Source: a virus. Taken from it: 64,000 nt of DNA. Positions 1-64,000 of this stretch are shown here, in pieces; within the stretch, counting starts at the first letter, position 1; each line of letters opens with the position of its first letter. The position numbers and the translations under genes were made by a program. Location of the stretch: the IMG/VR virus record IMGVR_UViG_3300030419_005367, positions 1 to 64,000 of that record. One strand, written 5' to 3'. The notes below the pieces were generated by a model. The model did no database searches. It had not been told where the DNA came from and saw only the letters and a list, made by a program, of their open reading frames with translations.

Positions 1-1
1 C

Positions 2-847
2 GCACTGGCTACACTATCTGGCCAACAAACGCCCCCTGACGCGAATTTCGTCGATGTTGTACGAAACATACTTACGGAAAAACCTATAGAGTATAGCAAC
101 GATGACCCTCCAGCATCTTATCAAATTTTTAGGCTCGACACCCCTCCGGCTTCTTATTTGGATTTCGCCAATGGTGATTACTTAGAAATTGAGGCCAATG
201 GGGTAACTTCGGTTTCGTTCCGTCCAGCAGAGATGGGAAAGGTAGTGCCAAATAAAAAATACTATTATACGTTTAGAGCCTTGGATATTCACGGCCAGAT
301 ATCAAACCCGACTCAAGTATATGAGGTACAAATAGTCGACGACTCCGGAGCGGTTTATTTAGATGTAAGGACTTATGACTTCCCGAAGGCTTCAAGACGC
401 TACAAAAAAAGGCTTAAGAGATTTTTGAGTGTTGCACCAGTTATGGAACAAACCGTCTGGACACCTAAGGCAAACTCGGATGGAGAGGTTGAGAGATACC
501 AGAGTAAAGATGTTAAGATTGGTAGAGAAGAGGGGTCACTGTTTGATAACGATAAAAGATACAAGGTAAGGGTCACGTCGAAGAAGACTGGTCGAAAGAT
601 AGATTTTAATTTAAAGTTTATAACGTCAAGCAAAATAACACCAGAAGAAATCGAGGCTTTTTGGAAACAACCCCTTTCAGGAGTTGAGGCTGCTAAACAA
701 GCTGTCGACGACGCAGCCCAGAGTGCACAGGATGCCATGGCCGGAATCCAGAATATAATATCAAACGCAGCCGCATCATTGGGTATCCCTCCGCTTGGTG
801 GAGGTTCTGGAAACGGCGGCGGTGGCTCTGCCGGCGGAAATTATTAA
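2..847 (+). CDS. Virion structural protein, 5'-truncated by the window edge
   Basis: The reading frame is open from base 2 to the TAA at 845-847, so the gene begins upstream of the window; the TTG at 158 is only an internal codon. The middle of the protein has a fibronectin-III-like look (YYYTFRALDIHG followed by a beta-rich stretch ending VYLDVRTYDF). The last 25 residues are a Gly/Ser tail (GGGSGNGGGGS). It precedes three other virion-type genes, so a baseplate or tail role is likely. The exact function is not recognised. Confidence 0.75.
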   Translation, partial: ALATLSGQQTPPDANFVDVVRNILTEKPIEYSNDDPPASYQIFRLDTPPASYLDFANGDYLEIEANGVTSVSFRPAEMGKVVPNKKYYYTFRALDIHGQISNPTQVYEVQIVDDSGAVYLDVRTYDFPKASRRYKKRLKRFLSVAPVMEQTVWTPKANSDGEVERYQSKDVKIGREEGSLFDNDKRYKVRVTSKKTGRKIDFNLKFITSSKITPEEIEAFWKQPLSGVEAAKQAVDDAAQSAQDAMAGIQNIISNAAASLGIPPLGGGSGNGGGGSAGGNY

Positions 848-920
848 TATGAGTATGAATAAAAAGCATATTCCATTACAGCAAACTACTTATTTTGTGT
901 TAAAGTAAGGAAATTATAGC

Positions 921-929
921 ACTATTTAG
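921..929 (+). promoter_or_regulatory. Candidate late promoter box ACTATTTAG
   Basis: The box lies 27 bases before the ATG at 948 and is one of nine such boxes preceding virion genes. A related ACTACTTAT lies at 887-895. Confidence 0.55.
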
Positions 930-947
930 ATTAACGGAGATTTAACT

Positions 948-1934
948 ATGGGATTTTTGGATAACAGCGGCGATATTATTTTAGATGCCGTGTTAACTGA
1001 CACAGGAAGAATGAGACTCGCCAGAGGCGACGGCTCTTTTAAAATTGTTAAGTTCGCTCTCAGCGACGATGAAATCAATTATGAACTTTATAGAAACAGC
1101 AATCACGCAAACGGTGCACACCCTAGTGGCTCTGCTTACTATGACTTAGATATCTTACAGACTCCTGTTTTAGAAGCGTTCACAAACAACACATCATTGA
1201 TGAAGTCTAAACTTGTTTCAATCCCAAGAACTAACCTTCTTTATCTCCCAATCTTGAAACTCAATGAGACTCGTGGAGATTTAGCTAGAAACACTACTGC
1301 TGCACAAGCAAACGGATTTTTCGTTATTGCGGTAGATTCAGATACCACTCGTGCGCACGACGCTAGCACAAACGCTGGTATTTTTGAAACGACCAATGGT
1401 ACTGTCAACGGAATTACCGGTGACGGAACAATCATTAGAGTTGATCAAGGTTTAGATACTGCAGATATCTCCCCTCGACGCGACCTAGACGCAGATCTAG
1501 TAGAGACACAATATATTGTAGAGATGGATAACAGACTAGGCTCTATTGTTCCCGCTTCAGCGACATCACGACGTGCAGCAGCACCTGCAACCCCTGCGTT
1601 TATTGATGATGATAACATCGCTGCTTACAACCTCTCTCTTAGAACTGACACTGCTTTCATAACCAGAAACACGAGTAAAGAAACAAAAGGCTCCGGAACA
1701 CCGGAAACAATTGAAGGCCCAAGAGGAACAACTTTCCAGTTTAAGATTAAGTCTTCGGTTCAGTTGCAAGATGGCAACAAGCTTTTTGAAAAGATCGGTG
1801 TTATGAATGCATCTTGGACACCAACAGGCGAGTCGGCTGTGACTGTTCACTATATTGACACAATCGTACGCGTTTCCGGCGGAACAACAGGATACAGAAT
1901 CGACATCCCAGTTAGATTTATTAAAAAGGCATAA
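948..1934 (+). CDS. Virion structural protein, unknown role
   Basis: A 328-residue protein starting MGFLDNSGDIILDAVLTDTG. This N-terminal pattern is, from memory, common in structural proteins of marine T4-like phages. No catalytic motif, signal peptide or membrane segment is visible. The start is supported by ACGGAGA at 934-940 and by the ACTATTTA box just upstream. It heads a late cluster with the genes at 1947 and 3098, with only 12 bases to the next gene. A tail or baseplate component is inferred from context only. Confidence 0.8.
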   Translation: MGFLDNSGDIILDAVLTDTGRMRLARGDGSFKIVKFALSDDEINYELYRNSNHANGAHPSGSAYYDLDILQTPVLEAFTNNTSLMKSKLVSIPRTNLLYLPILKLNETRGDLARNTTAAQANGFFVIAVDSDTTRAHDASTNAGIFETTNGTVNGITGDGTIIRVDQGLDTADISPRRDLDADLVETQYIVEMDNRLGSIVPASATSRRAAAPATPAFIDDDNIAAYNLSLRTDTAFITRNTSKETKGSGTPETIEGPRGTTFQFKIKSSVQLQDGNKLFEKIGVMNASWTPTGESAVTVHYIDTIVRVSGGTTGYRIDIPVRFIKKA

Positions 1935-1946
1935 TAGGTAAAAAAC

Positions 1947-3071
1947 ATGGCAACACAATTTAAAGCAATTGGAAATAATGATGTAACCAAAACGAAAACG
2001 CTCATTCATGAGGCGATTCCTGTTACGGGAACATTGGTTTCGGGAACTTATGGTAAAGCCCCATATGCTGGCTTGGGCAGCGAAAGAAACATTAAGAACT
2101 ATTCTCACGGAATGTTCCAATCTGTTTATGACTACCCGCACCTTAGTTCTTCTGCAAATCATCTTTTCGACGTAACATTTGGATATAATGCTAATTCACC
2201 AATGTCCGGAACTTCAAACAGAGTTCAACAAGAAAAGAAGATTAATATCTACAACCAGATGGCTCAGGTTTTGATGGGTCATGATATTACTGGTGGGATC
2301 AAGAACTTTACTTGGGGACCAAACGGTAAAGAAATGAACTCTTGTTTCTTTGTTAACTTTTCTCGCCTTTTGACAAAAGATGAAATCAAGAAAGGTTCTT
2401 TCGAGATGCTTATTGGTACCGGTTCTGCCGCTGAGCCATTTGGTGATACAACCACTGGTGCCGGCGGTTTAGGTTATACTGTCATCAAACGACCAGCCTC
2501 CGCAGCAGGCGTTGACAGCTTTTACACAGACTCTCCAGCCGGAGAATATACCTTATTGTCTTCATCGAAGAATCAAACTGCAGGATTACTTTTCTATCAA
2601 GCAGGGATCGCAGTTCTCACATCTTCTCTTTTGATTGCTCAATCGGGAAATGCAAACTTCACCCCAGCCGCAGCAGGAATCCTTCAGCTTACTGGTGCAG
2701 CTTGGAACACCACAGTTGGCGGTTCCGAAATGATTCAAGCAATTATGACCGGATCATCGATTACAGCTTCCTGTAATGAATTCCGCCACCGTCTCAAGAA
2801 CGTTAAGTTCAACAACACAACTGAACTGCATTCGACAATCTATTATATTCGCGCTCACCACAATGAGTTCAACTATAGTGGAAACCCAACATATCTTTCT
2901 GGTTCTAAAATCCGTGTGAAGACTTCAACGACAGAGGAACCAGTATCTTATATTACTACGGTCGGAATGTATTCTGCTGATAATGAACTTTTGGCTGTTG
3001 CAAAACTTTCTGAACCAATTAAGAAAACACCAAACACGGACCTAACGTTGCGTGTTAGACTGGACTATTAG
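1947..3071 (+). CDS. Virion structural protein sharing a C-terminal module with the next gene
   Basis: A 374-residue protein with no enzyme motif. The final ~100 residues contain a module also found at the end of the protein at 3098: an NxSxNPT(Y/F)(L/I)SG segment, then YI(T/S)xxGxY, then VAKL(S/A)xPIKKT and a final LDY/LDI. The two genes are adjacent and expressed together, which suggests duplication of a docking or assembly module. The N-terminal ~270 residues are unrelated by eye to its neighbour. Function is unknown; a baseplate or fibre-attachment role is a guess. Confidence 0.8.
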   Translation: MATQFKAIGNNDVTKTKTLIHEAIPVTGTLVSGTYGKAPYAGLGSERNIKNYSHGMFQSVYDYPHLSSSANHLFDVTFGYNANSPMSGTSNRVQQEKKINIYNQMAQVLMGHDITGGIKNFTWGPNGKEMNSCFFVNFSRLLTKDEIKKGSFEMLIGTGSAAEPFGDTTTGAGGLGYTVIKRPASAAGVDSFYTDSPAGEYTLLSSSKNQTAGLLFYQAGIAVLTSSLLIAQSGNANFTPAAAGILQLTGAAWNTTVGGSEMIQAIMTGSSITASCNEFRHRLKNVKFNNTTELHSTIYYIRAHHNEFNYSGNPTYLSGSKIRVKTSTTEEPVSYITTVGMYSADNELLAVAKLSEPIKKTPNTDLTLRVRLDY

Positions 3072-3097
3072 AGGCACACTCCTCTAAGGGAGAAGAG

Positions 3098-4591
3098 ATG
3101 CCTTATTACAGATTTAAAGAAACAGACATTTTCCACAACATAATTAAAGCGCATCCAAGAACTGTGTTTTCAATTTATGGCGGAAGAATCTTTTATAATA
3201 ACTCTTATGTCGAGTCAGGGTCCTTCACTGGATCTGTGGCAAGTCCGATTGGAACGATCAACCTGCATGAACAAAATGTTGATAGAACAAAAGTTAATAC
3301 TGCAGCACCAGACTTCCCGGGAACAGTCGGTTATCCTAGATTAAATGGCAACGGAGCCGGCCCAGACTATATCTACCCATTTGTTCCTAAGACAGGCGAG
3401 ATGACAACCTTTAAGACGATCAGTACAGGTTCTTTTAACGAAGCCTTGTATGGAGATCGACTGTACGGACCCGCTTCATTGTCAGCCAGTATTAGCAGAG
3501 AGTACTTCTCAAAAGACACAAGATGGGGTGCAGCAGCACTTTATTCCGAGATTAACCATTCAGAAGCCTCAGGTTCTGCACCAAACCGATTTACCATCGA
3601 CACCGTATCACCAGATAAATATCCAAAAATTAAAAACAAAACAGTGGATATCTCAGTATCCTCATCGCATTTGGATGCCCTAAGAAACACGTTTGATTAC
3701 TACACTTATCTTAGCCCACATTATGCCTACTCCGCATCTCACGCTGCGTGGAATTTTGGAACTTATGATAAGGGCCATCAAGAACTAAACTTGATCAGTA
3801 TTCCCTCCACCTTTTACGGTTCTTCTATAAAAAAAGGAAGTGTACACTTAAAGTGGTATGTTAGTGGAACGTTGATGGCCGAATGTCATGACCGCGAACA
3901 GAACGGGGAGCTTATACAAGTTAGTGGTTCGGGACGACCATCCAAAGCTGGCGATAGCTCTGCACAACAGACAGCGGGCGTTGCATATGATTCCGCCACT
4001 GGCTCTGTTGCGGGCGTTGTGTTATATAATGAGGGCTTTATAGCCCTAACAGGGGCTTGGTCCTTGAATGATGATTACACAGACAAGTTTAGGCATGCAG
4101 CCGGAACACCAAAATCAGCAGAGTCTCCCAAGTGGACTTATTTTGGCGTCGGAGCAAACGATGGTTCTGGCTCTGTTGTGACATCAACCTCTCACAATGT
4201 TTCTTCAAGTTTTGTTATTGAATTTGAGGGAACCCAGAGAATACCAGTAATGACTCTTATGGCCCATGCTCCAAAGCGTGATTTAAATCATTCGAACAAT
4301 CCAACTTTTATTAGTGGAAACTTGAATTCAAATAGAAAACTATCCAGAGGCTCCGCGCTTCCTTTCTTAACAAGTTCGATACAATATAAAGAAGACGATT
4401 TAACTCAAATTAGAAATGTTGTCAGTAGTTCTTTTAAAGATCATACCGGCAGCTTTGACAAGACAACGTACATTTCTCAGATAGGCATATATGATGAAAG
4501 TCAGAATCTTATTGGTGTAGCAAAATTAGCTAATCCGATAAAAAAGACGGAACAAAGAGAATATACATTTAAATTAAAACTCGATATTTGA
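3098..4591 (+). CDS. Virion structural protein, longer partner of the preceding gene
   Basis: A 497-residue, Ser/Gly/Tyr-rich beta-type protein starting MPYYRFKETDIFHN. Its last ~120 residues match the C-terminal module of the protein at 1947 (NHSNNPTFISG ... VAKLANPIKKT ... LKLDI), with a longer insertion between the NPT and VAKL parts. The start has GGGAGAAGAG upstream at 3088-3097. It is the last gene of the left virion cluster; the next gene is an enzyme with its own promoter. Confidence 0.8.
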   Translation: MPYYRFKETDIFHNIIKAHPRTVFSIYGGRIFYNNSYVESGSFTGSVASPIGTINLHEQNVDRTKVNTAAPDFPGTVGYPRLNGNGAGPDYIYPFVPKTGEMTTFKTISTGSFNEALYGDRLYGPASLSASISREYFSKDTRWGAAALYSEINHSEASGSAPNRFTIDTVSPDKYPKIKNKTVDISVSSSHLDALRNTFDYYTYLSPHYAYSASHAAWNFGTYDKGHQELNLISIPSTFYGSSIKKGSVHLKWYVSGTLMAECHDREQNGELIQVSGSGRPSKAGDSSAQQTAGVAYDSATGSVAGVVLYNEGFIALTGAWSLNDDYTDKFRHAAGTPKSAESPKWTYFGVGANDGSGSVVTSTSHNVSSSFVIEFEGTQRIPVMTLMAHAPKRDLNHSNNPTFISGNLNSNRKLSRGSALPFLTSSIQYKEDDLTQIRNVVSSSFKDHTGSFDKTTYISQIGIYDESQNLIGVAKLANPIKKTEQREYTFKLKLDI

Positions 4592-4597
4592 TATAAT
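4569..4597 (+). promoter_or_regulatory. Sigma-70-like promoter TTAAAT-17-TATAAT at the resolvase gene
   Basis: A perfect TATAAT is at 4592-4597, with a weak TTAAAT -35 at 4569-4574. The expected transcription start (about 4604) is at the ATG at 4605, and no Shine-Dalgarno sequence is present. This suggests a leaderless mRNA. Confidence 0.5.
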
Positions 4598-4604
4598 ATT
4601 ATAA

Positions 4605-5135
4605 ATGATATTAGGATTAGATATTTCCACCTCCATTGTGGGTGCCACTGTTTTGACCGATTTTGGTGAAGTCATTTATTGTGAGTCGTGGGATTTGAGA
4701 AACAAGAACAAGTTTCCGACTTTATTCAGCAAAGCCCAAGAGGTCAAGCATATGCTAGCTGGATTGTATGATGTTAAGAGACTTGCGTTTGATAAAGTTT
4801 ATATTGAACAATCATTGCAAGCCTTTCGCCCCGGATTCTCATCTGCAAGAACAATCTTGACACTATCACAGTTTAATGGTATAGTATCTTATATTATTCA
4901 AAGAGACTTTGAAATAGTACCAGAATATATCGGAGCATCTACAGCAAGAAAGGCTTGCGGCATCAAGGTTCAGAAGGGCCAGAAGGCAAAAGAAGTTGTT
5001 TTGAATTTTTTACTTGACAACGAGGATTCTTTTAGTATAGAATATACAAAGCACGGTAATCCTGTACCGGGATCTTATGATCGTGCAGATTCTTATATTA
5101 TAGCGAAAGCTGGATGGAAAAACTTAAACTCATAA
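4605..5135 (+). CDS. RuvC-like Holliday junction resolvase
   Basis: A 176-residue protein with the RNase H-fold RuvC pattern: D6 in GLDISTS, E68 in VYIEQS, and the late acidic pair D159/D162 in SYDRADSYIIA. The family cleaves DNA junctions with two metal ions. In a phage it would resolve branched replicative DNA before packaging. The start is fixed because catalytic D6 lies right behind ATG 4605. There is no Shine-Dalgarno sequence, and a TATAAT box ends 7 bases before the ATG. The gene overlaps the primase by 22 bases. Confidence 0.85.
   Translation: MILGLDISTSIVGATVLTDFGEVIYCESWDLRNKNKFPTLFSKAQEVKHMLAGLYDVKRLAFDKVYIEQSLQAFRPGFSSARTILTLSQFNGIVSYIIQRDFEIVPEYIGASTARKACGIKVQKGQKAKEVVLNFLLDNEDSFSIEYTKHGNPVPGSYDRADSYIIAKAGWKNLNS
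4857..4885 (+). promoter_or_regulatory. Intragenic sigma-70-like promoter TTGACA-17-TATAGT
   Basis: A perfect -35 at 4857-4862, a 17-base spacer and TATAGT at 4880-4885, inside the resolvase gene. It would drive the primase and the Mre11-Rad50 fusion gene. Confidence 0.5.
5014..5043 (+). promoter_or_regulatory. Second intragenic sigma-70-like promoter
   Basis: TTGACA is at 5014-5019, with TAGAAT at 5038-5043 (18-base spacer) or TATAGA at 5036-5041 (16). It lies about 70 bases before the primase start. Confidence 0.4.
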
Positions 5136-6046
5136 AAGAAATATTAGGCAGAGGGTATATCTCGGGCGAGGAACATTTGTTCTTTTGCCCGTACTGTAAA
5201 CACCATAAAAAGAAACTGTCAGTCAACGTAGACAAAGACTTCTTTAAGTGCTGGGTTTGCGATATGAGTGGTAGAACTATACGTCGTTTGGTTCGTCGCT
5301 TTGGGTCTTTTCAACAGTTGCAAGAATGGGATAGGATAAGTGGCAAAACAGACATATCGACTTTTGATGAAATTCTAGACTTTCAACACACTCCAGAGCC
5401 CCTGCAGAGAATTGCAATTCCAGAGGAGTTCGTAACTTTGACTGGAAAAAGCCAGCCAGCCTCGGCAACCCATGCATTGAAATATCTTGAAAACAGAGGC
5501 ATTACACATCATGATGTATTGCGCTGGAAGATGGGTTACTGCGTTAGAGGAACATACGAGGGTCGTATTGTAATACCATCATTTGATGAAGAAGGATATA
5601 TAAACTACTTTGTAGCAAGAGCCTACGACGGCAACTGGAGAAAGTACTTAAATCCATCTCTTTCAAAAGATATTGTATTTAATCACTTGTATCTTGATTG
5701 GGACTCTGATATAATACTAGTTGAAGGTGTATTTGATGCAATCAAAGCAGGGCCAAACTCGATCCCCCTTTTGGGATCAACATTGAGAGAGAATTCAAAG
5801 CTTTTTCAAGAAATAGTTAGAAACGATTCATCAGTTTATCTAGCTTTGGACGCAGATGCAGAAAAGAAAACAATGAGAATGATAAAGATTTTGCTAAGCT
5901 ACGGTATAGAAACATATAAAATAGATGTATCTGGGTTTGATGACGTTGGAGAGATGTCAAAAGAAGAGTTTTCGGTCAGAAAGTCTCAGGCCACAGCGAT
6001 CAACCCAGAAATGTTCTCGATGGAACAGGCACTAAATAGATTATAG
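5114..6046 (+). CDS. DNA primase, zinc-finger plus TOPRIM (T4 gp61/DnaG type)
   Basis: A 310-residue primase that would make RNA primers for the lagging strand with the DnaB-type helicase at 54338. A CHC2-like zinc finger has C25-x2-C28 and C46-x2-C49 (FFCPYCK ... FKCWVCD). The TOPRIM fold shows the Glu in ILVEGVFDA near residue 202 and the acidic LALDADAEKK near residue 245. Length is near that of T4 gp61. The start lies 22 bases inside the resolvase gene, giving tight coupling. The helicase sits about 50 kb downstream, unlike the adjacent pairing in many phages. Confidence 0.9.
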   Translation: MEKLKLIKEILGRGYISGEEHLFFCPYCKHHKKKLSVNVDKDFFKCWVCDMSGRTIRRLVRRFGSFQQLQEWDRISGKTDISTFDEILDFQHTPEPLQRIAIPEEFVTLTGKSQPASATHALKYLENRGITHHDVLRWKMGYCVRGTYEGRIVIPSFDEEGYINYFVARAYDGNWRKYLNPSLSKDIVFNHLYLDWDSDIILVEGVFDAIKAGPNSIPLLGSTLRENSKLFQEIVRNDSSVYLALDADAEKKTMRMIKILLSYGIETYKIDVSGFDDVGEMSKEEFSVRKSQATAINPEMFSMEQALNRL

Positions 6047-6055
6047 AGGTTTAAT

Positions 6056-9000
6056 TTGAAGTTCGCACACATAGCGGATACGCATATCCGCAACTTAAAA
6101 TACCATTTCGAGTATAAAGCAGTATTCGAAAAAATGTATGAGGAATTACGTAAAGAGAACGTAGATTACATTGTACATTGCGGTGATCTTGCACATACAA
6201 AGACTCAGCTAAGTCCTGAGTATTTTGAAATGGCAACTAATTTTCTGAGGTCACTTGCCGACATTGCACCAACCTACATCATTCCCGGAAACCACGACGG
6301 GAATCTCAAGAACAGCAGTCGTCAAGATGCGATCACTCCAATTATCGACGCACTGGAACACCCAAATTTACACCTTCTTAAAGATTCTGGTGAAGTCTCG
6401 CTTAGCGATGATTTTGCTTTGAACGTGCTTTCTGTTTTCGATGAAGAAAACTGGGCACAACCAAGTGATTATAATAAGGTAAACATTGCCTTGTATCACG
6501 GCTCTATCAGTGGCTGTAAAACTGATCTTAACTGGACAATGGAGTATGGAGAAAATGACATTACAATTTTTGAGGGACATGATTTTGCCTTTCTTGGAGA
6601 CATTCATAAAACTGATCAAGTCCTTGATGATGACGGTCGGATTAGATATTGCGGATCGACTGTTCAACAAAATCATGGAGAAAGTAACGATAAAGGCTTT
6701 CTGGTCTGGGACATAGAAGACAAAGAAACCTTCTCAGTAAAGCACATCGTACTGGAAAACCCTAAACCCTTTATTACGATCAACCTAACCCCAAAAGGTA
6801 GGATACCAAAAAATACGGTTATTCCTGAGGGAGCCCGTCTTCGCATTGCGACAAGCAACAATATTCCGCTTGACGTCCTAAGGAAGGCTGTCGATGTTTC
6901 TAAAGTAAGGTTCAAACCAGAATCAATTACAACTTTGAACCGTGCCGCTGGTAGCCGAGGAAGTGTTGAAAGTTTAACTGAGACGCTGAAGAAAGAAGAC
7001 CTTCGAGACGTGGCCGTACAAGAAAGGTTTATTAAGGAATACTTGAAAGACTACGAGCCAGAAGAAGAGGTTTTAGATCGTGTTTTTGATTTTAACGGCA
7101 CATATAACACGTTAGCAGAAGAAGAGGAGGAGGTTGCCCGTAACATTGATTGGAAGCTTGAATCGATGGAGTGGGACAATCTCTTCAACTACGGCGAGGC
7201 TAATAAGATAGATTTCGGTAATTTAAATGGGATCGTTGGTATTTTTGGAAAGAACTATTCTGGTAAATCCAGCATCGTTGACTCGCTTTTATTTACCTTA
7301 TATAATTCTACTTCCAAGAGAAATAGAAAAAACTTGCACGTTATTAATCAGACTAAAGAGGAGTGTGCAGGTAAATTAAATATTCGAATTGGAAACAAGG
7401 TTTATACAATTCGACGCATTGCTGAAAAATATGAGAAACGCCTCCACGGTAAAACAACAATGGAAGCCAAAACAGATATTGAATTTAGTTTGGCCGACGA
7501 AGCAACCGGCGACGAGGTTAGTTTAAATGGGCTAACCAGAAGCGACACAGACAAGAATATTCGCAAGATTTTCGGAACAATGGATGATTTCCTACTGACG
7601 TCAATGTCTTCGCAGATCGATTCTCTTTCCTTTATTAAAGAGGGTTCAACAAAGAGAAAAGAGATACTTGCGAAGTTTCTTGACCTAGAAATCTTCGAAA
7701 AGAAATACAGAATGGCAAAAGACGCAGCAGCAGACCTTAGAGGGGCCTTAAAGCGCCTTGAGGAGCGCGATTTTGACACGGAAATAGCAGAGGCGCAAGA
7801 AGAGCTTTCGGTCAATACAAAGGCAACTAAGAAGCATAAGAGAACTTGCGAAGTTGTTAAGGGCGAGTTGTCAGAAATGAAGGATGACTTAGCTGAAATC
7901 CTCGCCGCTATTAACGCAACACCAGCGCAGATCATTAACATTGAAAAGGTCACAGAAGATCTAGAACAAAAAAAGAAAGAGTTTCTTGAATGTGGAGAAT
8001 CTATTCTTGATCACAAAGCTGCAATAAAACAAAAGCAGACAGTTCTTGGAAAAATATCAGAGTTTTTAGGTAATTTTGATATAGTCAGCTTGAAGAACAA
8101 GCGAGAGATTATTGTTTCAAAAAGAAAAGAACTTGAAACAATAATGAATGAGATCAACCTAGAACAAACAAAACTGGACAGCGGCAACAAGAAGCTCCAG
8201 CTTTTGGAAGAAGTTCCATGTGGATCTGAGTATTCTCATTGTAAGTTTATTCACGATGCTTACGTGGCTAGAGAAAAGGTTGATGTTATTGGAAATCTTA
8301 TCGAGAAACTTAAAGATAAAGACAAGGTAATTGAAAGTGAGATCGAAAAACTCAATCCAGAAAAAGTAGAAGAACATATCGAGAATTATAATCAAATACT
8401 CGAAAGACAAACTACGCTAAATGGACTTATTTCTAAACTCTCAATGTCAATAGAACAAAACAAAACTAAAAAGAAATTGCTTGAGCACGAAATCGAATCT
8501 CTCTCTGATCAGATTGTCGAGTACAATGAAAACAAAGAGATGATTGAAAATTTAGAAAATTTGATGACCTCTAAGGCTTGCCTTGAAGAAGAGCTTTCGC
8601 AAAAGAACGAGACTCTAGAAGAGTGTGAACGAAGCTTGCTGACTCTTTATAAGGCTAATGGCTCGCTAGAACAACAGCTAGCAAACTTACAAGAGTCTAA
8701 AGATGAGTTAGCGTCTCTCCGCGAGGGCTACGCCGCATACGATCTTTTTATGAAATGTATGCACCCAAACGGAATCCCATACGACATTATTAAAAGACGC
8801 CTACCTCTTATCAACGAAGAGGTTGCAAAGATCTTGACTAATGTTGTAGACTTCGAAGTATTCTTTGAAGCTGACGGCAACAAGCTTGAGATTTTCATTA
8901 AGCATCCTCGATACGATGCTCGGCCAATCGAACTTGGGTCTGGCGCAGAGAAAACAATCGCTGCTATGGCGATTCGTCTCGCACTTCTTGGAGTTTCCAG

Positions 9001-9208
9001 CTTGCCGAAGCCAGACTTGTTCGTTATGGACGAACCCGGAACAGCCCTTGATGAAGACAATATGGAGGGCTTTATAAAAATTCTAGATATGGTAAAATCT
9101 TCATTTAAGACCGTACTAATTATTTCACACCTAGACTCACTAAAAGATTGTGTCGATACAACAATCGATATAGAAAGCCAGAGTGGGTATGCATACGTAA
9201 ATCAGTAG
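6056..9208 (+). CDS. Fused Mre11 (gp47)-Rad50 (gp46) recombination nuclease/ATPase
   Basis: One 1050-residue frame holds both subunits of an SbcCD-type complex. Residues 1-~230 carry the metallophosphoesterase motifs D8/H10 (IADTHIR), D44 (HCGDLAH), N79-H80 (PGNHDG), H148 and GDIHK at 181-185. Residues ~385-1050 carry the Rad50/SbcC ATPase: Walker A GKNYSGKSS near 398, a long charged coiled coil with a C722-x6-C729 hook, the signature LGSGAEKT near 960 and Walker B VMDEPGTALDED near 990. The start is TTG 6056, fixed by AGAGG at 6045-6049. T4 uses two separate genes, 46 and 47. It would resect DNA ends for recombination-dependent replication with UvsX. Confidence 0.9.
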   Translation: MKFAHIADTHIRNLKYHFEYKAVFEKMYEELRKENVDYIVHCGDLAHTKTQLSPEYFEMATNFLRSLADIAPTYIIPGNHDGNLKNSSRQDAITPIIDALEHPNLHLLKDSGEVSLSDDFALNVLSVFDEENWAQPSDYNKVNIALYHGSISGCKTDLNWTMEYGENDITIFEGHDFAFLGDIHKTDQVLDDDGRIRYCGSTVQQNHGESNDKGFLVWDIEDKETFSVKHIVLENPKPFITINLTPKGRIPKNTVIPEGARLRIATSNNIPLDVLRKAVDVSKVRFKPESITTLNRAAGSRGSVESLTETLKKEDLRDVAVQERFIKEYLKDYEPEEEVLDRVFDFNGTYNTLAEEEEEVARNIDWKLESMEWDNLFNYGEANKIDFGNLNGIVGIFGKNYSGKSSIVDSLLFTLYNSTSKRNRKNLHVINQTKEECAGKLNIRIGNKVYTIRRIAEKYEKRLHGKTTMEAKTDIEFSLADEATGDEVSLNGLTRSDTDKNIRKIFGTMDDFLLTSMSSQIDSLSFIKEGSTKRKEILAKFLDLEIFEKKYRMAKDAAADLRGALKRLEERDFDTEIAEAQEELSVNTKATKKHKRTCEVVKGELSEMKDDLAEILAAINATPAQIINIEKVTEDLEQKKKEFLECGESILDHKAAIKQKQTVLGKISEFLGNFDIVSLKNKREIIVSKRKELETIMNEINLEQTKLDSGNKKLQLLEEVPCGSEYSHCKFIHDAYVAREKVDVIGNLIEKLKDKDKVIESEIEKLNPEKVEEHIENYNQILERQTTLNGLISKLSMSIEQNKTKKKLLEHEIESLSDQIVEYNENKEMIENLENLMTSKACLEEELSQKNETLEECERSLLTLYKANGSLEQQLANLQESKDELASLREGYAAYDLFMKCMHPNGIPYDIIKRRLPLINEEVAKILTNVVDFEVFFEADGNKLEIFIKHPRYDARPIELGSGAEKTIAAMAIRLALLGVSSLPKPDLFVMDEPGTALDEDNMEGFIKILDMVKSSFKTVLIISHLDSLKDCVDTTIDIESQSGYAYVNQ

Positions 9209-9217
9209 GAGGATATT

Positions 9218-9421
9218 ATGAGCGAAGCAGTGAAAGCGCATTTAGATAAATTTTTAGAGAGATGGACATCTCGCAAACTTATGGTTTGGGGTGCATCAAC
9301 AGTGTTTCTAGCATTCGATAAACTAGGTCCAGATGAATGGGTTGCAGTTTCTCTAGCATACATTGGAATCGAAGGGCTGGCCGATATCGCCACAAGGTGG
9401 AAGCATGGCGATAACCGATGA
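9218..9421 (+). CDS. Small membrane protein, holin-like candidate
   Basis: A 67-residue protein starting MSEAVKAHLDKFLERWTSRK, followed by hydrophobic segments around residues 22-37 and 40-54 and a basic tail (RWKHGDNR). The strong AGGAGG at 9208-9213 gives the start. It opens a run of four overlapping membrane or secreted genes. Size, membrane segments and neighbours fit a holin, but no diagnostic motif exists. The stop overlaps the next start as ATGA. Confidence 0.65.
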   Translation: MSEAVKAHLDKFLERWTSRKLMVWGASTVFLAFDKLGPDEWVAVSLAYIGIEGLADIATRWKHGDNR

Positions 9422-9837
9422 GTTGGCTAGCATTAAAGCATGGGCTGCAAAAGGTTTGGCTGTGGTGCAAGCACAATTGGAAAGTTGTTGCTTTATTGGT
9501 GTACACTATTCTTCTTTACTTGCTGTTTAGCAAGAATGCGAGAAAGGCAAAATCTGTTTTAGAGGAATCTCGAAAAGCACATCAAGCGGAAATAGAGTCT
9601 CTTAAAAAGTCCCATGCAGCAGAAATACAAAAGAGAGATGAGAATCTTAAGAGATATCAAGAAGTTATGAAGCAGATTGAACAAGAGTACGCAGAAAGAA
9701 GAGAGGCTCTATCAGCGAGTAAGAAGAAGAAAATCAAAGAGATTGTTGATAATCATGGCGACGATCCTCAGAAATTAGCTGAACTAGTAAAAGATAGTTT
9801 TGGTTTTGAAATTCACGTAGGAGAGAACAATGAGTAA
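9418..9837 (+). CDS. Membrane-anchored coiled-coil protein, inner-spanin-like
   Basis: A 139-residue protein with one transmembrane helix at residues ~21-38 (VVALLVYTILLYLLF) and then a long Lys/Glu-rich helical region to ~120. This is the topology of an inner-membrane spanin (Rz), which helps disrupt the outer membrane at lysis. It overlaps the holin-like gene by 4 bases and the next gene by 8. No sequence identity to a named family is claimed. Confidence 0.7.
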   Translation: MSWLALKHGLQKVWLWCKHNWKVVALLVYTILLYLLFSKNARKAKSVLEESRKAHQAEIESLKKSHAAEIQKRDENLKRYQEVMKQIEQEYAERREALSASKKKKIKEIVDNHGDDPQKLAELVKDSFGFEIHVGENNE

Positions 9838-10249
9838 ACTAGCAACTTTAATTTTAATTTTCTTTATTCCAACCATTGGATTTGCAGACCCGCAGATTGC
9901 CCCACTAAATAAAAATCAACGAGCACCTTTTTCAGGTGTTTTATATAATGCAGAAGCTGTTGCTGAAATGGTCGCTTGGAAGGAAACTTTAGTTCAACAA
10001 CACCAGATAGCTTTGGATGAGTTAAAGGAAGTTTTAGAAGCTCAGTGCAATCTACAGGTTTCAAACATCCAAGCAGAGGTGGATGCCTGCAATGATCGTT
10101 ATGATGAAATGCTCGGAATCAAAAATCGACAGATTATAAAGCTTGAGGAACTAGCTTTAGAGAGTGATTATTCAACTTGGTGGTTCGCTGGTGGAATTGT
10201 TCTGGGGATTGTCTCGACGGTTGCCATAACCTATGCAGTTAATAATTAA
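9830..10249 (+). CDS. Exported protein with a C-terminal membrane segment
   Basis: A 139-residue protein with a signal peptide (MSKLATLILIFFIPTIGFA, likely cleavage after A19), a helical middle with two Cys (~C72 and C86) and a C-terminal hydrophobic helix at ~114-136. The pattern APFSGVLYNAEAVAEMV after the signal looks like a conserved motif, but I cannot name the family. The position next to holin- and spanin-like genes suggests a role in lysis or envelope modification. Confidence 0.7.
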   Translation: MSKLATLILIFFIPTIGFADPQIAPLNKNQRAPFSGVLYNAEAVAEMVAWKETLVQQHQIALDELKEVLEAQCNLQVSNIQAEVDACNDRYDEMLGIKNRQIIKLEELALESDYSTWWFAGGIVLGIVSTVAITYAVNN

Positions 10250-10649
10250 AATAAGCCTATGTCTTTTTTTCTTGTGGCCTAAGCCAGATTTAATTCAGGA
10301 AACATACAAAAGAGGAAATAACTTAGGCACCCTCGCGAAAGTTCATCACTACGGTGCTGATAGCTTTTGTTCTGTTCAGGCCCGACCTCTATATTCGGGA
10401 GAATTGTCGGGACTCCCTCTCTATAAAATATTTGACCGTGAGTTGGCTGATTTGGTTGGTTTTGAGTTTCGAAGACTATACTATACACAAACTCCGCATA
10501 GTGTCTCCGGTTGCACCCCACCCGGTGCTTTTGAATGCGAGGCCCCTTTGAGCTATGACTATGAGGGATACTCCATTGTTATTACTGAAGAAGAAAAATT
10601 CTTATTTGAAATCTCGAAATACAGACCTCAGCAAACTATTTATTACTGA
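10233..10649 (+). CDS. Small exported protein, unknown
   Basis: A 138-residue protein with an N-terminal hydrophobic stretch (MQLIIKISLCLFFLW) that could be a signal peptide or anchor, then a soluble Tyr-rich part with several Cys. It starts 17 bases inside the previous gene, which suggests translational coupling. Its end overlaps the ACTATTTA box of the fibre gene. Not recognised. Confidence 0.6.
   Translation: MQLIIKISLCLFFLWPKPDLIQETYKRGNNLGTLAKVHHYGADSFCSVQARPLYSGELSGLPLYKIFDRELADLVGFEFRRLYYTQTPHSVSGCTPPGAFECEAPLSYDYEGYSIVITEEEKFLFEISKYRPQQTIYY
10635..10643 (+). promoter_or_regulatory. Candidate late promoter box ACTATTTAT
   Basis: The box lies 36 bases before the fibre start at 10671 and sits in the last codons of the preceding gene. 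Confidence 0.5.
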
Positions 10650-10670
10650 CAAAATAGGGATTAAAAATGC

Positions 10671-13600
10671 ATGGCGAAAAAAGGATTCAGACCGGGCGTT
10701 GGCAATATCGCCACTTATACCGAGGGAAAACTTAAAGAGAAAATCAACCAGTATGCCCCCGCCGGCGGAAGTACCGACGTATCCAACCTCACAACCAAGA
10801 TATCCAGTTCGTACGATAGTCACAACAATTTAGCTGGAGATCTGGTTATTGAAAAGACACTAAACGTGTCTGGTAACTTTTCGACTGCCGGCAACATCTC
10901 TGGTTCTGGCAAAGGCTACTTTGAAAAAGATGTAGAGATAGCCGACAATCTTTTGGTTTCTGGTTCTGGAACTTTTGTTGGTAACTTGTCAAGTTCCGGA
11001 AAAGCTTATTTTGAAAAAGATGTAGAGATCGCTGATAATCTTTCGATCTCAGGTTCGGTTACCATCGGCGCAGATGCTGATGGCACCGACCGTACAATTA
11101 CATTTGGACATTCGACTCTAAAAACCACAATTGGTATCGACGACAGTGGAGATGTTTTCGCTATTAATACCGATAATGCATTTGAAGCCGCAAACGATTT
11201 ACAAATAGATGCAAGCGGACATGTTACATTAGGCAATGGTAATCTTGTCATCGGTGCCGATGCGGACGGAACGGATAGAACGATCACATTTGGGCACTCT
11301 ACTTTAAAATCAACAATCGGTATTGATGACAGCGGTGACGTCTTTGCTATTAACACTGACAACGCTTTTGAGGCAGCTAACGATCTGCAGATTGATACTA
11401 ACGGAAATGTTAGTTTAGGCAATGGCGGAATTAGCGTTGCTGGAAACATCTCAGGCTCAGGCAAAGGTTATTTTGAAAAGGACGTTGAGATAGCCGACAG
11501 TCTTTTGGTATCCGGATCATCTACAATCGTGGGTACCGCGAACGTTGGTAGAATCTCCGGCTCCACTGCCCAAAGCAGTGTGCTCCTTGGTGACCTTGTT
11601 ATCGGAGCAAAGGACGGCACCAATGCCGGCATTTATGTTTCAGGTTCTGCCAACATAGACAAGTCAGTTTATGCTTTAAAGTTCTCAGGCTCCTCAGCGA
11701 ACACTAGTACGCTTTTGGGAGACCTGATCCTAGGTTCTAAAGATGGGACCGCCGCAAACCTTGTTGTCTCCGGCGCTGCAACTATTGGTGGGGATCTCAC
11801 AGTCAACGGGACAACAACAACCGTCAACTCTACAACAGTGACAGTGGACGACCCAATCTTCACTCTTGGTGGCGACACAGCCCCCGGTTCAGATGATAAT
11901 AAAGATCGAGGTATTGAATTTCGCTGGCACAATGGGTCTACAGCAAAAGCTGGGTTCTTTGGTTTCGATGATTCCACCGGATATTTCACCTTTATTCCCG
12001 ACGCTTCAAATTCATCAGAGGTATTCTCAGGAACAAAAGGCACCGTTGATGTTGGAGGGCTTATCGCTTCCGGTATTATTTCTGGTTCTGGCAAAGCATA
12101 TTTTGAAAAGGACGTAGAGATCGCTGACAACTTGTTAGTCACCGGCTCCGCAACCGTTGGGTCTCTCGTCGCCAATGGCATTATTTCTGGTTCCGGAAAA
12201 GCATATTTTGAAAAAGATCTTGAGATCGCGGATAATCTCTTAGTTACAGGTTCAGTTACATCAAAGGGTAATGTCACAATTGGTGCTGATGCTGATGGCA
12301 CAGACAGAATGATTACTTTTGGACACTCAACTCTTAAGTCTGTAATTGGTATTGATGATAGCGGCGACGTGTTTGCTATCAACACAGACAATGCCTTTGA
12401 AGCAGCCAACGATTTACAGATAGATGCCAATGGACACGTCACCCTAGGCAACGGCAACCTTATTGTTGGTGCAGACGCAGACGGAACAGATAGGACAATT
12501 ACTTTTGGCCACTCTACATTAAAGTCTGTTATCGGTATTGACGATAGCAGCGACGTCTTCGCAATCAACACAGATGATGCTTTTGAGAGCGGCAACGATT
12601 TTGAGATTGATACTGCCGGAAATACAACGATCAGTCACGGACGTCTGCAAGTTTTAGGAACTGAAGGTGTGATGAGCACTCGGATCTCTGGCTCAGGCAA
12701 AGGTTATTTTGAAAAGGACGTTGAGATGGCTGACAATCTAAAAGTCACAGGCTCTGCAACAGTCGGATCTCTTGTAGCTAACGGGGTCATCTCTGGTTCT
12801 GGTAAAGCGTACTTCGAGAAAGATGTTGAGATAGCTGACAATCTAAAAGTCACCGGATCTGCAACAATCGGATCCGCAGCCACCAATACGTTTACAATTA
12901 ATAGCGCAGGTCGTGTTTCTGGATCCGCCGGAGCTATTTTTGAAGGAGACATCGTTACAGCAGATAATCTTGCTGCCACGGGGTCTGTGACTGCGGCATC
13001 GGCTATTATTGCCGGCAACATATCTGGTTCAGGAAAGGGTTACTTTGAAAAAGATGTCGAGATAGCTGATAACCTCCTAGTTTCAGGTTCACTCACTGTT
13101 GGAGCAGATGCTGACGGCACCGACAGGACAATTACTTTCGGTCATTCTACCTTAAAAACCACAGTTGGAATTGATGATAGCGGTGACGTATTTGCTATTA
13201 ATACGGACGATGCTTTCGAGGCTGCAAATGACTTACAGATTGATGCTAACGGGCACGTAACGCTGGGCAATGGTAATCTTATTATTGGTGCCGACGCTGA
13301 CGGTGCAGATAGAACAATCACGTTTGGACACTCTACTTTAAAATCAACAATCGGTATTGACGACAGCGGAGATGTTTTCGCTATTAATACCGATAACGCA
13401 TTTGAAGCTGCAAATGACTTACAGATTGATGCAAATGGAAATGTGTCCCTAGGTAACGGCAACTTGTCTATTGGTGCAGACGCCGATGGAACTGACAGGA
13501 TGATTACATTTGGACATTCGACTCTCAAATCTGTTATTGGAATCGATGATAGTTCTGACGTCTTTGCTATTAATACGGACGATGCTTTTGAAAGCGGCAA

Positions 13601-15299
13601 CGATTTTGAGATTGATACTGCTGGGAATACAACAGTTAGTCACGGACGTCTGCAAGTTTTAGGAACTGAGGGCGTAATGAGTACTCGTATCTCTGGTTCT
13701 GGCAAAGGCTACTTTGAAAAAGATGTTGAAATAGCAGACAATCTCTATGTTACTGGTAATGTTGGTGTGGGTACAAACAATCCATCATCGCCGCTTCATG
13801 TCAAGTCGACATCACTAGGTGTGTCCGTTATTATTGATGCCGGTAACAACGGATCAGGAACAAACTATGATGCCGCCCTAGCCCTAGCATCGAACGGGAC
13901 AACATATTGGCAAGTAATGAATGATGCTCAAAATGGATCGGCCAACAGGTTTTTGATTAGAGATGCAGCCAGTCCAACTAGAATACCAGTTATTATAGAA
14001 CAAAATGCATCAGAAGAATCAATTGTGCTTAAATCAACTGGCCTTCTTTCAAGTTCTGTCGGTGCCGTCTTTGCAAACGACGTTATTGTCGGAAAGGCGG
14101 ATGGGGGAGACAATGCAAATTTAATTGTCTCCGGAAGCTTGAGCGTAGGCACAACCAGTACCTTATCTGCTTCAATCAATACTAATGGAAATATTAGAGA
14201 TGTTAAATATTCAAATGGCTCAGGCGCAAGATCTTCTTTAAGGTTGGCAAAAGCAAGAGGGTCTGAAGCTTCTCCTGCGGCTGTGACAAACGCGCATTCG
14301 GTTGGCCAAGTTGAGTTTTCAGCTTATGATGGCGCGAATTATGTTGAGTGTGCTAGCATTGTGGCTAAAATTTCTGGAACCCCCGGGTCCGATGATATGC
14401 CGGGAGCTTTGCATTTTGCAACAACAGCAGACGGAGCTAAAGAAGTTAGTGACAGAATGGTTATTACAGAGGCCGGGAATCTGTACGTAAGTGGAAATGT
14501 AAAAGTTCCGGACGACAAAAAACTTTATTTTGGAACAAATAACGATGCCTATATCGAATATGAAGAAGGCAATCAGGACTTTTTAGTTATTTCAGGTTCA
14601 GACGCAGGAATGGTTCTTTCTGGCTCAACAGTTCAGATCAGGGGAACGCTTGAAGGTGCGTCCCCTCTTAAGATTGCTGGTGGTATTGAGATCGTTCCAA
14701 AATCGAATGGTGAAAGCACATCGATGAAATTTGGTGATAACATAAGAACCACTTGGGGTGATGACGACGATGTGGGAATTCAGTTTAAAGACGGAACACT
14801 TAATTTTATGGAGATCTCGGGCTCATCAAAAGGAATTGTGATGTCGGGCTCTTTTGTCTCTATTGACGGTTATCTAGGAGTAGGCGTCCGCGCAGAGAAT
14901 GGCGCAATTACCCATGGGGTCACCTTACCAAACAATTCCGGCGTTGCCGGCAAGGTAAAGGCTAACTCATATACAACATATTCCTCAGCCCGCTATAAGG
15001 ACAATATTCAGCCTATTCAGAATGCCCTAGACACTCTTTCCAGCATAGAGGGCGTCACTTATCGTTGGAAGAACAATGACTTAGAGGATGTTGGGTTTGT
15101 TGCAGAGGACGTTGGAAAGGTTTTACCTCAAATTGTAGAATGGGAGTCCGATGGAGTTAACGCTCAGTCGATGGATTATACTCGAATCACTCCAGTTTTA
15201 GTCGAAGCTGTAAAAGAACAACAGGTTCAAATAAAAAAACAAAAAAAATTAATAGAGCAACTTTTTGAAAAGATTGAGAAACTCAAAAAAGACTCTTAA
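10671..15299 (+). CDS. Long tail fibre with repeats and C-terminal S74 chaperone domain
   Basis: A 1542-residue fibre. The shaft repeats two modules. One is about 24 residues (ISGSGKGYFEKDVEIADNL), nine clear copies plus one degenerate. The other is about 60 residues (IGADADGTDR-ITFGHSTLK-IGIDDSGDVFAINTD), seven copies. Residues ~1438-1542 form a peptidase S74 intramolecular chaperone (SARYKDNIQPI ... DVGFVAEDVGKVLPQIV ... LVEAVKEQQ) ending in a coiled coil. Such domains trimerise fibres and then usually cut themselves off. It probably mediates host recognition. ATG 10671 is preferred to the out-of-frame ATG at 10667. Confidence 0.9.
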   Translation: MAKKGFRPGVGNIATYTEGKLKEKINQYAPAGGSTDVSNLTTKISSSYDSHNNLAGDLVIEKTLNVSGNFSTAGNISGSGKGYFEKDVEIADNLLVSGSGTFVGNLSSSGKAYFEKDVEIADNLSISGSVTIGADADGTDRTITFGHSTLKTTIGIDDSGDVFAINTDNAFEAANDLQIDASGHVTLGNGNLVIGADADGTDRTITFGHSTLKSTIGIDDSGDVFAINTDNAFEAANDLQIDTNGNVSLGNGGISVAGNISGSGKGYFEKDVEIADSLLVSGSSTIVGTANVGRISGSTAQSSVLLGDLVIGAKDGTNAGIYVSGSANIDKSVYALKFSGSSANTSTLLGDLILGSKDGTAANLVVSGAATIGGDLTVNGTTTTVNSTTVTVDDPIFTLGGDTAPGSDDNKDRGIEFRWHNGSTAKAGFFGFDDSTGYFTFIPDASNSSEVFSGTKGTVDVGGLIASGIISGSGKAYFEKDVEIADNLLVTGSATVGSLVANGIISGSGKAYFEKDLEIADNLLVTGSVTSKGNVTIGADADGTDRMITFGHSTLKSVIGIDDSGDVFAINTDNAFEAANDLQIDANGHVTLGNGNLIVGADADGTDRTITFGHSTLKSVIGIDDSSDVFAINTDDAFESGNDFEIDTAGNTTISHGRLQVLGTEGVMSTRISGSGKGYFEKDVEMADNLKVTGSATVGSLVANGVISGSGKAYFEKDVEIADNLKVTGSATIGSAATNTFTINSAGRVSGSAGAIFEGDIVTADNLAATGSVTAASAIIAGNISGSGKGYFEKDVEIADNLLVSGSLTVGADADGTDRTITFGHSTLKTTVGIDDSGDVFAINTDDAFEAANDLQIDANGHVTLGNGNLIIGADADGADRTITFGHSTLKSTIGIDDSGDVFAINTDNAFEAANDLQIDANGNVSLGNGNLSIGADADGTDRMITFGHSTLKSVIGIDDSSDVFAINTDDAFESGNDFEIDTAGNTTVSHGRLQVLGTEGVMSTRISGSGKGYFEKDVEIADNLYVTGNVGVGTNNPSSPLHVKSTSLGVSVIIDAGNNGSGTNYDAALALASNGTTYWQVMNDAQNGSANRFLIRDAASPTRIPVIIEQNASEESIVLKSTGLLSSSVGAVFANDVIVGKADGGDNANLIVSGSLSVGTTSTLSASINTNGNIRDVKYSNGSGARSSLRLAKARGSEASPAAVTNAHSVGQVEFSAYDGANYVECASIVAKISGTPGSDDMPGALHFATTADGAKEVSDRMVITEAGNLYVSGNVKVPDDKKLYFGTNNDAYIEYEEGNQDFLVISGSDAGMVLSGSTVQIRGTLEGASPLKIAGGIEIVPKSNGESTSMKFGDNIRTTWGDDDDVGIQFKDGTLNFMEISGSSKGIVMSGSFVSIDGYLGVGVRAENGAITHGVTLPNNSGVAGKVKANSYTTYSSARYKDNIQPIQNALDTLSSIEGVTYRWKNNDLEDVGFVAEDVGKVLPQIVEWESDGVNAQSMDYTRITPVLVEAVKEQQVQIKKQKKLIEQLFEKIEKLKKDS
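11050..13640 (+). repeat. Seven ~60-codon repeats in the fibre shaft, codon-diverged
   Basis: The protein repeat (GADADGTDR, ITFGHSTLK, IDDSGDVFAINTD) starts near 11067, 11250, 12282, 12465, 13101, 13284 and 13470. Copies are almost identical as protein but use many different synonymous codons; for example the DGT triplet is encoded as gatggcacc, gacggaacg and gatggcaca. Confidence 0.85.
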
Positions 15300-15336
15300 G
15301 AGCCTCTTTTAGCCGTATAAAAATGCCGTCCTTTTT

Positions 15337-15345
15337 ACTATTTAT
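15337..15345 (+). promoter_or_regulatory. Candidate late promoter box ACTATTTAT
   Basis: The box lies 111 bases before the second fibre gene, leaving a long leader with two hairpins. Confidence 0.55.
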
Positions 15346-15368
15346 CTTTAGTCGGGGGGCATTCAGTT

Positions 15369-15419
15369 TAATCCAAGAATAACATGTTTATTCCGGGTTA
15401 GATTGGTGCGCCTCCGCAC
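15369..15419 (+). other. Two-hairpin leader of the second fibre gene
   Basis: Hairpin 1 has arms TAATCC (15369-15374) with GGGTTA (15395-15400) and GAATAA (15377-15382) with TTATTC (15388-15393), closing on a CATGT loop. Hairpin 2 is GTGCG (15406-15410), loop CCTC, CGCAC (15415-15419). A role in mRNA stability is likely for an abundant late transcript; this is inference. Confidence 0.55.
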
Positions 15420-15447
15420 ATAATTAGACAAAAAGGAGAAATTAATT

Positions 15448-18400
15448 ATGGCAACAGGGGATCCTACCGTACATTCATCTTACGGTACTTATATTAACCT
15501 ACAAGACCTCTCATCTTCCGCTCAAGCAATTGGTGCTGGTTCAGGTGAGTTAGGTGTTATTTTCTTATCTGCGAGTGTTTTGCACTTAGGTCAGACTGGT
15601 TCCGCCGCAGGCGTAACCGTTGCTGCCCGCAACTTATCACTTCCAGATCACGATGGCTCAGCTATCGGACTTAAACTTGGTGGCACGCTCGTTACGGCGA
15701 CTGCTGCTGAGTTGAATAAACTTGATAACTGCACAGCTACTACAGCAGAACTCAACTACGTTGACGTTACTGCCGGTACAGCAGCAGCTAGCAAGGCAGT
15801 TGTTCTTGACGCAAGCAAGAACATTGCAACTATTGGTACAATTGGTTGTGGTGCTATCACATCCACTGGTAACTCGTCTTTCGCACAGGTTACCACTTCT
15901 GGCCGTGTTATCGTTGATGACTCAACAGAAGCTACCTCTACAACAGACGGCTCACTTCAAACCGATGGTGGTTTGAGTGTTGCAAAGAGCGCGGTTGTCG
16001 GTGACGACCTCGACCTCTTGTCTGACTCCTGCGTCGTTAACTTCGGTGCAGACAAAGACATCACCCTTACACATACAGCCGATACTGGTTTAACTATGGC
16101 TGGTGCCCATGCAAATGGTACTAACCTTAAACTTAACAATACTGCTGCTGACGGCGACTGCCGTGTTGAGCTACAACTTGATGGCACAACTGTTTGGTCC
16201 ATGGGTGTAGAAGATGGCGATAGCGACAAGTTCGTAATCGAAGACGGCGCTGGCGCGCTCGGTGCAGATCCTGCATTCGAGATTGCTGCTGACAAGTCGG
16301 CTAAATTCTTCGGCACATTGGAGGCTACAACCTCCTTCACAATCGGTAATGCCGCTCTTACAGAGGCTGAGCTTGAGATGCTTGATGGCATCACAGCCGG
16401 TACAGTTGCTGCTTCTAAAGCAGTTGTTGTTGACGCTAACAAAGACGCTGCTTCTTTCCGTAACCTCACTGCTACAGGCGCTGTTACTGCTGGTAGTTTC
16501 GTAATTGGCTCCGCTGACATCAGCGAAGCTGAGCTTGAGACTATTGACGGTGTTACTGCTGGTACAGTTGCTGCTTCTAAAGCAGTTGTTGTTGATAGCA
16601 ACAAAGACATTGCTTCTTTCCGCCACCTCACCGCTGCAGGTGCAATTACTGCTGGTACTTCGTTCATCATCGGTTCTGCCGATCTTAACGAGGCCGACAT
16701 GGAGAAGCTCGATGGTATCACTGACGGTACTGGTGCTGCAAACAAGGCTCTCGTCCTCGACGCTAGCCGCAACGTTGGCAACATCAACATGCTTACCGCT
16801 TCTTACGCTCGTATTGGCGAGCTTGACGTTGACTTGATCAACACAATTAACAAGACCGAGACTACTCTCGAAATCCTTGACAAACTTATTGTTGTTGCTT
16901 CCGGTTCCAACGCTGCTAACTCTGACGCTGCTGGACTTCAGTTCGGTTCTATTCAGGGAACAGACAACGTTGCTTCTATTCTTTATGATAACGGCAACTC
17001 CGCCATCGATTTCAACATCGGTGGTACAACAGAGGTTCGTCTTGCTGACGGTGTATTCCGTCCTGAGACTGACAACGACGTTGACCTTGGTGCTTCTGGC
17101 GCTGAGTTCAAGGATGGTTACTTTGATGGTACTGTTTACGTTGACTCGCTTCAGGCAGATCAACTTGGCGCTGCTCTTGACGCCAATAGTCAAGCAATCA
17201 CAAACATCAACGTAGACTCCGGTGCTATTGATAATGCTGTAATCGGTGCTAACACTGCTGCAGCAGGTACATTCACCGCACTTGTTGGTACAAGTCTTAG
17301 CGTTTCTGATGGTAGCATCACAAACGTAAATGACATTGCTCTCGACACTATCTCGGCTGACAATGGTACTAGCTTCTCCATGGGAAGCAACTGGACAAAT
17401 GCTAGCCGCACTGTAGCTGACTTGGGTACAGTAACAACTGTTGACATCAACGGTGGTACTATGGACGGTGTAGTTATTGGTGCAGCTTCTGCTGCTGCCG
17501 GTACGTTTGCCGCTCTCAACGCTTCCACTGGTACTTTCAGTGGTGTTCTCAAATCTGACGACACTACTGAGGCTACTTCTACAACAGACGGTTCACTTCA
17601 AACTGATGGTGGTTTGTCTGTAGCAAAGTCCGCTGTTATCGGTGATGATCTTGACCTCTTGTCCGACTCCGCAATTCTTAATTTCGGTGCAGACAAAGAT
17701 GTTACTTTGACTCACGTACACAACACTGGTCTCTTGATGAACAGTGACAACCAACTTCAGTTTGGTGATAGCGCTACTTACATCCAACAGTCTTCTGACG
17801 GCATCTTAAAGATGGCTGCTGACTCTTCGATGTTGTTGGACGCTCCAGATGTTCTCATCTCTAGCTCCACAAGCGACAAGCCACAACTTGAGCTTCGTTG
17901 CACAAACGCCGATGCAAATCCGGGTACACTTCTCTTCGCTCACAACTCCGCTAGCCCTGCTGCAGACGACGAGCTTGGTGAGATTGTATTCAACGGTGAC
18001 GACGATGGTGGTTCTTCCACTATGTTCGCTAAGATGGTAGTTTCCTCCACTGACGTTTCTAACGGTTCAGAGGACGGCGAAGTTGCTTTCAAGATCCGTT
18101 GCGCAGGCGCAATCAAAGAGATTTCCATGGGTGGTGGCGCTGGCCTCACACTTCCAAACGACAGCACCTACGGTGTTGTTAAGGCTCACTCTTTGGTAAC
18201 CTACTCGGACGAGACTCTTAAAACTAATATCCAACCTCTTGACTCTGCTCTTGACAAGGTAACTAAGTTGCAAGGTGTTTCTTACGACTGGAAGTCTGAC
18301 GGTTCCGCAGACGTTGGTTTTATCGCTCAAGACGTACAAAACGTTGTTCCACAGATTGTCTACGGCAATCAGGACGGCGAGTTCGCTCTTGACTACTCTA

Positions 18401-18480
18401 AGCTTACTTCGATTCTTGTCGAAGCTGTGAAAGAGCAACAAGCACAAATCAACGATCTTAAGGCCAAATTGGACAAGTAA
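15448..18480 (+). CDS. Second long tail fibre with S74 chaperone domain, high-expression codon use
   Basis: A 1010-residue fibre. The shaft has repeats of the form AELEMLDGITAGTVAASKAVVVD-NKD-SFRNLTATGAVTAG, at least four related copies in residues ~75-450. A longer repeat beginning DSTEATSTTDGSLQTDGG occurs twice, near residues 153 and 708. The S74 domain is at ~919-1010 (SDETLKTNIQPL ... VGFIAQDVQNVVPQIV ... LVEAVKEQQ). Codons favour GCT, GGT, AAC, GAC and TTC, unlike the first fibre but like the major capsid gene, which suggests many copies per virion. AAAAAGGAGA at 15430-15439 sets the start. Confidence 0.9.
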   Translation: MATGDPTVHSSYGTYINLQDLSSSAQAIGAGSGELGVIFLSASVLHLGQTGSAAGVTVAARNLSLPDHDGSAIGLKLGGTLVTATAAELNKLDNCTATTAELNYVDVTAGTAAASKAVVLDASKNIATIGTIGCGAITSTGNSSFAQVTTSGRVIVDDSTEATSTTDGSLQTDGGLSVAKSAVVGDDLDLLSDSCVVNFGADKDITLTHTADTGLTMAGAHANGTNLKLNNTAADGDCRVELQLDGTTVWSMGVEDGDSDKFVIEDGAGALGADPAFEIAADKSAKFFGTLEATTSFTIGNAALTEAELEMLDGITAGTVAASKAVVVDANKDAASFRNLTATGAVTAGSFVIGSADISEAELETIDGVTAGTVAASKAVVVDSNKDIASFRHLTAAGAITAGTSFIIGSADLNEADMEKLDGITDGTGAANKALVLDASRNVGNINMLTASYARIGELDVDLINTINKTETTLEILDKLIVVASGSNAANSDAAGLQFGSIQGTDNVASILYDNGNSAIDFNIGGTTEVRLADGVFRPETDNDVDLGASGAEFKDGYFDGTVYVDSLQADQLGAALDANSQAITNINVDSGAIDNAVIGANTAAAGTFTALVGTSLSVSDGSITNVNDIALDTISADNGTSFSMGSNWTNASRTVADLGTVTTVDINGGTMDGVVIGAASAAAGTFAALNASTGTFSGVLKSDDTTEATSTTDGSLQTDGGLSVAKSAVIGDDLDLLSDSAILNFGADKDVTLTHVHNTGLLMNSDNQLQFGDSATYIQQSSDGILKMAADSSMLLDAPDVLISSSTSDKPQLELRCTNADANPGTLLFAHNSASPAADDELGEIVFNGDDDGGSSTMFAKMVVSSTDVSNGSEDGEVAFKIRCAGAIKEISMGGGAGLTLPNDSTYGVVKAHSLVTYSDETLKTNIQPLDSALDKVTKLQGVSYDWKSDGSADVGFIAQDVQNVVPQIVYGNQDGEFALDYSKLTSILVEAVKEQQAQINDLKAKLDK

Positions 18481-18522
18481 GATTGTTTTATAATAGTCGT
18501 TTAGTTTCGACTAATCGATAAG

Positions 18523-18568
18523 AGATGCCCCGTTCAGGTTTCGACTTGGGCGGGGCATCTTGCTTTTA
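18523..18568 (+). terminator. Rho-independent terminator after the fibre genes
   Basis: A perfect 10-bp stem, AGATGCCCCG (18523-18532) with CGGGGCATCT (18551-18560), has an 18-base loop and is followed by TTGCTTTT. Confidence 0.85.
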
Positions 18569-18594
18569 ACAAAATCGTGACTATACTATATAAT
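18566..18594 (+). promoter_or_regulatory. Sigma-70-like promoter TTAACA-17-TATAAT
   Basis: The -35 at 18566-18571 overlaps the end of the terminator T-tract; the perfect -10 is at 18589-18594. The predicted transcription start (about 18601) is two bases before ATG 18603, and no Shine-Dalgarno sequence is seen. An overlapping TTGCTT-16-TATACT (18560-18587) is an alternative. Confidence 0.55.
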
Positions 18595-18602
18595 AATATA
18601 CA

Positions 18603-19007
18603 ATGAAGAAACACGACGACCCAAACTATGTTGCAAAGGTTGAAAAAGCCATTGCACAAAAATACGGCAAGGAAGCGATTCAACATCCGCGCTCCGACTG
18701 GTCGGACGAAAAAGAGAAAGATTATTTAGAGCAACTCAAGAAGCTGGCCGAGAAGGAAGCAAAGAGCGCCGATAAAACTGAAAAGGTTGAGAAGTCCGGG
18801 TTTTTAATCAGTAAAAAACTACTTAATAAAAGAAGTGAGAGGGACTGTCCTGTTTGTGGAGTTTACTCTTTCAAAAGTAAAGATGATCTTTATATGAACA
18901 AGTACGAATGTTGTTGGGAATGCTACATTCAATATGTTGATGGTAGAGAAGAGAGATGGAAAACTGGCTGGAGACCAAATAATGAAAATCACAAAAGCGA
19001 GACTTAA
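18603..19007 (+). CDS. Zinc-ribbon-like protein of unknown function
   Basis: A 134-residue protein. The N-terminal half is charged and helical (Lys/Glu-rich). The C-terminal half has paired cysteines: RDCPVCGVYSF near residue 80 and YECCWECYIQYVDG near 100-110, a probable zinc site. HNH nucleases often have such Cys pairs, but the His/Asn catalytic part is not evident. It opens the head module upstream of terminase. The start lacks a Shine-Dalgarno sequence and may be leaderless. Confidence 0.7.
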   Translation: MKKHDDPNYVAKVEKAIAQKYGKEAIQHPRSDWSDEKEKDYLEQLKKLAEKEAKSADKTEKVEKSGFLISKKLLNKRSERDCPVCGVYSFKSKDDLYMNKYECCWECYIQYVDGREERWKTGWRPNNENHKSET

Positions 19008-19506
19008 AGAACTTATTACAGAAGAAGTTAGATCAATTCAAGGACAAGACCTTTCTAATGAGTCTGCCTATGCTGATATTTTGAACCATATTGTGCCGAT
19101 CATTCGTCAGGCCCTAGGGCCAGATGCTAATCTTTATAAGGTTTTGACTGGTATGGCCGAAATGTATGCCAGAGAAGAGTGGAGTCCTGATTCCCTTAAT
19201 GAAGATGGGCACGTTGATGTATCCTCTGCCCGCAGAAAACTAAAGACATCTATTGAGGATGCAATGCAGATTTTACAAGCTCTAGAGGCGATGCCAGAGG
19301 AGGGTGACCTACCTAGCTGGTGGATGAGTAAGCTTACGCTTTCAGCAGACTATCTAAATAAAACAAGAGATTATTTGCTGATCCAAGAGGGCAAGGAAAA
19401 TGAAAACAACCCATGGGCTATTTGCACAGCTTCAGTCGGAAGAGAAGACGAAGACAAGTATGAGAGTTGTGTGAAGAGTGTTAAGAAACAAAACAAGAAG
19501 AAATAA
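18982..19506 (+). CDS. Conserved head-module protein, unknown
   Basis: A 174-residue protein starting MKITKARLKELITEEV, a start pattern common in marine phage proteins. I chose ATG 18982, with GGAGA at 18970-18974, over the upstream in-frame ATG at 18934 that lies deep in the previous gene. It overlaps that gene by 26 bases. The C-terminus has NPWAICTASVGREDEDKYES with a late Cys, a motif I have seen at the ends of phage structural proteins. It could be the small terminase subunit by position, but nothing in the sequence proves this. Confidence 0.7.
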   Translation: MKITKARLKELITEEVRSIQGQDLSNESAYADILNHIVPIIRQALGPDANLYKVLTGMAEMYAREEWSPDSLNEDGHVDVSSARRKLKTSIEDAMQILQALEAMPEEGDLPSWWMSKLTLSADYLNKTRDYLLIQEGKENENNPWAICTASVGREDEDKYESCVKSVKKQNKKK

Positions 19507-19530
19507 ACTTAGTGTTTGCGAAAGCACAAA

Positions 19531-19539
19531 ACTATTTAT
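19531..19539 (+). promoter_or_regulatory. Candidate late promoter box ACTATTTAT
   Basis: The box lies 35 bases before ATG 19566 and would drive the terminase and portal operon. Confidence 0.55.
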
Positions 19540-19565
19540 TAGGCAACATTTCTAGGAGAATTTAA

Positions 19566-20084
19566 ATGGCAACAGTAATGGACATTATTAAAGGTATTTC
19601 ACAGGCAGCCGCAAATGCTTACGACGGCGCTCATGATGCAAGAACCGCAGCCGATGGCGAAGCTCGCACAGCCGGCCTTAAAAGAGAGCAGGGCGACATG
19701 AATCTCGAAGCAAGAGTTTTGGATGGCTTCAACGTAAGGTTCCACGGTGATCGTCTTTCCATTCACTATCACGGTGGCTGCAAACTGAAAGAAACCCACA
19801 ATAGAAGTGAGTTTGAAAACGGAATTAATCAACACCTTGCCGACGTTGTTAAATATCTTAAAAAAGAATACAAAAAGATCACAGGAAACACTCTGACCCT
19901 TACACAGGAAGGTGACTCGGATATCTTGGTTCAGTACATCAGTCGCGTCCGTTGCGACGTTCAGGCTTCTTGTATGTACAAGATTGGCGGAATGAAGGGG
20001 GTCCTTGATGCAAAAGAGCCTTCTTCTGAAGAACGTCTAGATGATGCAATTAAAAATTGGTTGAAACTCGGCAAGGGTGGGTAA
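19566..20084 (+). CDS. Conserved protein upstream of terminase, unknown
   Basis: A 172-residue protein starting MATVMDIIKGISQAAANAYDGAHDA, with an Ala-rich helical N-terminus and an alpha/beta middle (FNVRFHGDRLSIHYHG ... HLADVVKYLKKEYKKITG). TAGGAGAA at 19553-19560 supports the start. It sits 8 bases before terminase and under a late box, so a head or packaging component is likely. Small-terminase identity is possible but unsupported by a helix-turn-helix. Confidence 0.7.
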   Translation: MATVMDIIKGISQAAANAYDGAHDARTAADGEARTAGLKREQGDMNLEARVLDGFNVRFHGDRLSIHYHGGCKLKETHNRSEFENGINQHLADVVKYLKKEYKKITGNTLTLTQEGDSDILVQYISRVRCDVQASCMYKIGGMKGVLDAKEPSSEERLDDAIKNWLKLGKGG

Positions 20085-20092
20085 GAAGGTGA

Positions 20093-21679
20093 ATGGGACA
20101 CCAACTCACAAAGAAAGAGATCACAAGAGAAATTCTCAAGTGTGGTAAAGACCCCGTTTATTTCATCAACAATTATGCAAAGATTTCCCACCCGATGCAC
20201 GGGCTGGTACCTTTTAAGCTTTATGATTATCAGGCTGATCTAGTCGAAGACTTTAACGATTACCGCTTTAACATTATCCTTAAGGCTCGACAACTTGGTA
20301 TTTCTACGGTAACTGCTGCATACATTGCTTGGCTGATGATGTTTCACCGCGACAAGAACATTCTTGTTATGGCAACAAAGTTTGGAACAGCAGGAAACTT
20401 AGTTAAGAAAGTAAAAGCTATTGTAAAAAATCTACCATCTTGGGTTAGGATTGCAAATGTTTCCATCGACAACAGAACTTCTTTTGAGCTTTCTAACGGA
20501 TCTCAGATTAAAGCATCTTCAACCTCTGGCGATGCTGGTCGTTCCGAAGCGCTGTCTCTTCTTGTAATTGACGAGGCTGCCCACGTTGATGGCCTTGAAG
20601 AGTTATGGACAGGTCTTTATCCTACATTGTCCACAGGTGGTCGCTGCATCGCCCTTTCAACCCCAAACGGTGTCGGAAACTGGTTTCACAAGAGCTACAC
20701 AGATTCAGAAAGCCAGCAAAATGATTTTCACCCAACTCTTTTAATGTGGGATGTACACCCAGATCGTGATCAAGAATGGTTTGAACATGAGACAAGAAAT
20801 ATGTCTCGTCGCCAGATTGCACAAGAGTTGGAATGCAACTTCAATACTTCTGGTGAAACAGTAATCCATCCGGAAGACATTAATCGCATGCTAGAGGATG
20901 TTTGCGAGCCAAAATATAGAACCGGCTTTGATAGAAATTTTTGGATTTGGGAAAGTTATCTTCCGGAATGCACTTATCTATTATCTGCCGACGTTGCGAG
21001 AGGTGATGGTAAAGATCATTCTGTTTTTCATATATTTAAATTAGATACAATGGAGATCGTGGCTGAGTACCAAGGAAAGGTAGCACCAGATGTTTTCTCT
21101 CAAATTATTGCAGACGCCGGAGGCGAATATGGAAATTGCTTAGCTGTTGTCGAAAACAACACAGTGGGCTTCGCAGTTTTAGATAAATTAAAAGAAAAAG
21201 ATTACCCAAACATTTATTATTCAATTAAATCAAGTCACCAGTATGTAGACCAACTCGAAGCTGAACATAACAGTTCTGCAGTGGCGGGATTTACAACATC
21301 TCTAAAAACACGCCCAATGATCGTGGCTAAAATGGAAGAGTTCGTAAGAAACAGACTAGTTAAGGTGTATTCTTCCAGACTTCTAAACGAATTTAAAACA
21401 TTTATTTGGAATAATGGACGCCCGCAGGCAATGCGTAGCTATCATGATGATTTAATTATGGCTTTTGCAATTGGTTGTTGGGTGAAGGATACTGCATTCG
21501 CCGAGGCGCAAAGAGACGTGCAATATCAAAAAGCAATCTTAAATTCTATGAAGAAAAGTGATAGTATAATGAATACAACTATTCCGGGCATGCAAGGGTA
21601 TAGACCCACGAATAGTTCGGAAAAAGCAAAAACAGAGACCGAAAAGAATAAAGACTTTATGTGGCTCTTTAAAGGATAA
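20093..21679 (+). CDS. Terminase large subunit (gp17-like)
   Basis: A 528-residue DNA-packaging motor. The ATPase has a deviant Walker A KARQLGIST at 64-72, Walker B LLVIDEAAHVD with D160-E161, and the coupling motif STPNGVGNWF at 189-198. The C-terminal RNase H-like nuclease has LSADVARGDGKDHS with D300, and YHDDLIMAF near 450 with the late acidic pair. Length fits the T4 gp17 family. The portal gene follows after 5 bases, the classic packaging pair. Confidence 0.95.
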   Translation: MGHQLTKKEITREILKCGKDPVYFINNYAKISHPMHGLVPFKLYDYQADLVEDFNDYRFNIILKARQLGISTVTAAYIAWLMMFHRDKNILVMATKFGTAGNLVKKVKAIVKNLPSWVRIANVSIDNRTSFELSNGSQIKASSTSGDAGRSEALSLLVIDEAAHVDGLEELWTGLYPTLSTGGRCIALSTPNGVGNWFHKSYTDSESQQNDFHPTLLMWDVHPDRDQEWFEHETRNMSRRQIAQELECNFNTSGETVIHPEDINRMLEDVCEPKYRTGFDRNFWIWESYLPECTYLLSADVARGDGKDHSVFHIFKLDTMEIVAEYQGKVAPDVFSQIIADAGGEYGNCLAVVENNTVGFAVLDKLKEKDYPNIYYSIKSSHQYVDQLEAEHNSSAVAGFTTSLKTRPMIVAKMEEFVRNRLVKVYSSRLLNEFKTFIWNNGRPQAMRSYHDDLIMAFAIGCWVKDTAFAEAQRDVQYQKAILNSMKKSDSIMNTTIPGMQGYRPTNSSEKAKTETEKNKDFMWLFKG

Positions 21680-21684
21680 AACAA

Positions 21685-23634
21685 ATGGCAGGCAAATACG
21701 GAAGAAAAGGAAGCAATCCTAGAAATCAAGATTCTAAACTGTTTAAACAGTTAACCAGATTATTTTCTGGACCAATTGTAAACTATAGAAAGCAGATCCC
21801 GAGAAAAAACAAAAGACGTCATTTAGATAAACATCAGTTTAAATCAGCGTCTGGAAAGCAATTTAAGAAAGTCGCATATGATCCGTTTGAGAATTTATCT
21901 TCAATGCTGCTTCAGAATCAGGGCCGTGTCGAAAGATATAGTGACTTTGATCAAATGGAGTATGAGCCAATCATCGCCTCAGCTTTGGATATTTATGCAG
22001 ATGAAATGACAACCTCTTCTGATTTACAACCATTGCTTTCAATTAAGTGTCCTAATGAGGAAATCAAAGCCATCTTGAATAGTTTGTACCACCAAGTTCT
22101 TAATATTGAATTTAATCTTTTTGGTTGGTGTCGCTCAATGTGTAAGTTTGGCGATCTTTTTCTTTATTTGGATATTGATGAAACACTGGGTATTCAAAAT
22201 TGTATTGGCTTACCATCTCACGAAGTCGAAAGACTTGAAGGCGAAGATAAAACAAATCCAAATTACGTACAATATCAATGGAACTCTGGCGGTTTAACAT
22301 TCGAGAACTGGCAGGTTGCCCATTTTCGCATTCTTGGAAACGACAAGTATGCCCCTTATGGAACATCTGTTTTAGAAGCATCACGGCGTATCTTTAGACA
22401 GCTTGTCTTACTCGAAGATGCAGTAATGGCTTATCGCATTGTTCGCTCACCAGAAAGGCGTGTATTTTATATCGATGTAGGTGGAGTTGCACCAGAGGAC
22501 GTGGAACAATATATGCAAAAGGTTATGACTCAGATGAAACGTAATCAGATTGTAGACTCTACGACCGGTCGAGTTGATCTTCGCTACAACCCGTTGAGTA
22601 TTGAGGAAGATTACTTTGTTCCAACAAGAGGAAACACATCTTCTAGAATTGAGAACCTCCCGGGAGGTGCATACTCTGGTGATATTGATGATGTTAAATA
22701 TTTGAAAGATAAGCTCTTTGCAGCACTTAAAGTCCCTCAAGCTTATTTGTTTAGAGGAGAAGGTGCAGAAGAAGACAAAACAACTCTTGCTCAAAAAGAT
22801 ATTCGTTTTGCTAGAACAATTCAAAGACTACAGAGATCAGTTGTTGCAGAGTTAGAAAAGATTGGAATTATCCATCTTTATACTTTAGGTTATAGGCACG
22901 AGGACCTTGTTTCATTTAAACTGTTCTTAAACAACCCATCTAAGATTGCGGAACTTCAAGAGCTTGAGCACTGGAGAACTAAGTTTGATACCGCCGGCGC
23001 GGCCACTGAAGGTTATTTCTCAAAGCGTTGGGTGGCTGAACACATCTTCAACCTTTCTGAAGAGGAGTTTGTCCGTAATCAAAGAGAAATGTTCTATGAT
23101 CGCAAGTTTGAAGCAATGCTTGAAGCTGAATCTGAAGCCGGCCTTGAAGCCGCCGCTGGAGATCTGGGCGATCTTGGTGCTGATGAAGACCTTGGTGGTG
23201 AAGATCTTGATGCCGGAGATCTCGAAGCAGATCTCGGAGATGAGCTTGGTGGCGAAGAATTGGGAGCGGAAGAAGAAGACGAAGGCGTACTTTTAGCCGA
23301 GCCCGGAAAACGAAATGAGTATACCAAGTCGGGATGGAAAGGTGCGACATATACAAAGGTTGAAGACACTCGCGGAGATCGCCGATCTCGCGGAGCTAGA
23401 TACCGAAGCAACATTTCCAAAGGTGGCGATTCTGTTGGCCGTAATACAAGAAGGAATACTTTTAAAGGATACTCTGAATTATCTAGTTTGGCAAACCTTA
23501 CTTATGAGCAGAAAGATACTACTTATAATGACGGTGAGGAAAGAAGACTTTTTGAAGTTAAGACCGCTGTAAAAAATCTAATTACTGAATTAGAGAAAAA
23601 GGATTTAAAAAAGGATGACAAAGTTGAAGCATAA
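21685..23634 (+). CDS. Portal protein (gp20-like)
   Basis: A 649-residue portal that forms the head vertex for DNA entry and the neck. The N-terminal third has the family pattern YEPIIASALDIYADEMTT, with LFGWCRSMCKFGDLFLYLD after it. The middle has QAYLFRGEGAEEDKTTLAQKD near residue 350. An unusual acidic Gly/Leu/Asp stretch at ~470-535 (GDLGDLGADEDLGGEDLDAG) precedes a basic, Gly-rich tail. The portal is longer than T4 gp20 (524 residues). The last 20 bases overlap the next gene. Confidence 0.93.
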   Translation: MAGKYGRKGSNPRNQDSKLFKQLTRLFSGPIVNYRKQIPRKNKRRHLDKHQFKSASGKQFKKVAYDPFENLSSMLLQNQGRVERYSDFDQMEYEPIIASALDIYADEMTTSSDLQPLLSIKCPNEEIKAILNSLYHQVLNIEFNLFGWCRSMCKFGDLFLYLDIDETLGIQNCIGLPSHEVERLEGEDKTNPNYVQYQWNSGGLTFENWQVAHFRILGNDKYAPYGTSVLEASRRIFRQLVLLEDAVMAYRIVRSPERRVFYIDVGGVAPEDVEQYMQKVMTQMKRNQIVDSTTGRVDLRYNPLSIEEDYFVPTRGNTSSRIENLPGGAYSGDIDDVKYLKDKLFAALKVPQAYLFRGEGAEEDKTTLAQKDIRFARTIQRLQRSVVAELEKIGIIHLYTLGYRHEDLVSFKLFLNNPSKIAELQELEHWRTKFDTAGAATEGYFSKRWVAEHIFNLSEEEFVRNQREMFYDRKFEAMLEAESEAGLEAAAGDLGDLGADEDLGGEDLDAGDLEADLGDELGGEELGAEEEDEGVLLAEPGKRNEYTKSGWKGATYTKVEDTRGDRRSRGARYRSNISKGGDSVGRNTRRNTFKGYSELSSLANLTYEQKDTTYNDGEERRLFEVKTAVKNLITELEKKDLKKDDKVEA

Positions 23635-24448
23635 TAAGAAAAGAAATACCGCTTTTCTTTACGAGACCCTCGTTAGAGAACTTACTAAATCTATTGTAAA
23701 AAAGAACAATGAGCGTAAAGAAAAACTCATGGAAACAATTAAAGAATTTTTTAGCAAGGATAAGCTTCTTGCAAAAGAACTTGAGCTTTATAAATCGCTC
23801 TGCGAAACATATAGCATGGAGCCGCACGTTGCCGAGAAATTAATTTTTGAGATTAGAAAACAACACGGCAATTTGGACAAGAAAAAGATTTTTAATGAGC
23901 AAAGTTCTCTTATTAAGAAGATGAACCAGATCATTTCAAAAAATGCTTTTTCTAGTTTTGTTCCAAATTATAAAAGCCTTGCCACTGTCTATCAGATTTT
24001 TAACCAAGACACTCCAACAAAAGAAAGAGTTCTTTTAGAAAATAAAATGTTGAAGGCAATGACAACCAAGGCAAAAGAAATCATTCAGGAAATGAAGCCT
24101 ATTGATGACATTACTTTTAAAACATTTGCTGAAAAATTCAATACAGAATACTCAAGCCACCTTATTAGCGAGCAGAAAGATCTTTTAACAAAGTATATTT
24201 CTTCTTTTGTTGATAACGGCGTTGAGCTTAAAATCTTCTTAAACGAGGAACTGGGGAGACTGAAAAAGGTCGTTACCGAGTCTATGACAATGGAAGAGAT
24301 CAAGGCCGACGAAGAGATGAGCGATAAAACAAAAAAGGTTTTGGAGATTATCGACGATTTCAGAAACCATAAGATCGGAAAGGAACTTATTGAAAAAGTT
24401 CTTAAAATTCAAAATCTAGTAAGAGAGATCGAAACGGATGTCAATTGA
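23615..24448 (+). CDS. Helical head-module protein, unknown
   Basis: A 277-residue, Lys/Glu-rich, almost wholly helical protein starting MTKLKHNKKRNTAFLYETL. No catalytic motif is seen. It begins 20 bases inside the portal gene and ends 11 bases inside the next. In T4 the portal is followed by small core proteins 67 and 68; this gene has the position but not the size. A prohead assembly role is a guess. Confidence 0.7.
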   Translation: MTKLKHNKKRNTAFLYETLVRELTKSIVKKNNERKEKLMETIKEFFSKDKLLAKELELYKSLCETYSMEPHVAEKLIFEIRKQHGNLDKKKIFNEQSSLIKKMNQIISKNAFSSFVPNYKSLATVYQIFNQDTPTKERVLLENKMLKAMTTKAKEIIQEMKPIDDITFKTFAEKFNTEYSSHLISEQKDLLTKYISSFVDNGVELKIFLNEELGRLKKVVTESMTMEEIKADEEMSDKTKKVLEIIDDFRNHKIGKELIEKVLKIQNLVREIETDVN

Positions 24449-24992
24449 AATTAAAGTAGGTTCAGGTGAGGTAGCAGAAGAGGAAAAGCCAGTTCAGGCT
24501 TCTATGTCCTTGAACGCTCGCAAGTCTCTTGATGGCAACATTATGATATTTGATCACGAAGAGATCGACATCGTTGTAATGCCTAAAGAAAACAAAGTTA
24601 TTGCATTTCCGAAAGATCTTATGCAAGATACTGTTTATGCCGCACAAGATAGACTTTTCTACCACTTGACAAAGAAAGGTATCGTATTACCAGAATCCGT
24701 CCGCGGAGGAAACGTTTATGGTTCACTAGAGGCAACGATAGCCACGCCAATTCAAGAAGATGTTTCCGGAGTTCAGTCGGCAGTTTTCTCGATTGGTAAG
24801 TTTATTTTGGAAGAGAAGCCTTATTTTGAGACATATAAGCAATATGAGGAAGATGCTTCCGAAGAGCTTACAGATCCGGATGAAGACGCCTCAACAGAGC
24901 TTGGCGAGGTACCTCACGAAGAAGAGAAAGGTTCTTTACGAAAGGGTTGGATCCGCGGCCCCTATGGTATGACCTATACATATCGTTACTAA
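24438..24992 (+). CDS. Head-module protein, unknown
   Basis: A 184-residue acidic protein. The N-terminal two thirds look like a small alpha/beta domain (IMIFDHEEIDIVVMPKENK). The C-terminal part is Glu/Asp-rich and ends in an Arg/Tyr tail (GWIRGPYGMTYTYRY). It overlaps the previous gene by 11 bases. Conserved by position among marine T4-like phages as far as I recall; no function is recognised. Confidence 0.7.
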   Translation: MSIEIKVGSGEVAEEEKPVQASMSLNARKSLDGNIMIFDHEEIDIVVMPKENKVIAFPKDLMQDTVYAAQDRLFYHLTKKGIVLPESVRGGNVYGSLEATIATPIQEDVSGVQSAVFSIGKFILEEKPYFETYKQYEEDASEELTDPDEDASTELGEVPHEEEKGSLRKGWIRGPYGMTYTYRY

Positions 24993-25000
24993 GAGGCTAT

Positions 25001-25309
25001 ATGGAATTACTTTATTTTATTCTATGTGCCTATGGTATAACTTCAATTATTGTCTATAGTCATATTGTTAAAGCTCCACGAGAATATCTTTCATCGAAAT
25101 CTGATTGGGTGTGTGAATTGCTTCATTGCTCAATGTGCACTGGCTTTTGGGTTGGAGTATTTCTATGTGGCGTAAACGGATTCACTGAACTATTTACATT
25201 TGACTATAATTTCATCAACTTTTTGCTTTTGGGATCGCTTAGTGCTGGCACTTCATACCTATTAAATGCTGTTGTTGATGATGATGGTATCAAAATTGGG
25301 AGTAAATAA
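25001..25309 (+). CDS. Small membrane protein with a Cys pair (DUF1360-like)
   Basis: A 102-residue protein with transmembrane segments at residues ~2-19, ~46-60 and ~74-93. A short loop holds LLHCSMCTGFWVGVF, a CxxC next to a membrane helix that resembles the DUF1360 pattern. I use ATG 25001 with AAGAGG at 24990-24995; an upstream in-frame start at 24947 would overlap the previous gene by 46 bases. An integral membrane protein inside a head operon is odd; its role is unknown. Confidence 0.7.
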   Translation: MELLYFILCAYGITSIIVYSHIVKAPREYLSSKSDWVCELLHCSMCTGFWVGVFLCGVNGFTELFTFDYNFINFLLLGSLSAGTSYLLNAVVDDDGIKIGSK

Positions 25310-25310
25310 A

Positions 25311-25379
25311 ATGAACACTGACGCCTTCACACTAAAATGGATGTTGCAACCAGTTAGACGTTGCTGCAAAGGATCGTGA
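25311..25379 (+). CDS. Possible 22-residue peptide before the protease gene
   Basis: ATG 25311 is preceded by GGGAG at 25298-25302. The peptide starts MNTDAFTLKWML and ends RRCCKGS. Its TGA is two bases before the protease ATG, and the protease Shine-Dalgarno sequence (AAAGGA, 25368-25373) lies inside it. It could be a coupled leader peptide, a tiny core protein or chance. Confidence 0.35.
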   Translation: MNTDAFTLKWMLQPVRRCCKGS

Positions 25380-25381
25380 CT

Positions 25382-25993
25382 ATGAGCAAGTATTTATTAA
25401 GAGAATTCTATGAGCTTTGCCCGAACGGCACTTGCGAAGATCTTCTTACAGAAGACGACAAGCGAATGATCCGTGAAAACGGAGCAATGTTCCTTACTGG
25501 TGTTATGCAAAGAGCAGATGCTCAAAATGGAAATGGGCGTGTTTACCCAAAGGGAATCTTGGAGAGAGAGATTGAGAATTATAAGAAGATCGTAAAGGAA
25601 CGCCGAGCACTTGGCGAGCTTGATCATCCAGACGATTCCGTCGTTAACCTTAAAAATGCCTCACATATGATCACAGATGTTTGGTGGGATGGCAATGACG
25701 TTATGGGAAAAGCACAAATTCTCAACACTCCTTCTGGCCAAGTCCTTAAAGAACTTGTGAATGCCGGCGTAAAGCTAGGCATTTCATCTCGCGGCCTAGG
25801 CTCAGTTAGCGAACAAATGGGCAAAACAATCGTTGAAGACGATTTTCAGCTTATTTGCTTTGATTTTGTATCTGAGCCCTCAACCTCTGGTGCATTTATG
25901 ATGACCGAGGGTAAAGACATTAACTTAGACAAGGTATTTACAAAAGCCGATAAGATTAATCGCGCTTTAAACGAAATTCTAAAAGGAAAATAA
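25382..25993 (+). CDS. Prohead maturation protease (gp21-like)
   Basis: A 203-residue serine protease of the herpesvirus/T4 prohead type, with catalytic His82 in LGELDHP and Ser135 or Ser136 in LGISSRGLG. It would cut the scaffold and the capsid precursor inside the prohead. Start ATG 25382 (MSKYLLREFYEL) follows AAAGGA at 25368-25373; TTG 25361 is less likely. Position between portal and scaffold matches T4 gene order. Confidence 0.9.
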   Translation: MSKYLLREFYELCPNGTCEDLLTEDDKRMIRENGAMFLTGVMQRADAQNGNGRVYPKGILEREIENYKKIVKERRALGELDHPDDSVVNLKNASHMITDVWWDGNDVMGKAQILNTPSGQVLKELVNAGVKLGISSRGLGSVSEQMGKTIVEDDFQLICFDFVSEPSTSGAFMMTEGKDINLDKVFTKADKINRALNEILKGK

Positions 25994-25995
25994 AA

Positions 25996-26097
25996 ATGAA
26001 AAACCTACTTCACAAACTTGTAAACTTACTTAACAGCAGTCATTGTTGTTGCTGCTGTGGATGTTGCACATGTGCCACTTGCGCAGGGAAGTGCTAA
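25996..26097 (+). CDS. 33-residue cysteine-rich microprotein
   Basis: ATG 25996 to TAA 26095-26097 encodes MKNLLHKLVNLLNSSH followed by a tail with ten Cys in its last 17 residues (CCCCCGCC, TC, TC, then GKC). AAAAGGAAAA at 25981-25990 is a fair ribosome site. It lies 2 bases after the protease gene and directly abuts the next gene's ATG at 26098. The N-terminal part could be an amphipathic helix. The tail suggests metal binding or palmitoylation-like modification. No known family is recognised. Confidence 0.7.
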   Translation: MKNLLHKLVNLLNSSHCCCCCGCCTCATCAGKC

Positions 26098-26529
26098 ATG
26101 AAAAAAGCGGATTTAAAAAAAGTTTTAAAACCACTTGTTAAAGAATGTATTCAAGAAGCCCTCCTCGAAGAGGGTTTATTGTCTAACGTTATTTCTGAAG
26201 TCGTAAAAGGTCTGAGCGTTCAACCTCTTGTTGAACAGGTCCAGCCAAAACAATCTCAAGCTGAAATTACAGAACAAAAGATTATCGACGAGGAAACACA
26301 AAAAAGAAAACAAAAGATTAATGAAACTAGAAAGCAAATGTTAGATGCAATCGGAAAGGATTCTTACAATGGGATCGATCTTTTCGAAGGCACAGATCCG
26401 ATGAGAGAGTCAAGCAACCCACACAGCCCACTCGCAAATACCGACCCCAGAGATTCTGGAGTCGACATTTCCAGTCTGATGGGCAATAAAAAAGTGTGGA
26501 AAGCCTTAGCAGGAAATTCAAATGAGTAA
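26098..26529 (+). CDS. Head-module protein with a scaffold-like C-terminal tail
   Basis: A 143-residue protein. The N-terminal 35 residues are helical (MKKADLKKVLKPLVKECIQEALLEEG), the middle is charged, and the C-terminus is KKVWKALAGNSNE. The scaffold at 27803 ends RWKALAGIDKK, so both share a terminal WKALAG. This suggests a prohead core protein that docks on the same partner as the scaffold. It overlaps the S21 gene by 8 bases. Confidence 0.75.
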   Translation: MKKADLKKVLKPLVKECIQEALLEEGLLSNVISEVVKGLSVQPLVEQVQPKQSQAEITEQKIIDEETQKRKQKINETRKQMLDAIGKDSYNGIDLFEGTDPMRESSNPHSPLANTDPRDSGVDISSLMGNKKVWKALAGNSNE

Positions 26530-26743
26530 TAAACACCCAATTAATGTAGAAACAAAGCCGAAACCAAATGAGTCTATTGAGCGTACTTTAAAGAGATTCT
26601 CAAGAAAGGTAAAAAAAGAGGGAATTTTGGATCAACTCCGCGAACGTTCTCGTTTTGAAAAACCCTCTGACAAGAAGAGACGCCTAGCTAAGAAAAGAAA
26701 GGCAGTATTAAGAAGACTAAAACAGAAAGAGCAAACTAGTTAA
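26522..26743 (+). CDS. rpsU: Ribosomal protein bS21 homologue
   Basis: A 73-residue, strongly basic protein matching bS21 in length and pattern: NESIERTLKRFSRKVKKEGIL, then LRERSRFEKPSDKKRR and a Lys/Arg-rich helical tail. bS21 sits beside the anti-Shine-Dalgarno end of 16S rRNA and helps initiation. Phage-encoded bS21 is known in marine and huge phages and may bias host ribosomes to phage mRNA. Its location in the middle of a head operon, between a core-type protein and a virion gene pair, is notable. Confidence 0.88.
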   Translation: MSNKHPINVETKPKPNESIERTLKRFSRKVKKEGILDQLRERSRFEKPSDKKRRLAKKRKAVLRRLKQKEQTS

Positions 26744-26771
26744 ATCATAAAGGATTCTGAGGAGATAGATA

Positions 26772-27245
26772 GTGTCAATACACAAGTACAGTAGCTGGGG
26801 AAGAACAAGAGGCCCGAAGAATATAACCGGCACAATCGGCGGCGCTGTGACGCTAGAAGCAAACACCAACAATATGCTCGGAAGTGCATCTGGTTATAAA
26901 CTAGTAGGGTATGCAACCCAAAATCAAAGATGGCTTCACGTTCTTGTTAACGCCGCAGACGATGATTCAACACCCGCTGCAATAACCGTGTTTGGATATT
27001 GTCACGCTTTTGAAAGGTGGTTTGAGATTGGAGCTTCCACGATGGACACTCCGATCACCGCAGATGATGCAAATATTGCACCAACAGCCGCATCGATACA
27101 AGCTGCCGATGTCGACACGAACGAAGAAGATCAAGTCCCTAGCCACAAAGAATACCGACGCTATGATATATTAGGAATAGATCGTGTTGCATTTGTTGGT
27201 AACGACGCTGAATCTAATGTATATGCCGCTTGTAGTACATTTTAA
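26772..27245 (+). CDS. Probable virion protein, first of a tandem pair
   Basis: A 157-residue protein with GTG start at 26772 after GAGGAGA at 26758-26764. It shares most of its length with the next gene: KY-SWGRTR-PKN near the N-terminus, then AITVFGYCHAFERWFEIGAS, then EYRRYDI-GIDR and a C-terminal SNVYAACSTF. Beta-rich, with no enzyme motif. It lies between protease and scaffold genes, so a capsid decoration or vertex protein is possible. Confidence 0.75.
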   Translation: MSIHKYSSWGRTRGPKNITGTIGGAVTLEANTNNMLGSASGYKLVGYATQNQRWLHVLVNAADDDSTPAAITVFGYCHAFERWFEIGASTMDTPITADDANIAPTAASIQAADVDTNEEDQVPSHKEYRRYDILGIDRVAFVGNDAESNVYAACSTF

Positions 27246-27267
27246 TGGTTAAGATAGGAGTAGATTA

Positions 27268-27744
27268 ATGGCAACATTTAACAAATACAATAGCTGGGGA
27301 AGAACGAGAAGCCCAAAGAATTTAGCCGGTGACCCGGGCACTGCAATAACACTACACGGACACGTCAATGCACTCAAAGCCGACTCTGCCGGCTACAAAC
27401 TTAAAGGAAACCCAACAGAGAATCAGAGATATCTGCACGTTCTCGTATGCGATGCCAATGGTTCCGGCACACCCGGGGCAATAACCGTGTATGGGTATTG
27501 CCACGCTTTTGAGCACTGGTTTGAGATTGGAGCCTCCACATTGGACACTCCGATATCTGCAGCTTCTGCGAATACTGCACCAACGGCTGCGACAATAACT
27601 GCCGCAAATTCAGGAAGAGCAGACGATTCTCAAGTTCCTAGTGATAGAGAGTATCGACGCTATGATATATGTGGAATCGACCGCATTGCTTTTGTCGGCG
27701 ATGACGACGAATCTAACGTATATGCTGCTTGTAGCACATTCTAG
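27268..27744 (+). CDS. Probable virion protein, second of a tandem pair
   Basis: A 158-residue paralogue of the preceding protein (MATFNKYNSWGRTR ... AITVYGYCHAFEHWFEIGAS ... EYRRYDICGIDR ... SNVYAACSTF). The closest parts include the central HAF-WFEIGAS segment and the last ten residues. Differences cluster in the 40-70 and 110-130 regions, probably surface loops. ATAGGAGTAG at 27254-27263 supports ATG 27268. Heteromeric use of two related subunits in one shell is a possible reason for the duplication. Confidence 0.75.
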   Translation: MATFNKYNSWGRTRSPKNLAGDPGTAITLHGHVNALKADSAGYKLKGNPTENQRYLHVLVCDANGSGTPGAITVYGYCHAFEHWFEIGASTLDTPISAASANTAPTAATITAANSGRADDSQVPSDREYRRYDICGIDRIAFVGDDDESNVYAACSTF

Positions 27745-27764
27745 GGCATTTAAGCATTCGACGC

Positions 27765-27773
27765 ACTATTTAT
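27765..27773 (+). promoter_or_regulatory. Candidate late promoter box ACTATTTAT
   Basis: The box lies 38 bases before ATG 27803 and would drive scaffold and major capsid genes. Confidence 0.6.
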
Positions 27774-27802
27774 TTTGATAAATAATCCCCGGAGTATATC
27801 AC

Positions 27803-28825
27803 ATGTCTAAAATGTTAGAACAAGCAATTATCGATGCCGAGGCGCTCAAAGAGGCCGCGTTAAAAAATGCAGAAGCTGCTATCGTTGAGAAATATTCTCA
27901 CGAAGTGAGAGAGGTTGTAGATCAACTTCTTGAACAACCAGAGGACGAATTGGGTGGTGAACTAGATGCCGCCCCAGCCGCCGATGAATTTGGCGATATG
28001 CCACGCGCCGATATTGAAGGTGAAGATATGTGCCCTTGTCCAGATGAAGAAGAAGAGATTGAGATTGATTTTGATGCTCTTGCACAACAAATGGATGCCG
28101 AGGATGAAGAAGAGATGGTCGACCGTGAAGAAATGATTGACGACCTTATGGAAGAAAAAGAAGAAGAATTAACAGAAGACGAAGAGCAGATTGACGAGGA
28201 TCAAGATCTTGACGAGATCACAGAGGCTCTCGTTGCTGAACTCCTTGAAGAACTTAATGTAGACGTTAAGGCTGTACCAACCGGACAGGCTGGTGGTGCC
28301 TCTAATGCTGCACTGGATAGAGAGCAAGTTGAGATTGCACTTGCCCAATTGGCCCAAGAAGAGGCTAAGGGTGAGGCAATGAAGCATGAAGAGAATGCCC
28401 TTGAGGAAGAGAAAGAAGAACTCGAAGAGGCCCTTAATGCTGCAAAGTCGACAAACGACGAACTTGTAACTGAGAATAAAGAACTTAAGAGCTTGCTTGT
28501 AAAAGTAAAGGATCGACTTGAAGAAGTTAACCTTTCTAATGCAAGACTGCTCTACACGAATCGCATTTTGAGTAGTACCTCCCTGAATGAGCGACAAAAG
28601 AATAAAATTGTCGAGTCTATTTCAAAATCCGAGTCTGTTGAAGAAGCAAAGACAATCTTTGAAACTCTTCAAAGCGCAACGGGCGACAAGAAACGTCAGC
28701 CAAAATCGTTGAGCGAAGTAGTATCACGCCCTTCAACAACTTTACCTCGTCGTGAAAAACGAGGAAATATTTCAGACCCCGTATCTAATCGCTGGAAAGC
28801 GCTAGCGGGGATAGACAAAAAATAA
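27803..28825 (+). CDS. Prohead scaffold/core protein (gp22-like)
   Basis: A 340-residue, very acidic, helical protein. Residues ~50-140 are rich in Glu/Asp (MCPCPDEEEEIEIDFDAL, then many Glu) and ~180-260 form a coiled coil (EENALEEEKEELEEAL). It is immediately before the major capsid gene, as T4 gene 22 is before 23. The protease at 25382 would degrade it during maturation. It ends RWKALAGIDKK, a tail shared with the protein at 26098. Confidence 0.85.
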   Translation: MSKMLEQAIIDAEALKEAALKNAEAAIVEKYSHEVREVVDQLLEQPEDELGGELDAAPAADEFGDMPRADIEGEDMCPCPDEEEEIEIDFDALAQQMDAEDEEEMVDREEMIDDLMEEKEEELTEDEEQIDEDQDLDEITEALVAELLEELNVDVKAVPTGQAGGASNAALDREQVEIALAQLAQEEAKGEAMKHEENALEEEKEELEEALNAAKSTNDELVTENKELKSLLVKVKDRLEEVNLSNARLLYTNRILSSTSLNERQKNKIVESISKSESVEEAKTIFETLQSATGDKKRQPKSLSEVVSRPSTTLPRREKRGNISDPVSNRWKALAGIDKK

Positions 28826-28836
28826 GGAGAATTAAA

Positions 28837-30687
28837 ATGTCTGTACTTGATAAATTAACAGAAGGCATTGTTAATCGCGATCTCCAAAAGGAAGGTGCTG
28901 CTCTACTGAATAAGTGGGAGAAGACCGGTCTTTTGGAAGGAATTACCAGTGACTCACAAAAAAATGGAATGGCTGTCCTGCTTGAGAACCAAGCAAAAGA
29001 GCTACTTAGAGAGGCTTCCTCGATGGCAGCCGGTGATGTTGAAGGCTTCGCAGCCGTAGCATTCCCGCTTGTTCGTCGTGTATTCGGTGGTCTTGTTGCT
29101 AACGATCTTGTATCCGTTCAGCCAATGAGCCTTCCATCCGGTCTCATCTTCTTCCTCGACTTCACTTACGAAGGCCGCGAGGGTATTGTACAAGATCCGG
29201 GCGATTCCGTCTACGGCGGTAACGTGGTTGCATCCCAGTTGACTGGTGGTGTTACTAACATCACAGAAGAGGGTGGTGGTTTTTATAACCTCGCAAATGC
29301 TTATTCGCATGCTACCTCTTCGATCGCTCTCGACGAGTCGACCGCGACCGCAATCGGTTCAGCAGAAGAAAATCACGTTCACGATGAGCTTACCGACGCC
29401 GGCCCATTCACCACTGCTGGTGGTGTAACAATTAGCTCCCTTACGGCAGCACAAAAGAAGGTTCTTCGTTTTGATCCTGACATTCTTGCTGCTTCTGCTG
29501 GTACTGTTTCTCACCTTTTGGTAAGACTTTCCACTGCTAATATGAACACCATTAATCTCGATAATCTTAGCACTATCGATCTTAGTGACTCCGCTGGTAA
29601 TACACTTTACGGTATTTCCACTGCAAGAGTTGTTAGAAGACTAACACACCTTGGTTATTATGACACTAGTGGTAATAGTATCGTAGCTGGCTCCAAGACT
29701 AACTACATTAGTTTGTATGTTCAGTCCGACGCCGACAGTGCTACTCATGAGCTTGCAGGTTCTGACGGCACAGATGCACTTGAACTTCACGTTCCTATTA
29801 AGGACGCTATGGCTTCTTCGGACAATGTTGGTTCTGTGGTTGGTGAAGCTTCTTGGGCTCTTGAAGAGCCACAAGACGGAACTGGCAACGCTGGTAATGC
29901 AACTGGCAAAAACGAGATTCCTGAGATCGACATCAAGGTTGACTCTGTTTCCGTTACTGCAATGACAAAGAAGCTCAAGGCCAAATGGACCCCAGAGCTT
30001 GGTCAAGACCTTAATGCTTACCACAACCTCGACGCTGAGGTTGAGCTTACTGGTATTCTCTCTGAGCAGATCGCTCTTGAGATCGACCGTGAGATCCTCA
30101 ATGACCTCATCACTGGTGCAACTGCTGGTACTCGTTACTGGTCTCGCGCCCCGGGCCTTTTCGTAGACTCAACTGGTACTGAGCTTGGTGCTGCTTCGGC
30201 TGCTCCAGACTTTACTGGTACAGTATCCGAGTGGTACGAGACTCTCGTTGAGACAATCAACGATGTTTCTGCTCAGATTCACCGCAAAACTCTTCGCGGT
30301 GGTGCCAACTTCATCGTCGTTGGGCCTGAAGTTGCCAACATTCTTGAGTTCACAAACGGTTTCCGTGCAGACGTAACTGGTGATGTTGACCGTGGTACGG
30401 TTGGCGCAGTTAAGTCTGGTGCACTTAGCAAGAAGTGGGATGTATACGTAGATCCTTACTTCCCTCGCAACGTAGTACTCGTTGGTCGTAAAGGTGGTTC
30501 GTTCCTTGAGAGCGGATTTGTTTACGCTCCATACGTACCGCTGCAGGTCACACCTACTATCTTCGGTACCGAAGACTTCGTTCCTCGCAAGGGAGTGATG
30601 ACTCGTTATGCCAAGAAGATGGTACGTCCTGATATGTACGGTCTAGTAGTCGTTCGCGGCTTGCTTGGTGAGGAAGGCGCTAGCTAA
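28837..30687 (+). CDS. Major capsid protein precursor (gp23-like)
   Basis: A 616-residue HK97-fold capsid protein. Family landmarks are FPLVRRVFGGLVANDLVSVQP near 75-95, LPSGLIFFLDF near 101, and DSVSVTAMTKKLKAKWTPEL with LDAEVELTGILSEQIALEIDRE at ~370-430. Between these, ~120-350 is a large beta-rich insertion, making it longer than T4 gp23 (521). The N-terminus LLRE-ASSM near residue 59 looks like a T4-type protease site (L-x-E). Codons are strongly biased, as expected for the most abundant protein. GGAG at 28827-28830 sets the start. Confidence 0.95.
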   Translation: MSVLDKLTEGIVNRDLQKEGAALLNKWEKTGLLEGITSDSQKNGMAVLLENQAKELLREASSMAAGDVEGFAAVAFPLVRRVFGGLVANDLVSVQPMSLPSGLIFFLDFTYEGREGIVQDPGDSVYGGNVVASQLTGGVTNITEEGGGFYNLANAYSHATSSIALDESTATAIGSAEENHVHDELTDAGPFTTAGGVTISSLTAAQKKVLRFDPDILAASAGTVSHLLVRLSTANMNTINLDNLSTIDLSDSAGNTLYGISTARVVRRLTHLGYYDTSGNSIVAGSKTNYISLYVQSDADSATHELAGSDGTDALELHVPIKDAMASSDNVGSVVGEASWALEEPQDGTGNAGNATGKNEIPEIDIKVDSVSVTAMTKKLKAKWTPELGQDLNAYHNLDAEVELTGILSEQIALEIDREILNDLITGATAGTRYWSRAPGLFVDSTGTELGAASAAPDFTGTVSEWYETLVETINDVSAQIHRKTLRGGANFIVVGPEVANILEFTNGFRADVTGDVDRGTVGAVKSGALSKKWDVYVDPYFPRNVVLVGRKGGSFLESGFVYAPYVPLQVTPTIFGTEDFVPRKGVMTRYAKKMVRPDMYGLVVVRGLLGEEGAS

Positions 30688-30720
30688 TAGCTAACGACTT
30701 ATAGCCAATAGTCAATTTAC

Positions 30721-30759
30721 GCCCCGCCTTGGGAAACTAAGGCGGGGCTTTTTTGTTTT
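30721..30759 (+). terminator. Strong rho-independent terminator after the capsid gene
   Basis: A perfect 10-bp stem, GCCCCGCCTT (30721-30730) with AAGGCGGGGC (30739-30748), an 8-base loop and TTTTTTGTTTT. Confidence 0.93.
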
Positions 30760-30785
30760 ATGTGACTCTTTTGTTGATGATGGAA

Positions 30786-30794
30786 ACTATTTAT
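30786..30794 (+). promoter_or_regulatory. Candidate late promoter box ACTATTTAT
   Basis: The box lies 138 bases before ATG 30924, just after the capsid terminator, so it starts an independent transcript with a long leader. Confidence 0.6.
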
Positions 30795-30802
30795 AGGGAC
30801 AA

Positions 30803-30915
30803 CTTGAGTCAAATCTCCTTGGACGGGGCCGCTGTCCTTTGAAGAAGTTTTGACCGAAGCGGCTGGTCATTATTTCGTGATTGAATCAAGTTATTGCAAT
30901 AACCATATAAGGAGA
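30803..30915 (+). promoter_or_regulatory. Structured leader with complementary loops and anti-Shine-Dalgarno segment
   Basis: The outer stem is CTTGAGTCAA (30803-30812) with TTGAATCAAG (30881-30890), 9 of 10 paired. Inside it, hairpin A is GGAC/GTCC (30821-30837) and hairpin B is TGACC/GGTCA (30851-30869). Their 9-base loops hold GCCGCT (30828-30833) and AGCGGC (30858-30863), perfectly complementary. TCTCCTT (30814-30820) is the exact complement of the ribosome site AAGGAGA (30909-30915). A translational switch is inferred. Confidence 0.5.
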
Positions 30916-30923
30916 AATAAATT

Positions 30924-31745
30924 ATGGGAAAAAGAATAGGACGCAGAAGATTGGACAGTCTTTTGGAAAGAAATTATGACTCAACTGATGAGTGGGGGTT
31001 TGTCCGACCTCCAATGGTACCCGGACTACAACGCAATTTAAAAATTGTTGCTCTGGGCCAAATGCACGGTTGGGCACTTGAGGATTTGACGGATCTACCT
31101 CAAGAAGACGCAACGACGTCTATTTGGAGCGCTGACAAAGACTCAGGTACCGTCGTTTGTCTTGCTGGTGACGCTGACTTTACTGATGGCGCTATTACGA
31201 TGACTACTGGTGGTTCCTCGGGTAATCAGGTTGGTGTTATGTGCAGAGGTACACAATTTAACTGCTCTAGCACTAAAAAATGGTGGATTGAAACTGTGAT
31301 TAAGTGCGCAGATCATGATGCTAGTGAATTTTTCTTTGGTCTTCACGAGAGAGACGTTGATACAGACAGCTTTCATGTCGAAGCGGCAGCAGCCGGCAAA
31401 GATAGAATTGGCTTTGTAAAAGCGACACACAATGCCGATGCGGTTACTTATGCGTGCTCATCTAATGGTGATGGCACAATTTCAACAGCTTTAGATACGG
31501 CCATATCATATGACGCCGATAACGATGTTCTTGCAATGGGTATCCATTGGGACGGGGCTCAGTTGAAGTTTTATTCCGCGATTTCTGCGACCGGAACCGA
31601 TCCGGGTGCAATGAAGCTTAACACTACCGTCACAGCAAACATTCCTACCGACTCTAATCTGAGTCTTATGTTAATGTTTGAGAACGGCGGTGGTGCTGAT
31701 GAATCATTCGGCGTAAACTTTATTCGCGGCGCGTATGAGGTTTAA
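30924..31745 (+). CDS. Probable capsid decoration or head-surface protein
   Basis: A 273-residue protein. The basic N-terminus MGKRIGRRRLDSLLERN is followed by a beta-rich domain (~85-273) that could be a jelly-roll or lectin-like fold (KWWIETVIKCADHDASEFFFGL ... DVLAMGIHWDGAQLKFYSA). There are no catalytic residues. It has its own promoter, a long structured leader and its own terminator, right after the capsid gene. This is the arrangement expected of an abundant shell protein; the role is inferred. Confidence 0.75.
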   Translation: MGKRIGRRRLDSLLERNYDSTDEWGFVRPPMVPGLQRNLKIVALGQMHGWALEDLTDLPQEDATTSIWSADKDSGTVVCLAGDADFTDGAITMTTGGSSGNQVGVMCRGTQFNCSSTKKWWIETVIKCADHDASEFFFGLHERDVDTDSFHVEAAAAGKDRIGFVKATHNADAVTYACSSNGDGTISTALDTAISYDADNDVLAMGIHWDGAQLKFYSAISATGTDPGAMKLNTTVTANIPTDSNLSLMLMFENGGGADESFGVNFIRGAYEV

Positions 31746-31766
31746 TATTTGAAGTAATTCAAATAT
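31745..31766 (+). other. Perfect 9-bp hairpin at the 3' end of the decoration-like gene
   Basis: ATATTTGAA (31745-31753), loop GTAA, TTCAAATAT (31758-31766), starting at the stop codon. AT-rich, so more likely an mRNA 3'-end stabiliser or processing site than a terminator. Confidence 0.45.
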
Positions 31767-31787
31767 AATACAATTAATTAAATTAAC

Positions 31788-31827
31788 AAACCCCCATTTG
31801 ATTTATTTCAGGTGGGGGTTTTGTTTT
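31788..31827 (+). terminator. Rho-independent terminator
   Basis: Stem AAACCCCCA (31788-31796) with TGGGGGTTT (31813-31821), a 16-base loop, followed by TTGTTTT. Confidence 0.8.
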
Positions 31828-31834
31828 ATCCAAA

Positions 31835-31843
31835 ACTATTTAC
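31835..31843 (+). promoter_or_regulatory. Candidate late promoter box ACTATTTAC
   Basis: The box lies 32 bases before ATG 31867, directly after a terminator; it would start the neck operon. Confidence 0.6.
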
Positions 31844-31866
31844 TTTGCTATAGGAGATCCTCGTGA

Positions 31867-33177
31867 ATGGCCACTCGACCGCCCCTCAACCCCAAGAGCA
31901 CACAAAGTGCAACAATTCTGCCAGCTTCCGGAAGCACGACCAATGTAGCGGCTGCGTGCCCTATCGGCGTGTACACGGGTTCAGCAGGATTCCTTCAGGG
32001 TGCTCGCGACCAAGTTAGCTACGTTTATAAGAAACTTGGTGGAGATGTTTTAGATATTGAAATAACCGAGGGCAATGTTTATGCAGCTTATGAAGAATCA
32101 GTTCTAGAATATTCTTATATTGTTAACATTCATCAATCCAAGAACGTACTCTCAGACGCTCTAGGCGATGCAACTGGTAGTTTTAACAGTGACGGCGAAC
32201 TAATCTCTTCAGGTTCTTTCAACCAGCATTCAGGGCTCTCAGCGTCTCTTGAGGGAGACAGGGTGGAACTTAAATATCCTAATTTCCAATTTTCCTATGC
32301 AAGAAGGGTTGGGCAGGCTCTTTCAAATGAAGTTAATGTTGGTGGTTTTGATACTGTATATTCAGCTTCAATTGATATCACGTCTTCAGTGCAAGATTAT
32401 GATCTTCAAGCAATTGTGTATTCTGCATCTGTGGACTCTGAAAATACATATAAATTTTCTAACAAAGTTGGCAAGAATAAAATATTAATTAGAAAGGTTT
32501 ATTACAAGACACCTGCGGCTTCTTGGAGGTTTTATGGATATTATGGTGGTTTAAACACCGTTGGCAACTTGCAGTCTTATGGGCAATATGCCGACGATTC
32601 ACAATTCCAAATCATCCCAGTTTGGCAAAACAAGATGCAGGCCATGGCATATGAAGACGCAATTTATACTAGAAACTCGCACTATTCATATGAAATTAAG
32701 AATAATCAATTAAGAATATTTCCCTCACCAACAAGAAACTTTTCAAATCCTAACAAATATTGGATTGAATTTGTTATTCCAAATGAGCACAACTCTTGGG
32801 ATCAAAACAATCAAAGAAGAAATAATACGAGCGGCATTAATAATATGAACACCTTGCCGTTTGCAAACATTCCATACGATAAAATCAATTCGATTGGTAA
32901 GCAGTGGATTCGAAGATTCGGATTGGCTTTGTCAAAAGAAATACTAGGTCATGTAAGATCTAAATTCGCAACAATCCCAATTCCGGGAGAGTCAGTGACT
33001 TTAAATGGCGATGCTTTAGTATCACAAGCAAAAGAAGAGCAGACCGCTCTTCGAGAGGAGCTTAAGACAGTTCTTGACGAGATGACTTACGACAAGCTGG
33101 TCGAAAAAGACGCCAGTATCGTTGCAAACGTCGGAACAATGCAAGAAAAACTGCCCATGGGCATATTCACAGGATAG
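31867..33177 (+). CDS. Neck/head-completion protein candidate (gp13-like)
   Basis: A 436-residue protein. The conserved-looking core KLGGDVLDIEITEGNVYAAY-EESVLEYSYIVNIHQ near residues 57-90 resembles head-tail connector proteins in marine T4-like phages. The order capsid, this gene, two small genes, sheath, tube matches T4 genes 23, 13, 14, 15, 18, 19. The middle is beta-rich and the C-terminus helical. Assignment to gp13 rests mainly on gene order. Confidence 0.65.
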   Translation: MATRPPLNPKSTQSATILPASGSTTNVAAACPIGVYTGSAGFLQGARDQVSYVYKKLGGDVLDIEITEGNVYAAYEESVLEYSYIVNIHQSKNVLSDALGDATGSFNSDGELISSGSFNQHSGLSASLEGDRVELKYPNFQFSYARRVGQALSNEVNVGGFDTVYSASIDITSSVQDYDLQAIVYSASVDSENTYKFSNKVGKNKILIRKVYYKTPAASWRFYGYYGGLNTVGNLQSYGQYADDSQFQIIPVWQNKMQAMAYEDAIYTRNSHYSYEIKNNQLRIFPSPTRNFSNPNKYWIEFVIPNEHNSWDQNNQRRNNTSGINNMNTLPFANIPYDKINSIGKQWIRRFGLALSKEILGHVRSKFATIPIPGESVTLNGDALVSQAKEEQTALREELKTVLDEMTYDKLVEKDASIVANVGTMQEKLPMGIFTG

Positions 33178-33187
33178 GGGGTAGAAA

Positions 33188-33676
33188 ATGGCAAAGAAAT
33201 GGTCACAACCGGCTTCGCCACCGCCTCCTCTTTTTACAGGCAAGAAAGAAAGAGACTTGGTTAAGCAAGTTAATGATGAATTAATTGAAAGAGTCATTGG
33301 CCAGCAGGTTCTTTACTTTCCAATAAGCGTCAATAACAGCAACTTTCACCCTTTATACGGGGAAGCTATTGAAAAAAACTATTTGCCTCCAATTCGAGTG
33401 CACGCACTTGTAGAATATGACGGCGACGAGACTGAGTGGATGGATAACGTTGGGATTGATGTGAAATCTTCTATCATTGTCCACTTTCACAAGAGAAGAC
33501 TAACCGAAGATCAAGATCTTTTTGTGCGCAACGGCGATTTTGTATTATATGGCGATATTTATTATGAGATTGTAAGTTTGAATGAGCCACAGCAGATCTT
33601 TGGTCAGGTAAGCCACCAAATGGAAATCTCAGCAAAGTGTATCCGAGCACGCGAGGGTTTATTCGATGGCAATTGA
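33188..33676 (+). CDS. Neck protein candidate (gp14-like)
   Basis: A 162-residue protein. A Pro-rich start (MAKKWSQPASPPPPLF) is followed by VNDELIERVIGQQVLYFPIS, similar in style to T4 gp14-type neck proteins, and a small beta domain with FVLYGDIYYEIVSLNEPQ. It lies between the gp13-like and gp15-like genes and overlaps the latter by 11 bases. Assignment is by pattern and position. Confidence 0.6.
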   Translation: MAKKWSQPASPPPPLFTGKKERDLVKQVNDELIERVIGQQVLYFPISVNNSNFHPLYGEAIEKNYLPPIRVHALVEYDGDETEWMDNVGIDVKSSIIVHFHKRRLTEDQDLFVRNGDFVLYGDIYYEIVSLNEPQQIFGQVSHQMEISAKCIRAREGLFDGN

Positions 33677-34565
33677 TAAAGATAAATATACAATTGATAA
33701 AGATGGAAACATTGTTTCTGAAACAATCATTGCGCCATCGACTTTAGAAAACATTGACCAAGCTATGTTTGAGTGGATTGATAAAAAAGTGGACATATCC
33801 TGCACAACAAACAAAGGGTGGAAGAAGTCTCCCGTTATTTGGATGTCAGCCGAACGTTCTCATCAAATTAAGAATAGAAAAGAACTTCGAGACGACAATG
33901 GTTCACTTATTTTACCTATTATCACCCTCTCTAGAGTCGGCGTTGTTAAAGACCCTAGCAATAAGGGTATTTTTCAAGCTCATATACCTCCGAACATTGA
34001 TGAGCGCGGAGGATCTATTATCATCAATAGAAGAATTAACCAAGATAAGACTGCTAATTTTGCTAATGCTGACGCCAAGCGTAAGGGAAAATATGCATCT
34101 ACAAATACTGGTGCAAGAGACCAAGTTAACTTTGCAAAGAAAAATGAAAAAATTGTTTATCAAACAATGTCTATTCCAATGCCGGTTTACGTCGACGTAT
34201 CATATGAAATAACACTTAGAACAGAGTATCAGCAGCAAATGAACGAGATGGTTACACCGTTTATTACAAAGACAGGAGGGATTAATTATTTCCTTTTGGA
34301 AAACGATGGCCATCGCTATGAAAGCTTTATTGATCAAGACTTCGCACAGAACAATAACGTCTCCACTTTACAGGTCGACGAGAGAATGTACCAGACTACA
34401 GTGAAGATCAAAGTTCTTGGTTATTTAATAGGTGAAGGCAAAAATCAGGCTCAGCCAAAAGTTGTTATTCGCGAGAACGCTGTGGAGGTTAAACTTCCAC
34501 GAGAAAGAGTAATCTATGGCGACATCCCAGAACACACTGATAAGAGCGGATTTTATCGCGATTAG
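33666..34565 (+). CDS. Tail completion/sheath stabiliser candidate (gp15-like)
   Basis: A 299-residue protein with IPMPVYVDVSYEITLRTEYQ near residue 175, then MNEMVTPFITKTGG, a motif resembling tail terminator or proximal sheath stabiliser proteins of T4-like marine phages. It would cap the sheath and join the tail to the neck. It is directly upstream of the sheath gene, as T4 gene 15 is near 18. The start overlaps the previous gene by 11 bases. Confidence 0.65.
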   Translation: MAIDKDKYTIDKDGNIVSETIIAPSTLENIDQAMFEWIDKKVDISCTTNKGWKKSPVIWMSAERSHQIKNRKELRDDNGSLILPIITLSRVGVVKDPSNKGIFQAHIPPNIDERGGSIIINRRINQDKTANFANADAKRKGKYASTNTGARDQVNFAKKNEKIVYQTMSIPMPVYVDVSYEITLRTEYQQQMNEMVTPFITKTGGINYFLLENDGHRYESFIDQDFAQNNNVSTLQVDERMYQTTVKIKVLGYLIGEGKNQAQPKVVIRENAVEVKLPRERVIYGDIPEHTDKSGFYRD

Positions 34566-34589
34566 TTTTGGACTTTGGAAAATTAAACA

Positions 34590-34598
34590 ACTATTTAC
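34590..34598 (+). promoter_or_regulatory. Candidate late promoter box ACTATTTAC
   Basis: The box lies 47 bases before the sheath gene start at 34637. Confidence 0.55.
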
Positions 34599-34636
34599 TA
34601 GAGCAATTATTGTAGTCATAAAGGAGACGTCACAGC

Positions 34637-37600
34637 ATGGCTGAAAAAAAGTTTAAGTTTGTTTCACCGGGGATCTTCCTCAGCGAAGTTGATAATTCAC
34701 AAAACCCTAGCGCGGGAGATGCCCCCGGACCAGTGCTCATCGGTAGATTTGAGCGCGGCCCCGGCATGCGCCCAACAATAGTAAATTCCTTCTCCGAGTT
34801 TGTAGAGATCTTCGGAAATCCAATCTCAGGTAAAGGAACAACAGACGGCGACGTCTGGAGAAATGGTAACTACCTTGCTCCTACATACGCCGCATACGCC
34901 GCTCAGGCTTGGTTAAGAAACAACCCTTCTTGTACCGTTATTCGTCTTCTCGGAACAGAAGATCCCAACGCATCCGCGGGTGGCACAGACGGCCCTGCCG
35001 GAACCGGCGGAAAGGCTGGTTGGGATATGGGCGAGGTTGGTTCTAGTGCACCAGATGGTGCATACGGACTTTTCGTATTCCCAAAATTCGACACCCTTTC
35101 CACAACAGCCGCCACTCCACACACTGGAACATTGGCAGCTATCTTTTATGTCAACCATGCCTCTACGACATTGGCGCTCACGGGTACAGCAAGAGTCACA
35201 TCAGGAAAGGTGCCTGCAATGTTCCCAACAGCTTCGCACGGTGCACTTCTTGTTACTTCTAGTGCAAATGCAAGTGGACAGTTTACGATGGTTGTTGGAA
35301 CTCAGGCTGAGATCGCAACTGCAAACAGCGTTGGCGCAAAGAAGATCGAGTTCAACTTTAACGAGAATTCAGAGAAGTTCATTAGAAAGGTGTTTAATAC
35401 AAACCCTGCAAAGGTTAACTCTAATGCCTACTCAACCACAGAAGCTTATTTCTTAGGCGAAACCTTTGAAAGACAACTTCTCGACCAACAGCGCGGTGGC
35501 GCAGGCCAACACGGTGGTGCTGGAGCAGCAGTTAATGGTTATGGCGTAGGTGAGGCCGGAACAGGCTTGTCAACACTTAATAACATTGGTGCAGCAACAA
35601 TGCTTCCTTTGAAATCTGTTGGCGGCGGCTATGACTGGGCAAACCACAAACGCCCGATGCAGGCAGGCCGCACAGGCTGGTTTGTAGCTCAGCACCAAGG
35701 TGCAGCGGGAACGTTCAACGCACATCAGCTTCAAAAGTTATTTAGATTACACTCATTGGAGCCGGGAGAGTGGACACAAAGAAATCTTAAGGTATCCATT
35801 CAAGATATTACACCTCCAAAGTCAGCAGCACTGGGAGTACCCCAGTTCTCAACATTTACAGTTGTGATCAGAAAGATCGACGACAGCGATGCTTCTCCTC
35901 AACTTGTTGAGCGCTTCAGCGGATGTGATCTTAATCCAAATTCTGCAAACTATATTTGTAGAAAGATTGGTGATAAGTATGTCGAGTGGGATAATACAAA
36001 AAGATCTTACAGAGAGTACGGAACTTATAATAATATGTCAAAGTTCATTTCTGTTGAGGTCAATGAGGTTGTTTCCAACGGAGACGCAGCAAATCTTATG
36101 CCTATGGGTATGTATGGTCCTCCACGTCCTAAAAAGGTCGCTATCGGAACAGGAAGAAACATTGGTTCTGAGTCATGGGTTTTACACAGTACGGGCTCTT
36201 TCTTGCCAACGCACTTCGAGGGCACCATGAGCCCTGCTGCAATTGCAACCGGTGGTGGACTGTTCCAACTTGGTCTTACGGGTGCCTTGATTTGGCCACA
36301 GCCAATTCTCCGTCACTCGAACACAGAGGACAACCTTCCAAAGAAAAATTCAGCATATTTCGGTATGTCGACTTCTAAATCTGGTTCTGGAGTGTTCGCT
36401 CCGAGCACAGTGGATGTTTTGAGAGCGCTTCCTTCTGGTATTGGTACCTTTAACAGCGACTCTTCAAGAATTGTAACTGAGGGCGCAACATACGTTGAGC
36501 CATCTTTCATTTTCACGCTTGATAATCTGTCTGCTTCCGCAGATGGTTCCGGAGATGTTAAATACGTTTCTGGCTCTCGCTTGGCTGGTACTTCGTTGAC
36601 AGCTTTGAGTGGAACAAATGCCGTGCTTACCGGTAGTAGCTTTGGCCACAATCGATTCACGACTCTTTTCCACGGCGGATTTGACGGTCTGGATGTTACA
36701 GAGAAAGATCCATTCAGAAATACAAGATTGGACGACTCTTCTGATGCTAAACTCAATTACACCCTCTTCTCAACTCTTAGAGCTATCGATACAGCAAGAG
36801 ATCCAGAGTTTGTTGAGTGTAACTTGATGGCAATGCCCGGTATTACAAATACTAGCGTTACAGATCATATGATTGATGTTTGCGAAGAAAGAGCAGATGC
36901 TCTCGCAATTATCGACTTGGAAGATGACTACATTCCAGCACACGAAAGTACAGCTACAGAGGCCAACCGTAAACCGGATGTCGATACAGCAGTACAAAAA
37001 CTCAAGAATCGTCAAATTAACTCAAGTTATGGTGCAGCGTATTATCCGTTTGTACAGATTAGAGATTCGTTGGCTAACCAATTACTGTTCGTACCACCTT
37101 CAGTAGTAGGCTTGGGTACTCTCTCATACAGCGAATCAGTTCGCGACGTATGGTTTGCACCTGCCGGCTTTACTCGCGGTGGTCTTAGCGACGGCAAGAT
37201 CGGTTTCCCAGTTGTTGGTGTAAAACATCAATTAACCTCCGAAGAGAGAGATAAGCTTTATGAAGTAAACGTTAATCCAATCGCTTCTTTCCCTGCAGAG
37301 GGTATCGTGGTCTTCGGCCAAAAGACGCTTCAGGTAACGGAGTCCGCTCTTAATCGAATTAATGTCCGCAGACTTTTGATCTTCCTTAAGAGAGAGATCT
37401 CTAGAGTTGCAGCAACCACATTGTTCGAGCAGAATGTAAGAGCAACATGGAACGGCTTCTCCGCTCGCGTTGAGAGCATTTTGAATGACGTTAAGTCTCG
37501 CTTGGGCTTGGCCGACTTTAAGGTTGTGTTGGATGAATCAACCACCACACCAGATCTGGTAGACAGAAACATTATGTACGCAAAAGTGTTCTTGAAACCA

Positions 37601-37669
37601 GTGCAAGCAATTGAATTTATCGCACTTGATTTTGTAATCACAGATTCCGGGGCTTCATTCGCAGATTAA
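34637..37669 (+). CDS. Contractile tail sheath protein (gp18-like)
   Basis: A 1010-residue sheath subunit. The N-terminus KFVSPGIFLSEVDNS and PVLIGRFERGPGMRPTIVN and the C-terminal INVRRLLIFLKREISRVAAT ... AKVFLKPVQAIEFIALDFVI are classic sheath regions. The core is interrupted by a long variable part (~110-700), making it far larger than T4 gp18 (659). The sheath contracts to drive the tube through the envelope. AAGGAGA at 34620-34626 sets the start. Confidence 0.95.
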   Translation: MAEKKFKFVSPGIFLSEVDNSQNPSAGDAPGPVLIGRFERGPGMRPTIVNSFSEFVEIFGNPISGKGTTDGDVWRNGNYLAPTYAAYAAQAWLRNNPSCTVIRLLGTEDPNASAGGTDGPAGTGGKAGWDMGEVGSSAPDGAYGLFVFPKFDTLSTTAATPHTGTLAAIFYVNHASTTLALTGTARVTSGKVPAMFPTASHGALLVTSSANASGQFTMVVGTQAEIATANSVGAKKIEFNFNENSEKFIRKVFNTNPAKVNSNAYSTTEAYFLGETFERQLLDQQRGGAGQHGGAGAAVNGYGVGEAGTGLSTLNNIGAATMLPLKSVGGGYDWANHKRPMQAGRTGWFVAQHQGAAGTFNAHQLQKLFRLHSLEPGEWTQRNLKVSIQDITPPKSAALGVPQFSTFTVVIRKIDDSDASPQLVERFSGCDLNPNSANYICRKIGDKYVEWDNTKRSYREYGTYNNMSKFISVEVNEVVSNGDAANLMPMGMYGPPRPKKVAIGTGRNIGSESWVLHSTGSFLPTHFEGTMSPAAIATGGGLFQLGLTGALIWPQPILRHSNTEDNLPKKNSAYFGMSTSKSGSGVFAPSTVDVLRALPSGIGTFNSDSSRIVTEGATYVEPSFIFTLDNLSASADGSGDVKYVSGSRLAGTSLTALSGTNAVLTGSSFGHNRFTTLFHGGFDGLDVTEKDPFRNTRLDDSSDAKLNYTLFSTLRAIDTARDPEFVECNLMAMPGITNTSVTDHMIDVCEERADALAIIDLEDDYIPAHESTATEANRKPDVDTAVQKLKNRQINSSYGAAYYPFVQIRDSLANQLLFVPPSVVGLGTLSYSESVRDVWFAPAGFTRGGLSDGKIGFPVVGVKHQLTSEERDKLYEVNVNPIASFPAEGIVVFGQKTLQVTESALNRINVRRLLIFLKREISRVAATTLFEQNVRATWNGFSARVESILNDVKSRLGLADFKVVLDESTTTPDLVDRNIMYAKVFLKPVQAIEFIALDFVITDSGASFAD

Positions 37670-37692
37670 TAAAGATAATTTATAGCATAACT

Positions 37693-37701
37693 ACTATTTA
37701 G
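37693..37701 (+). promoter_or_regulatory. Candidate late promoter box ACTATTTAG
   Basis: The box lies 31 bases before the tube gene start at 37724. Confidence 0.6.
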
Positions 37702-37723
37702 TACAACAGGAGAAAATAAAAAA

Positions 37724-38275
37724 ATGGGCAGTGATCAATTCTGGAATTCAACAAGCATCGAGCCAAAGCGTCAGCATAAGTGGCTTGTGTACTTGCATAA
37801 TTCAAACATTCCATCTTATGTTGCAAGAAAGGTAGATAAGCCAAGCTTTTCCATCAACGAGCAACAGCATAAATATTTTGGACATACTTTTAAGTATCCC
37901 GGACAAGTAACATGGGATGATATCACTATGACCCTTGTTGATCCAATCGACCCAAATGTAAGCGACAAGCTTCAGGAGGTTTTGATTAACTCTGGATATC
38001 GCACTCCAGATAACCGCACGAACAACGCTCTCTATACTGTCTCTAAAGACTCTTCTGTAAAGGCTCTAGGCCCTATTGTACGAATTGAGCAGTATGGCAC
38101 GCAACCCGGTCTTGGCGCAGCTTCCGGCGAGCCTTATCTTATTGAGGCGTGGCAAGTCTTCAATCCTTGGATTAAAGACGTAAAGTTTGGTGAGTTAACC
38201 TATGAAGATGACGGAATTGTCACTGTAGACTTAACAATTGCTTTCGATTGGGCTAAACTAGTAGACGTCAAATAA
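37724..38275 (+). CDS. Tail tube protein (gp19-like)
   Basis: A 183-residue protein with the gp19 pattern: KHKW-type start (RQHKWLVYLHNSNIPSYVAR), KPSFSINEQQHKYFGHTFKY, GQVTWDDITMTLVDPID and a final VDLTIAFDWAKLV. It forms the inner tube through which DNA passes. Length is close to T4 gp19 (163). It follows the sheath gene and has its own late box, suited to the high copy number. Confidence 0.93.
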   Translation: MGSDQFWNSTSIEPKRQHKWLVYLHNSNIPSYVARKVDKPSFSINEQQHKYFGHTFKYPGQVTWDDITMTLVDPIDPNVSDKLQEVLINSGYRTPDNRTNNALYTVSKDSSVKALGPIVRIEQYGTQPGLGAASGEPYLIEAWQVFNPWIKDVKFGELTYEDDGIVTVDLTIAFDWAKLVDVK

Positions 38276-38290
38276 AAACTGAGGTGAAAA

Positions 38291-39133
38291 ATGGCTAGAA
38301 ATAACGAGGACCGCTTGGGTACACCCGCCCCGGCTCCGTCAAGCGTTATGGAAACTTCGAACAACACTGCAGGAGATCAAATGTTTTCTTTTGTTACTCC
38401 CACTGAGTTTGTCGAACTTCCTTCAAAGGGTAAGTTTTATCCGGAGGGACATGCTCTGCGTAATGTAGAGACAATCGAAATCCGATATATGACAGCTAAG
38501 GATGAAGATACTTTAACTTCTCCCGCTCTGTTAAAAAAAGGAATCGCAATTGAAAGACTTTTAAAGAATGTTATTGTCGATAAAAGTATTAATACTGATG
38601 ATCTTTTAGTGGGAGATAAGAATGCAATCTTGGTTGCAACTAGAATCTCTGGTTATGGGCCGGCTTACACAGCAAAGATTTCGTGTCCAACTTGTGCTGC
38701 TACATCTGATTATACTTTCGATTTAAGCGATGTCGATCAGAGCATTCCAGATGAACTAGAAATAGATGAAAATGGGCTCTTTTATATTAAGTTGCCCAAA
38801 ATGGATGTTATGGTTGGCCTGAGTCTTATGACAGGTGCTGATGAAAAGCGTCTAACAAAGTTGTCAGAGAACAGAAAGAAAAAGAACCTTCCAGAGGCGA
38901 CACTAACCGATCAATTTAGAATGATCATTCGGTCAGTTAACGGCAGTCAAAACAATGAGCATATTAATGCTTTAATTGACAATATGCCAGCAACAGATTC
39001 CCGATATCTGCGAACTGCATACGCAGAATTATCTCCAAATGTGAACTTAGCTCAGGACTTTGAGTGTCCAGAGTGCAGTGTGCAGGAGGAGGTCACAATT
39101 CCGTTTACGACGGAGTTTTTTTGGCCTAAATGA
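38291..39133 (+). CDS. Tail-assembly chaperone/baseplate hub protein (gp26-like)
   Basis: A 280-residue protein with the gp26-family N-terminus (FVELPSKGKFYPEGHAL and EIRYMTAKDEDTLTSPALLKKG) and two Cys pairs (SCPTCAAT near 130 and CPECSVQ near 259) that could form a zinc site. In T4, gp26 is assigned to baseplate hub assembly. A T7 run near the stop, and an overlapping +1-frame reading frame before the tape-measure gene, suggest it is also the first part of a frameshifted chaperone pair, as in lambda G/GT. Confidence 0.75.
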   Translation: MARNNEDRLGTPAPAPSSVMETSNNTAGDQMFSFVTPTEFVELPSKGKFYPEGHALRNVETIEIRYMTAKDEDTLTSPALLKKGIAIERLLKNVIVDKSINTDDLLVGDKNAILVATRISGYGPAYTAKISCPTCAATSDYTFDLSDVDQSIPDELEIDENGLFYIKLPKMDVMVGLSLMTGADEKRLTKLSENRKKKNLPEATLTDQFRMIIRSVNGSQNNEHINALIDNMPATDSRYLRTAYAELSPNVNLAQDFECPECSVQEEVTIPFTTEFFWPK

Positions 39134-39305
39134 AGAATACGCTAAAAGCCTATACGAACAGTTTTTCTTCCTGAAATATCACGGTGGCTGGAGCTTTGCA
39201 GAAGCGTATAGTCTACCTGTTAGGTTGAGGAATTGGTTTGCCGAAAGACTTGTTACTCAGATCGAGAAAGAGAACGAAGCTATAAAGAATGTGAAACATA
39301 GATAA
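39060..39305 (+). CDS. Frameshift-dependent C-terminal extension of the tail chaperone
   Basis: The frame is +1 relative to the gp26-like gene. Only the part after about 39117 looks like real protein: FFGLNEEYAKSLYEQFFFLK, then GGWSFAEAYSLPVRLRNWFAERL. The N-terminal TTG start at 39060 gives an Arg/Ser-rich sequence unlike a protein start, and no good initiation codon precedes the conserved part. I infer it is made as a fusion to the gp26-like protein by +1 (or -2) slippage at 39116-39122. T4 gp51 is a possible positional analogue. Confidence 0.6.
   Translation: MSVQSAVCRRRSQFRLRRSFFGLNEEYAKSLYEQFFFLKYHGGWSFAEAYSLPVRLRNWFAERLVTQIEKENEAIKNVKHR
39116..39122 (+). promoter_or_regulatory. Candidate programmed frameshift site TTTTTTT
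   Basis: Seven T in codons GAG-TTT-TTT-TGG, 9 bases before the zero-frame stop TGA (39131-39133). A +1 or -2 slip yields EFFGLNEEYAK. A strong Shine-Dalgarno-like AGGAGGAGG lies 23 bases upstream at 39084-39092 and might act as a stimulator. Confidence 0.5.
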
Positions 39306-39351
39306 AACACATTCTGTACACTAATTATAATGATTAGAGAGAGTTGCACAA

Positions 39352-39696
39352 ATGCAGAACATTAATGAAGAAGAATTAGATCAAATTATTGATTTGGGAA
39401 TTAACCGCAAAGGCGAACTCAACGAGAGCGCCTTAAGAATGTTGGGTGCTAGAATCAAGCTTGCTCTAGAGAGAATGTTTACGCCTATCACCGCCGGAGT
39501 TTCAAAGTTAAAAGTTAGAGGAAGCCGAAAAGAAATCAACTCCTTCTTCTCGGCATTAAAGTCCGAAAAGAAATTTATGGACGCTTATACAAAGTACGGG
39601 CTGGACGACCCTAGGACAGTAAAGAATGCTGCCTCTCTCCGCCGTGCGACATCTGGATTTGAACGTGCTACTGGGATCAAATGGCCTTTTAAATAA
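39352..39696 (+). CDS. Small protein before the tape measure, unknown
   Basis: A 114-residue helical, basic protein starting MQNINEEELDQIIDLGINRKG, with MLGARIKLALERMFTP and TSGFERATGIKWPF at the end. It lies between the chaperone pair and the tape-measure gene. GAGAGAG near 39337-39343 is a weak ribosome site. A tape-measure partner is possible from position only. Confidence 0.7.
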   Translation: MQNINEEELDQIIDLGINRKGELNESALRMLGARIKLALERMFTPITAGVSKLKVRGSRKEINSFFSALKSEKKFMDAYTKYGLDDPRTVKNAASLRRATSGFERATGIKWPFK

Positions 39697-39708
39697 GGAG
39701 GGCTTTAA

Positions 39709-41901
39709 GTGGCAAACGAAAAAGACATCCAAATTCAACAAAGACTAAACCAGCTTCTTAAAGAAAAGGCAGGCTTGGTACAGAAAGTTGCTGATGCGGA
39801 GGCAAAGCAAGCAGCCAAAGCCGGTGAGTATATAACCAAAACAGAAAAGTCTATGAAACTGGCTCAACAAAGAGCCGACCTCGCTGAAAAAATCTTTGAG
39901 TTTGAAGAAATGAGCGAAAAGGCTCAAAAAAAACACCTCAAAGCAGAAGCGAAAAGAGTTGCAGATTTAAAAGCAAGAAATCAGCTTAGTGAAGAAGAGG
40001 CTGCTCTTCTCGAAGAGATCAATGCAATTAAAACCGAGATTGCAGCGAACGAAGGTGAAATCACTGCAGAAATGCAGGCACAGCTTCAGGCTGCGATTGA
40101 TTTAAGAGACGCAAAACAAGAAAATCGAGAAGAAGTAGAAAAAGAAACTGAAGCCCTTCTTCAAAATCTTGATACTTTAGGAGGTATGGTTGGTCTAACC
40201 AGTACTCAAACTACTCTTTTTGGGAAAATGGGAAGCTCCGTTAAGAGTATTGCCGGCATGCTTTCAAATTCTGAAGGTGATCTGGAAAAAATGAAGGAAT
40301 CCGCTGCCAACTTAAGTCTTGATTTGGCTATAGGTACAGTTATCGCCAGATCAGAAGAACTCTTTACTCTTCAAGATGGTATAATTGCAAATTTCCGAGC
40401 AACAACCGGTGCATCAGCCCAAACAGCAACCGCAATTGCAGGCGCTACAAACGAATTGCGTCAGATGGGCTTAGATATGGCTTCTGCCGGCGAAGCAGGT
40501 ACAGCATTATATAATAGTGTGACGGCTTTTAGAACAGCCGCTCCGGAGGCGCAACAAGAAGCAGCAGCATTTACTGGATTGCTGGTTGAACTCAACATTG
40601 ATGCCAACACCGCGGCGGATGCAATGCAAACATTGACAATGGGAATGGGCCAAAGCTTATCTCAGGCGCAAGCAACCACTGAGGAGTTGTTGCATTTTGC
40701 GAATTCCATCGATGTTAATGTTAACGAAGCTTTAGAAAACTTTGCTAGACACTCTGACGAATTAGTTGCTCACGGTGGCGATGTGATGGCTGTATTTAAG
40801 CAATTACAAACTCAATCTCGCTTAACTGGACTTTCTATGGATTCTTTAATGTCCGTCGCTGGTCAGTTTGACACCTTTGAAGGTGCAGCTAGCGCAGTTG
40901 GTAGATTAAATGGTATTCTCGGTGGCCCTTATTTAAATTCTATTGATATGGTTTATATGACTGAGGCCGAGAGACTAGAAACAATGAAACAGTCTCTTGA
41001 AATGTCCGGACGTTCTTTTGATAGCTTAAGTAGGTATGAGATGAAGGCCCTTGCCGCAGCAGGAGGCTTCAGAGACGTCGGAGAAGCCCAGAGATTCTTT
41101 AACAGCCAGATGGATGATCCTGCAGCAATTGAAGCAAAACAGCGCCAAGAGAGCCTTGCCGAACAGGCTCGTAAAATGAAGCCTATAATGGAAAGACTTA
41201 GCTTGGCGATGAATAAATTTGCAATTAGTATGGAGCCTGTTATTAATTTCGTCAGCAGGCTTATAGAGGGCTTTGCGGAAATGGGAACCGCAGGAAAAAT
41301 CTTCTTTGGTTCGTTATTCATAGGGCTACCAATCGTCTTTAAGATGACAAAGGCTCTGAAGGAACTACAGCTTATGATGATGTTGACCAAAGGGGCTTCC
41401 GCCGCCGGCGGCATTGGGGGCGTTTTAGGTGGCATCGCAGGCTTCGGAGCCGGCCTGTTCAGCGCCTTGCTGCCAATTGGATTAATTGGTGGTGCCATTT
41501 ATGGAATCTCTCAGATGTTCGCTAATGGAACCGACTCAGCACCAATGACCGGCCCAGCCCTTATGGGAGAGAAAGGTCCGGAACTTTTGGTTGGTTCCTC
41601 TGGAGCTAGAATGGTTGGAACGTCTGGTCCCTCGATTAGTGGAATCAACAAAGGTGACAGAGTTATTACCAATGAGAACCTTAAGAAAGGTATTGGTGGA
41701 GGCGGCCCTTCCGTCGCAGCTATGAAGGCTGCTTTCAAGCAAGCAATGCAAGAAATCAACAGCGAACAGGCTGCTGGTCAAAAGAAAGTGGAAACTGGCA
41801 CTATGCCCGTTATCATGCAGGTAAATAACCGAGAATTAGGAAGAGTTGTTCTTAAGATTATCGAAGATTCAAATTCCATAAAACTTTCTCCATCGACCTA
41901 G
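39709..41901 (+). CDS. Tape measure protein
   Basis: A 730-residue protein, the T4 gp29 analogue by position. The N-terminal ~150 residues are coiled coil (LNQLLKEKAGLVQKVADAEA). The middle is helical and Ala-rich. Hydrophobic segments at ~525-610 (IFFGSLFIGLPIVF and the Gly-rich GGVLGGIAGFGAGLF) could enter the host membrane during infection. A C-terminal domain follows (MTGPALMGEKGPELL). It sets tail length and sits inside the tube. GTG 39709 follows AAGGAGGG at 39695-39702. Confidence 0.85.
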   Translation: MANEKDIQIQQRLNQLLKEKAGLVQKVADAEAKQAAKAGEYITKTEKSMKLAQQRADLAEKIFEFEEMSEKAQKKHLKAEAKRVADLKARNQLSEEEAALLEEINAIKTEIAANEGEITAEMQAQLQAAIDLRDAKQENREEVEKETEALLQNLDTLGGMVGLTSTQTTLFGKMGSSVKSIAGMLSNSEGDLEKMKESAANLSLDLAIGTVIARSEELFTLQDGIIANFRATTGASAQTATAIAGATNELRQMGLDMASAGEAGTALYNSVTAFRTAAPEAQQEAAAFTGLLVELNIDANTAADAMQTLTMGMGQSLSQAQATTEELLHFANSIDVNVNEALENFARHSDELVAHGGDVMAVFKQLQTQSRLTGLSMDSLMSVAGQFDTFEGAASAVGRLNGILGGPYLNSIDMVYMTEAERLETMKQSLEMSGRSFDSLSRYEMKALAAAGGFRDVGEAQRFFNSQMDDPAAIEAKQRQESLAEQARKMKPIMERLSLAMNKFAISMEPVINFVSRLIEGFAEMGTAGKIFFGSLFIGLPIVFKMTKALKELQLMMMLTKGASAAGGIGGVLGGIAGFGAGLFSALLPIGLIGGAIYGISQMFANGTDSAPMTGPALMGEKGPELLVGSSGARMVGTSGPSISGINKGDRVITNENLKKGIGGGGPSVAAMKAAFKQAMQEINSEQAAGQKKVETGTMPVIMQVNNRELGRVVLKIIEDSNSIKLSPST

Positions 41902-41923
41902 TTATATGTAACGGAAGAAGATT

Positions 41924-42844
41924 ATGGCACCAGATCGCAACGACAAAGATTCTTTATTGGGTAAATCGTACTTTAATTACGGTGGCGTTCCATCTAACTT
42001 GACCCCGGGAGGATCAGGTCCTTTATATGATGCCACAAACACCCTAGCTAATCACTTGGGACTGTATGTAGATATCCACGCTCGCCACTGCAATGTCAGA
42101 ACTGCCTTTAAAGCGTTTTTAACAAAATTTGAAGATAACGTAGATTTGAATTTTGAAGATGAGCCTCAAATGGGTGCTATCACAAAGCCAAAAAACTTCA
42201 AGGGAGTAGCTCGCCGATTAAATATTGGCTTGAAGTTACCAGCAGCAAATGTTGACGAAGCAAGAATGAATTTAAGAAACGTATCTTTGTTGGTCAAATC
42301 GTTGCACCCCGTTCAAGAACTTGAATTAGATCCTTCCACAGGTCGTATGATAAGAGCACAGGCACCAACGTCCGTTCCTTATTTCAGTATCCGATTTTTA
42401 AACCTATTGGTCGACGGACATATGGAAAAGCCAGATTTCTCTAGCGCAGCAATGAGCGGCTTGACCGGCTATATGGACGATGTGCAATATTCCTTGATTA
42501 TGGATGACGAAGGAGGCGGATTTCTTGCCGATAGAGGAAACAATGGAAAGAAAACATTTAATCAGCATGTATATCCCAAATTAATAACTTTAAATTTTGT
42601 GTTTTACCCTTACTTTACAGTCGACCCAGCTTGGTCTATGCAATCGGGCAAAGAAGGTCTTTCACCAGAAGACGGGACATACTACTTTAGCCCCAACAAC
42701 TACCCTTATCAATATGAGTCGGCCAGAAATACGCAAGGTCGCACAATAATTAATGCGTCCACAAATATTAATAGTAACGATACAATAAGTGAAGCAGACA
42801 AAGCAAGAATTCAAAGAGCTTTTCACTCAGGTCGTAGGAAATAA
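41924..42844 (+). CDS. Baseplate/tube-initiation protein candidate (gp48/gp54-like)
   Basis: A 306-residue beta-type protein with conserved-looking LGLYVDIHARHCNVRTAFKAF near residue 46 and VYPKLITLNFVFYPYFTVDP near 215. It follows the tape measure directly and precedes the gp53-like gene. In T4-like phages this position holds tube-cap proteins such as gp48 and gp54. The match is not strong enough to choose between them. Confidence 0.6.
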   Translation: MAPDRNDKDSLLGKSYFNYGGVPSNLTPGGSGPLYDATNTLANHLGLYVDIHARHCNVRTAFKAFLTKFEDNVDLNFEDEPQMGAITKPKNFKGVARRLNIGLKLPAANVDEARMNLRNVSLLVKSLHPVQELELDPSTGRMIRAQAPTSVPYFSIRFLNLLVDGHMEKPDFSSAAMSGLTGYMDDVQYSLIMDDEGGGFLADRGNNGKKTFNQHVYPKLITLNFVFYPYFTVDPAWSMQSGKEGLSPEDGTYYFSPNNYPYQYESARNTQGRTIINASTNINSNDTISEADKARIQRAFHSGRRK

Positions 42845-42849
42845 TCAAG

Positions 42850-43215
42850 ATGTCATTTAGATATAACAATAGACCATTTTTTAAAAACATCGGCCTTCGA
42901 AGAGATACTTTCTTAGAGCCAGATCAGAGAAATCGCTCCAATGCAGCCGCCATGGACAATGTTGATATTGTGCAATATGTAACACCAATCATAGAGCATC
43001 CAACTGAAGAAGATTTTCTACACATCAACTCTCAAAGCTATGTTTGGCAATATGGAGATAAGTTTTGGAAAGTTGCAACTAAATTTTATGGCATGCCAAC
43101 AGTTTGGTGGATAATCCCGTGGTTTAATAAAAAGCCACTTGAAGCAGATTATAAACCGGGAGATGTTATTGAAATCCCCTTCCCACTTTCAGACTTATAT
43201 CAATATTTTCAATAA
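42850..43215 (+). CDS. Baseplate wedge protein with LysM domain (gp53-like)
   Basis: A 121-residue protein. The C-terminal ~60 residues are a LysM fold: SYVWQYGDKFWKVATKFYG, MPTVWWIIPWFNKK and YKPGDVIEIP. T4 gp53 is a baseplate wedge subunit with this domain. The size, and the position between baseplate genes 6 bases after its neighbour, agree. Confidence 0.8.
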   Translation: MSFRYNNRPFFKNIGLRRDTFLEPDQRNRSNAAAMDNVDIVQYVTPIIEHPTEEDFLHINSQSYVWQYGDKFWKVATKFYGMPTVWWIIPWFNKKPLEADYKPGDVIEIPFPLSDLYQYFQ

Positions 43216-43226
43216 AGGGTTTATAG

Positions 43227-46200
43227 ATGGCCGAAGAAAAGATTCCAAATAACATTGATGAATGCTTTTTGTTAGACTTTATGTCTGACATCGCAACTTT
43301 CCGCGGCATTACCAATTTTGAAAAGCAATCAGAGCATGTTGTTATTTTAGATGATAAGCATTCTGGAGATTCTAAGCTTTTTCTAAATCAGCTTATTGAC
43401 CCAGAGTATCAATCTTTAATGGACGCCTGCCCTAAGAACTTATTTCAGTCATTGTCTCCAATGGTTAATCTGTATAAAGTTTTTTACGATCCAGCCGACA
43501 CCACTAAAGAAGAAATTAAATCAGTCAAGTTTCAATTTGGAAAATTTGACCCTTTGAAAGCAAAACAAGCTATTAGGGAACTGAGAACTTCATATGGAGA
43601 CGACGCCGCTTTATACGGAGGTTTCCGACCCGGACACTTAGCGCCTAGTATCACAGAAGCTAACATAGTTTTTGATGGACAGAATCCGGCTGAGGCCAGC
43701 GCCTTTGTTAAAGTAAATTTAAAACTATATTTCCCTTCTTCCGACGCTTTGTTTTTTAAAAAAAACATCGCAGGACAGGAAATGAGCTTTGCAAACCTGA
43801 TAGAAAGACCAACTGTTCCGAAAGCTCAAAACGCGCAACTTATGCTGGAAGACAACCACAGAGTTTATTCTCAAGACAACTTTAGAATTAAAATGGAACT
43901 TTTCTATCTGCCTAAAGATTCAACATTTCTTAATGATGATAAAGTTTGGGGCAAAGACTTTCCCTTAAATCGACGAAGAGCAATTATGGAATTAATAAGC
44001 AACAATCGATTGACTTTATTTTTAAATATTGTAAAACACGAATTTTCTTTCGATCACGACAATGTAAACTTGCCTTTCTACCTAGACGTTCAATATATTG
44101 GTGCCCTAGAGAGTGCAATGAATACAAAACACGCCGACATCTTAAAAGATCCAGAGTATGATAGGAAGATGGGCGAGATTATGAAAACAGAAGAGTATCG
44201 TAATTACCAATTAGCTAAATTAGCTTCTGATAGCCTTGGATTGCAGAACTTAACAAAGGCTGGCGTTAATATAGACACAGTATCACATCGTAATGTTAAA
44301 GCCAGAGGTTTACCAAATGAAGTATCTGAGTTTGTTATCACTCCTGAAATGGTTGAGCGGTATCAGATAACATTGCTCGCCGAACCCGGAAAAACCTATG
44401 GAGGCGAACCAGATTTTGACCGTCATCACCGCATCATGGATATTCCTGAGCTAGCGGCTGGCTATGAAGAACGTAAATTAAGTAAAGATGCTATGGATAA
44501 TCTCAAAGGCGCGATCAAATCAGAATCAAAAGCATGGGCTCAAGTGGGCGTAGAGTGGTCCGTCAGAAAATCTTTAGCACTTCAAAATTATGGCGAAACA
44601 AAAAGAGCATATGATAAATTATTGAAAGACAGGGGTATGCTTGAAGATCAACAGCGCAGCAGGTCTTACAGTAGAATCATCGAGCAGCTTTATGGCCGCG
44701 TTGGTAAGGGTGAGTCTGCAACTTTCGGATCGGCCTCGACATTATCAGAATCAGACCAAACGCGCCTCAAAAGAGCCGGCAATCCATACGTCTATACTGT
44801 TGAGGTACCAGCCGGAGACCTACGAGATTATGTAAATCGCAGGGGTTCCAGAGCTTTAGATAAAGAGACAGAAAAGAGTCTTAAAGAGTTGGAAAAAAAT
44901 GGCGACACCGCTGCAGCAGATGAACTCCGCCGCCAACGGGAATCTATCCAAAACGATACGAGGTCCTTTTATAAACATTTTTGGAAAAAGATTAACCCTC
45001 AGTTGCTAAAGGCACAAAGAGATATAACAATAGTTGAAGGTGCTGAGTTTGAGGGAATCTTTGGGGATGACGAAGGGTACACCAAGACAAGTCAGACGAC
45101 AGGTAGGGAATATACCGCTGAACAGGCAGTTTCGACAGCCGACATTTTGCGGCAAATAGCTAAAAAACAAATTGAAGGCGGGAAAACCGATGAGCTTCAT
45201 AATTTGTTGAAAAAAAGCACTGATCGAGCCATCGCCCCAGAAAAGCTCACAGGCACTTATGCAATAAATTATTTTTTCTTAGGTGATTTAATAGATATAG
45301 TTTTAAAAACCGTCCATCAGTCGAACAGCAAACATCATTTAAATTTGTATGCCGATTCGGAGAACAAGAACTCTACTCCGACCGGAAAAGATTTAGTAAA
45401 TAAGACACTTTTTGTTTTAGGAAATATAACTTGGAACGATTTCACCAGTAATGGTAAGAAAACAATTTCTTTAGACAGGGTTCCAATTTCAATGAAGCTT
45501 TTTATGGAATTTTGGATTGAAAAAGTTGTTAAAAGACAGAGAAAGAGTTATCCACTAAATCAATTTATAAAAGATGTCATGACAAACTTAGTGAAAGCTG
45601 TTTTTACAAACAAATGTAGAATTCACGGGGAGCCGCTCAATAACCTTACTTGTAATTTAGAGCATGTTTCAGTTAATCCAGACATCTCAGGAGATCCAAA
45701 GATTAACCTCATTCCTAGTATGGCAGAGGAGGACATACGCAAAGCGTATTTCGGCGCTCTTCTCCCAATAAGTTCCGCGGCTCGTATTTTGTTAACTCGC
45801 CCTACTAAAGCGCAGATCCTTAAAGCCGCCACAAGGGCAGAGTCAGATGCTCCTCCTATTCCAAATTTCGCAGAACTCGCCTCATCGAATTCATCAGTAA
45901 GAAAGAGAGCGCAGAGACAACAAAAGCGACGAGCCCGCCATGAAAAGAGACCTTTTCATCAATTAAACACAGTAGAGCTTATATATGTGTACGCCACAAA
46001 TGACAAGCCTGAACATCTGCAAGGCAACAGAAAGAAGGATGTCGACGCCGGCGTCGTTCATTTGGAGGTTGGAAATCCAAATTCGCCCTTAAAACAAGTT
46101 AGCTTTAATAAAAGCGACCAGCCTTTTTATCTAGAGGCAAAGGGCGAGACAAATGACCTGAAAGACAATTCTTTAGAATTGAGCGAACCTTACAATCTCG

Positions 46201-47057
46201 ATCTCAGCTTCTATGGACTGACTTACCCACGCCCGGGCCAACATTTTTATTTGAAATTAAAGAACTTTGGTGACCCTAGATCAAAACGCAGCCGCGGCAC
46301 AACCTTGCTAGCTGGCAATTATTCCGTCCAAGCTAGTCCTTCGCGAAGACTGGGCATCGGCGGATATTATATGATGAACAAGATTGAGCATAACTTCAGG
46401 GCTGAAGGTGGCAGAACCTATTGGGAAACGATGACTCAAGCTTTGTGGACCACCTTTGGAGATCGTAAAGCAGAGAATAATCGAACACTGAGCAACACAC
46501 CGGATCCATTTAGCAACCCTGCAGACTACGGCACCGGTGCAATGCTAATGGCTGGAAATGCGGAACATTCCACGGTGCTTAGAAACATCGACCGCAGACT
46601 TTCAGAGGCCGGCATCACTGCCCGAGGTTCACTTGCCCCCGGACGCGCAAGCGAGGTGTTACCAGAAGAAGACCAAAAATATACTGGCAACACCAACAAA
46701 CAAATACAATTAGCAGAACTTAGAGTCAAGGAGATCCGGAAACGCGCTGAGGGCGAAGAAGGCATCCTAGGAACAATGGATGTGGACCCCAGCAGAGAGT
46801 ACGAATTTAAATCTCTTGCCGAAGATTTAGCCGAGAAAAGAGAGGAGGCTAGAGAAAAACCCGTTCTTAGCACGAAAGATATTACTAGCGATATCGACTT
46901 TACCCCAGAAGAGCAATCAAAAATGCGAGCAGAATATAATGCGGCCAACGAAGCCCGCCTCCGCGAAAACTCTGGAAAAGTCATCTCTCGCCGTAAAGAT
47001 CCCCAAACTGGTGAAATCATCGAAACCACACTCCCAGAATATGAAGGTGGTGAATAA
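43227..47057 (+). CDS. Large baseplate hub-type protein
   Basis: A 1276-residue protein, the largest in the tail block. It starts IPNNIDECFLLDFMSDIATF. Near residues 990-1075 it has LSFYGLTYPRPGQHFYLKLK, LGIGGYYMMNKIEHNF and GRTYWETMTQALW, the sort of beta domain seen in tail hub proteins (gp27/gpD). A coiled, charged region occupies ~430-640, and the last ~170 residues are charged and helical. It may combine the roles of hub and spike-anchoring subunits. No lysozyme motif was seen. Confidence 0.65.
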   Translation: MAEEKIPNNIDECFLLDFMSDIATFRGITNFEKQSEHVVILDDKHSGDSKLFLNQLIDPEYQSLMDACPKNLFQSLSPMVNLYKVFYDPADTTKEEIKSVKFQFGKFDPLKAKQAIRELRTSYGDDAALYGGFRPGHLAPSITEANIVFDGQNPAEASAFVKVNLKLYFPSSDALFFKKNIAGQEMSFANLIERPTVPKAQNAQLMLEDNHRVYSQDNFRIKMELFYLPKDSTFLNDDKVWGKDFPLNRRRAIMELISNNRLTLFLNIVKHEFSFDHDNVNLPFYLDVQYIGALESAMNTKHADILKDPEYDRKMGEIMKTEEYRNYQLAKLASDSLGLQNLTKAGVNIDTVSHRNVKARGLPNEVSEFVITPEMVERYQITLLAEPGKTYGGEPDFDRHHRIMDIPELAAGYEERKLSKDAMDNLKGAIKSESKAWAQVGVEWSVRKSLALQNYGETKRAYDKLLKDRGMLEDQQRSRSYSRIIEQLYGRVGKGESATFGSASTLSESDQTRLKRAGNPYVYTVEVPAGDLRDYVNRRGSRALDKETEKSLKELEKNGDTAAADELRRQRESIQNDTRSFYKHFWKKINPQLLKAQRDITIVEGAEFEGIFGDDEGYTKTSQTTGREYTAEQAVSTADILRQIAKKQIEGGKTDELHNLLKKSTDRAIAPEKLTGTYAINYFFLGDLIDIVLKTVHQSNSKHHLNLYADSENKNSTPTGKDLVNKTLFVLGNITWNDFTSNGKKTISLDRVPISMKLFMEFWIEKVVKRQRKSYPLNQFIKDVMTNLVKAVFTNKCRIHGEPLNNLTCNLEHVSVNPDISGDPKINLIPSMAEEDIRKAYFGALLPISSAARILLTRPTKAQILKAATRAESDAPPIPNFAELASSNSSVRKRAQRQQKRRARHEKRPFHQLNTVELIYVYATNDKPEHLQGNRKKDVDAGVVHLEVGNPNSPLKQVSFNKSDQPFYLEAKGETNDLKDNSLELSEPYNLDLSFYGLTYPRPGQHFYLKLKNFGDPRSKRSRGTTLLAGNYSVQASPSRRLGIGGYYMMNKIEHNFRAEGGRTYWETMTQALWTTFGDRKAENNRTLSNTPDPFSNPADYGTGAMLMAGNAEHSTVLRNIDRRLSEAGITARGSLAPGRASEVLPEEDQKYTGNTNKQIQLAELRVKEIRKRAEGEEGILGTMDVDPSREYEFKSLAEDLAEKREEAREKPVLSTKDITSDIDFTPEEQSKMRAEYNAANEARLRENSGKVISRRKDPQTGEIIETTLPEYEGGE

Positions 47058-48403
47058 TGCCAGATTCAACAAGTACATACGCCCAGTTTTACTATAAACA
47101 ATCAAGACGAGATGCATTTCCTAAATTTGGACCAAAGCCGATGGATGTGCATTATGAGAAACTTCATTATGGTAAGGTTGATCAAAAACAGTATTCTGTT
47201 TATATGACAGACCCCTTGAACTTGTCTCAACTACAGCCCGGACAACCTCACGTTGCGCTAGATTTCGTTGCCGACGCCTTTGGGGATTTGCAGAGGTATT
47301 TCTCGAAAGCAGTATCTTTAGGCAGGTTACACAAAAGAGGTAAGTTTTATAAAGGCATCGAGGCCCGCGGAGGCTGGAGAGATGTAAACACTCTTTATTC
47401 CAACTGGCTCGTAGGGATATATGCTGGATTTGAAGCATATTTGTTAGCTGGAGATAAGCCTAAAAACCAAGAGATTAGGTCTTTTGGGGATTATGTAGAC
47501 AATTTTATCAATTATGTTTCTGCTATAGCTTCTGATTGGCCAATAACAAAAACAGGGTGGATTAAATCAAGGCACTGTCCCGCAAATATTAGTGGCTTGA
47601 TAGTCGATATTTCTAGAGATCCTTTTTCTGACGAAGAAGTTGCAAAAAGATGGCTTCAAGATCCAAATTTTGTTTTTTATAGGAATGCTGCCATAAAACA
47701 CGGATTTTTAGTTACGAAGAATGCCCCGTGGAGGCTGTATGCAAATGTTGCTTCTGTGGAAATGCAGAACTATTGGACAAGAACAATAGAACCAACACCA
47801 GAACAAGTTGAGATAGCGAGGAATGCTGGCTGGACAGATGCACAAATAATCCAATCTTACAGAAAGACGAGTTCTAAGAAAGGTTTGGTATATTCCCCCG
47901 GCAATGCATCAAATTTATTTAATCTTTACTACAATAGAAGTTATAAATATGATATACTAGAGCTAATGAACTCCTTGGGAAGATATTATAATCGATTTGT
48001 CCAGAGGTATCCAACCGTTACAATCCTTAAGCCTACATCACTGTCCTGCGCCACCCCCGGTTCGGTTGATAAAACGGTAATCTTTAGGTCACGAGTTGAC
48101 TTGGCCGAAGTCGAGAGAGTCTTTCTTCCCCTAGGGATACCTTTTTACATTTTCTTAAGAGCCAGTGAAGAATCGATCTTCGGCTACATGGATCCTAAGA
48201 GGTTTGACAGGATCGTAGAAAAATCAGCTTTTTTGTTAAAAAAGGTTGACTTAGATAAAGCAATGCTGTATATTAATAAGAGTATAAGTAGAATTGCCTC
48301 ACAGAAAGCAGCCGCGAACCCTGAGTTCTGTCAGAACTATCAAAGCTGTAATCTACAGGCGGGCAGTTTGGTTGATTATACATATGTGAAAGAACATTCA
48401 TGA
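47057..48403 (+). CDS. Probable tail/baseplate protein, unknown
   Basis: A 448-residue protein that starts on the last base of the previous stop codon (TAATG), so it is coupled to the hub-type gene. It is Tyr/Trp-rich (YAQFYYKQSRRDAF ... VYMTDPLNLSQLQPGQPHV). No enzyme motif is evident. It is the last gene of the virion block. Structural role is inferred from coupling. Confidence 0.65.
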   Translation: MPDSTSTYAQFYYKQSRRDAFPKFGPKPMDVHYEKLHYGKVDQKQYSVYMTDPLNLSQLQPGQPHVALDFVADAFGDLQRYFSKAVSLGRLHKRGKFYKGIEARGGWRDVNTLYSNWLVGIYAGFEAYLLAGDKPKNQEIRSFGDYVDNFINYVSAIASDWPITKTGWIKSRHCPANISGLIVDISRDPFSDEEVAKRWLQDPNFVFYRNAAIKHGFLVTKNAPWRLYANVASVEMQNYWTRTIEPTPEQVEIARNAGWTDAQIIQSYRKTSSKKGLVYSPGNASNLFNLYYNRSYKYDILELMNSLGRYYNRFVQRYPTVTILKPTSLSCATPGSVDKTVIFRSRVDLAEVERVFLPLGIPFYIFLRASEESIFGYMDPKRFDRIVEKSAFLLKKVDLDKAMLYINKSISRIASQKAAANPEFCQNYQSCNLQAGSLVDYTYVKEHS

Positions 48404-48410
48404 GGAAAAA

Positions 48411-49598
48411 TTGCTTTTTCAAACACTTGATGACAAACAAGAATGCATTGGAGTTTATATCGATGGTGAAATATATTACGGAGAACTTCCTGAAGGTCTT
48501 ACTGCAACTTGGGAGTATGCCCCTTATCTTGATGGACAAGATATTGACTACGCTGGGCTATACTGTGCTGGATTGTCTTGCAGCGGGGCTTGTCCCGAAT
48601 CGCTAAAAGACCAGTGGGAAGAAAAGACTGATAGACTGAAGGCTTTTTTGAGATCTTTTCAAGAATCAAAAGTCGACCTTCATGAGAACTGCTTTTTTGA
48701 GTTGGTTCCGTCTAGGTTTCTATTAGAATATTGTGAACTTAAGAACAAGATTACAAGACATGTTCTAGAAAACTATTCACGTCCTAAAAATTACGATTTT
48801 AACCTAGGTTTGACCAAGTTGACTAGTCAAATTAGGGGACAAAAAATCAATTTGGATCTGGAGTCCTTGAATGGGCAGATGTCTAGTTTTAGAACGAGGC
48901 AGTGGAAAAACAAATTGGCATCCTTGCCCCCTTATATACATTATAATATGTATGGGACAAAGACAGGCCGCTTCACAACAAAGAAAAATAGCTTCCCAAT
49001 CCTCACTCTCGCAAAAGAGCTTAGAAAGGTGATAAAGCCGCAGAATGATTGGTTTATTGAGCTTGATTTCAATGCAGCCGAACTTCGAACGCTATTGGCC
49101 CTTTCCGGGCAGGAACAGCCAGAGCAAGACATTCACACTTGGAACGCCAAACACGTCTATAACGACGAACTGACGCGTGATGAGGCTAAGAAACGAATCT
49201 TTGCTTGGCTATACAATCCAGTTTCGAAAGATAACCTCTCTTCTGGCGTTTATGACAGAGATTCGGTGCTTAAAAAGTATTGGGACGGTGAACAAGTATG
49301 TACCTTTTATGATAGAATAATACCTGCGGATAAGCACCATGCTTTGAACTATATTATTCAAAGTACGACGAGTGATACCTTTTTGAGGAGGGTCTTGGCC
49401 GTCAATAAGTTACTTCAAGACAAAAGGTCCAAAATCGCATTTTGTATTCACGATAGTTTGGTTCTGGATTTTGCGGACGAGGATAGGGAATCCTTATTGG
49501 AGATGATAAAGGAATTTTCTGAGACAGATTTGGGCGTATTCAAAGTTAATGTTCACGCCGGCAAAAATTTTGGTGAAATGAAGGAAATGAAACTGTGA
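48411..49598 (+). CDS. Minimal family A DNA polymerase (no exonuclease domain)
   Basis: A 395-residue polymerase domain. Before motif A is YGTKTGRFTTKKNSFP. Motif A is ELDFNAAELRTLLALSG with D219. Motif B keeps the R-x3-K-x3-F-x3-Y spacing: R256, K260, F264, Y268 in RDEAKKRIFAWLYN, though the usual Gly after Tyr is Asn. Motif C is IHDSL with H347-D348-S349, not HDE. Residues 1-~130 are not a 3'-5' or 5'-3' exonuclease. Start TTG 48411 with GAGG at 48402-48405. It may act in repair or gap filling beside the DnaE-type enzyme at 62751. Confidence 0.85.
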   Translation: MLFQTLDDKQECIGVYIDGEIYYGELPEGLTATWEYAPYLDGQDIDYAGLYCAGLSCSGACPESLKDQWEEKTDRLKAFLRSFQESKVDLHENCFFELVPSRFLLEYCELKNKITRHVLENYSRPKNYDFNLGLTKLTSQIRGQKINLDLESLNGQMSSFRTRQWKNKLASLPPYIHYNMYGTKTGRFTTKKNSFPILTLAKELRKVIKPQNDWFIELDFNAAELRTLLALSGQEQPEQDIHTWNAKHVYNDELTRDEAKKRIFAWLYNPVSKDNLSSGVYDRDSVLKKYWDGEQVCTFYDRIIPADKHHALNYIIQSTTSDTFLRRVLAVNKLLQDKRSKIAFCIHDSLVLDFADEDRESLLEMIKEFSETDLGVFKVNVHAGKNFGEMKEMKL

Positions 49599-49906
49599 AA
49601 GTGTACAACAAATTGATAAGAGATAAGATACCTTTAATAATGACGAAAGAAGGAAAAGAGTTTTCCACTCACATTGCTTCAGATGAAGAATATAGGAAAA
49701 AACTAAAAGAGAAACTATTTGAAGAAGTAAATGAATTTTTGAAGGATCCCTGTCTTGAAGAATTGGCTGATATTGCTGAAGTATTCGGAGCACTAGTACC
49801 AGCTTTGGGATATACTATCGACCAGTTGGAGACAGAGGTACGTAAAAAGAAAAGAAGTAAAGGAGCTTTCCGAAAACGAATAATTTTGGAAACTGTGGGG
49901 GAATAA
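49595..49906 (+). CDS. MazG-like/phosphoribosyl-ATP pyrophosphohydrolase-like protein
   Basis: A 103-residue all-alpha NTP pyrophosphatase-type protein: YNKLIRDKIPLIM at the N-terminus, the metal-binding helices KLFEEVNEFLKDP and EELADIAEVFGAL, and KRSKGAFRKRIIL at the end. Members hydrolyse NTPs or ppGpp-like nucleotides; the exact substrate here is unknown. Start GTG 49595 overlaps the polymerase stop as GTGA. Confidence 0.85.
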   Translation: MKVYNKLIRDKIPLIMTKEGKEFSTHIASDEEYRKKLKEKLFEEVNEFLKDPCLEELADIAEVFGALVPALGYTIDQLETEVRKKKRSKGAFRKRIILETVGE

Positions 49907-49907
49907 A

Positions 49908-50783
49908 ATGGAAACGATTATTGGCTTAGGTCAAGCTGGCTGCAATATCGCAGATGAATTTGCAAAATATCAAGAATATGAGGTTTACAAGATTGATGTC
50001 GGACTAGATGCTTACGAAGAAACTCCTTATGGAGACTTCCCAAAAGAAGGATTGTTCAATATGCCGGCACAAAGTAGCCCTGAAGACTACGAGTCTTTTT
50101 GCCCGAACATGAAAAACTTCTTTAAAGACATAAAGGGCGAGATTTTGTTTGTATTTGGAGGATCTGGAGATATATCAGGAGCCTGCTTAAGGGTTTTGGA
50201 GCATCTTAGAGGTAGGGACATAAACATACTTTATATACGCCCGGACACTGATCTTTTGCCTGAAAGAAGAAGACTACAAGAACGAGTTACTTTTAATGTC
50301 TTGCAAGAATATGCGAGATCTGCTGTTTTCAAAAGAATCTTTTTGATAGACAACCCTGCACTGGAAAGGCACATCGGCGACGTTCCTTTAATCGGTTATC
50401 ACAACAAACTAAATGAAATGATCGTGTCCACAATTCATATGATAAACGTATATAACCATATTGAATCTGTAACCGATACGTTTTCTGACCCCTATGAAAC
50501 TGCAAGGATTTCAACCATTGGATTGTTGGACGTGGAGAGCGGCGAAGACAAAAAGTTTTTTTCTCTTGACAATGAGCGAGAAGTACGTTATTATTATGCA
50601 ATAAACAGAGACAAACTGAGATCAGATGGCGCTTTGTTTAAAAAGATCAAACAACAGGTAAAAGAGAAAGCAAGTGAAAACACAAAAATTAGTTACGGAA
50701 TATTCGCAACGAAATATGAACAAGACTTTGCTTATACCTTGAGTTATAGTTCGTCAATTCAAACAGGAGAAGAAAATGACTAG
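49908..50783 (+). CDS. Tubulin/FtsZ-like GTPase, divergent
   Basis: A 291-residue protein beginning ETIIGLGQAGCNIADEF, like the first GTP-binding loop of tubulin/FtsZ. Residues ~79-100 have ILFVFGGSGDISGACLRVLE, a variant of the GGGTGSG signature loop (84-91). Next come YIRPDTDLLPERRR and a helix FNVLQEYARSAVF, in the places of the FtsZ sugar-binding region. It is shorter than FtsZ. The T7 catalytic loop is not clear, so polymerisation is uncertain. Known phage tubulins (PhuZ) position replicating DNA. It sits among replication genes. Confidence 0.65.
   Translation: METIIGLGQAGCNIADEFAKYQEYEVYKIDVGLDAYEETPYGDFPKEGLFNMPAQSSPEDYESFCPNMKNFFKDIKGEILFVFGGSGDISGACLRVLEHLRGRDINILYIRPDTDLLPERRRLQERVTFNVLQEYARSAVFKRIFLIDNPALERHIGDVPLIGYHNKLNEMIVSTIHMINVYNHIESVTDTFSDPYETARISTIGLLDVESGEDKKFFSLDNEREVRYYYAINRDKLRSDGALFKKIKQQVKEKASENTKISYGIFATKYEQDFAYTLSYSSSIQTGEEND
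50566..50594 (+). promoter_or_regulatory. Intragenic sigma-70-like promoter TTGACA-17-TATTAT
   Basis: A near-consensus promoter inside the tubulin-like gene, 182 bases before the small gene at 50776 and ahead of the SSB gene. Confidence 0.55.
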
Positions 50784-51045
50784 TGTTAATGGTTTTAAAG
50801 GAACATTCATTAAACAGAATGGAGAAGAGCGTCAGATGACGTTCGTAAAACTGACAGAGCTTCCAGAAGAATTTCTTAATTCAAAAGTTAAGGGAACTGG
50901 TAAGCAAACAAAAATGACTGAGGGCCGAGAGTTGGTGTGGGAGGTTGACCACGGCTTCCGCGTATTCAACTGGAACTCAGTCGTTGGTCGAGTAGAAAGC
51001 GTCTCTGTTAAAAAAGATACTTTTACGCTTGACAAAAAAGTTTAA
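50776..51045 (+). CDS. Small SH3-like protein (DUF2693-like candidate)
   Basis: An 89-residue beta-type protein: GFKGTFIKQNGEERQMTFVK, LPEEFLNSKVKGTGK and HGFRVFNWNSVVGRVE. The pattern resembles a small uncharacterised phage family (DUF2693, from memory). AGGAGAA at 50765-50771 lies inside the previous gene, which it overlaps by 8 bases. It is adjacent to SSB, so a DNA-metabolism role is possible. Confidence 0.7.
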   Translation: MTSVNGFKGTFIKQNGEERQMTFVKLTELPEEFLNSKVKGTGKQTKMTEGRELVWEVDHGFRVFNWNSVVGRVESVSVKKDTFTLDKKV

Positions 51046-51057
51046 TTGTGGTAAATT
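51029..51057 (+). promoter_or_regulatory. Sigma-70-like promoter TTGACA-17-TAAATT upstream of SSB
   Basis: -35 at 51029-51034 and -10 at 51052-51057, giving a leader of about 55 bases to ATG 51118. Confidence 0.7.
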
Positions 51058-51065
51058 ATAAACAG

Positions 51066-51089
51066 CAGAATGAGAGATTTGTCATTCTG
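51066..51089 (+). promoter_or_regulatory. Hairpin in the SSB mRNA leader
   Basis: A perfect 8-bp stem CAGAATGA (51066-51073) with TCATTCTG (51082-51089) and loop GAGATTTG, right at the predicted 5' end of the transcript. It may stabilise the mRNA or be an autoregulatory site; T4 gp32 represses its own leader. Confidence 0.5.
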
Positions 51090-51117
51090 ACTCTAGCTAA
51101 AAACAGGAGAAAATAAT

Positions 51118-51861
51118 ATGGCTATTGATTTAGAGAAAATGAAAGCAAAGCTTAACAAGCTTCAAAATAAGGGATCGCAGGATACTGTATTCTGGCGTCC
51201 GGAGGACGGTGAACAGACAATTCGTATTGTTCCAACTCCAGATGGAGATCCCTTCAAGGACTTCTGGTTCCATTATAATGTGGGCAAGAATCCCGGCTTT
51301 CTAAGCCCAAAGAAAAACTTTGGGGAATCTGATCCGCTGGACTCTTTCGTGCGTGAGTTGTTCGACGAAGGCACAGAGGACAGTATTAAGATGGCGAAGA
51401 ACCTTATGGCTCGCCAACGATTCTTCTCGCCCGTAATTGTACGAGGTGAAGAAGATAAGGGTGTCCGTATCTGGGGGTACGGAAAGATGGCTTACGAAAA
51501 GCTGTTGAGCCTAGTACTTAATCCAGAGTACGGTGATATCACCGATTCTGAGGAAGGTACAGACCTAGTGATTCATTATGGAAAGCCAGTAGGCGCTAGC
51601 TTTCCTCAAACAAAGATCACACCACGTCGCAAAAACTCGGCTTTATGTGACGACAACTCGCGCTGCAAAGAGTTACTTGAAAATATCCCCGACTTCAACA
51701 CTCTTTTCGAGCGCAAGACACCTGAAGACGTGGGGCAAATGTTAGATGAGTTCCTCGCAGGTGAAGAGAGTGCTGAAGAGCGCTCTAAAGAAACTACCAA
51801 GTATGGCGATGACACCACAAAGGATGTCGACGCAGCTTTTGAAGAGCTTCTTGGTAGTTAA
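51118..51861 (+). CDS. Single-stranded DNA-binding protein (gp32-like)
   Basis: A 247-residue protein with TVFWRPEDGEQTIRIVPT near residue 23, FKDFWFHYNVGKNPGFLSP near 47 and IWGYGKMAYEKLL near 121, plus an acidic C-terminal tail (~215-247) used for protein contacts. It would coat ssDNA in replication and recombination with UvsX. In T4 gp32, His64 and three Cys hold a zinc. Here the corresponding segment SPKKNFGESDPLDSF has no Cys, so the zinc site seems lost. AGGAGAA at 51107-51113 sets the start. Confidence 0.87.
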   Translation: MAIDLEKMKAKLNKLQNKGSQDTVFWRPEDGEQTIRIVPTPDGDPFKDFWFHYNVGKNPGFLSPKKNFGESDPLDSFVRELFDEGTEDSIKMAKNLMARQRFFSPVIVRGEEDKGVRIWGYGKMAYEKLLSLVLNPEYGDITDSEEGTDLVIHYGKPVGASFPQTKITPRRKNSALCDDNSRCKELLENIPDFNTLFERKTPEDVGQMLDEFLAGEESAEERSKETTKYGDDTTKDVDAAFEELLGS

Positions 51862-51879
51862 TTAGACAGCAAGTCTAAC

Positions 51880-51905
51880 GGAGGGGGTTTCGGCCCCCTC
51901 CCCTT
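51880..51905 (+). terminator. Terminator-like GC hairpin between SSB and UvsX genes
   Basis: Stem GGAGGGGG (51880-51887) with CCCCCTCC (51894-51901), loop TTTCGG. The tail is only CCTT, so it may be a partial terminator that lowers downstream expression. Confidence 0.6.
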
Positions 51906-51928
51906 AAATAAAAACAAACGAGGATAAA

Positions 51929-53059
51929 ATGGCAAGACCAAAAAATACAAAACCCGGAAAGATTTCCATGGGCGACATTCGCAGTATGATCAACAAGCGA
52001 GCCGGAATGAATGTTGCACATAACTTACAAGAAGCCAACCCTACAGAGGTGAAAGAGTGGATTCCAACAGGATCCCGTTGGCTTGATTCTATTATTTGTC
52101 GAGGACAACTTGCCGGTATTCCAGTAGGAAAGGTTGTGGAGATTGCAGGACTTGAAGCATCAGGTAAGTCTTATATGGCTGCACAGATTGCAGCGAACGC
52201 TCAGAAAATGGGTATTGACGTAGCTTATTTTGATTCCGAGTCTGCGATTGATCCCGACTTCTTAGAACGCGCAGGCTGCGATCTGGAAAGACTACTATAT
52301 GTACAGGCTCAGTCAGTTGAGTTTGTCCTAGAGACGATTGAGGAGCTTTTAAGCACTGGCAACAAGTTTCTTTTTATCTGGGACTCTCTTGCCTTAACAC
52401 CAGCGATTAGCGACTTGGAGGGGGACTTCAACCCGCTTTCTTCGATGGCTGTAAAGGCTCGAATCTTAGCGAAAGGTATGTCAAAATTGACAATTCCTAT
52501 CGCAGATACGCAATCGACCTTCTTGGTGCTTAACCAATTGAAAACAAACATCACTAGAAGCCCCTCTGAGGCTCTTGTGGAGCCCTATATGACCCCCGGA
52601 GGCAAGGCAATGATTTATGCCTACTCTTTGCGTGTTTGGCTCACAGGCCGCAAATCTAAGGCTTCTTTTATTACCGATGACCGCGGCTTCCGAGTAGGAT
52701 CAGAAGTCAAAGCTACTCTAAAGAAGAGTCGTTTTGGAACACAAGGTCGCCAGTGTACATTTAAGATTATGTGGGGCGATGAAATTGGAGTTCAGGATGA
52801 AGAGTCTTGGTTTGAAGCGGTTAAAGGCTCTAAGCACATGACTAGTTCTGGTTCTTGGTACACCCTTGATATGGGTGACGGAAACTCAGTTAAGTTCCAA
52901 CCATCAAAATGGAAAGAGAAGATTCAAGACGAAGCATTCCGTGCTCGCATTTTACAACTCATCGATGAAGAAGTAATCCTTAAGTTTGATAAACGAGAAG
53001 GCACTGCTGCTGATTACTATGACATTGAAGGCGAGACAACTGATGACTCCGACGAATAA
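51929..53059 (+). CDS. uvsX: UvsX/RecA-type recombinase
   Basis: A 376-residue strand-exchange protein. Walker A GLEASGKS at 74-81, AYFDSESAIDP near 99, Walker B FLFIWDSLAL near 150 and the L2 region TRSPSEALVEPYMTPGGKA near 210 match UvsX. The C-terminus is acidic (GETTDDSDE). It would start recombination-dependent replication with the Mre11-Rad50 fusion, SSB and resolvase. The next gene starts inside its last 17 bases. Confidence 0.93.
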   Translation: MARPKNTKPGKISMGDIRSMINKRAGMNVAHNLQEANPTEVKEWIPTGSRWLDSIICRGQLAGIPVGKVVEIAGLEASGKSYMAAQIAANAQKMGIDVAYFDSESAIDPDFLERAGCDLERLLYVQAQSVEFVLETIEELLSTGNKFLFIWDSLALTPAISDLEGDFNPLSSMAVKARILAKGMSKLTIPIADTQSTFLVLNQLKTNITRSPSEALVEPYMTPGGKAMIYAYSLRVWLTGRKSKASFITDDRGFRVGSEVKATLKKSRFGTQGRQCTFKIMWGDEIGVQDEESWFEAVKGSKHMTSSGSWYTLDMGDGNSVKFQPSKWKEKIQDEAFRARILQLIDEEVILKFDKREGTAADYYDIEGETTDDSDE

Positions 53060-54017
53060 AAACAGAGTACTGATCGTTGATGCATTAAATATGTATTTTC
53101 GGTCATATATCGTAGACCCTAGCCTCTCCACCAACGGACAGCCAATTGGTGGAGTTAAAGGCTTTCTCAAGATCCTTCAAAAGCTCCTTCGCGAAACAAG
53201 GCCAGATCAAGTGGTTATTGCTTGGGACGGACCCGGCGGATCTAGAAAGCGAAAGACAATAAACAAGAACTATAAAGAAGGCAGGAAGCCCCTGCGTTTA
53301 AATAGAGATATCAAGCACTTAACTGAAAATGAGGAGCTTGAAAACAAACTTTGGCAACAAGCGAGATTGTTTGAATACTTGAACGAGATGCCCGTGTCTC
53401 AGGTGATGCTCCCTGAAGTAGAAGCTGACGATGTTATTGCCTATGTTACACAAATGGAGTCTCTGAAAGGCTGGCAGAAAGTTGTTGTGAGTAGTGATAA
53501 AGATTTCTTTCAACTCTGCGATGAAGAAACAATTTTGTTCAGACCAGTACAAAAGGAAGTTTTAAACCAAGCTAGAATCTCTGAAAAGTTTGGGATTCAT
53601 CCGACGAACATGGCTCTCGCCAGAGCTATGGCAGGTGATAAGAGCGATAACCTCCCCGGCGTCCCCGGAGCAGGCTTAAAGTCTATCGCTAAACGATTTC
53701 CGTTTTTAGCAGAGGAAAAGACATGTGATTTAAAAACTCTTTTCGATTACTGTGAGAGTTTAGACAGCAATCTGAAAATATTCACAGGCGTGCTGGAAAA
53801 CAAAGAAGTAATCGAGGAGAACTATAAGATAATGCAACTATACTCTCCAAACATATCTATTCAAGGAAAGAATAAGATATGCTATGCGATAGAAGAGGCA
53901 GAACAACAGTTTAATAAGACCGAAGTTATGAAGATGATGAACGAAGATGGCTTCGGCGTTTTCAACTGGACAGACTTATTCGCGACAATGAAAAGAATTG
54001 TTGCAGATAACGCTTGA
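53043..54017 (+). CDS. 5'-3' exonuclease (FEN/T4 RNase H type)
   Basis: A 324-residue nuclease that would remove RNA primers and flaps. Metal-binding acids are seen in LIVDALNMYF (D13), AWDGPGGSRKR, PEVEADDVIAYV, VVSSDKDFFQL and the helix-hairpin-helix AGDKSDNLPGVPGAG. I chose ATG 53043 (MTPTNKNRVLIVDAL); an earlier in-frame start at 52986 adds 19 residues that only translate the uvsX overlap. Confidence 0.9.
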   Translation: MTPTNKNRVLIVDALNMYFRSYIVDPSLSTNGQPIGGVKGFLKILQKLLRETRPDQVVIAWDGPGGSRKRKTINKNYKEGRKPLRLNRDIKHLTENEELENKLWQQARLFEYLNEMPVSQVMLPEVEADDVIAYVTQMESLKGWQKVVVSSDKDFFQLCDEETILFRPVQKEVLNQARISEKFGIHPTNMALARAMAGDKSDNLPGVPGAGLKSIAKRFPFLAEEKTCDLKTLFDYCESLDSNLKIFTGVLENKEVIEENYKIMQLYSPNISIQGKNKICYAIEEAEQQFNKTEVMKMMNEDGFGVFNWTDLFATMKRIVADNA

Positions 54018-54042
54018 CAAAACCTCTAGAATTTAGTAGAGT
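54014..54042 (+). promoter_or_regulatory. Sigma-70-like promoter TTGACA-17-TAGAGT
   Basis: The -35 overlaps the stop codon of the exonuclease gene; the -10 is 17 bases before ATG 54060. It drives the lipoprotein and helicase genes. Confidence 0.6.
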
Positions 54043-54059
54043 AATAGCAGGAGAAAGAG

Positions 54060-54338
54060 ATGAAAAGATTTATATTTTTAACGGGCTTGTTTTTGTCAAG
54101 TTGTTTGGTTGTAGATTCTAGAATTCCAGAACCAACAGGTCCGTATTTATTAGAGCCAGTTTGTGATAACGTTGAGCAATTATACTGGGACTTGGGAAAC
54201 CCAACATACTGCTACCCAGATCAGTGCTGTATTTGGGAATATTATGATTATGATGGATGGCTCTGCGAAGAGACGTGGTGCGAATACTGGGATTCTTATG
54301 GTTGCTGGTGGGAAAACATTGATGTTGTGTGCTGGTAA
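54060..54338 (+). CDS. Small Cys/Trp/Tyr-rich lipoprotein
   Basis: A 92-residue protein with a signal peptide MKRFIFLTGLFLSSC and lipobox LSSC (C15), so lipidated and membrane-bound after export. The mature part is acidic and full of Cys, Trp and Tyr (CYPDQCCIWEYYDYDGW, then ETWCEYWDSYGCWW), with eight further Cys that could form disulfides. Phage lipoproteins of this size often block superinfection; that role is inferred. AGGAGA at 54048-54053 sets the start. The stop overlaps the helicase start as TAATG. Confidence 0.8.
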   Translation: MKRFIFLTGLFLSSCLVVDSRIPEPTGPYLLEPVCDNVEQLYWDLGNPTYCYPDQCCIWEYYDYDGWLCEETWCEYWDSYGCWWENIDVVCW

Positions 54339-55708
54339 TGAAAGATACTAAGGCTAGCTTTTCAAAATATGGCAGAAAGTTTCAGGAAAGTCTTTGTCAA
54401 CTTATGTTGCAGGATCGATCTTTCTGTGATCAGTTAGTAGAGGTCTTTGACATTGAGTTTTTAGAACTTAAGCACTTACGAGTATTCGTCAATCAGGTTG
54501 TGGAGTACAAACAAGAGTATGAAACACACCCATCGCGTGAAACGATGATGACTCTTTTGCGCGCAAACTTGGATGATGAAAGCGAAGCAATAAAGCTCCA
54601 AGTTAGGGACTACTTTGCTCGTATTCACAAGTCAGACATGGGTGTCGACGGCGAAGAGTACATTAAGAAAACAGCACTAGATTTTTGCAAGAAACAAAAG
54701 CTCAAAGAAGCTATGATCAAGTCAGTCGGCCTTTTGCAAAAATCTTCTTTTGATGAGATCGCAGAAGAAATTAACAATGCCTTAAAACTAGGTTCTGATA
54801 ATAATTTTGGCTATGATTACCTTAAAGACTTTGAAGAGAGGTTCGTGTTCAGACCTAGGAACCCAGTCACTAGCGGTTGGAAATATATTGATGAAATTTG
54901 CGAAGGTGGCTTGGGTCAAGGTGAGCTTGGAGTGGTCATCGCCCCAACCGGTGCAGGAAAGAGTATGGCTCTTGTACATTTAGGCGCTGAAGCTATAAAA
55001 TCAGGCAAAAATGTGATACACTATACACTAGAGCTAGGGTCGACAGTAATAGCATCGAGGTATGATAGTTGTATGACAAAAGTGCCGTTAAAAGAGTTGC
55101 CAGCATTTAAAGATATGATCTATGATAAGGTGAAAGATCTCGAAGGGCGCTTAATTGTTAAAGAATATCCAACAAAATCTGCCTCACCGGCCACAATCAA
55201 GAATCACCTTGAAAAACTTAAGCTTAGAGGCATTTCTATCGATATGATTATTATAGATTATGGTGATTTATTAAGACCTTCTGTCATTCGTAAAGAGAAA
55301 CGACACGAGTTGGAGACTATTTACGAAGACCTCAGGGCGATAGCTCAGGAATATGAATGTCCCGTTTGGACAGCATCTCAGACAAACAGGTCTGGATTGA
55401 ACGCAGAAGTCATTACGATGGAGTCAATCTCTGAGGCTTTTAATAAGTGTTTTGTTGCAGATTTTATTTGCACGATTTCACGTACAGTGGAGGACAAAAT
55501 AGATAACGAAGGAAGAATGTTTGTAGCAAAGAACAGAAATGGTCCTGATGGGTTGGTGTTCCCAATGAAAATAAATACATCAAACGTGCAGTTGGAGGTT
55601 TTAGAACCCGGAACTGACAATACAATCCAATCTGTGGTTGTAAAAACTGCGAGAGAGCAGAAAGATTTATTAGCTGACAAGTATAAAAAATTTAGGAGCA
55701 AACAATGA
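54338..55708 (+). CDS. Replicative DNA helicase (DnaB/gp41-like)
   Basis: A 456-residue RecA-fold helicase. Walker A APTGAGKS at ~202-209, IHYTLELGSTVIASRYDS after it, Walker B DMIIIDYGDLLRP near 305 and the sensor-like ASQTNRSGLNAE near 345. The N-terminal 170 residues are helical, as in gp41/DnaB. It would unwind DNA and recruit the primase at 5114. I prefer ATG 54338 (TAATG overlap with the lipoprotein stop) over GTG 54329. Confidence 0.92.
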   Translation: MKDTKASFSKYGRKFQESLCQLMLQDRSFCDQLVEVFDIEFLELKHLRVFVNQVVEYKQEYETHPSRETMMTLLRANLDDESEAIKLQVRDYFARIHKSDMGVDGEEYIKKTALDFCKKQKLKEAMIKSVGLLQKSSFDEIAEEINNALKLGSDNNFGYDYLKDFEERFVFRPRNPVTSGWKYIDEICEGGLGQGELGVVIAPTGAGKSMALVHLGAEAIKSGKNVIHYTLELGSTVIASRYDSCMTKVPLKELPAFKDMIYDKVKDLEGRLIVKEYPTKSASPATIKNHLEKLKLRGISIDMIIIDYGDLLRPSVIRKEKRHELETIYEDLRAIAQEYECPVWTASQTNRSGLNAEVITMESISEAFNKCFVADFICTISRTVEDKIDNEGRMFVAKNRNGPDGLVFPMKINTSNVQLEVLEPGTDNTIQSVVVKTAREQKDLLADKYKKFRSKQ

Positions 55709-58152
55709 CATACACAAAGCAAGAAGTAGAAGCGGCAACATTAGAATATTTTAAGGGCGATGAACTCGCTACAAACGTTTGGATATCCAAATATGCCCTT
55801 AAAAAGAAAAATGGGGATTTACTAGAAAAAACACCGGACGACATGCACAAAAGGTTGGCCAAAGAATTTGCAAGAATGGAAGAGAAGTTCGGTGGTGATC
55901 GCTCCCTTACAGAAGAGAAAATCTATGGCTACTTGAAGAACTTCGATTATGTCGTCCCTCAGGGATCTCCAATGATGGGGATTGGAAACAACAACGTTAA
56001 GGTTTCGCTCTCAAATTGTGTCGTTGTGGATTCTCCGCAGGATAATGTGTCTTCGATTATGGATTCTGGGAAGCAATTAGCCAACTTGTTCAAGCGACGT
56101 TGTGGCGTTGGTCTAGACATCTCAGATCTTCGTCCAGACGGAGCAGAGGTTAATAACTCAGCCGGTACCACCACCGGAGCTTGGTCATTCGCTGACTTTT
56201 ATTCCTATGTTTGTCGTATGATTGGGCAGAATGGCCGTCGTGGCGCACTTATGATCACAATGGACATTCGACACCCTGACGTTGAGCAGTTTGTTACAAT
56301 GAAACACGACCTGACCAAGGTCACTGGAGCAAATGTGTCCGTAAAGATCAACGACGACTTTATGAAAGCAGTAGAGAACAACGACGTCTTTACTTTGCAA
56401 TTCCCTGTGGACTCTGACAACCCAACTCACACAAAAGAGATAGACGCAGTTGAGCTTTGGGACAAGATTATTGAGTCTGCAACTAAGACAGCAGAACCGG
56501 GCCTGATGATGTGGGACAACATTGTAAACTATTTGCCAGCACACGAGTACGCTGATCAGGGCTTCAAAACAGTCACGACAAATCCGTGTGGCGAACTACC
56601 TCTCTCAGCAAACGACTCTTGTCGTCTCATCTCTATTAATCTTAAAAACTTTGTCAAGAATCGTTTTACCAGTAAGGCTACTTTTGATTATAAACAGTTC
56701 GCCAAGGTTGTGTCCGTGGGTCAACGTTTATCTGACGACCTTGTAGAACTTGAAGTTGAGAAGCTTGAAGATATTGTGAAGCATTGTGATACAAAAGATG
56801 AAAAGGCTATGTGGAAGAAGCTTTTACATGCTTGCAAGACCGGTCGCCGCACAGGTCTAGGCACACACGGCCTTGCAGATGCCCTCGCCAACCTTAATAT
56901 AGCTTACGATTCAGACGATGCGTTGAAGGTTATCGATAAGATTTATTCTACCCTGCGTAACGAAGCTTATTCAGAGTCAGTTGAATTGGCAAAGGAGAGG
57001 GGTCCGTTTTCCATCTTCGATTGGGACACAGAGAAGAGCAACTTGTTTATTTCAAATCTGCCAAAAATTTTGCAGGAAAAAATTTCCAGATTTGGAAGAC
57101 GTAATATTTCAATTCTGACAAATGCTCCAACTGGATCTGTTTCGATTATGTCTCAGACTAGTTCCGGCCTAGAGCCAGTGTTTCGTAACAGCTACACTAG
57201 ACGCAGGAAGTTGTCCCATGATGAGGCAGATGTTGAGGCGGACTTTGTTGATGACCTTGGTGACCGATGGCTTGAATATAAAGTCTTCCACCATAATGTT
57301 CAGGAGTGGTTGGATACCATAGGAGCAACGAGGACATCTGCAGAAGACGCCCTCCCAGAGTTCTTTACAACTAGTGATCAGATTGACTGGAAGAAAAGAG
57401 TGGAGATTCAGTCTGTCATTCAGAAGAGTATCGATCATTCTATTAGTTCGACGATTAATCTTCCGAAAGACACTGAACCCTCAACTGTTGCTGCATTATA
57501 TCTTTTGGGCTGGAAGCTGGGACTAAAAGGTATTACAGTATATGTTGACGGGTCGCGATCTGGCGTGCTTGTTACTAACGATGAAAAAACAGAGGAAAAG
57601 TTTTGTTCATCAACAGCGCCCAATCGCCCAGAGGTTCTAGACTGCGATATTCACCATACTACTATTAAAGGTGAGAAATGGACTATTCTAGTCGGCAAAC
57701 TCGATGGAAAGCCTTACGAGGTAATGGGGGGTCTCTCAAATTTGATCGAGATTCCATCATCCCTTGTAAAGGGAACGTTAACTAAGGTTAAGTTTAAAAC
57801 AAAAGATAATCGTTATGACTTAACGGTAGGTAAAAATGGTGATACTATGATTGTACGCGATGTCGTGAAAGTATTCGACAACCCAAACAACTCAGCATTC
57901 ACTCGAATGATATCTCTATCTCTTCGGCACGGAGCAAGGCCAAGTTTCTTGGTTGAGCAACTTCAGAAGGACAAAGACAGTGATATGTTCAGCTTTTCAC
58001 GCTGTGTTGCTAGGATTCTTAAGAATTATATTCAAGACGGCGAAAAAGCTCATTCTGATAAGGCATGCCCGGGCTGCAGTAACGAAAGCAGCTTGATTTA
58101 TCAGGATGGGTGCGTAACTTGTACGGCATGTGGCTATTCAAAATGCGGATAA
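55705..58152 (+). CDS. nrdJ: Class II (B12-dependent) ribonucleotide reductase
   Basis: An 815-residue reductase that would turn ribonucleotides into deoxyribonucleotides using adenosylcobalamin. Catalytic residues: C105 in SLSNCVVVDS and N293-C295-E297 in TNPCGELPLS. GSVSIMSQTSSGLEP near 480 is typical of the barrel. The C-terminus has paired Cys (CPGCSNE ... GCVTCTACGYSKCG) for thioredoxin-type recycling. No small subunit is needed or seen, which favours class II. It starts ATGA-overlapped with the helicase. Confidence 0.93.
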   Translation: MTYTKQEVEAATLEYFKGDELATNVWISKYALKKKNGDLLEKTPDDMHKRLAKEFARMEEKFGGDRSLTEEKIYGYLKNFDYVVPQGSPMMGIGNNNVKVSLSNCVVVDSPQDNVSSIMDSGKQLANLFKRRCGVGLDISDLRPDGAEVNNSAGTTTGAWSFADFYSYVCRMIGQNGRRGALMITMDIRHPDVEQFVTMKHDLTKVTGANVSVKINDDFMKAVENNDVFTLQFPVDSDNPTHTKEIDAVELWDKIIESATKTAEPGLMMWDNIVNYLPAHEYADQGFKTVTTNPCGELPLSANDSCRLISINLKNFVKNRFTSKATFDYKQFAKVVSVGQRLSDDLVELEVEKLEDIVKHCDTKDEKAMWKKLLHACKTGRRTGLGTHGLADALANLNIAYDSDDALKVIDKIYSTLRNEAYSESVELAKERGPFSIFDWDTEKSNLFISNLPKILQEKISRFGRRNISILTNAPTGSVSIMSQTSSGLEPVFRNSYTRRRKLSHDEADVEADFVDDLGDRWLEYKVFHHNVQEWLDTIGATRTSAEDALPEFFTTSDQIDWKKRVEIQSVIQKSIDHSISSTINLPKDTEPSTVAALYLLGWKLGLKGITVYVDGSRSGVLVTNDEKTEEKFCSSTAPNRPEVLDCDIHHTTIKGEKWTILVGKLDGKPYEVMGGLSNLIEIPSSLVKGTLTKVKFKTKDNRYDLTVGKNGDTMIVRDVVKVFDNPNNSAFTRMISLSLRHGARPSFLVEQLQKDKDSDMFSFSRCVARILKNYIQDGEKAHSDKACPGCSNESSLIYQDGCVTCTACGYSKCG

Positions 58153-58162
58153 AGGAGATAAA

Positions 58163-58450
58163 ATGAAATTAGAGCCAAGAAATAGACATCTTCTCATCGA
58201 ACCCATCGTGGAAGAAGAAAAAACAGAAGAAAACACTACGAACATCTTGCTACCAGATGATTACGCGACACCACCAAAACCTTATGCTACAGCTAGGGTC
58301 CTAAGTGTGTCTCCAAGTTGTAATGTTGGAGTTAGCAGAGGAGACAAAGTACTTGTCGAAAACTCAATGGTTCAAAAGATTGAGATTGATGACGATGAGT
58401 TCTATTTAGTGTTAGAAAATTATGTTTACGGAGTTGTGTCGGCTAGATGA
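58163..58450 (+). CDS. GroES-like co-chaperonin (gp31 analogue)
   Basis: A 95-residue protein with the GroES plan: RNRHLLIEPIVEEEKTE at the start, a Thr/Asn mobile-loop region NTTNILLPDDYATPPKPY, then ATARVLSVSPSCNVGVSRGD, KVLVENSMV and a final YLVLENYVYGVV. It would pair with host GroEL to fold capsid protein, as T4 gp31 does. Start ATG 58163 follows AAAGGAGA at 58151-58158. The loop is longer than in typical GroES. Confidence 0.78.
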   Translation: MKLEPRNRHLLIEPIVEEEKTEENTTNILLPDDYATPPKPYATARVLSVSPSCNVGVSRGDKVLVENSMVQKIEIDDDEFYLVLENYVYGVVSAR

Positions 58451-59112
58451 AGATCACACTGAAAGAAATTAAAGAGCTTGTGGATAAAGAAGTAATTCTT
58501 GAAATCAGATTAAAGAGATGGTTAGAAAACCACTTTAATACGATTGGATTTGCTTCGATAACTTCAGACAGGGGCAATCTTTCCCCAGAAGAAAATAGCA
58601 AGAACTTTACTGAGCTTATGGCCCTTATTCGTGGCGCTGGTTTTGGGTTTGTAAAAACTGAAGGCGGCTGGGAAGAGGATCAAGGCGAAGAGAAACTAGT
58701 CAGTGTAACTGAAAGGAGCTTGATGGTCCCCGGAAAGTCCACAAAGATGGAAGATCCAAAAGAATCTCTTGAAGCCCTTTTTGAGCTTTGTAAAACAATC
58801 TGTGAGATGTACAATCAGGATGCTTTTCTTTTTGGATGGGGGCTTCATCACGAGCACCGTCCAGAAAGCACCGGTGCACCGTTCGCAGCAGTTTATGATC
58901 GAAATGGGAAAGTTCTTTACGGACCTTTCTCAGAAGCGGAAGAAGGGAGTGCTCTGCAAGTATGGTCCAGACTAGTAAAAGGTGAGGACAGAAGAGTTAA
59001 GTTTGCTTTTACTGAATGGACAGCAGCAGATCCACCTAATAATCAATTTGAGGCCATGGGCCGCGCCAGTCAAGGCGAAATCTTTTTAGCAAAACCAAAA
59101 ACAGAGGTATAA
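58447..59112 (+). CDS. Conserved protein, DUF3293-like candidate
   Basis: A 221-residue protein. After a helical start (MKITLKEIKELVDKEVILEI) it has FASITSDRGNLSPEENSKNF, then LIRGAGFGFVKTEGGW and a late EALFELCKTICEMYNQDAFLFG. Similar patterns occur in small phage and bacterial proteins annotated as DUF3293-like; this is from memory. Start overlaps the co-chaperonin stop as ATGA. Function unknown. Confidence 0.7.
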   Translation: MKITLKEIKELVDKEVILEIRLKRWLENHFNTIGFASITSDRGNLSPEENSKNFTELMALIRGAGFGFVKTEGGWEEDQGEEKLVSVTERSLMVPGKSTKMEDPKESLEALFELCKTICEMYNQDAFLFGWGLHHEHRPESTGAPFAAVYDRNGKVLYGPFSEAEEGSALQVWSRLVKGEDRRVKFAFTEWTAADPPNNQFEAMGRASQGEIFLAKPKTEV

Positions 59113-59113
59113 A

Positions 59114-59638
59114 ATGTCTTTAGCAGAATTGCTCTGCGCTGCATATGTCTCATTGGTATTACCCAATGCAGATGTGGCGTGTGAAAATATGGAAACAGTT
59201 GTGGACGTCGCTTTTGAGCACGACGTCGATCCGGCAGTGATGGTGTCTTTGATCTTTATCGAAAGTCGTTGGACCCCAACTGCTCGGAGCCGCTCTAACG
59301 CTTGTGGCTTGACGCAAATCTTGCCAAAATACTCTGGAGGGTATCGAAATCGCTTTGGCAAGAAGCTTACATGTCGACAATTACAGAACCCAAAGACAAG
59401 CATTGAAAGAGGGACAAAGATCTTAAGTTATTATTTGGATCGATATAGGGATTCTTATAAAAGAAGCCTTTGTTCTTATAATGCAGGCTGGTCTCGTTGC
59501 AAAGCCCGCCGCGGCACACATAAGGGATATCGATACGCAGAAAAAGTTATGAGACTTGCAAAACGCCTTGACAAAGAGTCGGAAAAGGTGCAGGCCGAAT
59601 ACTATGATCAAGAAGATATCCCCGGATGTTATGAATAA
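59114..59638 (+). CDS. Lytic transglycosylase (SLT/goose-lysozyme-like fold)
   Basis: A 174-residue peptidoglycan-cleaving enzyme. Catalytic E50 in SLIFIESRW, the SLT signature NACGLTQILP near 71, and RSLCSYNAGWSRCKA near 122. The N-terminus (MSLAELLCAAYVSLVLPNADVAC) could be an export signal, which would let it reach the cell wall alone. It could be the endolysin; it lies far from the membrane-protein cluster at 9218-10649. AGAGG at 59103-59107 sets the start. Confidence 0.85.
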   Translation: MSLAELLCAAYVSLVLPNADVACENMETVVDVAFEHDVDPAVMVSLIFIESRWTPTARSRSNACGLTQILPKYSGGYRNRFGKKLTCRQLQNPKTSIERGTKILSYYLDRYRDSYKRSLCSYNAGWSRCKARRGTHKGYRYAEKVMRLAKRLDKESEKVQAEYYDQEDIPGCYE

Positions 59639-60536
59639 ACATAAATATGAATTTGACGAGGTTGTGATCGGCAACTCTCTAGCTGCTCTAACATATAGTT
59701 ATTTTAATTCAGTACCCTTAATATATAATGAAGAATCTAAGCCTCAATTCTTTGAATTTTTCGATTCTGATTTTGAACTAGATAAGTTACACCTAGAGGC
59801 TGATAATTATGAACTCCGTGGTCTAGAATCTACGAAAGTTGTCGGACACCCCAAACTCAAGGTCTGGGAGCACCTAATGTTCGTTTTGTCCTTGTCTGGT
59901 CACATACCTCTTTCTAATAAAGTGTCGACAATTCGCATAGAAGACGATAATATGTTAAAAATAACAACAAAGAAGTTTAGAGTTATAAGAGTTAAGTTTA
60001 AAAAGTTAAGAATCTTCGACAGCAAAAGTATAGATGGACTACCCATACCAGAAAAGCAAATTTTTAATTTTAAGGTTATTGACTGGGTTGATGTTAAATC
60101 CGGTATGAAACACGACTATGATTATTTTGAAACAGACAATGATTTTGTGAAAGAAGTTTATTTTTACCCTTCGACTAGGTTTGCCGGCTCAAAAGATAGA
60201 AAAGACCTAGTTTCAGTTTCCTATTTAAAAAAGTATCAGCTTGAAAATTTTGAAAACTCAGACACATATGTAAAATTCAAGATTTTAAAATTGATGAAAG
60301 CGGCAGGTATCCGAGGTGCGAGGAACGGCAGGGACTTTAACAATCCAAATAAATATAAATATTATGCTGTAAAAATAGACCCAAAGAAGCGAGAAGTTGA
60401 AAAGATTGAGCGCGACTTTTACGAAAACACTGAATCAATGATTTTCGACTACAGGCCCGCAGAAGAAATTTATGTGGATTCTAAAAAAAAGAACGAATAT
60501 AGTATAAAATTAAATGAACTAATTGTAAAAAAATGA
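59631..60536 (+). CDS. Rossmann-like protein, unknown
   Basis: A 301-residue protein starting MNKHKYEFDEVVIGNSLAAL. The beta-alpha start resembles a dinucleotide-binding Rossmann fold (VIGNSLAAL in place of GxGxxG), but the Gly motif is incomplete, so cofactor binding is doubtful. ATG 59631 overlaps the previous gene by 8 bases; the earlier in-frame start at 59556 only translates that overlap. It is coupled (ATGA) to the next, nucleotidyltransferase-like gene. Confidence 0.65.
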   Translation: MNKHKYEFDEVVIGNSLAALTYSYFNSVPLIYNEESKPQFFEFFDSDFELDKLHLEADNYELRGLESTKVVGHPKLKVWEHLMFVLSLSGHIPLSNKVSTIRIEDDNMLKITTKKFRVIRVKFKKLRIFDSKSIDGLPIPEKQIFNFKVIDWVDVKSGMKHDYDYFETDNDFVKEVYFYPSTRFAGSKDRKDLVSVSYLKKYQLENFENSDTYVKFKILKLMKAAGIRGARNGRDFNNPNKYKYYAVKIDPKKREVEKIERDFYENTESMIFDYRPAEEIYVDSKKKNEYSIKLNELIVKK

Positions 60537-61441
60537 ATGAAGGCGATTTAAAAAAACAGTTTCATCTGGCAGGAGTGGTCCCGATTGCAGGCCCACCACT
60601 GGATTTCGGCTTCCCGTGGCATGATTGCTGCGCTCCGATAGCACAGAATTATCTTGCGATTGAACGCGCTGTTGTTGAGTGTGCATATGCTGGATGTGAG
60701 ACAATATGGATTGTATGTAACGACGATGTACAACCTCTTATTCGTCATCGCTTAGGTGAGTATATAAATGACCCTGTTTGGGCGGTCAGGCCACAAGATC
60801 CAAATGAAATAAACAAAAGAAAACAAATACCAATTTTTTATGTGCCAGTGCACCCTAATGATAGAGATAAAAGAGATTGTTTAGCTTGGTCAGTCCTCTA
60901 TGGCGCTATGTCAGCTTACAGTATAAGCAAAAGAATAAGTAAATGGGTTACACCAGACCGTTTTTATACGGCTTTCCCATATGGCGTCTATCCCGTTGAG
61001 GGCTTAAGAGAAAAGAGGCGTGAGATATCAAGTCGTGAAGGCTTTGCCTTCTCTTATCTCGGCAAAACTATCAAAGATGGAGAATACCTTGGATTTACAT
61101 TTAATTCTGAGCAGTTTATTAAAATTCGTAAATCTTTTAGAAAAAACGCGACCGGAATGTTTAAAAATAGCACGGAGGGCATCCCAAAAGAAAAGCTGCC
61201 AATAGAAGAGAGATATTCAGCTAGATTTTTCTCCCTTCAGGACGTGTTTGGAAGTTTAGAATTTAGCAAAGAACAGATGTTTTGTCTTCCATGGTATTAC
61301 AAGATAGATAATTGGGAAGATTATCGTCAGTTTATGTCTTCTCCTGAATCTAAAGATATAAGCCGACCACCTAAGTATATTTTAGATTATCACGAGTGGA
61401 ATCCAATCGGTGAAGATAATTACATCGAGGAGAACAAATAA
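60533..61441 (+). CDS. Nucleotidyltransferase-like protein next to a fibre gene
   Basis: A 302-residue protein. The N-terminus VVPIAGPPLDFGFPWHDCCAP followed by AIERAVVECAYAGCETIWIVC looks like a sugar-nucleotide transferase fold (substrate loop, helix, strand). A classic GGxGTR loop is absent. The gene is coupled to the fibre gene at 61441 (TAATG) and to the Rossmann-like gene before it. Modification of a glycan or of the fibre is a possible role; it is inferred. Confidence 0.65.
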   Translation: MNEGDLKKQFHLAGVVPIAGPPLDFGFPWHDCCAPIAQNYLAIERAVVECAYAGCETIWIVCNDDVQPLIRHRLGEYINDPVWAVRPQDPNEINKRKQIPIFYVPVHPNDRDKRDCLAWSVLYGAMSAYSISKRISKWVTPDRFYTAFPYGVYPVEGLREKRREISSREGFAFSYLGKTIKDGEYLGFTFNSEQFIKIRKSFRKNATGMFKNSTEGIPKEKLPIEERYSARFFSLQDVFGSLEFSKEQMFCLPWYYKIDNWEDYRQFMSSPESKDISRPPKYILDYHEWNPIGEDNYIEENK

Positions 61442-62688
61442 TGGCTGGAACTATCTTAGGAAATAACACTTACATAACAGGATCTTTAGTAATTAGCGGA
61501 TCTTTGGTTGTCAATGAAGATGGGGACGGTACAGCAGGAACAGCGAACACTCAGGTCAAATCAGCCAATCGTGATTATGCTATTCACGTCGATGCGGCAA
61601 ACGATAGAGTTGGATTAGGTTGTTTTGTGGCACCTAACCACAATATAGAGATTCATCACGAAGGTGCGGATGGCGATGAAGGCATTATGCTAATTCGTTA
61701 TGACGGCGCAGTATATCCAGATAACATTTTAGGTGGAATTGGATTTGACTCCGCAGATGGTAATCGCCCGAGCCGAACTGCGGAAGCCTCAGCGTACATA
61801 GCAGGTTATGCTTCTGAACATCACGCAGCAACTGATAAAGGCGGTTATCTTGTTTTTGGAACAGCCCCTGACGACCAAGACGACGATACAACATCTTCTG
61901 AGCGAATGAGAATTACCTCTGCGGGTAATGTAGGTATCGGAACAAGCTCTCCGGGCGAGGCGCTACATATAGCCGGGAATCTTAAAGTTGCTGGAGACGA
62001 TGTTAGAATTAAAATCGACGGAGACACCGACAGCCACCCCGGCCTTGAGTTGTACGAGAGCGGCACGAGAAAATGGATCGTTTTTAACGATTATACTACC
62101 GACAATCTGACATTTAAAACCAACAGCACCACCAGAATGGTAATCGACCAGAACGGTAATGTGGGTATTGCTACAACGAGTCCGAAAGTGCCTCTAGATA
62201 TTTATGAAATGGGCGGCCTCATCCTAGGGACCTCAATCCTTAATAATGGCGGCGCGAGCAGCTATGCAGAGTACGACGTTACCACTAGCATGGTGGTACC
62301 AAATACGAATTGGAAAGTTACATTTACGGCACCTGCAAGTGGGAAAGTGGAGATTCAATTTCAAGGATACTGTCATTCAGACACTAACTCATCTTTTGAC
62401 TTCTTATATCTTGGCTTATCGGATGCGTCTAGTTGGAACTCTTTAGGCACTCGTTTTGTAAAGAAAGTGAGAGTGCCATCCAACGATAGCGCAAGTTCTT
62501 CTCACGAGATAATAACACATAGCTGGTATTTGACTGGCCTCACTGCCGGCACTTCCTACACTTATTATGTGGGAACCGGCGGCAGAACAGCTAGCCATAC
62601 TTGGAAATGGGGAGGGACAGATGAAGCTGAATACCCAGATCTTTTCATCCGCGCAATATCTCTTCCGAACACGATAGCCACAGATTAA
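61441..62688 (+). CDS. Third tail fibre/receptor-binding-type protein
   Basis: A 415-residue fibre. The N-terminus TILGNNTYITGSLVISGSLV and the repeats GNVGIGTSSPGEALHI and GNVGIATTSPKVPLDI match fibre shaft sequences, like GNVGVGTNNPSSPLHV in the first fibre. It lacks an S74 domain. Instead, residues ~270-415 form a beta-sandwich-like head (NWKVTFTAPASGKVEIQFQG ... YTYYVGTGGRTASH). It is far from the other fibre genes and coupled to the gene at 60533. It could be a receptor-binding tip. Confidence 0.82.
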   Translation: MAGTILGNNTYITGSLVISGSLVVNEDGDGTAGTANTQVKSANRDYAIHVDAANDRVGLGCFVAPNHNIEIHHEGADGDEGIMLIRYDGAVYPDNILGGIGFDSADGNRPSRTAEASAYIAGYASEHHAATDKGGYLVFGTAPDDQDDDTTSSERMRITSAGNVGIGTSSPGEALHIAGNLKVAGDDVRIKIDGDTDSHPGLELYESGTRKWIVFNDYTTDNLTFKTNSTTRMVIDQNGNVGIATTSPKVPLDIYEMGGLILGTSILNNGGASSYAEYDVTTSMVVPNTNWKVTFTAPASGKVEIQFQGYCHSDTNSSFDFLYLGLSDASSWNSLGTRFVKKVRVPSNDSASSSHEIITHSWYLTGLTAGTSYTYYVGTGGRTASHTWKWGGTDEAEYPDLFIRAISLPNTIATD

Positions 62689-62692
62689 ATGC

Positions 62693-62721
62693 TTGACTTT
62701 AAATAACTTCTGTGTTAATCT
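62693..62721 (+). promoter_or_regulatory. Sigma-70-like promoter TTGACT-17-TAATCT
   Basis: -35 at 62693-62698 and -10 at 62716-62721, between the fibre and polymerase genes. Confidence 0.6.
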
Positions 62722-62750
62722 AATACTATAAAAATAATTGGAGAACTAAT

Positions 62751-64000
62751 TTGTCTAAAAAGATACCTTTCGTGGGGTTACACGCACACAGTGGCTTGAG
62801 TTTGAACGATGGTCTGGGTTATCCCCAAGATCATATGGATTTTGCTCTTCACAACGGCGGTGACGCTCTGGCTTTAACTGATCACGGCCATATGAACGGC
62901 CTTCCATATCAGGTACTACACGCAAAGAAGCTCAAAGCAGACGGCCATAACTTTAAGCCAGTTTTTGGTGTTGAAGCTTACTTTCTCCCTTCGCTAGATG
63001 TCTGGCGAGATCAATACGAGAAGGCAAAAAATGAAAAAAAGAAGGTAGAAAGAGATATCTCTCTAAGTATCGAGGATGAAAAGGCTTCTAAGCAAAAAGT
63101 TACTAATATTTTGCGAAAAAGAAACCATTTAATTCTCCTCGCACAGAACCAAACCGGTTTGAACAACATATTTAAGCTAGTTTCGGAGAGTTACAAAGAT
63201 GAGAACTTTTATAGATATCCTAGAATGGATTATGATCTGCTTTCTCGGCACAGCGATGGTGTTATTGCTGCCTCTGCTTGTCTTGGTGGAGTATATGCTG
63301 GTAACTATTGGGATAATAAAGATGACGGCGATGAAGCTGTTCTGGAGGCGATGAGAGACACCACTCGTCGAATGAAAGGAATTTTTGGAGACCAATGGTT
63401 TGGTGAAATACAATGGAATAATATTCCAGACCAACACAAACTCAACAAGTATATTATTCAGGTTTGTCATGAGTTTGATGTTGATCTCATTTCTACTGCT
63501 GATAGTCACTATCCTAACCCTGATGCATGGAAGGACCGCGAGTTATATAAACGAATCGGTTGGCTCGGAAAGGGAGGACTCCCAGAGTATATGTCCGCAG
63601 AACTCCCCGGAGGAGTAGAAGAGATTGGGTATGAACTTTATCCAAAGAACGGCGAACAGATGTGGGAGTCTTATCAGAAGTACTCTGAGATGTTGAATAC
63701 AAATTATGATGATGATCTGGTGCGTGACTCAATCGCTCGCACGGATTACATCGCACATGACTTGATCGAAGACTTTATGCCCGATAACGAGGTTCGACTC
63801 CCCAAGTTTGTCGTTCCAGCAGGAAAAACTGATATTCAAGCGTTGACTGAGAATTGTCTCAAGGGGCTTAAAGATAAGAACTTGCAAAGTAAGCAAGAGT
63901 ATGTTGATCGACTCAAAGAAGAGCTTAGAGTTATCAAAGACCGCGGGTTCGCAAAATACTTTTTGACGATGGACGCCATTGCCGATAAAGCCAGTTCAGT
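62751..64000 (+). CDS. dnaE: DNA polymerase III alpha-type (DnaE), 3'-truncated by the window edge
   Basis: The frame runs from TTG 62751 (GGAG at 62740-62743) to the window end, 416 codons so far. It starts MSKKIPFVGLHAHSGLSLND and has the PHP-domain metal motifs H11-x-H13, LALTDHGHMNG, VFGVEAYFLP and ISTADSHY. The start of the polymerase palm follows (LPKFVVPAG and RLKEELRVIKDRGFAKYFL). This is the bacterial C-family replicase. The PHP metal ligands appear intact. It is probably the main phage replicase, with the family A enzyme at 48411 in an accessory role. Confidence 0.93.
   Translation, partial: MSKKIPFVGLHAHSGLSLNDGLGYPQDHMDFALHNGGDALALTDHGHMNGLPYQVLHAKKLKADGHNFKPVFGVEAYFLPSLDVWRDQYEKAKNEKKKVERDISLSIEDEKASKQKVTNILRKRNHLILLAQNQTGLNNIFKLVSESYKDENFYRYPRMDYDLLSRHSDGVIAASACLGGVYAGNYWDNKDDGDEAVLEAMRDTTRRMKGIFGDQWFGEIQWNNIPDQHKLNKYIIQVCHEFDVDLISTADSHYPNPDAWKDRELYKRIGWLGKGGLPEYMSAELPGGVEEIGYELYPKNGEQMWESYQKYSEMLNTNYDDDLVRDSIARTDYIAHDLIEDFMPDNEVRLPKFVVPAGKTDIQALTENCLKGLKDKNLQSKQEYVDRLKEELRVIKDRGFAKYFLTMDAIADKASS

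Follow-up and report, generated by a model that had tools for sequence, protein, structure and literature searches.

Background

The Mre11-type nuclease and the Rad50-type ATPase are two proteins encoded by two genes both in phage T4 (gp47/gp46) and in bacteria (SbcD/SbcC), where a CxxC hook is the norm; this Rad50 hook has been described as CxxC from archaea to human, and even in viruses (PMC5093744, PMC9569753). They are also known as a single chain: the protein R555 of Mimivirus, 1351 residues long, is a Mre11-Rad50 fusion with the Mre11 part at the N-terminus and the Rad50 part at the C-terminus (Yoshida, Claverie and Ogata 2011, PMC3175470). The same authors listed twelve further fusions (five in bacteria, six in eukaryotes and one in Bacillus phage 0305phi8-36), reported others from plasmids and marine viral metagenomes, and argued that the abundant marine and aquatic relatives of R555 are viral, perhaps partly from phages. 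In fusions of this type, the two halves are expected to be separated by a capping and helix-loop-helix (HLH) region and by some nine to twelve linker residues (PMC3175470). Two active-site substitutions were noted in R555: Asp242 stands for His206, and the third Asp of GDxxD has become a histidine. The hook cysteines are not mentioned in that paper (PMC3175470).

Results

A fused reading frame and its relatives

The stretch of DNA analysed here, hereafter the window, comprises 64,000 nucleotides (positions 1 to 64,000 of the IMG/VR record IMGVR_UViG_3300030419_005367). On its plus strand, an ORF at 6056-9208 starts with TTG, preceded at six bases by AGAGG, and runs without interruption for 1050 residues; the position of the start recurs in relatives, as TTG, GTG or ATG. 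Residues 1-296 form an intact Mre11/SbcD nuclease, residues 319-356 the predicted helix pair of Mre11 and residues 366-1050 a complete Rad50/SbcC ATPase. Both the parts and their order are the usual ones and, as in R555, the nuclease is N-terminal and the ATPase C-terminal within a single ORF. Pfam finds Metallophos (1.2e-12) and SMC_N (9.6e-11) in the fusion, and PHROGs finds phrog_100 SbcD over residues 2-338 (1.6e-33) and phrog_77 SbcC over 297-1048 (1.5e-55). The statement of the initial annotation that Mre11 and Rad50 share one unbroken frame of 1050 residues is therefore borne out by the ORF and by both libraries, and the residues it had named (D8, H10, D44, N79-H80, GDIHK at 181-185, Walker A, signature and Walker B) are all at their places.

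Scanning IMG/VR with the fusion protein returned 22 relatives, among which L001 is 86% identical, and a profile scan returned at least 579 related stretches. Identity to the window protein is 48-86% for the eighteen homologues that come from the first of these scans. The set used below consists of 97 full-length ORFs including the window's own, of which some are mutually identical (92 different sequences); L071 and L089 were left out, as they contain ambiguous bases or a stop. The initial annotation had proposed a survey of marine viral proteins for the same domain order, and this order was indeed found in the 96 other ORFs of the set, all from viral contigs. As to a bacterial source, the genome contigs held only three close copies, all in metagenome-assembled genomes (L108-L110), assigned to Acidiferrobacteraceae, Flavobacteriales and the WOR-3 chromosome CP070664.1, where the match is limited to residues 2-627. 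These are probably phage contigs binned or scaffolded with bacteria, and a bacterial source was rejected; L108 and the IMG/VR locus L043 seem to be one and the same element.

The nuclease half and the junction

The nuclease and capping domain (residues 1-296, 6056..6943, plus strand) is recognised by Metallophos, by phrog_100, by structural alignment (Z 24.3 to S. aureus SbcD 7dog and 23.3 to E. coli SbcD 4lty for the model of these residues) and by its invariant active site: D8, H10, D44, N79, H80, H148, D182 and H184 are present in 97/97 homologues. All five phosphoesterase motifs with their metal ligands are found in the window protein, one ligand being Asp182 instead of His. This residue, in GDIHK, corresponds to His206 of Pyrococcus Mre11, and the third Asp of GDxxD is replaced by His (GDLAH at 43-47). 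The two substitutions are the same as those of Mimivirus R555. Because Asp182 stands where Pyrococcus has His206, metal use or the balance of exo- and endonuclease activities may differ.

Between the two halves, AlphaFold2 predicts helices at 319-332 and 337-356 with pLDDT of about 81-93. From their position and from the predicted helices, we infer that residues 319-356 (7010..7123, plus strand) form the Rad50-binding helix-loop-helix of Mre11, followed by a linker of about 8 residues; the capping/HLH region and short linker described for R555-type fusions are present here. The junction region also holds a conserved block, LRDxxVQExLIxEYLKDYE. In the structural alignments, the first residue of Rad50 falls on residue 364-366 of the fusion. 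The initial annotation had placed the nuclease where the docking helices of Mre11 normally lie; the nuclease does not take their place, as both predicted helices lie between it and the ATPase.

The ATPase half

The N-lobe of the ATPase (residues 366-544, 7151..7687) is supported by phrog_77, by SMC_N and by structural alignment, and it contains the Q-loop and the Walker A motif GKNYSGKSS (398-406, 7247..7273). Long helices of the AlphaFold2 model delimit a first coiled-coil arm at 545-719 (7688..8212) and a second one at 730-902 (8243..8761). The C-lobe follows (8762..9205; like the preceding parts, on the plus strand), with the signature LGSGAEKT at about 960-967, including S962, G963 and E965, a Walker B ending at D992-E993, the D-loop at 999 and the H-loop at 1025; its sequence matches Rad50 in the PDB (E 9e-11). 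Of the features of a Rad50/SbcC ATPase, the window protein thus has both Walker motifs, the signature, the Q-, D- and H-loops and a long coiled coil. K404, Q520, S962, G963, E965, D992, E993 and D999 are invariant in 97/97 homologues. The model of residues 364/366-1050 can be superposed on Rad50 starting with its first residue, with Z 30.1 for 3av0_B and 29.4 for 7yzo, E. coli SbcCD. Both halves of the window protein match solved structures of Mre11, Rad50, SbcD and SbcC. The monomer model, computed from 43 aligned rows, has a mean pLDDT of 82.3 and a pTM of 0.50, too low for the relative placement of the two halves to be read.

Similar fusions in named viruses

Single annotated genes span nearly the whole fusion in the jumbo phages pT24, PTm1 and PTm5 of Tenacibaculum, PAU of Sphingomonas and MA9V-1 of Chryseobacterium, and in Microcystis phage Mel-JY01. 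The Tenacibaculum fusions are longer than the window protein, at about 1310 residues. The fusion of Mel-JY01 (WWT39521.1, L024 7947-11147) is 31% identical to it, has a hook of the form EYDPxCxxC and lies, as in the window, just downstream of a primase; the T4-like terminase of this phage is 41% identical to the window's. In the BFVD library of viral structures, the top-ranking proteins come from giant viruses, for instance Tupanvirus and Harvfovirus, and are as long as fusions; the best of them is about 23% identical to the window protein by structural alignment. The novelty which the initial annotation implied for the fusion has to be given up, since phage fusions were described in 2011 (PMC3175470) and single genes are annotated in named phages: the kind of fusion is already known, and the window protein is a further member of it, common in marine phages.

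Two other arrangements can be mentioned. In a 484-kb phage (LR756508.1), the fusion gene is broken just after GDIHK by an ORF of 305 residues with zinc-finger-like cysteine motifs (L025:3665-4582), which resembles an intron-borne homing endonuclease; an Rfam search for the intron in this locus gave no match. In Bacillus phage 278BB001 (L139), SbcD and SbcC are separate adjoining genes in a fusion-like order, near DnaB and primase, and the fusion could arise from such an arrangement.

Genomic context

The source record is a 73.7-kb contig of a tailed marine phage with a contractile tail, which encodes TerL, portal, major head protein, tail sheath and baseplate-wedge-like proteins. A DnaG-type primase lies directly upstream of the fusion (5114..6046, plus strand; phrog_47, 1.9e-41), and a relative of it is upstream on the same strand in 73/81 loci with enough flank, including Mel-JY01. 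Further along the plus strand are a gp32-like SSB (51118-51861; Pfam gp32, 1.6e-12), UvsX/RecA (51929-53059; Pfam RecA 1.2e-34, UvsX phrog_97 1.9e-54), a 5'-3' exonuclease (52986-54017; Pfam 5_3_exonuc_N, 4.8e-31) and a DnaB-like replicative helicase (54329..55708; phrog_19, 1.4e-73). Homologues of UvsY, gp59 and UvsW were not identified among the contig ORFs scanned, which are a subset. The contig also encodes ribonucleotide reductase and a C-terminal part of PolA (48411-49598, 395 aa), the sole polymerase portion recognised; it is preceded by two ORFs (43227-47057, 1276 aa, and 47057-48403, 448 aa) for which PHROGs gives nothing and Pfam nothing above cut-off, and the DNA polymerase of the phage may be split across neighbouring ORFs. 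At 58447-59112 there is a weak match (9.5e-6, 26.0 bits for a cut-off of 28) to the S-adenosylmethionine lyases, one of the kinds of anti-restriction enzymes found in phages.

We also looked for a separate second SbcC/SbcD pair in these incomplete records and did not retain it: the extra matches are weak (4.8e-4 in the window's record, 1.1e-4 and 8.5e-4 in record G006). In the window's record, as in ten large records of related viruses (147-204 kb), strong matches to SbcD and SbcC are confined to the fusion. This and the company of recombination genes support a single Mre11-Rad50 machine per phage; by analogy with T4 gp46/gp47, it would serve both replication and recombination.

A hook which changes type

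The tip of the hook is PCG-x5-C (residues 720-729, 8213..8242, plus strand), with C722 and C729 as its cysteines. The window protein has C-x6-C in place of the canonical CxxC, just as the initial annotation had noticed. A pair of cysteines is present in 97/97 homologues while its spacing varies: C-x6-C in 70, C-x7-C in 13, CxxC in 9 and C-x3-C in 5. A hook-only search of named phages with the PCG-x5-C tip found no match at E 1, and the literature on hook spacing in phages yielded only descriptions of CxxC.

On a tree built from the catalytic parts only, the C-x6-C label requires 14 changes, at least 13 of them forced by supported branches, when shuffled labels average about 24. This means that the type of hook, as read from these sequences, is inherited yet often switching. 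Between the sisters L095 and L102, identity is 94% over the catalytic parts, 57% over the arms and 16% over the hook of 31 residues; for L076 and L077 these values are 94%, 71% and 55%. Pairs with the same type of hook behave otherwise: distant C-x6-C pairs have 53% identity in the hook versus 26% in the arms, and same-type pairs with 85-90% catalytic identity have 84% versus 57%, when the hook identity of different-type pairs in this range is about 53%. All these percentages for pairs are descriptive and carry no test, the pairs sharing ancestry and being non-independent. EYDPxCxxC is not confined to one branch of the window's homologue family but turns up as the tip in separate ones, and also in Mel-JY01. 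In L093 and L102 the tip is short, with a plain CxxC (CSGC and CTSC), and the apex is shortened; their closest sisters, L068 and L095, differ from them in this. In sister pairs with differing hooks, DNA identity is 28-60% in the hook bin and about 70-95% over most of the catalytic part. As this drop is gradual along the coil, with no sharp step, recombination and local fast change would both fit the sequences and cannot be told apart.

Discussion

The fusion is quite probably the ordinary two-copy Mre11-Rad50 machine of the phage, employed in T4-like recombination-dependent replication and break repair. The dimer, the zinc, the DNA substrate and the role in replication are what we infer from the known systems; domains, motifs and expected role are shared with T4 gp47/gp46 and with SbcD/SbcC, and the part played in replication and recombination is taken by analogy from T4 gp46/gp47, whose role is discussed in PMC3175470. 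Two chains would dimerise through their nuclease domains and their ATP-sandwiched Rad50 heads to give the usual 2:2 head, and the coiled coils, of about 170 residues per arm, would meet at the hook, where the two cysteines of each chain would share one zinc across the dimer. The fusion would bind and tether DNA ends, the ATP-gated, metal-dependent Mre11 activity would trim them, and the exposed 3' single strands would be handed to the UvsX and gp32-like proteins of the phage; this resection would support T4-like recombination-dependent replication and break repair. It had been suggested that the fusion fixes a 1:1 stoichiometry. The unfused Mre11-Rad50 complex is already 2:2, hence the fusion need not alter anything in this respect.

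Could the single chain be an artefact, two adjoining genes having been joined by assembly or by a sequencing error? Such separate neighbours do exist elsewhere, for example in Bacillus phage 278BB001. However, the junction is read through by 97 full-length ORFs, L001 included, the one-gene fusion is present in cultured phages, and the window's own record gives one fusion match with no internal stop. We therefore rejected an assembly error, to which we would grant practically no chance, and regard both chance origin and assembly error as excluded. It is also very improbable that the translated fusion acts as two separate proteins, released by an internal start or by cleavage of the linker. The model does contain a low-confidence loop (299-311) and a short linker (357-364), and residue 371 of the window protein is a Met. 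Nevertheless, strong conservation spans the junction, at W366 and in the LRD..YLK block, and several relatives (L008-L011, L013) have Leu where the window protein has Met371, so that a start there is not conserved; on this ground we rejected a conserved internal start from which Rad50 alone would be made.

The main job of the enzyme might rather be to degrade the DNA of the host or of competitors, or to cleave hairpins in the manner of SbcCD. SbcCD homologues cut hairpins and protein-blocked ends, and in structural alignment the fusion matches E. coli SbcCD no less well than archaeal MR. Against this, the gene company is one of replication and recombination, with the primase upstream in most of the loci and UvsX and a gp32-like SSB in the contig, and we hold this alternative for distinctly unlikely.

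The hook remains to be interpreted. Judging from the sequences, its switching looks like an exchange of dimerisation modules. Such an exchange is plausible because a chimera of yeast Rad50 with a MukB hinge is described as still functional (PMC6969161). One may go further and suppose that the hooks would be dimerisation alleles, repeatedly swapped, so that a Mre11-Rad50 would pair only with its own kind, a reading which we find rather unlikely. As a conjecture, the excluded partners would then be the Mre11-Rad50 of a co-infecting phage or of the host, and PCG-x5-C, EYDPxCxxC, PCGPDC and C-x7-C would be incompatible tips borne by near-identical catalytic parts.

Conclusion

A well-populated family of marine phages is now added to a kind of protein of which only a few cases had been described in 2011. 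The guess made then, that marine relatives of R555 are often phage genes, is borne out. A Mre11-Rad50 in a single chain also lends itself well to biochemical and cryo-EM work. The fusion itself is ordinary in kind; the switching hook is the part which specialists might not expect. Within one orthologous family, the CxxC zinc hook can change its spacing and apparently be swapped, and if these hooks dimerise, they would provide natural variants, perhaps non-cross-reacting, with which the function of the hook may be probed.

Follow-up and report, generated by a model that had tools for sequence, protein, structure and literature searches.

A conserved, covarying leader RNA with kissing loops, probably a riboswitch-like translational switch, precedes a putative capsid-surface gene in T4-like viruses

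Translational riboswitches of the preQ1 and SAM-II type hold the Shine-Dalgarno (SD) sequence within the aptamer. The leader described here likewise brings an SD and an anti-SD together in one compact unit; it differs from them in its larger, three-way-junction fold and in having no match in Rfam. The purine riboswitch (RF00167) and its relatives have a similar layout, with an outer helix P1, two hairpins P2 and P3 in loop-loop contact, and the 3' strand of P1 as the likely switching strand. The same arrangement is seen at our locus, but here the loops are of 9 nt and kiss through 6-7 pairs, the junction sequences are unrelated, and the anti-SD lies inside the junction.

T4 phages also use structured leaders. 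Those of genes e, soc, 49 and I-TevI sequester the SD in plain helices, and the well-documented ones act on transcripts initiated upstream (PMC3014915). Our leader resembles them in belonging to a T4-group phage, in preceding a late gene (soc encodes a capsid-surface protein) and in placing the SD in a helix; in contrast to them, it forms a kissing three-way junction and is itself contained in the late transcript. The leaders of genes 32 (a pseudoknot) and 43 (a hairpin) are autoregulatory and bound by protein (PMC3014915). Like ours, they are structured, conserved elements ahead of a phage gene, but the fold is different here and the cargo proteins are interchangeable, making a body-specific repressor unlikely. 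According to a 2010 review, T4 had yet to yield a characterised riboswitch (PMC3014915).

The window that we analysed is a 64,000-nt stretch (IMG/VR record IMGVR_UViG_3300030419_005367, positions 1 to 64,000) of a 73.7-kb virus record. Its major capsid gene (28837-30687) encodes a product of the T4 superfamily (PHROG 138). The nearest cultured relatives, Microcystis phage Mel-JY01, Flavobacterium phage immuto and Rhodothermus phage RM378, are distant (about 35-46% identity); given that the 'Far-T4' group has RM378 as its reference genome (PMC4360716), we would place the virus of the window near this group. A terminator and the box ACTATTTA separate the capsid gene from the leader in the window, and the controlled gene that follows, with its own promoter box and its own terminator, forms a single-gene transcription unit. 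Upstream of the capsid gene lies an adjacent pair of paralogous genes of ~157 aa each (MSIHKYSSWGRTRGPKN.. and MATFNKYNSWGRTRSPKN.., at 26772-27245 and 27268-27744) with no PHROG match.

In the leader, the first-pass annotation of this DNA had described an outer stem, two hairpins with 9-nt loops carrying the hexamers GCCGCT and AGCGGC, and a TCTCCTT segment complementary to AAGGAGA. All of these elements are in place (Table 1), and TCTCCTT occurs only once in the 64-kb window; the hairpin stems are longer than the annotation implied, and it missed both the P1b extension, which carries P1 into the junctions, and an overlapping palindrome, GTTATTGCAATAAC (H4). The palindromic centre of H4 is kept in different versions among homologues (TTGCAA, TCGA, ACGT, AACGTT); a hairpin loop does not require such a centre, which may hint at dimerisation or at a DNA-binding site. 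We do not claim the hairpin around the start codon (H5), for which the permutation test gave only the p value in the table. The folding energy of the 129-nt leader is not exceptional (z -1.08), and therefore the single sequence could not decide whether the fold is real and comparison was needed.

Table 1. Features of the leader (30795-30923) and its surroundings, and other leader types
Feature	Position	Strand	Basis or remark
Intrinsic terminator of the upstream major capsid gene	30721..30754	+	Terminator scan: 12-bp stem (12 pairs, 9 GC) and T run
Probable late promoter box ACTATTTA	30786..30793	+	Copy count in the window; box ahead of homologous leaders
Putative transcription start region, at the 5' edge of P1	30799..30801	+	T4-type late promoter spacing
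P1 5' strand AACTTGA	30801..30807	+	Pairs with TCAAGTT; pairing, covariation alignment
P1b 5' strand TCAA/TC in J1/2	30809..30815	+	Pairs with TTGA/GA of J3/1; predicted ON fold
Anti-SD segment TCTCCTT	30814..30820	+	Complement of AAGGAGA
P2 hairpin GGAC/GTCC, loop L2 GGGGCCGCT at 30825-30833 (9 nt)	30821..30837	+	Compensatory changes GC/AU/UA/CG
Kissing strand GCCGCT in L2	30828..30833	+	Complementary to L3 in 92/92; three strand versions
P3 hairpin, loop L3 GAAGCGGCT at 30856-30864 (9 nt)	30844..30876	+	Four P3 pairs with many double changes
Kissing strand AGCGGC in L3	30858..30863	+	Complementary to GCCGCT of L2
P1b 3' strand in J3/1	30879..30884	+	Predicted ON fold; pairing kept across leaders
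P1 3' strand TCAAGTT, common to H4	30886..30892	+	Pairing, covariation alignment
H4 palindromic hairpin GTTATTGCAATAAC	30890..30903	+	Competes with P1 for GTT; palindromic core in homologues
Weak hairpin H5 CCATA/TATGG	30903..30927	+	SD in loop, start codon in stem; suggestive, permutation p 0.02
SD AAGGAGA	30909..30915	+	8 nt before ATG
Controlled gene, 273 aa; predicted basic N-terminal helix and concanavalin/lectin-like beta-sandwich	30924..31745	+	ORF; structure model and fold matches
Terminator closing the single-gene transcription unit	31788..31825	+	Terminator scan
Second leader	L002:5935-6071, L013:2775-2898, L064:5855-5979, L280, L284-L290, L292-L296
Third leader type	L054:5785-5976, L055:3186-3377, L078:3875-4018

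Among 80 contigs fetched by capsid-protein similarity, 8 carry the same RNA between the capsid gene and the next gene. The model of the RNA matches 9 sequences including the window at 80-114 bits (E 9e-13 or better), the same sequences having helped to build it. An initial DNA pattern scan returned a mixture of real and chance matches; given that its pattern fixed most of the loop bases, we ran a second scan with the kissing bases left free. This complete scan of viral contigs found 117 contigs, and in all 92 distinct sequences that match the free-loop pattern among the loci collected the two 9-nt loops are fully complementary. The element sits 3' of the major capsid gene in every homologue with readable context, and where both flanks are readable it lies between the end of the capsid gene and a gene starting MGNRRLG.., MGSRRIG.., MGKRIG.. 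or near variants.

BLAST searches with the leader and its region against 50,697 phage records gave no true match, and no genuine instance of the RNA turned up with the strict pattern in a genome collection covering 84,980 species of bacteria and archaea, the single bacterial-genome match (L278) being a chance one on inspection. Rfam 15, run over the whole window, gave no family match and only sub-threshold matches, mostly on the terminator. The open-access literature, including that on the uncultivated T4-related group, yielded no description of the RNA. The structured RNA has so far been found only in viruses, and it has no family entry.

In a model alignment of 92 sequences (82 distinct), which was fitted to the model's structure, 96.6% of cells are paired, compared to 85.5% after shuffling. 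P2, P3 and the kissing helix contain 221 double-change cells compared to 63.6 in shuffled alignments, and none of 500 shuffles reached 221. Sliding the alignment by one column drops pairing to 41-45%, and a MAFFT alignment of 43 sequences gives the same covariation picture. P2 and P3 vary freely, with compensation, and P1 varies mainly through G-U pairs, with rebuilt helices in L206, L107 and L027; 5.1 of the 7 P1b pairs are kept across leaders, compared to 2.3-3.5 when the strands are slid.

The kissing strands occur in three versions among the 92 sequences: GCCACU with AGUGGC or GGUGGC in 81, GCCGCU with AGCGGC in 4, and a swapped version, GCGGCU with GGCCGC, in 7. Two kissing pairs vary without ever being mismatched, 38/68 between A-U and G-C and 37/69 between C-G and G-C; on a rough tree from the short alignment double-sided changes occurred at least seven times at the former and at least three times at the latter. 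The kissing-loop interaction proposed by the annotation was thus borne out with the kissing bases left free, and the covariation in related phages, whose absence it had named as evidence against the structure, stands far above the shuffled and slid controls. We conclude that the leader is a conserved, covarying structured RNA, represented by more than 80 different viral sequences.

The alignment also bears on whether the element acts as DNA, for example as a recombination joint, a protein-binding palindrome or a packaging site. The several alternative palindromic centres of H4 and the swapping of protein bodies just downstream of a constant leader would suit such a role. However, G-U cells outnumber A-C cells 161 to 7, which argues that the sense RNA is the folded, selected molecule, and an element held at a fixed place between the promoter box and the start codon is what one would expect of a leader; a DNA-level element is highly improbable.

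As the annotation had noted, the fold recalls the purine riboswitch in layout while the conserved bases of that class are absent. The RF00167 covariance model, which scores the junction core, finds no match at E<=10 over 30690-30960 and none at E<=1 in three homologous contigs. The junction sequences conserved here, ..GAA.. in J2/3 and UUCUCCU in J1/2, are unlike those of the class, and we rejected purine riboswitch identity.

T4-type late promoter spacing allows the start of a transcript to be placed from its box. In the window, ACTATTTA is present in 11 copies on the + (coding) strand and in none on the - strand, mostly just ahead of late genes, which suggests that it is probably the late promoter box of this phage. 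The positions given for it are 921, 10635, 15337, 19531, 27765, 30786, 31835, 34590 and 37693. A CTANTTA-type box (e.g. CTATTTA) also stands ahead of the homologous leaders; its usual distance from the CTTG of P1 is 6 nt, compared to 9 nt in the window. From this spacing the late transcript probably starts at or beside P1, in which case the RNA's own 5' end would belong to the fold.

A folded 5' end could serve the phage without any switching, by shielding the late mRNA from 5'-dependent decay and keeping the SD from inhibitory pairing. The placement of P1 at the putative 5' end, at a near-constant distance from the promoter box, is consistent with such a constitutive leader, as is the fact that the other late leaders of the phage are short. 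It would nevertheless leave the conserved anti-SD, the palindrome overlapping P1 and the loop-loop contact unexplained, and we consider it rather improbable.

The promoter box bears as well on the possibility that the structure blocks read-through transcripts as in T4 e, soc and 49, with RNA derived from the capsid gene folding the SD away and RNA from the late promoter leaving it accessible. Inhibitory helices of this sort are present in the leaders of T4 e and soc (PMC3014915), and here too the gene follows the capsid gene. In the T4 e-type arrangement, however, the SD is paired only in transcripts begun upstream of the late promoter, whereas here the box precedes the whole element, so that a late transcript from the predicted start contains the structure too. 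With a strong terminator already standing between the two genes, we regard a read-through block as very unlikely.

A purine-rich SD is present in all leaders listed. In 76 of 77 homologues, the best complement to the SD within the leader lies at the J1/2 anti-SD, UUCUCCU, or no more than 7 nt from it. The native J1/2 also beats shuffled J1/2 sequences, of which a median of 0.5% are as good. The anti-SD has a slight preference for the SD of its own leader over those of the others: the native duplex has an energy of -10.5 kcal/mol compared to -10.1 +-0.1 kcal/mol when partners are shuffled among leaders (p 0.0004, by a permutation that ignores phylogeny). Lineages with UUUUCUUC at the anti-SD have the SD GAGGAGG or AAGGAGG, and two lineages with AUCCUCC there have AGGAGG. 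The match of the SD to UUCUCCU is only weakly independent, since the SD has to keep its SD character in any case.

A metabolite-binding riboswitch would have a conserved aptamer and a mutually exclusive expression platform; for the conserved structure seen here two competing folds are predicted, a possible switch. The OFF fold pairs the SD with UUCUCCU of J1/2 in 70 of the 77 leaders, the others being L038, L050, L183, L058, L085, L187 and L200. In L038 most of the anti-SD pairing is gone (-3.9 kcal/mol), and the mechanism may therefore not hold in all members. The ON-OFF difference is -1.7 +- 2.4 kcal/mol over the 77 leaders, calculated with the loops kept open for kissing and with tertiary contacts and pseudoknots left out; the kissing contact is possible in both folds alike. 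The fold, the kissing contact, the SD/anti-SD complementarity and the single-gene context come from sequence and comparison, and we infer that the pairings would be used as a switch, and in which direction. On this basis, the leader is probably a riboswitch-like switch that acts in cis on translation of the capsid-surface gene. The annotation had suggested a ligand- or time-sensing translational switch; the switch is the best reading, and the ligand or timing part can at most be surmised.

In the proposed ON fold, P1 and P1b would close the three-way junction, P2 and P3 would lie side by side with their loops kissing through 6-7 pairs, and GA(A) of J3/1 would hold the UUC of the anti-SD, leaving the SD free. 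In the OFF fold, UUCUCCU would pair with the SD (AGGAGAA) in a helix stacked on P2, and the 3' strand of P1 would be released into the palindromic hairpin H4. Given that the two predicted folds are nearly isoenergetic, a modest bias could set the output; candidates are a small molecule or ion, a phage or host protein, or the order of co-transcriptional folding. In a possible variant, the anti-SD captures the SD as a pseudoknot while P1 stays closed. We also entertain, more tentatively, a new riboswitch class. Its kissing three-way junction would respond late in infection to a metabolite, an ion or a factor from phage or host and would gate a lectin-like, interchangeable protein displayed on the capsid, with at least one other, unrelated RNA filling this role in sister phages.

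The annotation had called the controlled gene 'decoration-like', a label that fits its position and the lectin-like beta-sandwich of the structure model and is plausible rather than proven. The model, of moderate confidence (mean pLDDT 63), predicts a short basic helix and a beta-sandwich, with best Foldseek E values of 3e-6 in the PDB and 9e-11 among viral models. A search with the surface protein found no relative in viral contigs and only weak matches of 28% in phages. Across homologues, the product combines a basic MGxRR-type tail with interchangeable, partly lectin-like bodies; once the first 25 residues are set aside, BLAST finds no similarity between the 11 groups into which the proteins fall. 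The locus thus appears as a variable capsid-display locus in which a constant basic tail is joined to unrelated bodies. RNAs that are 98% identical precede unrelated bodies (L145, L146, L156, L240), and only the first ~7 residues are constant. Given this near-identity, the RNA and first codons behave as a constant cassette with swappable cargo.

These comparisons weaken the annotation's other suggestion, autoregulation by a virion protein. In its remaining form, the basic N-terminal tail MGxRR(L/I)GxxR... would bind the junction or kissing loops and lower its own translation once capsids are filled. Indeed, the RNA and an arginine-rich tail co-occur in the homologues read, the net charge of the first 20 residues is +4.5 with the RNA compared to +3.0 in sister phages without it (in a hand-picked set), and T4 relatives use protein-bound leader structures (PMC3014915). 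In contrast, the near-identical RNAs before unrelated bodies make body-specific autoregulation unlikely, and given the few constant residues the ligand could only be the basic tail or another phage or host factor. The tails diverge after about residue 7, and a similar motif, MGTKRVGLAR, occurs in phages with other leaders. The tail remains a candidate, and autoregulation as a whole seems unlikely to us; a riboswitch-like translational switch is the reading we prefer.

Other leader types also occur (Table 1). The second leader, a structured RNA found at the same locus in sister phages and unrelated to the first, has covarying hairpins (GGGUAG/CUACCC, GGAUGGG/CCCAUC, GGGCGG/CCGCCC) and an invariant GGACATGATTATA...AAGGGAGGGTTT end, and it precedes genes starting MG(T/S/N)KR(V/I)GLAR or close to it. 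In the third type, the 5' arm of a hairpin carries an SD-like AAGGAG or GAGGAG just upstream of the real SD and is possibly a ribosome decoy. The use of different structured RNAs by different lineages ahead of one kind of gene supports its regulation at the RNA level.

The kissing-loop RNA probably sets when, or how much, surface protein is made. Why phages control proteins of the virion surface through RNA can be put to a direct test here, where a constant regulatory cassette of promoter, RNA and first codons precedes swappable capsid-display proteins.

Follow-up and report, generated by a model that had tools for sequence, protein, structure and literature searches.

An uncultured virus with a T4-like contractile tail very probably makes its tail assembly chaperone in a short and a long form by programmed +1 ribosomal frameshifting. 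The gene lies in the window, that is, the whole stretch of 64,000 nucleotides that was analysed (positions 1 to 64,000 of IMG/VR record IMGVR_UViG_3300030419_005367). Comparison with related sequences points strongly to the fusion of two reading frames, the position of their junction, the +1 direction of the shift, and homology with gp26 and gp51 of T4. Most described chaperone frameshifts are −1, and a +1 site in a chaperone gene is therefore unusual. Systems of this type have been described before; what appears to be new, in the literature consulted, is the prfB-type +1 site, together with the changes of direction described below. A T run that had been noted tentatively can now be defined clearly as a +1 recoding site, of which hundreds of variants occur in nature.

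The features of the locus are listed in Table 1. The gp26-like protein scores 65.1 bits against PF12322 (cut-off 24.5). Its gene ends with ACG GAG TTT TTT TGG CCT AAA TGA, and the stop codon, from 39131, starts 9 bases past the last T of the T7 run, as the initial annotation had noticed. In the +1 frame the run is followed by GLNEEYAKSLYEQFFFLKYHGGWSFAEAYSLPVRLRNWFAERLVTQIEKENEAIKNVKHR, 60 residues (39123-39302) that stay open to the TAA. No ATG, GTG, or TTG occurs in this frame past the T7 run; its sole mechanical start is TTG 39060, within the gp26-like gene, which bears out the earlier remark that the frame has no proper start of its own. The predicted long form has the junction ...TTEFF/GLNEEYAK, and the predicted junction peptide is EFFGLNEEYAK for a +1 shift and EFFFGLNEEYAK for a −2 shift.

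Table 1. Coordinates of the features at the chaperone locus and of its neighbours in the window.
Feature	Position	Strand	Remarks
Tail sheath protein, upstream	34637..37669	+	phrog_23, E=2.6e-66
Tail tube protein, upstream	37724..38275	+	phrog_4542, E=3.3e-23
Short form (TAC-N, lambda gpG-like), gp26-like, 280 aa	38291..39133	+	PF12322 T4_baseplate, E=9.5e-18; phrog_150 baseplate hub, E=4e-21
Predicted long form (TAC-NC, lambda gpGT-like), 337 aa	38291..39305	+	Translation with TGGC as one step
SD-like element AGGAGGAGG	39084..39092	+	Ends 26 nt before the slip codon
Shine-Dalgarno-like GGAG, possible stimulator	39112..39115	+	Ends 3 nt before the slip codon (prfB spacing)
T7 run / slip site TTT_TTT_TGG	39116..39122	+	Variants across 241 loci
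C-domain (TAC-C, lambda gpT-like), predicted to be accessible only via the +1 shift	39123..39305	+	TAA 39303-39305; conserved in +1 relatives
Tape measure protein, 730 aa	39709..41901	+	phrog_167 tail length tape measure, E=7.3e-10

The tape measure protein is the likely client of the chaperones. The pair had been placed immediately upstream of its gene; it does lie upstream, but an ORF of 114 codons (39352-39696), with no significant Pfam or PHROGs family match, stands between the C-domain and the tape measure gene. At all 111 testable loci, an ORF of 350 aa or more follows the chaperone within 1.5 kb. The 64,000-nt window holds no tRNA genes able to bias the shift, and the record, which may be a fragment, contains no second gp26/gp51 paralogue. 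The tail sheath protein (34637-37669) is 1010 aa long, about twice the length of the matched phrog_23 profile, which suggests that it carries a large inserted region.

Synthesis of both proteins, the ratio between them, the mechanism at the P site, and their role in assembly are inferred as follows. Most ribosomes would read the gp26-like gene to the TGA at 39131, yielding the 280-residue short chaperone. At the slip site, UUU (39119-39121) would occupy the P site with UGG waiting in the A site, and in a fraction of ribosomes the tRNA-Phe would re-pair one base 3′, on UUU (39120-39122). Translation would then continue with GGC CUA AAU and the following codons to the TAA at 39303, giving the 337-residue long form. 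Together the two forms would act as a G/GT (TAC-N/TAC-NC) pair, coating the tape measure protein and recruiting tail tube subunits. As in lambda gpG/gpGT, a short form would be accompanied by a rarer, C-terminally extended form through a frameshift just before the tape measure gene; lambda shifts −1 whereas the window is predicted to shift +1, and the phage of the window is contractile-tailed.

The frameshift could be real and its products could nevertheless serve baseplate hub assembly rather than the tape measure. PMC3004832 lists gp26 and gp51 of T4 as chaperones of hub assembly, and the annotation of the family is baseplate hub (phrog_150). The location before the tape measure gene, the two-form logic, and a modest match to the HK97 chaperone fold argue against this assignment; moreover, these roles overlap, because gp29, the tape measure of T4, also forms part of the hub (PMC3004832). 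We consider a dedicated hub function rather unlikely. The fold match comes from AlphaFold models, for which the short form and the C-domain were folded separately. The top VIA-align PDB match of the short-form model (pLDDT 85) was the HK97 tail assembly chaperone 2ob9, over 84 residues within residues 26-122, with Z 5.5, a range in which chance matches occur; the next match had 4.3, and Foldseek gave 2ob9 a probability of 0.60 and E 0.59. The next VIA-align matches were zinc-ribbon proteins, including NrdR and ZPR1, over residues 124-273. They fit the CPTC and CPEC motifs of the gp26-like protein (38291-39130), which in the model seem to be brought together as a split zinc ribbon. The C-domain model (pLDDT 89.9) consists of helices 4-21, 25-29, and 33-59. 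Sequence searches found no solved structure.

Relatives were collected by protein scans of viral contigs, which gave 80 window-like loci and 80 each with homologues from Microcystis phage, Flavobacterium phage, and cyanophage; the scan with SP-15 gp26 recovered SP-15 itself alone. Among 335 loci with a gp26-like match, the C-domain is in the +1 frame at 241, a slight undercount given that two further loci (L134 and L163) are also +1 on reading their sequences; in the cyanophage class it lies in the −1 frame. Conservation of the +1 reading on this scale goes well beyond chance. Positional entropy was determined for the clade of the window (50 loci, no pair above 85% nucleotide identity). Upstream of the run it was 0.84/0.56/1.36 at codon positions 1/2/3 of frame 0. 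Downstream it was 0.72/0.38/1.24 in frame +1, as against 1.19/0.72/0.38 in frame 0, so that the third-position peak lies in frame 0 before the run and, beginning with the codon directly behind it, in frame +1. In this clade the two +1 residues behind the run, Gly and Leu, show essentially no variation; the frame-0 residues after Trp vary (WPK, WPR, WTR, WPG, WPN, WVK). The entropy switch and the invariant Gly-Leu together indicate that the coding frame changes at the slip site itself.

The 241 +1 loci carry TTT_TTT_TGG at 185, TTT_CTT_TGG at 36, TTC_TTT_TGG at 4, and CTT_TTT_TGG at 3, so that YTT_TGG accounts for 228. The rest have YUU followed by U or C, with rarer variants such as TTT_TTT_TAC, CTT_TAC, TTT_CTA_T, and TTT_TTT_TTC, except for Listeria phage LIS04 (L085), whose TTT TTT AGT falls outside the YUU-Y pattern. 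Nearly all +1 sites can therefore be described as a P-site YUU followed by Y, at which 3′ re-pairing on UUU or UUC would be possible. In the clade of the window the slip codon is TTT at 49 of 50 loci and CTT at one. TTC, which makes up 31% of the Phe codons elsewhere in the same genes, is the slip codon at none of the counted loci. The A-site codon is UGG, apart from UAC at three loci (L165, L167, L213) and UUC at one (L349); a stop codon in the A site, as in prfB, is absent from the +1 sites.

These variants bear on the "+1/−2" shift of the initial annotation, of which the programmed shift and the +1 direction stand and the −2 does not. Taken by itself, the T7 run in the window is also compatible with a −2 ribosomal shift or with an indel from RNA polymerase slippage, both of which lead to a frame equal modulo 3. 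However, the relatives with TTT CTT TGG and TTC TTT TGG keep the +1 C-domain with runs of at most four T, on which −2 re-pairing fails, and the variants TTT CTA T and CTT TAC also exist. Because the former two sites bar both −2 re-pairing and slippage on a long T run, +1 is the sole mechanism common to the family, and we regard the −2 and slippage readings as very improbable. Relatives lacking an intact run refine, rather than refute, the earlier reading of the run as the slippery element.

Separate initiation of the downstream ORF, which had been named as the finding that would speak against frameshifting, is less probable still. Such a gene would have its own, possibly non-canonical, start, aided by the AGGAGG-like element that three clades carry 18-30 nt ahead of the slip codon, and in the window TTG 39060 is present. 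We searched the open +1 frame from the last upstream stop to 12 codons past the slip site; 31 of 135 non-redundant loci have no ATG, GTG, or TTG for the C-domain (8/50, 14/39, and 9/46 in the three +1 clades). In addition, the constraint upstream of the slip site is in frame 0, and the homologous C-terminal region of T4 gp51 is fused to the same N-domain. A sequencing error or a decayed gene, in which one former ORF lost a base, would leave just such a single-base shift in a homopolymer, but it is refuted by conservation, and its probability is negligible: hundreds of contigs share the arrangement, as do sequenced isolates, among them Microcystis phage Mel-JY01 and, with the site CTT_TGG, Flavobacterium phage immuto.

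The +1 sites resemble that of prfB (release factor 2, CUU_UGA). The prfB shift site is CUU_U, and only a small fraction of such genes have UUU_U (PMC5009743); the predicted P-site slip is of the same kind, and the window has a GGAG 3 nt upstream. They differ in that the A site of the window holds the sense codon UGG instead of the UGA stop and in that the window lacks autoregulation. Measured against synonymous resampling, the excess of pairing with the anti-SD that stops 3 nt short of the slip codon reached z −10.5 in the clade of the window, a value inflated, like the other SD-like z-values, because kinship among the sequences was uncontrolled. The window and most members of its clade have an SD-like element at this spacing; the excess is weaker in two other +1 clades, and the element is weak or absent in many relatives. 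An SD-like stimulator at the prfB spacing is thus possible, and convincing only for the clade of the window itself. By synonymous resampling, the AGGAGG-like element 18-30 nt upstream, located at 39084-39092 in the window, showed a stronger excess than the prfB spacing in all three +1 clades, and no start codon accounts for it. No conserved downstream RNA structure was detected: the mean z was about −0.2 in the clade of the window, and the other clades were not clearly above background. The −1 class of cyanophages has an SD-like GGAGG excess 9-12 nt (about 10) upstream of its slip site. We take this spacing to be close to that of dnaX.

T4 gp26 (207 aa) and gp51 (249 aa) both match PF12322, and the match in gp51 stops near residue 201, leaving a C-terminal extension. 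In profile comparisons, for which column-shuffled controls stayed below 1%, the cyanophage C-domain matched this extension with 97% probability and the window-type C-domain matched that of cyanophages with 75-94%; the direct comparison of window-type C-domain and gp51 gave 0.1-4%, which is not significant, and the route of homology is transitive via the cyanophages. T4 gp26 and gp51 are best read, on sequence grounds, as putative paralogues of the gene in the window, with the short form and the long form each encoded by a gene of its own. Genes 26 and 51 are separate and divergently transcribed, and in the tree they cluster together and adjoin the cyanophage clade (97/92, long branches). Taken with the paralogy, this suggests that T4 plausibly swapped frameshifting for gene duplication; where the window would shift frames, T4 has two divergent genes without frameshifting. 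A 2016 review named T4 as the exception to the rule of G-T frameshifting and considered HSTV-2 likely to shift +1 (PMC5009743). T4-like tail assembly chaperones were recognised by Vladimirov et al. 2022 (Virology 566:9), and the duplication reading agrees with that work as it is cited in PMC10885494 and PMC12846349; to the same extent, it supersedes the earlier statement that descriptions of a frameshifted pair in T4-like phages are uncommon.

In the cyanophage class the shift is −1 at U_UUU_UUC at 80 of 80 loci. Prochlorococcus phage Syn1 shares with the window the homologous N- and C-domains, the overlapping frames, and their location ahead of a long ORF, and differs in shifting −1. Its "gp51", annotated as 43 aa, is the 3′ part of the −1 frame entered at U_UUU_UUC. 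The jumbo phages Atu_ph07, MIJ3, XacN1, and RAS14 also have the C-domain in −1, and the −1 sites of cyanophages and jumbo phages have the form U UUU UUC/U. Pakpunavirus Adele and Andersonviridae resemble the window in having a myovirus tail chaperone with a poly-T slip, reported there as −1 at GTTTTT (PMC12846349).

An apparent change of direction can be followed in two contigs (L010 and L011, around 4830-4900) that have the C-domain in −1 and branch within the +1 clade (support 99/98). Their site, GAT TTT TTT, provides a U UUU UUU heptamer, and relative to L009 the linker after the T run is a net 7 nt longer; the alignment suggests that the flip to −1 arose by this linker indel. The gp26-like proteins of the two contigs are identical, and they may be one virus assembled twice. 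Across the tree, at least two to three direction changes are needed. On balance we favour the view that the gp26/gp51 family has conserved the frameshift product and not the route to it: prfB-type +1 shifting at YUU_UGG on sense codons in a large environmental clade, −1 shifting, a flip from +1 to −1, and duplication in T4; the distance of SD-like elements from the slip site would differ with the direction of the shift. T4 gp26 and gp51, long-standing assembly factors, would then belong to a family that reaches its two-form output by +1 shifting, −1 shifting, or duplication, and since the same output is reached by three routes, the need for two forms becomes testable.

The long form was missed in the deposited annotations that were checked, where the Syn1 "gp51", like several proteins labelled hypothetical, resembles a piece of the C-domain. 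The cyanophage gp51 annotated at 3756-3887 of L090 (NC_015288.1) resembles a −1 C-domain fragment rather than a separate protein. The C-domain of the window scores 23.7 bits against DUF6760 (PF20546), below the gathering cut-off of 27, and 18 of 39 members match DUF6760 at E<=0.01. A +1 frameshifted homologue with 47% identity was found on a 2.8 Mb MAG contig, a WOR-3 MAG chromosome (L344, CP070664.1), which we interpret as a provirus or a mis-binned phage.

Follow-up and report, generated by a model that had tools for sequence, protein, structure and literature searches.

The window, the whole 64,000-nucleotide stretch of viral DNA analyzed here and part of a 73.7-kb record, contains at 49908..50783 (+ strand) a gene of 291 codons, starting with ATG, that represents a new and widespread family of tubulins. 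The family is cryptic at the sequence level, and the gene, which we call TUB1, is a core gene of the phage replication module. Membership of TUB1 in the tubulin/FtsZ superfamily is virtually certain.

In single-sequence searches TUB1 barely rises above the noise. Its similarity to the Pfam Tubulin family (PF00091) is confined to residues 4-26, the T1 loop, with an E value of 0.089 and a score of 13.5 bits against a gathering score of 33, and no Pfam family scored above the cut-off. No significant match to TUB1 was found in PHROGs, in PDB sequences (phmmer and hmmsearch), or in INPHARED. The initial annotation of TUB1 as a tubulin/FtsZ-like protein drew attention to the motifs GLGQAGCNI and GGSGDISG, and both are present, at residues 6-14 and 84-91; on the sequence of the one protein, that call could have been due to chance. 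Chance can be excluded because AlphaFold models of TUB1 match FtsZ and TubZ and because the pocket positions are kept across 178 distinct members of the family.

The AlphaFold2 model of the TUB1 protein of the window has a pLDDT of 89.7 and a pTM of 0.89. A Foldseek search of the PDB with this model returned FtsZ or TubZ structures for all of the best 50 matches, with a best E value of 4.1e-13, TM scores by query of 0.57-0.69 (about 0.67), and rmsd values of about 5-7 Å. The model of a second member (L021), which is 36% identical to the TUB1 of the window, has a pLDDT of 94.5 and a pTM of 0.91 and again retrieved only FtsZ and TubZ among its best 50 matches (E value 1.5e-12, TM score up to 0.74). 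Among viral predicted structures, TUB1 matched best, with a TM score of 0.76, a protein labeled "FtsZ" from an uncultured Caudovirales phage, and the tubulin-like protein of Edwardsiella pEt-SU ranked lower. By our reading of the DSSP assignments, both models have the elements S1, H1, S2, S4, H4, S5, H5, S6, H6, and H7 in the order found in tubulin, followed after H7 by a C-terminal domain with S7, S8, H10, S9, and S10. A GTPase domain, H7, and a C-terminal activation domain are recognizable in both. The tubulin/FtsZ fold proposed for TUB1 was therefore recovered twice, each time with the tubulin Rossmann core. Helices H8 and H9 are not found at the expected places in either model, and a C-terminal helix is absent from the DSSP assignment of both. 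Across the 178 sequences the chain ends 0-16 residues beyond Q285, with no H11 and no acidic tail. As modeled, TUB1 is a minimal tubulin of about 280 residues and about 30 kDa.

A search of IMG/VR with the single protein recovered 21 TUB1 loci with identities of 35-100%, and a search with a 16-member alignment recovered at least 594 TUB1 relatives among at least 600 matching stretches. Family-wide comparisons were made with an 85-member alignment and, later, with the 178 distinct sequences. A scan of 84,980 prokaryote genomes, seeded with the 16-row alignment because the 85-row alignment was too diverse as a seed, found one full-length relative, in the chromosome of a WOR-3 MAG. In this record (CP070664.1, L108, WOR-3 bacterium bin77) the polymerase-TUB1-SSB-UvsX operon is flanked by runs of N, and the copy represents either contamination or a link to a host. 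The other 11 matches in prokaryote genomes cover the T1 loop alone. The two that were inspected, and their homologues, come from Dehalococcoidia and belong to the Pfam Tubulin family. CetZ-like proteins have been described in Dehalococcoidia (PMC9871819), and the label CetZ-like is assigned here by taxon and Pfam Tubulin domain.

Comparison of the 85-member TUB1 profile with the Dehalococcoidia CetZ-like proteins by hhalign gave a probability of 94.7% and an E value of 5.6e-8; in controls an unrelated profile gave 0.15% and the true pair PhuZ and FtsZ gave 88%. Against FtsZ the TUB1 profile recovered the T1 loop only, and the probabilities against PhuZ and against TUB2, a second phage tubulin family described below, were 1.4% and 1.0%. 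Because the FtsZ, PhuZ, and TUB2 comparisons are weak, sequence alone ties TUB1 to the CetZ-like proteins only, with PhuZ and FtsZ as the yardsticks. Over a stretch of 18 residues the T1 loops of TUB1 and the CetZ-like proteins reach 72% identity, and the Asn residues of T6 and H7 are in register, N149 and N169 of TUB1 lying opposite N180 and N198 of the CetZ-like proteins. Unlike TUB1, which has about 280 residues and no GGTGSG motif, the CetZ-like proteins have about 392 residues and a T4 loop with the sequence GGTGSG, and are cellular.

The T1 loop of TUB1, GLGQAGCN (residues 6-13; 49923..49946, + strand), is glycine-rich and conforms to GLGxxGC in nearly all 178 sequences. Specifically, G8 is present in 176 of 176 aligned sequences, G6 in 174, G11 in 172, and C12 in 167. 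Loci L044, L052, and L043 encode the altered T1 loops ALGTVAC, ALGTVSC, and GLGCAGV, and nucleotide binding may be weakened in this sub-branch. The T4 position is occupied by GGSGDISG (residues 84-91; 50157..50180, + strand), for which the family consensus is about [GASC]-G-S-G-x-[IV]-S-[GA]; the canonical T4 signature GGGTG[ST]G occurs in none of the 178 TUB1 sequences. The hhalign alignment places N149 (50352..50354, + strand) as the counterpart of the T6 Asn and N169 (50412..50414, + strand), at the start of H7, as the counterpart of the guanine-contacting Asn/Asp of that helix. Each is conserved in 170 of the 178 sequences, and H7 spans residues 164-183 in the DSSP assignment of the window's TUB1 model. 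As judged from these sequence features, TUB1 is likely to bind a guanine nucleotide.

The T7/H8 region (residues 184-200; 50457..50507, + strand), which contains no H8 in either model, varies more than any of the other nine segments with which it was compared. Its mean column entropy is 2.41 against 1.87 overall, and the value for T3 is 2.10; the corresponding values for T1, H5, and the end of H7 are 0.85, 1.08, and 1.29. Positions 191 and 194, which in our own alignment correspond best to the acidic residues of FtsZ, are acidic in 5 and 88 of the 178 sequences, respectively, and a D/E-x-x-D/E motif lies anywhere in the T7 region in 67 of them. No conserved pair of catalytic acids was found in the T7 loop among the 178 sequences, and T3 is also variable and devoid of conserved catalytic acids. 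Inspection of the T7 loop had been suggested in the initial annotation, and the degenerate state of the region, with no H8, suits a non-hydrolyzing and perhaps non-polymerizing protein better than a PhuZ-like motor. The most conserved segment outside the pocket is the end of H5, QEYARS (residues 133-138; 50304..50321, + strand), in which R137 is found in all 178 sequences and Q133 and S138 are each found in 177. At the end of H7, H177 and M178 are found in 173 and 172 of the 178. If TUB1 follows the topology of tubulin, H5 and H7 would both end near the T7 pole. This pattern of entropy and invariance indicates that the loops normally used for filament contact and hydrolysis have been free to vary while other residues have stayed fixed.

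TUB1 lies within a set of replication genes, all on the + strand of the window. Directly upstream in most relatives is a family-A DNA polymerase (48411..49598, 395 residues; PF00476, 2.6e-17), and close downstream in nearly all loci is a T4-type single-strand DNA-binding protein (SSB; 51118..51861; phrog_1192, 1.6e-25). An optional MazG-like ORF (49595..49906), with a weak match to PF12643 (0.014), precedes TUB1 in the window and is present in 22 of 97 loci, and an ORF of 89 residues (50776..51045), present in 13 loci, shares 8 nt with the 3' end of TUB1. The SSB gene is followed by genes for a UvsX-like recombinase (51929..53059; phrog_97, 1.9e-54), a 5'-3' exonuclease (52986..54017; PF02739, 4.8e-31), a DnaB-like replicative helicase (54329..55708; phrog_19, 1.4e-73), and the large subunit of ribonucleotide reductase (55705..58152; phrog_84, 1.9e-116). 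The order polymerase, (MazG-like), TUB1, SSB, and then UvsX, exonuclease, DnaB, and NrdA is maintained in nearly every locus. The polymerase, the weakly matching MazG-like ORF, the SSB, and the UvsX-like recombinase that the initial annotation had named are all neighbors of TUB1. No TubR-like neighbor is evident among the operon genes.

Three further features of the operon were noted. Almost every locus has, ahead of the polymerase, a gene of 448 residues (47057-48403 in the window) that is fast-diverging, with a median identity of 0.26, and that matches no family or PDB sequence. Loci L050 and L059 have extra ORFs of 850 and 641 residues between the polymerase and TUB1. An apparent tubulin-SSB fusion, a 572-residue open frame in G004, proved to be merely TUB1 and SSB in one frame with a stop between them.

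Many genomes show an overlap of 1, 4, 8, or 13 nt between TUB1 and the polymerase gene at the polymerase stop codon, an arrangement typical of translational coupling. Circularity in judging the conservation of TUB1 was avoided by scanning IMG/VR with SSB and polymerase profiles as baits, which yielded 149 new loci. All 119 of the loci with both polymerase and SSB hold TUB1 between the two, and TUB1 is contained in 121 of 121 complete intervals; the loci kept were the best matches to the clade, so that core status is claimed at the level of the clade, and part of the contigs overlap earlier ones. A single copy of TUB1 is present in all eight genomes with lengths of 165-190 kb, which had likewise been retrieved with baits taken from this operon. 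The median pairwise identities of TUB1, polymerase, and SSB are 0.446, 0.472, and 0.592, and the divergence of TUB1 is correlated with that of the polymerase (0.76), which may be explained by adjacency alone. It is probable that TUB1 has a core role in the replication module.

The large terminase (20093..21679, + strand) is 43% identical to that of Flavobacterium phage immuto and 41% identical to that of Microcystis phage Mel-JY01, its nearest cultured relatives, and the major capsid protein (28837..30687, + strand) is of the Far-T4 type. Capsid and terminase are both T4-type, with immuto, Mel-JY01, and Rhodothermus RM378 as the nearest cultured phages. On the evidence of these sequences, TUB1 is carried by an uncultured marine Far-T4 lineage that combines a T4-like virion with a family-A polymerase, and this group of marine phages is very common. 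The virion genes are of the same type as those of the Far-T4 phages surveyed previously, and no tubulin or FtsZ is mentioned in that survey (PMC4360716). The description of the phage as T4-like holds for its virion genes, which are nearest to Far-T4, but not for its replication module, which is built on a family-A polymerase. No gp45-type clamp was found in four relatives of 165-186 kb or in three of four comparison phages, the fourth giving a weak match below the cut-off. Also in the window, at 6056-9208, is an ORF of 1050 residues with an SbcD-like N-terminal part and an SbcC-like C-terminal part, apparently a fused nuclease.

TUB1 is lacking in Mel-JY01, immuto, RM378, and LR756508. Mel-JY01 and immuto have SSB, a RecA-like protein, an exonuclease/polymerase-I-like protein, and a helicase in the same run of genes, without TUB1, and it follows that TUB1 was either gained in the marine lineage or lost outside it. 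Immuto and Mel-JY01 have in common a small protein (L295:1346-1798 and L294:5675-6061), 42% identical, that is encoded upstream of SSB, in the region of the operon that TUB1 occupies in other phages. The two small ORFs between polymerase and SSB of immuto were considered as a split tubulin, and this was rejected; neither ORF resembles half of a tubulin by eye, and one of them belongs to the separate family shared with Mel-JY01.

The best explanation overall, in which our confidence falls a little short of even, is that TUB1 is a minimal and divergent tubulin/FtsZ member of the core of the Far-T4 replication module, where it acts as a nucleotide-bound, non-hydrolyzing scaffold. The scaffold mechanism itself is advanced tentatively. 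In the normal cycle of tubulins, the T7 loop of one subunit completes the active site of the next. TUB1 would be made jointly with the polymerase through translational coupling and would bind GTP or GDP without a normal hydrolysis cycle. Stabilized by the nucleotide, it would serve as a scaffold or adaptor where the phage DNA is replicated, with the invariant H5/H7 surface (Q133, Y135, R137, S138, H177, M178, and N180) holding a partner, which might be PolA, SSB, or TUB1 itself. That surface could alternatively be a new contact between subunits, or could reflect mere core packing. Counting against a scaffold, the relatives Mel-JY01 and immuto replicate without TUB1. The D190A variant of PhuZ, in which the catalytic Asp is removed, still polymerizes with GTP (PMC4244570), and by analogy the loss of the T7 acids from TUB1 would stop hydrolysis but not necessarily polymerization.

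The main and strongest rival to the scaffold reading, although rather unlikely, is that TUB1 forms a PhuZ- or TubZ-like filament. Its head-to-tail polymers would assemble through an altered interface and would position the replicating DNA of the phage or segregate it. The fold is the same, TubZ is among the best structural matches, and TUB1 is located with replication genes. Since PhuZ polymerizes without its catalytic Asp (PMC4244570), the missing acids do not exclude polymers, and the H5/H7 patch could provide a new longitudinal contact. Nevertheless, the loops that normally form the contacts between subunits, T3 and T7, are both more variable than the protein as a whole, H8 is absent from both models, and the few residues after Q285 leave TUB1 with neither H11 nor an acidic C-terminal tail. 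The TubZ of phiKZ has H11 and an acidic knuckle and relies on rearrangements of T3, H10-S9, and H11/tail (PMC3678025). The low hhalign probability for the TUB1 and PhuZ profiles also argues against a filament of this kind. It is unlikely that TUB1 is a constitutive part of the replisome, a non-hydrolyzing monomer or static oligomer locked with guanine nucleotide that keeps SSB and the family-A polymerase tethered to the fork; in that role it would perhaps do the job of the sliding clamp of classical T4-like phages.

It is improbable that TUB1 acts on host FtsZ as a decoy or cap, joining or blocking host protofilaments and so halting division during infection. A protein with the FtsZ fold in which one face is usable and the T7 face is degenerate would be a natural cap. 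However, to our knowledge, the known phage inhibitors of FtsZ are small proteins without a tubulin fold. Inhibition of FtsZ by phages does have precedent in Kil (PMC3961180) and T5.008 (PMC10714956). The T3 and T7 surfaces, which a decoy ought to keep, are variable in TUB1. The universal slot between polymerase and SSB, the frequent overlap with the polymerase gene, and the polymerase-like divergence look like those of a core replication gene, and this core status in the replication operon makes a decoy less likely.

The second phage tubulin family, TUB2, was found by Pfam Tubulin scans of large genomes (L296:1030-2121 and L297:991-2028, both on the - strand, and L304-L383). TUB2 proteins have 346-364 residues, and a T4 loop with the sequence GGGGGTGS and two T7 acids (QTFDSKDL) are invariant in ten sequences. 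The comparison of the TUB2 profile with FtsZ gave 94.3%, with a match that extends through T7. IMG/VR contains at least 107 TUB2 relatives, on contigs of up to 281 kb, many of them under 200 kb, and a search of INPHARED gave no match. In some loci TUB2 is near portal-like genes. It is very improbable that TUB1 and TUB2 form a two-tubulin system, an α/β-like pair with one inactive partner. The T4 and T7 loops of TUB2 are intact and five large genomes carry both genes, but six of eight TUB1 genomes of 165-190 kb have no TUB2, nine of 12 TUB2 records (some of which are fragments) have no TUB1, and TUB1 is near TUB2 in none of 80 TUB2 loci. An obligate pair is ruled out by this co-occurrence, as neither protein needs the other. 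Most improbable of all is that TUB1 is no tubulin but another protein of the Rossmann type that binds a nucleotide or dinucleotide and has a similar-looking glycine loop. This reading is suggested by weak matches of family members to TrkA_N, DXP reductoisomerase, and CoA-binding domains and by alcohol oxidase (hmmsearch). It is opposed by the models, which match FtsZ/TubZ along their full length, H7 and C-terminal domain included, with nothing else among the best 50 of each, and by the 94.7% hhalign probability with the CetZ-like proteins.

TUB1 resembles PhuZ and the TubZ of phiKZ in being a phage-encoded protein with a tubulin-superfamily fold. It has no sequence match to PhuZ, lacks H11 and the acidic tail, occurs in smaller genomes, and is placed between polymerase and SSB, which PhuZ in phiKZ is not. 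TubZ_C_2 (PF22334), which phiKZ PhuZ matches at 1.7e-37, has no match in TUB1. Bacterial FtsZ and plasmid TubZ are the best structural matches, yet TUB1 differs from both in lacking GGGTG[ST]G, the T7 acids, H8, and H9. Another divergent FtsZ-like family, FtsZl1, also has an atypical T7 region and was proposed to contact its neighbors in the filament differently or, with less likelihood, not at all (Makarova and Koonin 2010, PMC2875224). FtsZl1 keeps GGGTG(S/T)G, adds coiled coils, and has no clear T6-H7, whereas TUB1 keeps T6-H7 and has lost the T4 signature. With no T4 signature, about 280 residues, and a replication rather than a vWA/kinase context, TUB1 is not a member of FtsZl1.

The tubulins of phages have mostly been known as motors that form filaments, either in nucleus-forming jumbo phages or in plasmid-like phages. 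The view in the initial annotation that the known phage tubulins are the PhuZ proteins of jumbo phages fits the PhuZ family among the INPHARED matches listed, but the literature also describes phage tubulins of the TubZ type, and many TUB2 contigs are under 200 kb. The diversity of phage tubulins has been underestimated, TUB2 being a second family missing from the isolate collection. TUB1 has a tubulin fold, escapes motif and family searches, and is locked into an operon in an abundant marine phage lineage and coupled to its polymerase. If TUB1 does polymerize, it would be the smallest tubulin known to us and must use a new contact. If it is a non-hydrolyzing scaffold, the tubulin fold would be used outside cytoskeletal motion. 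Our findings suggest the recruitment of a cytoskeletal fold to the replication of phage DNA.
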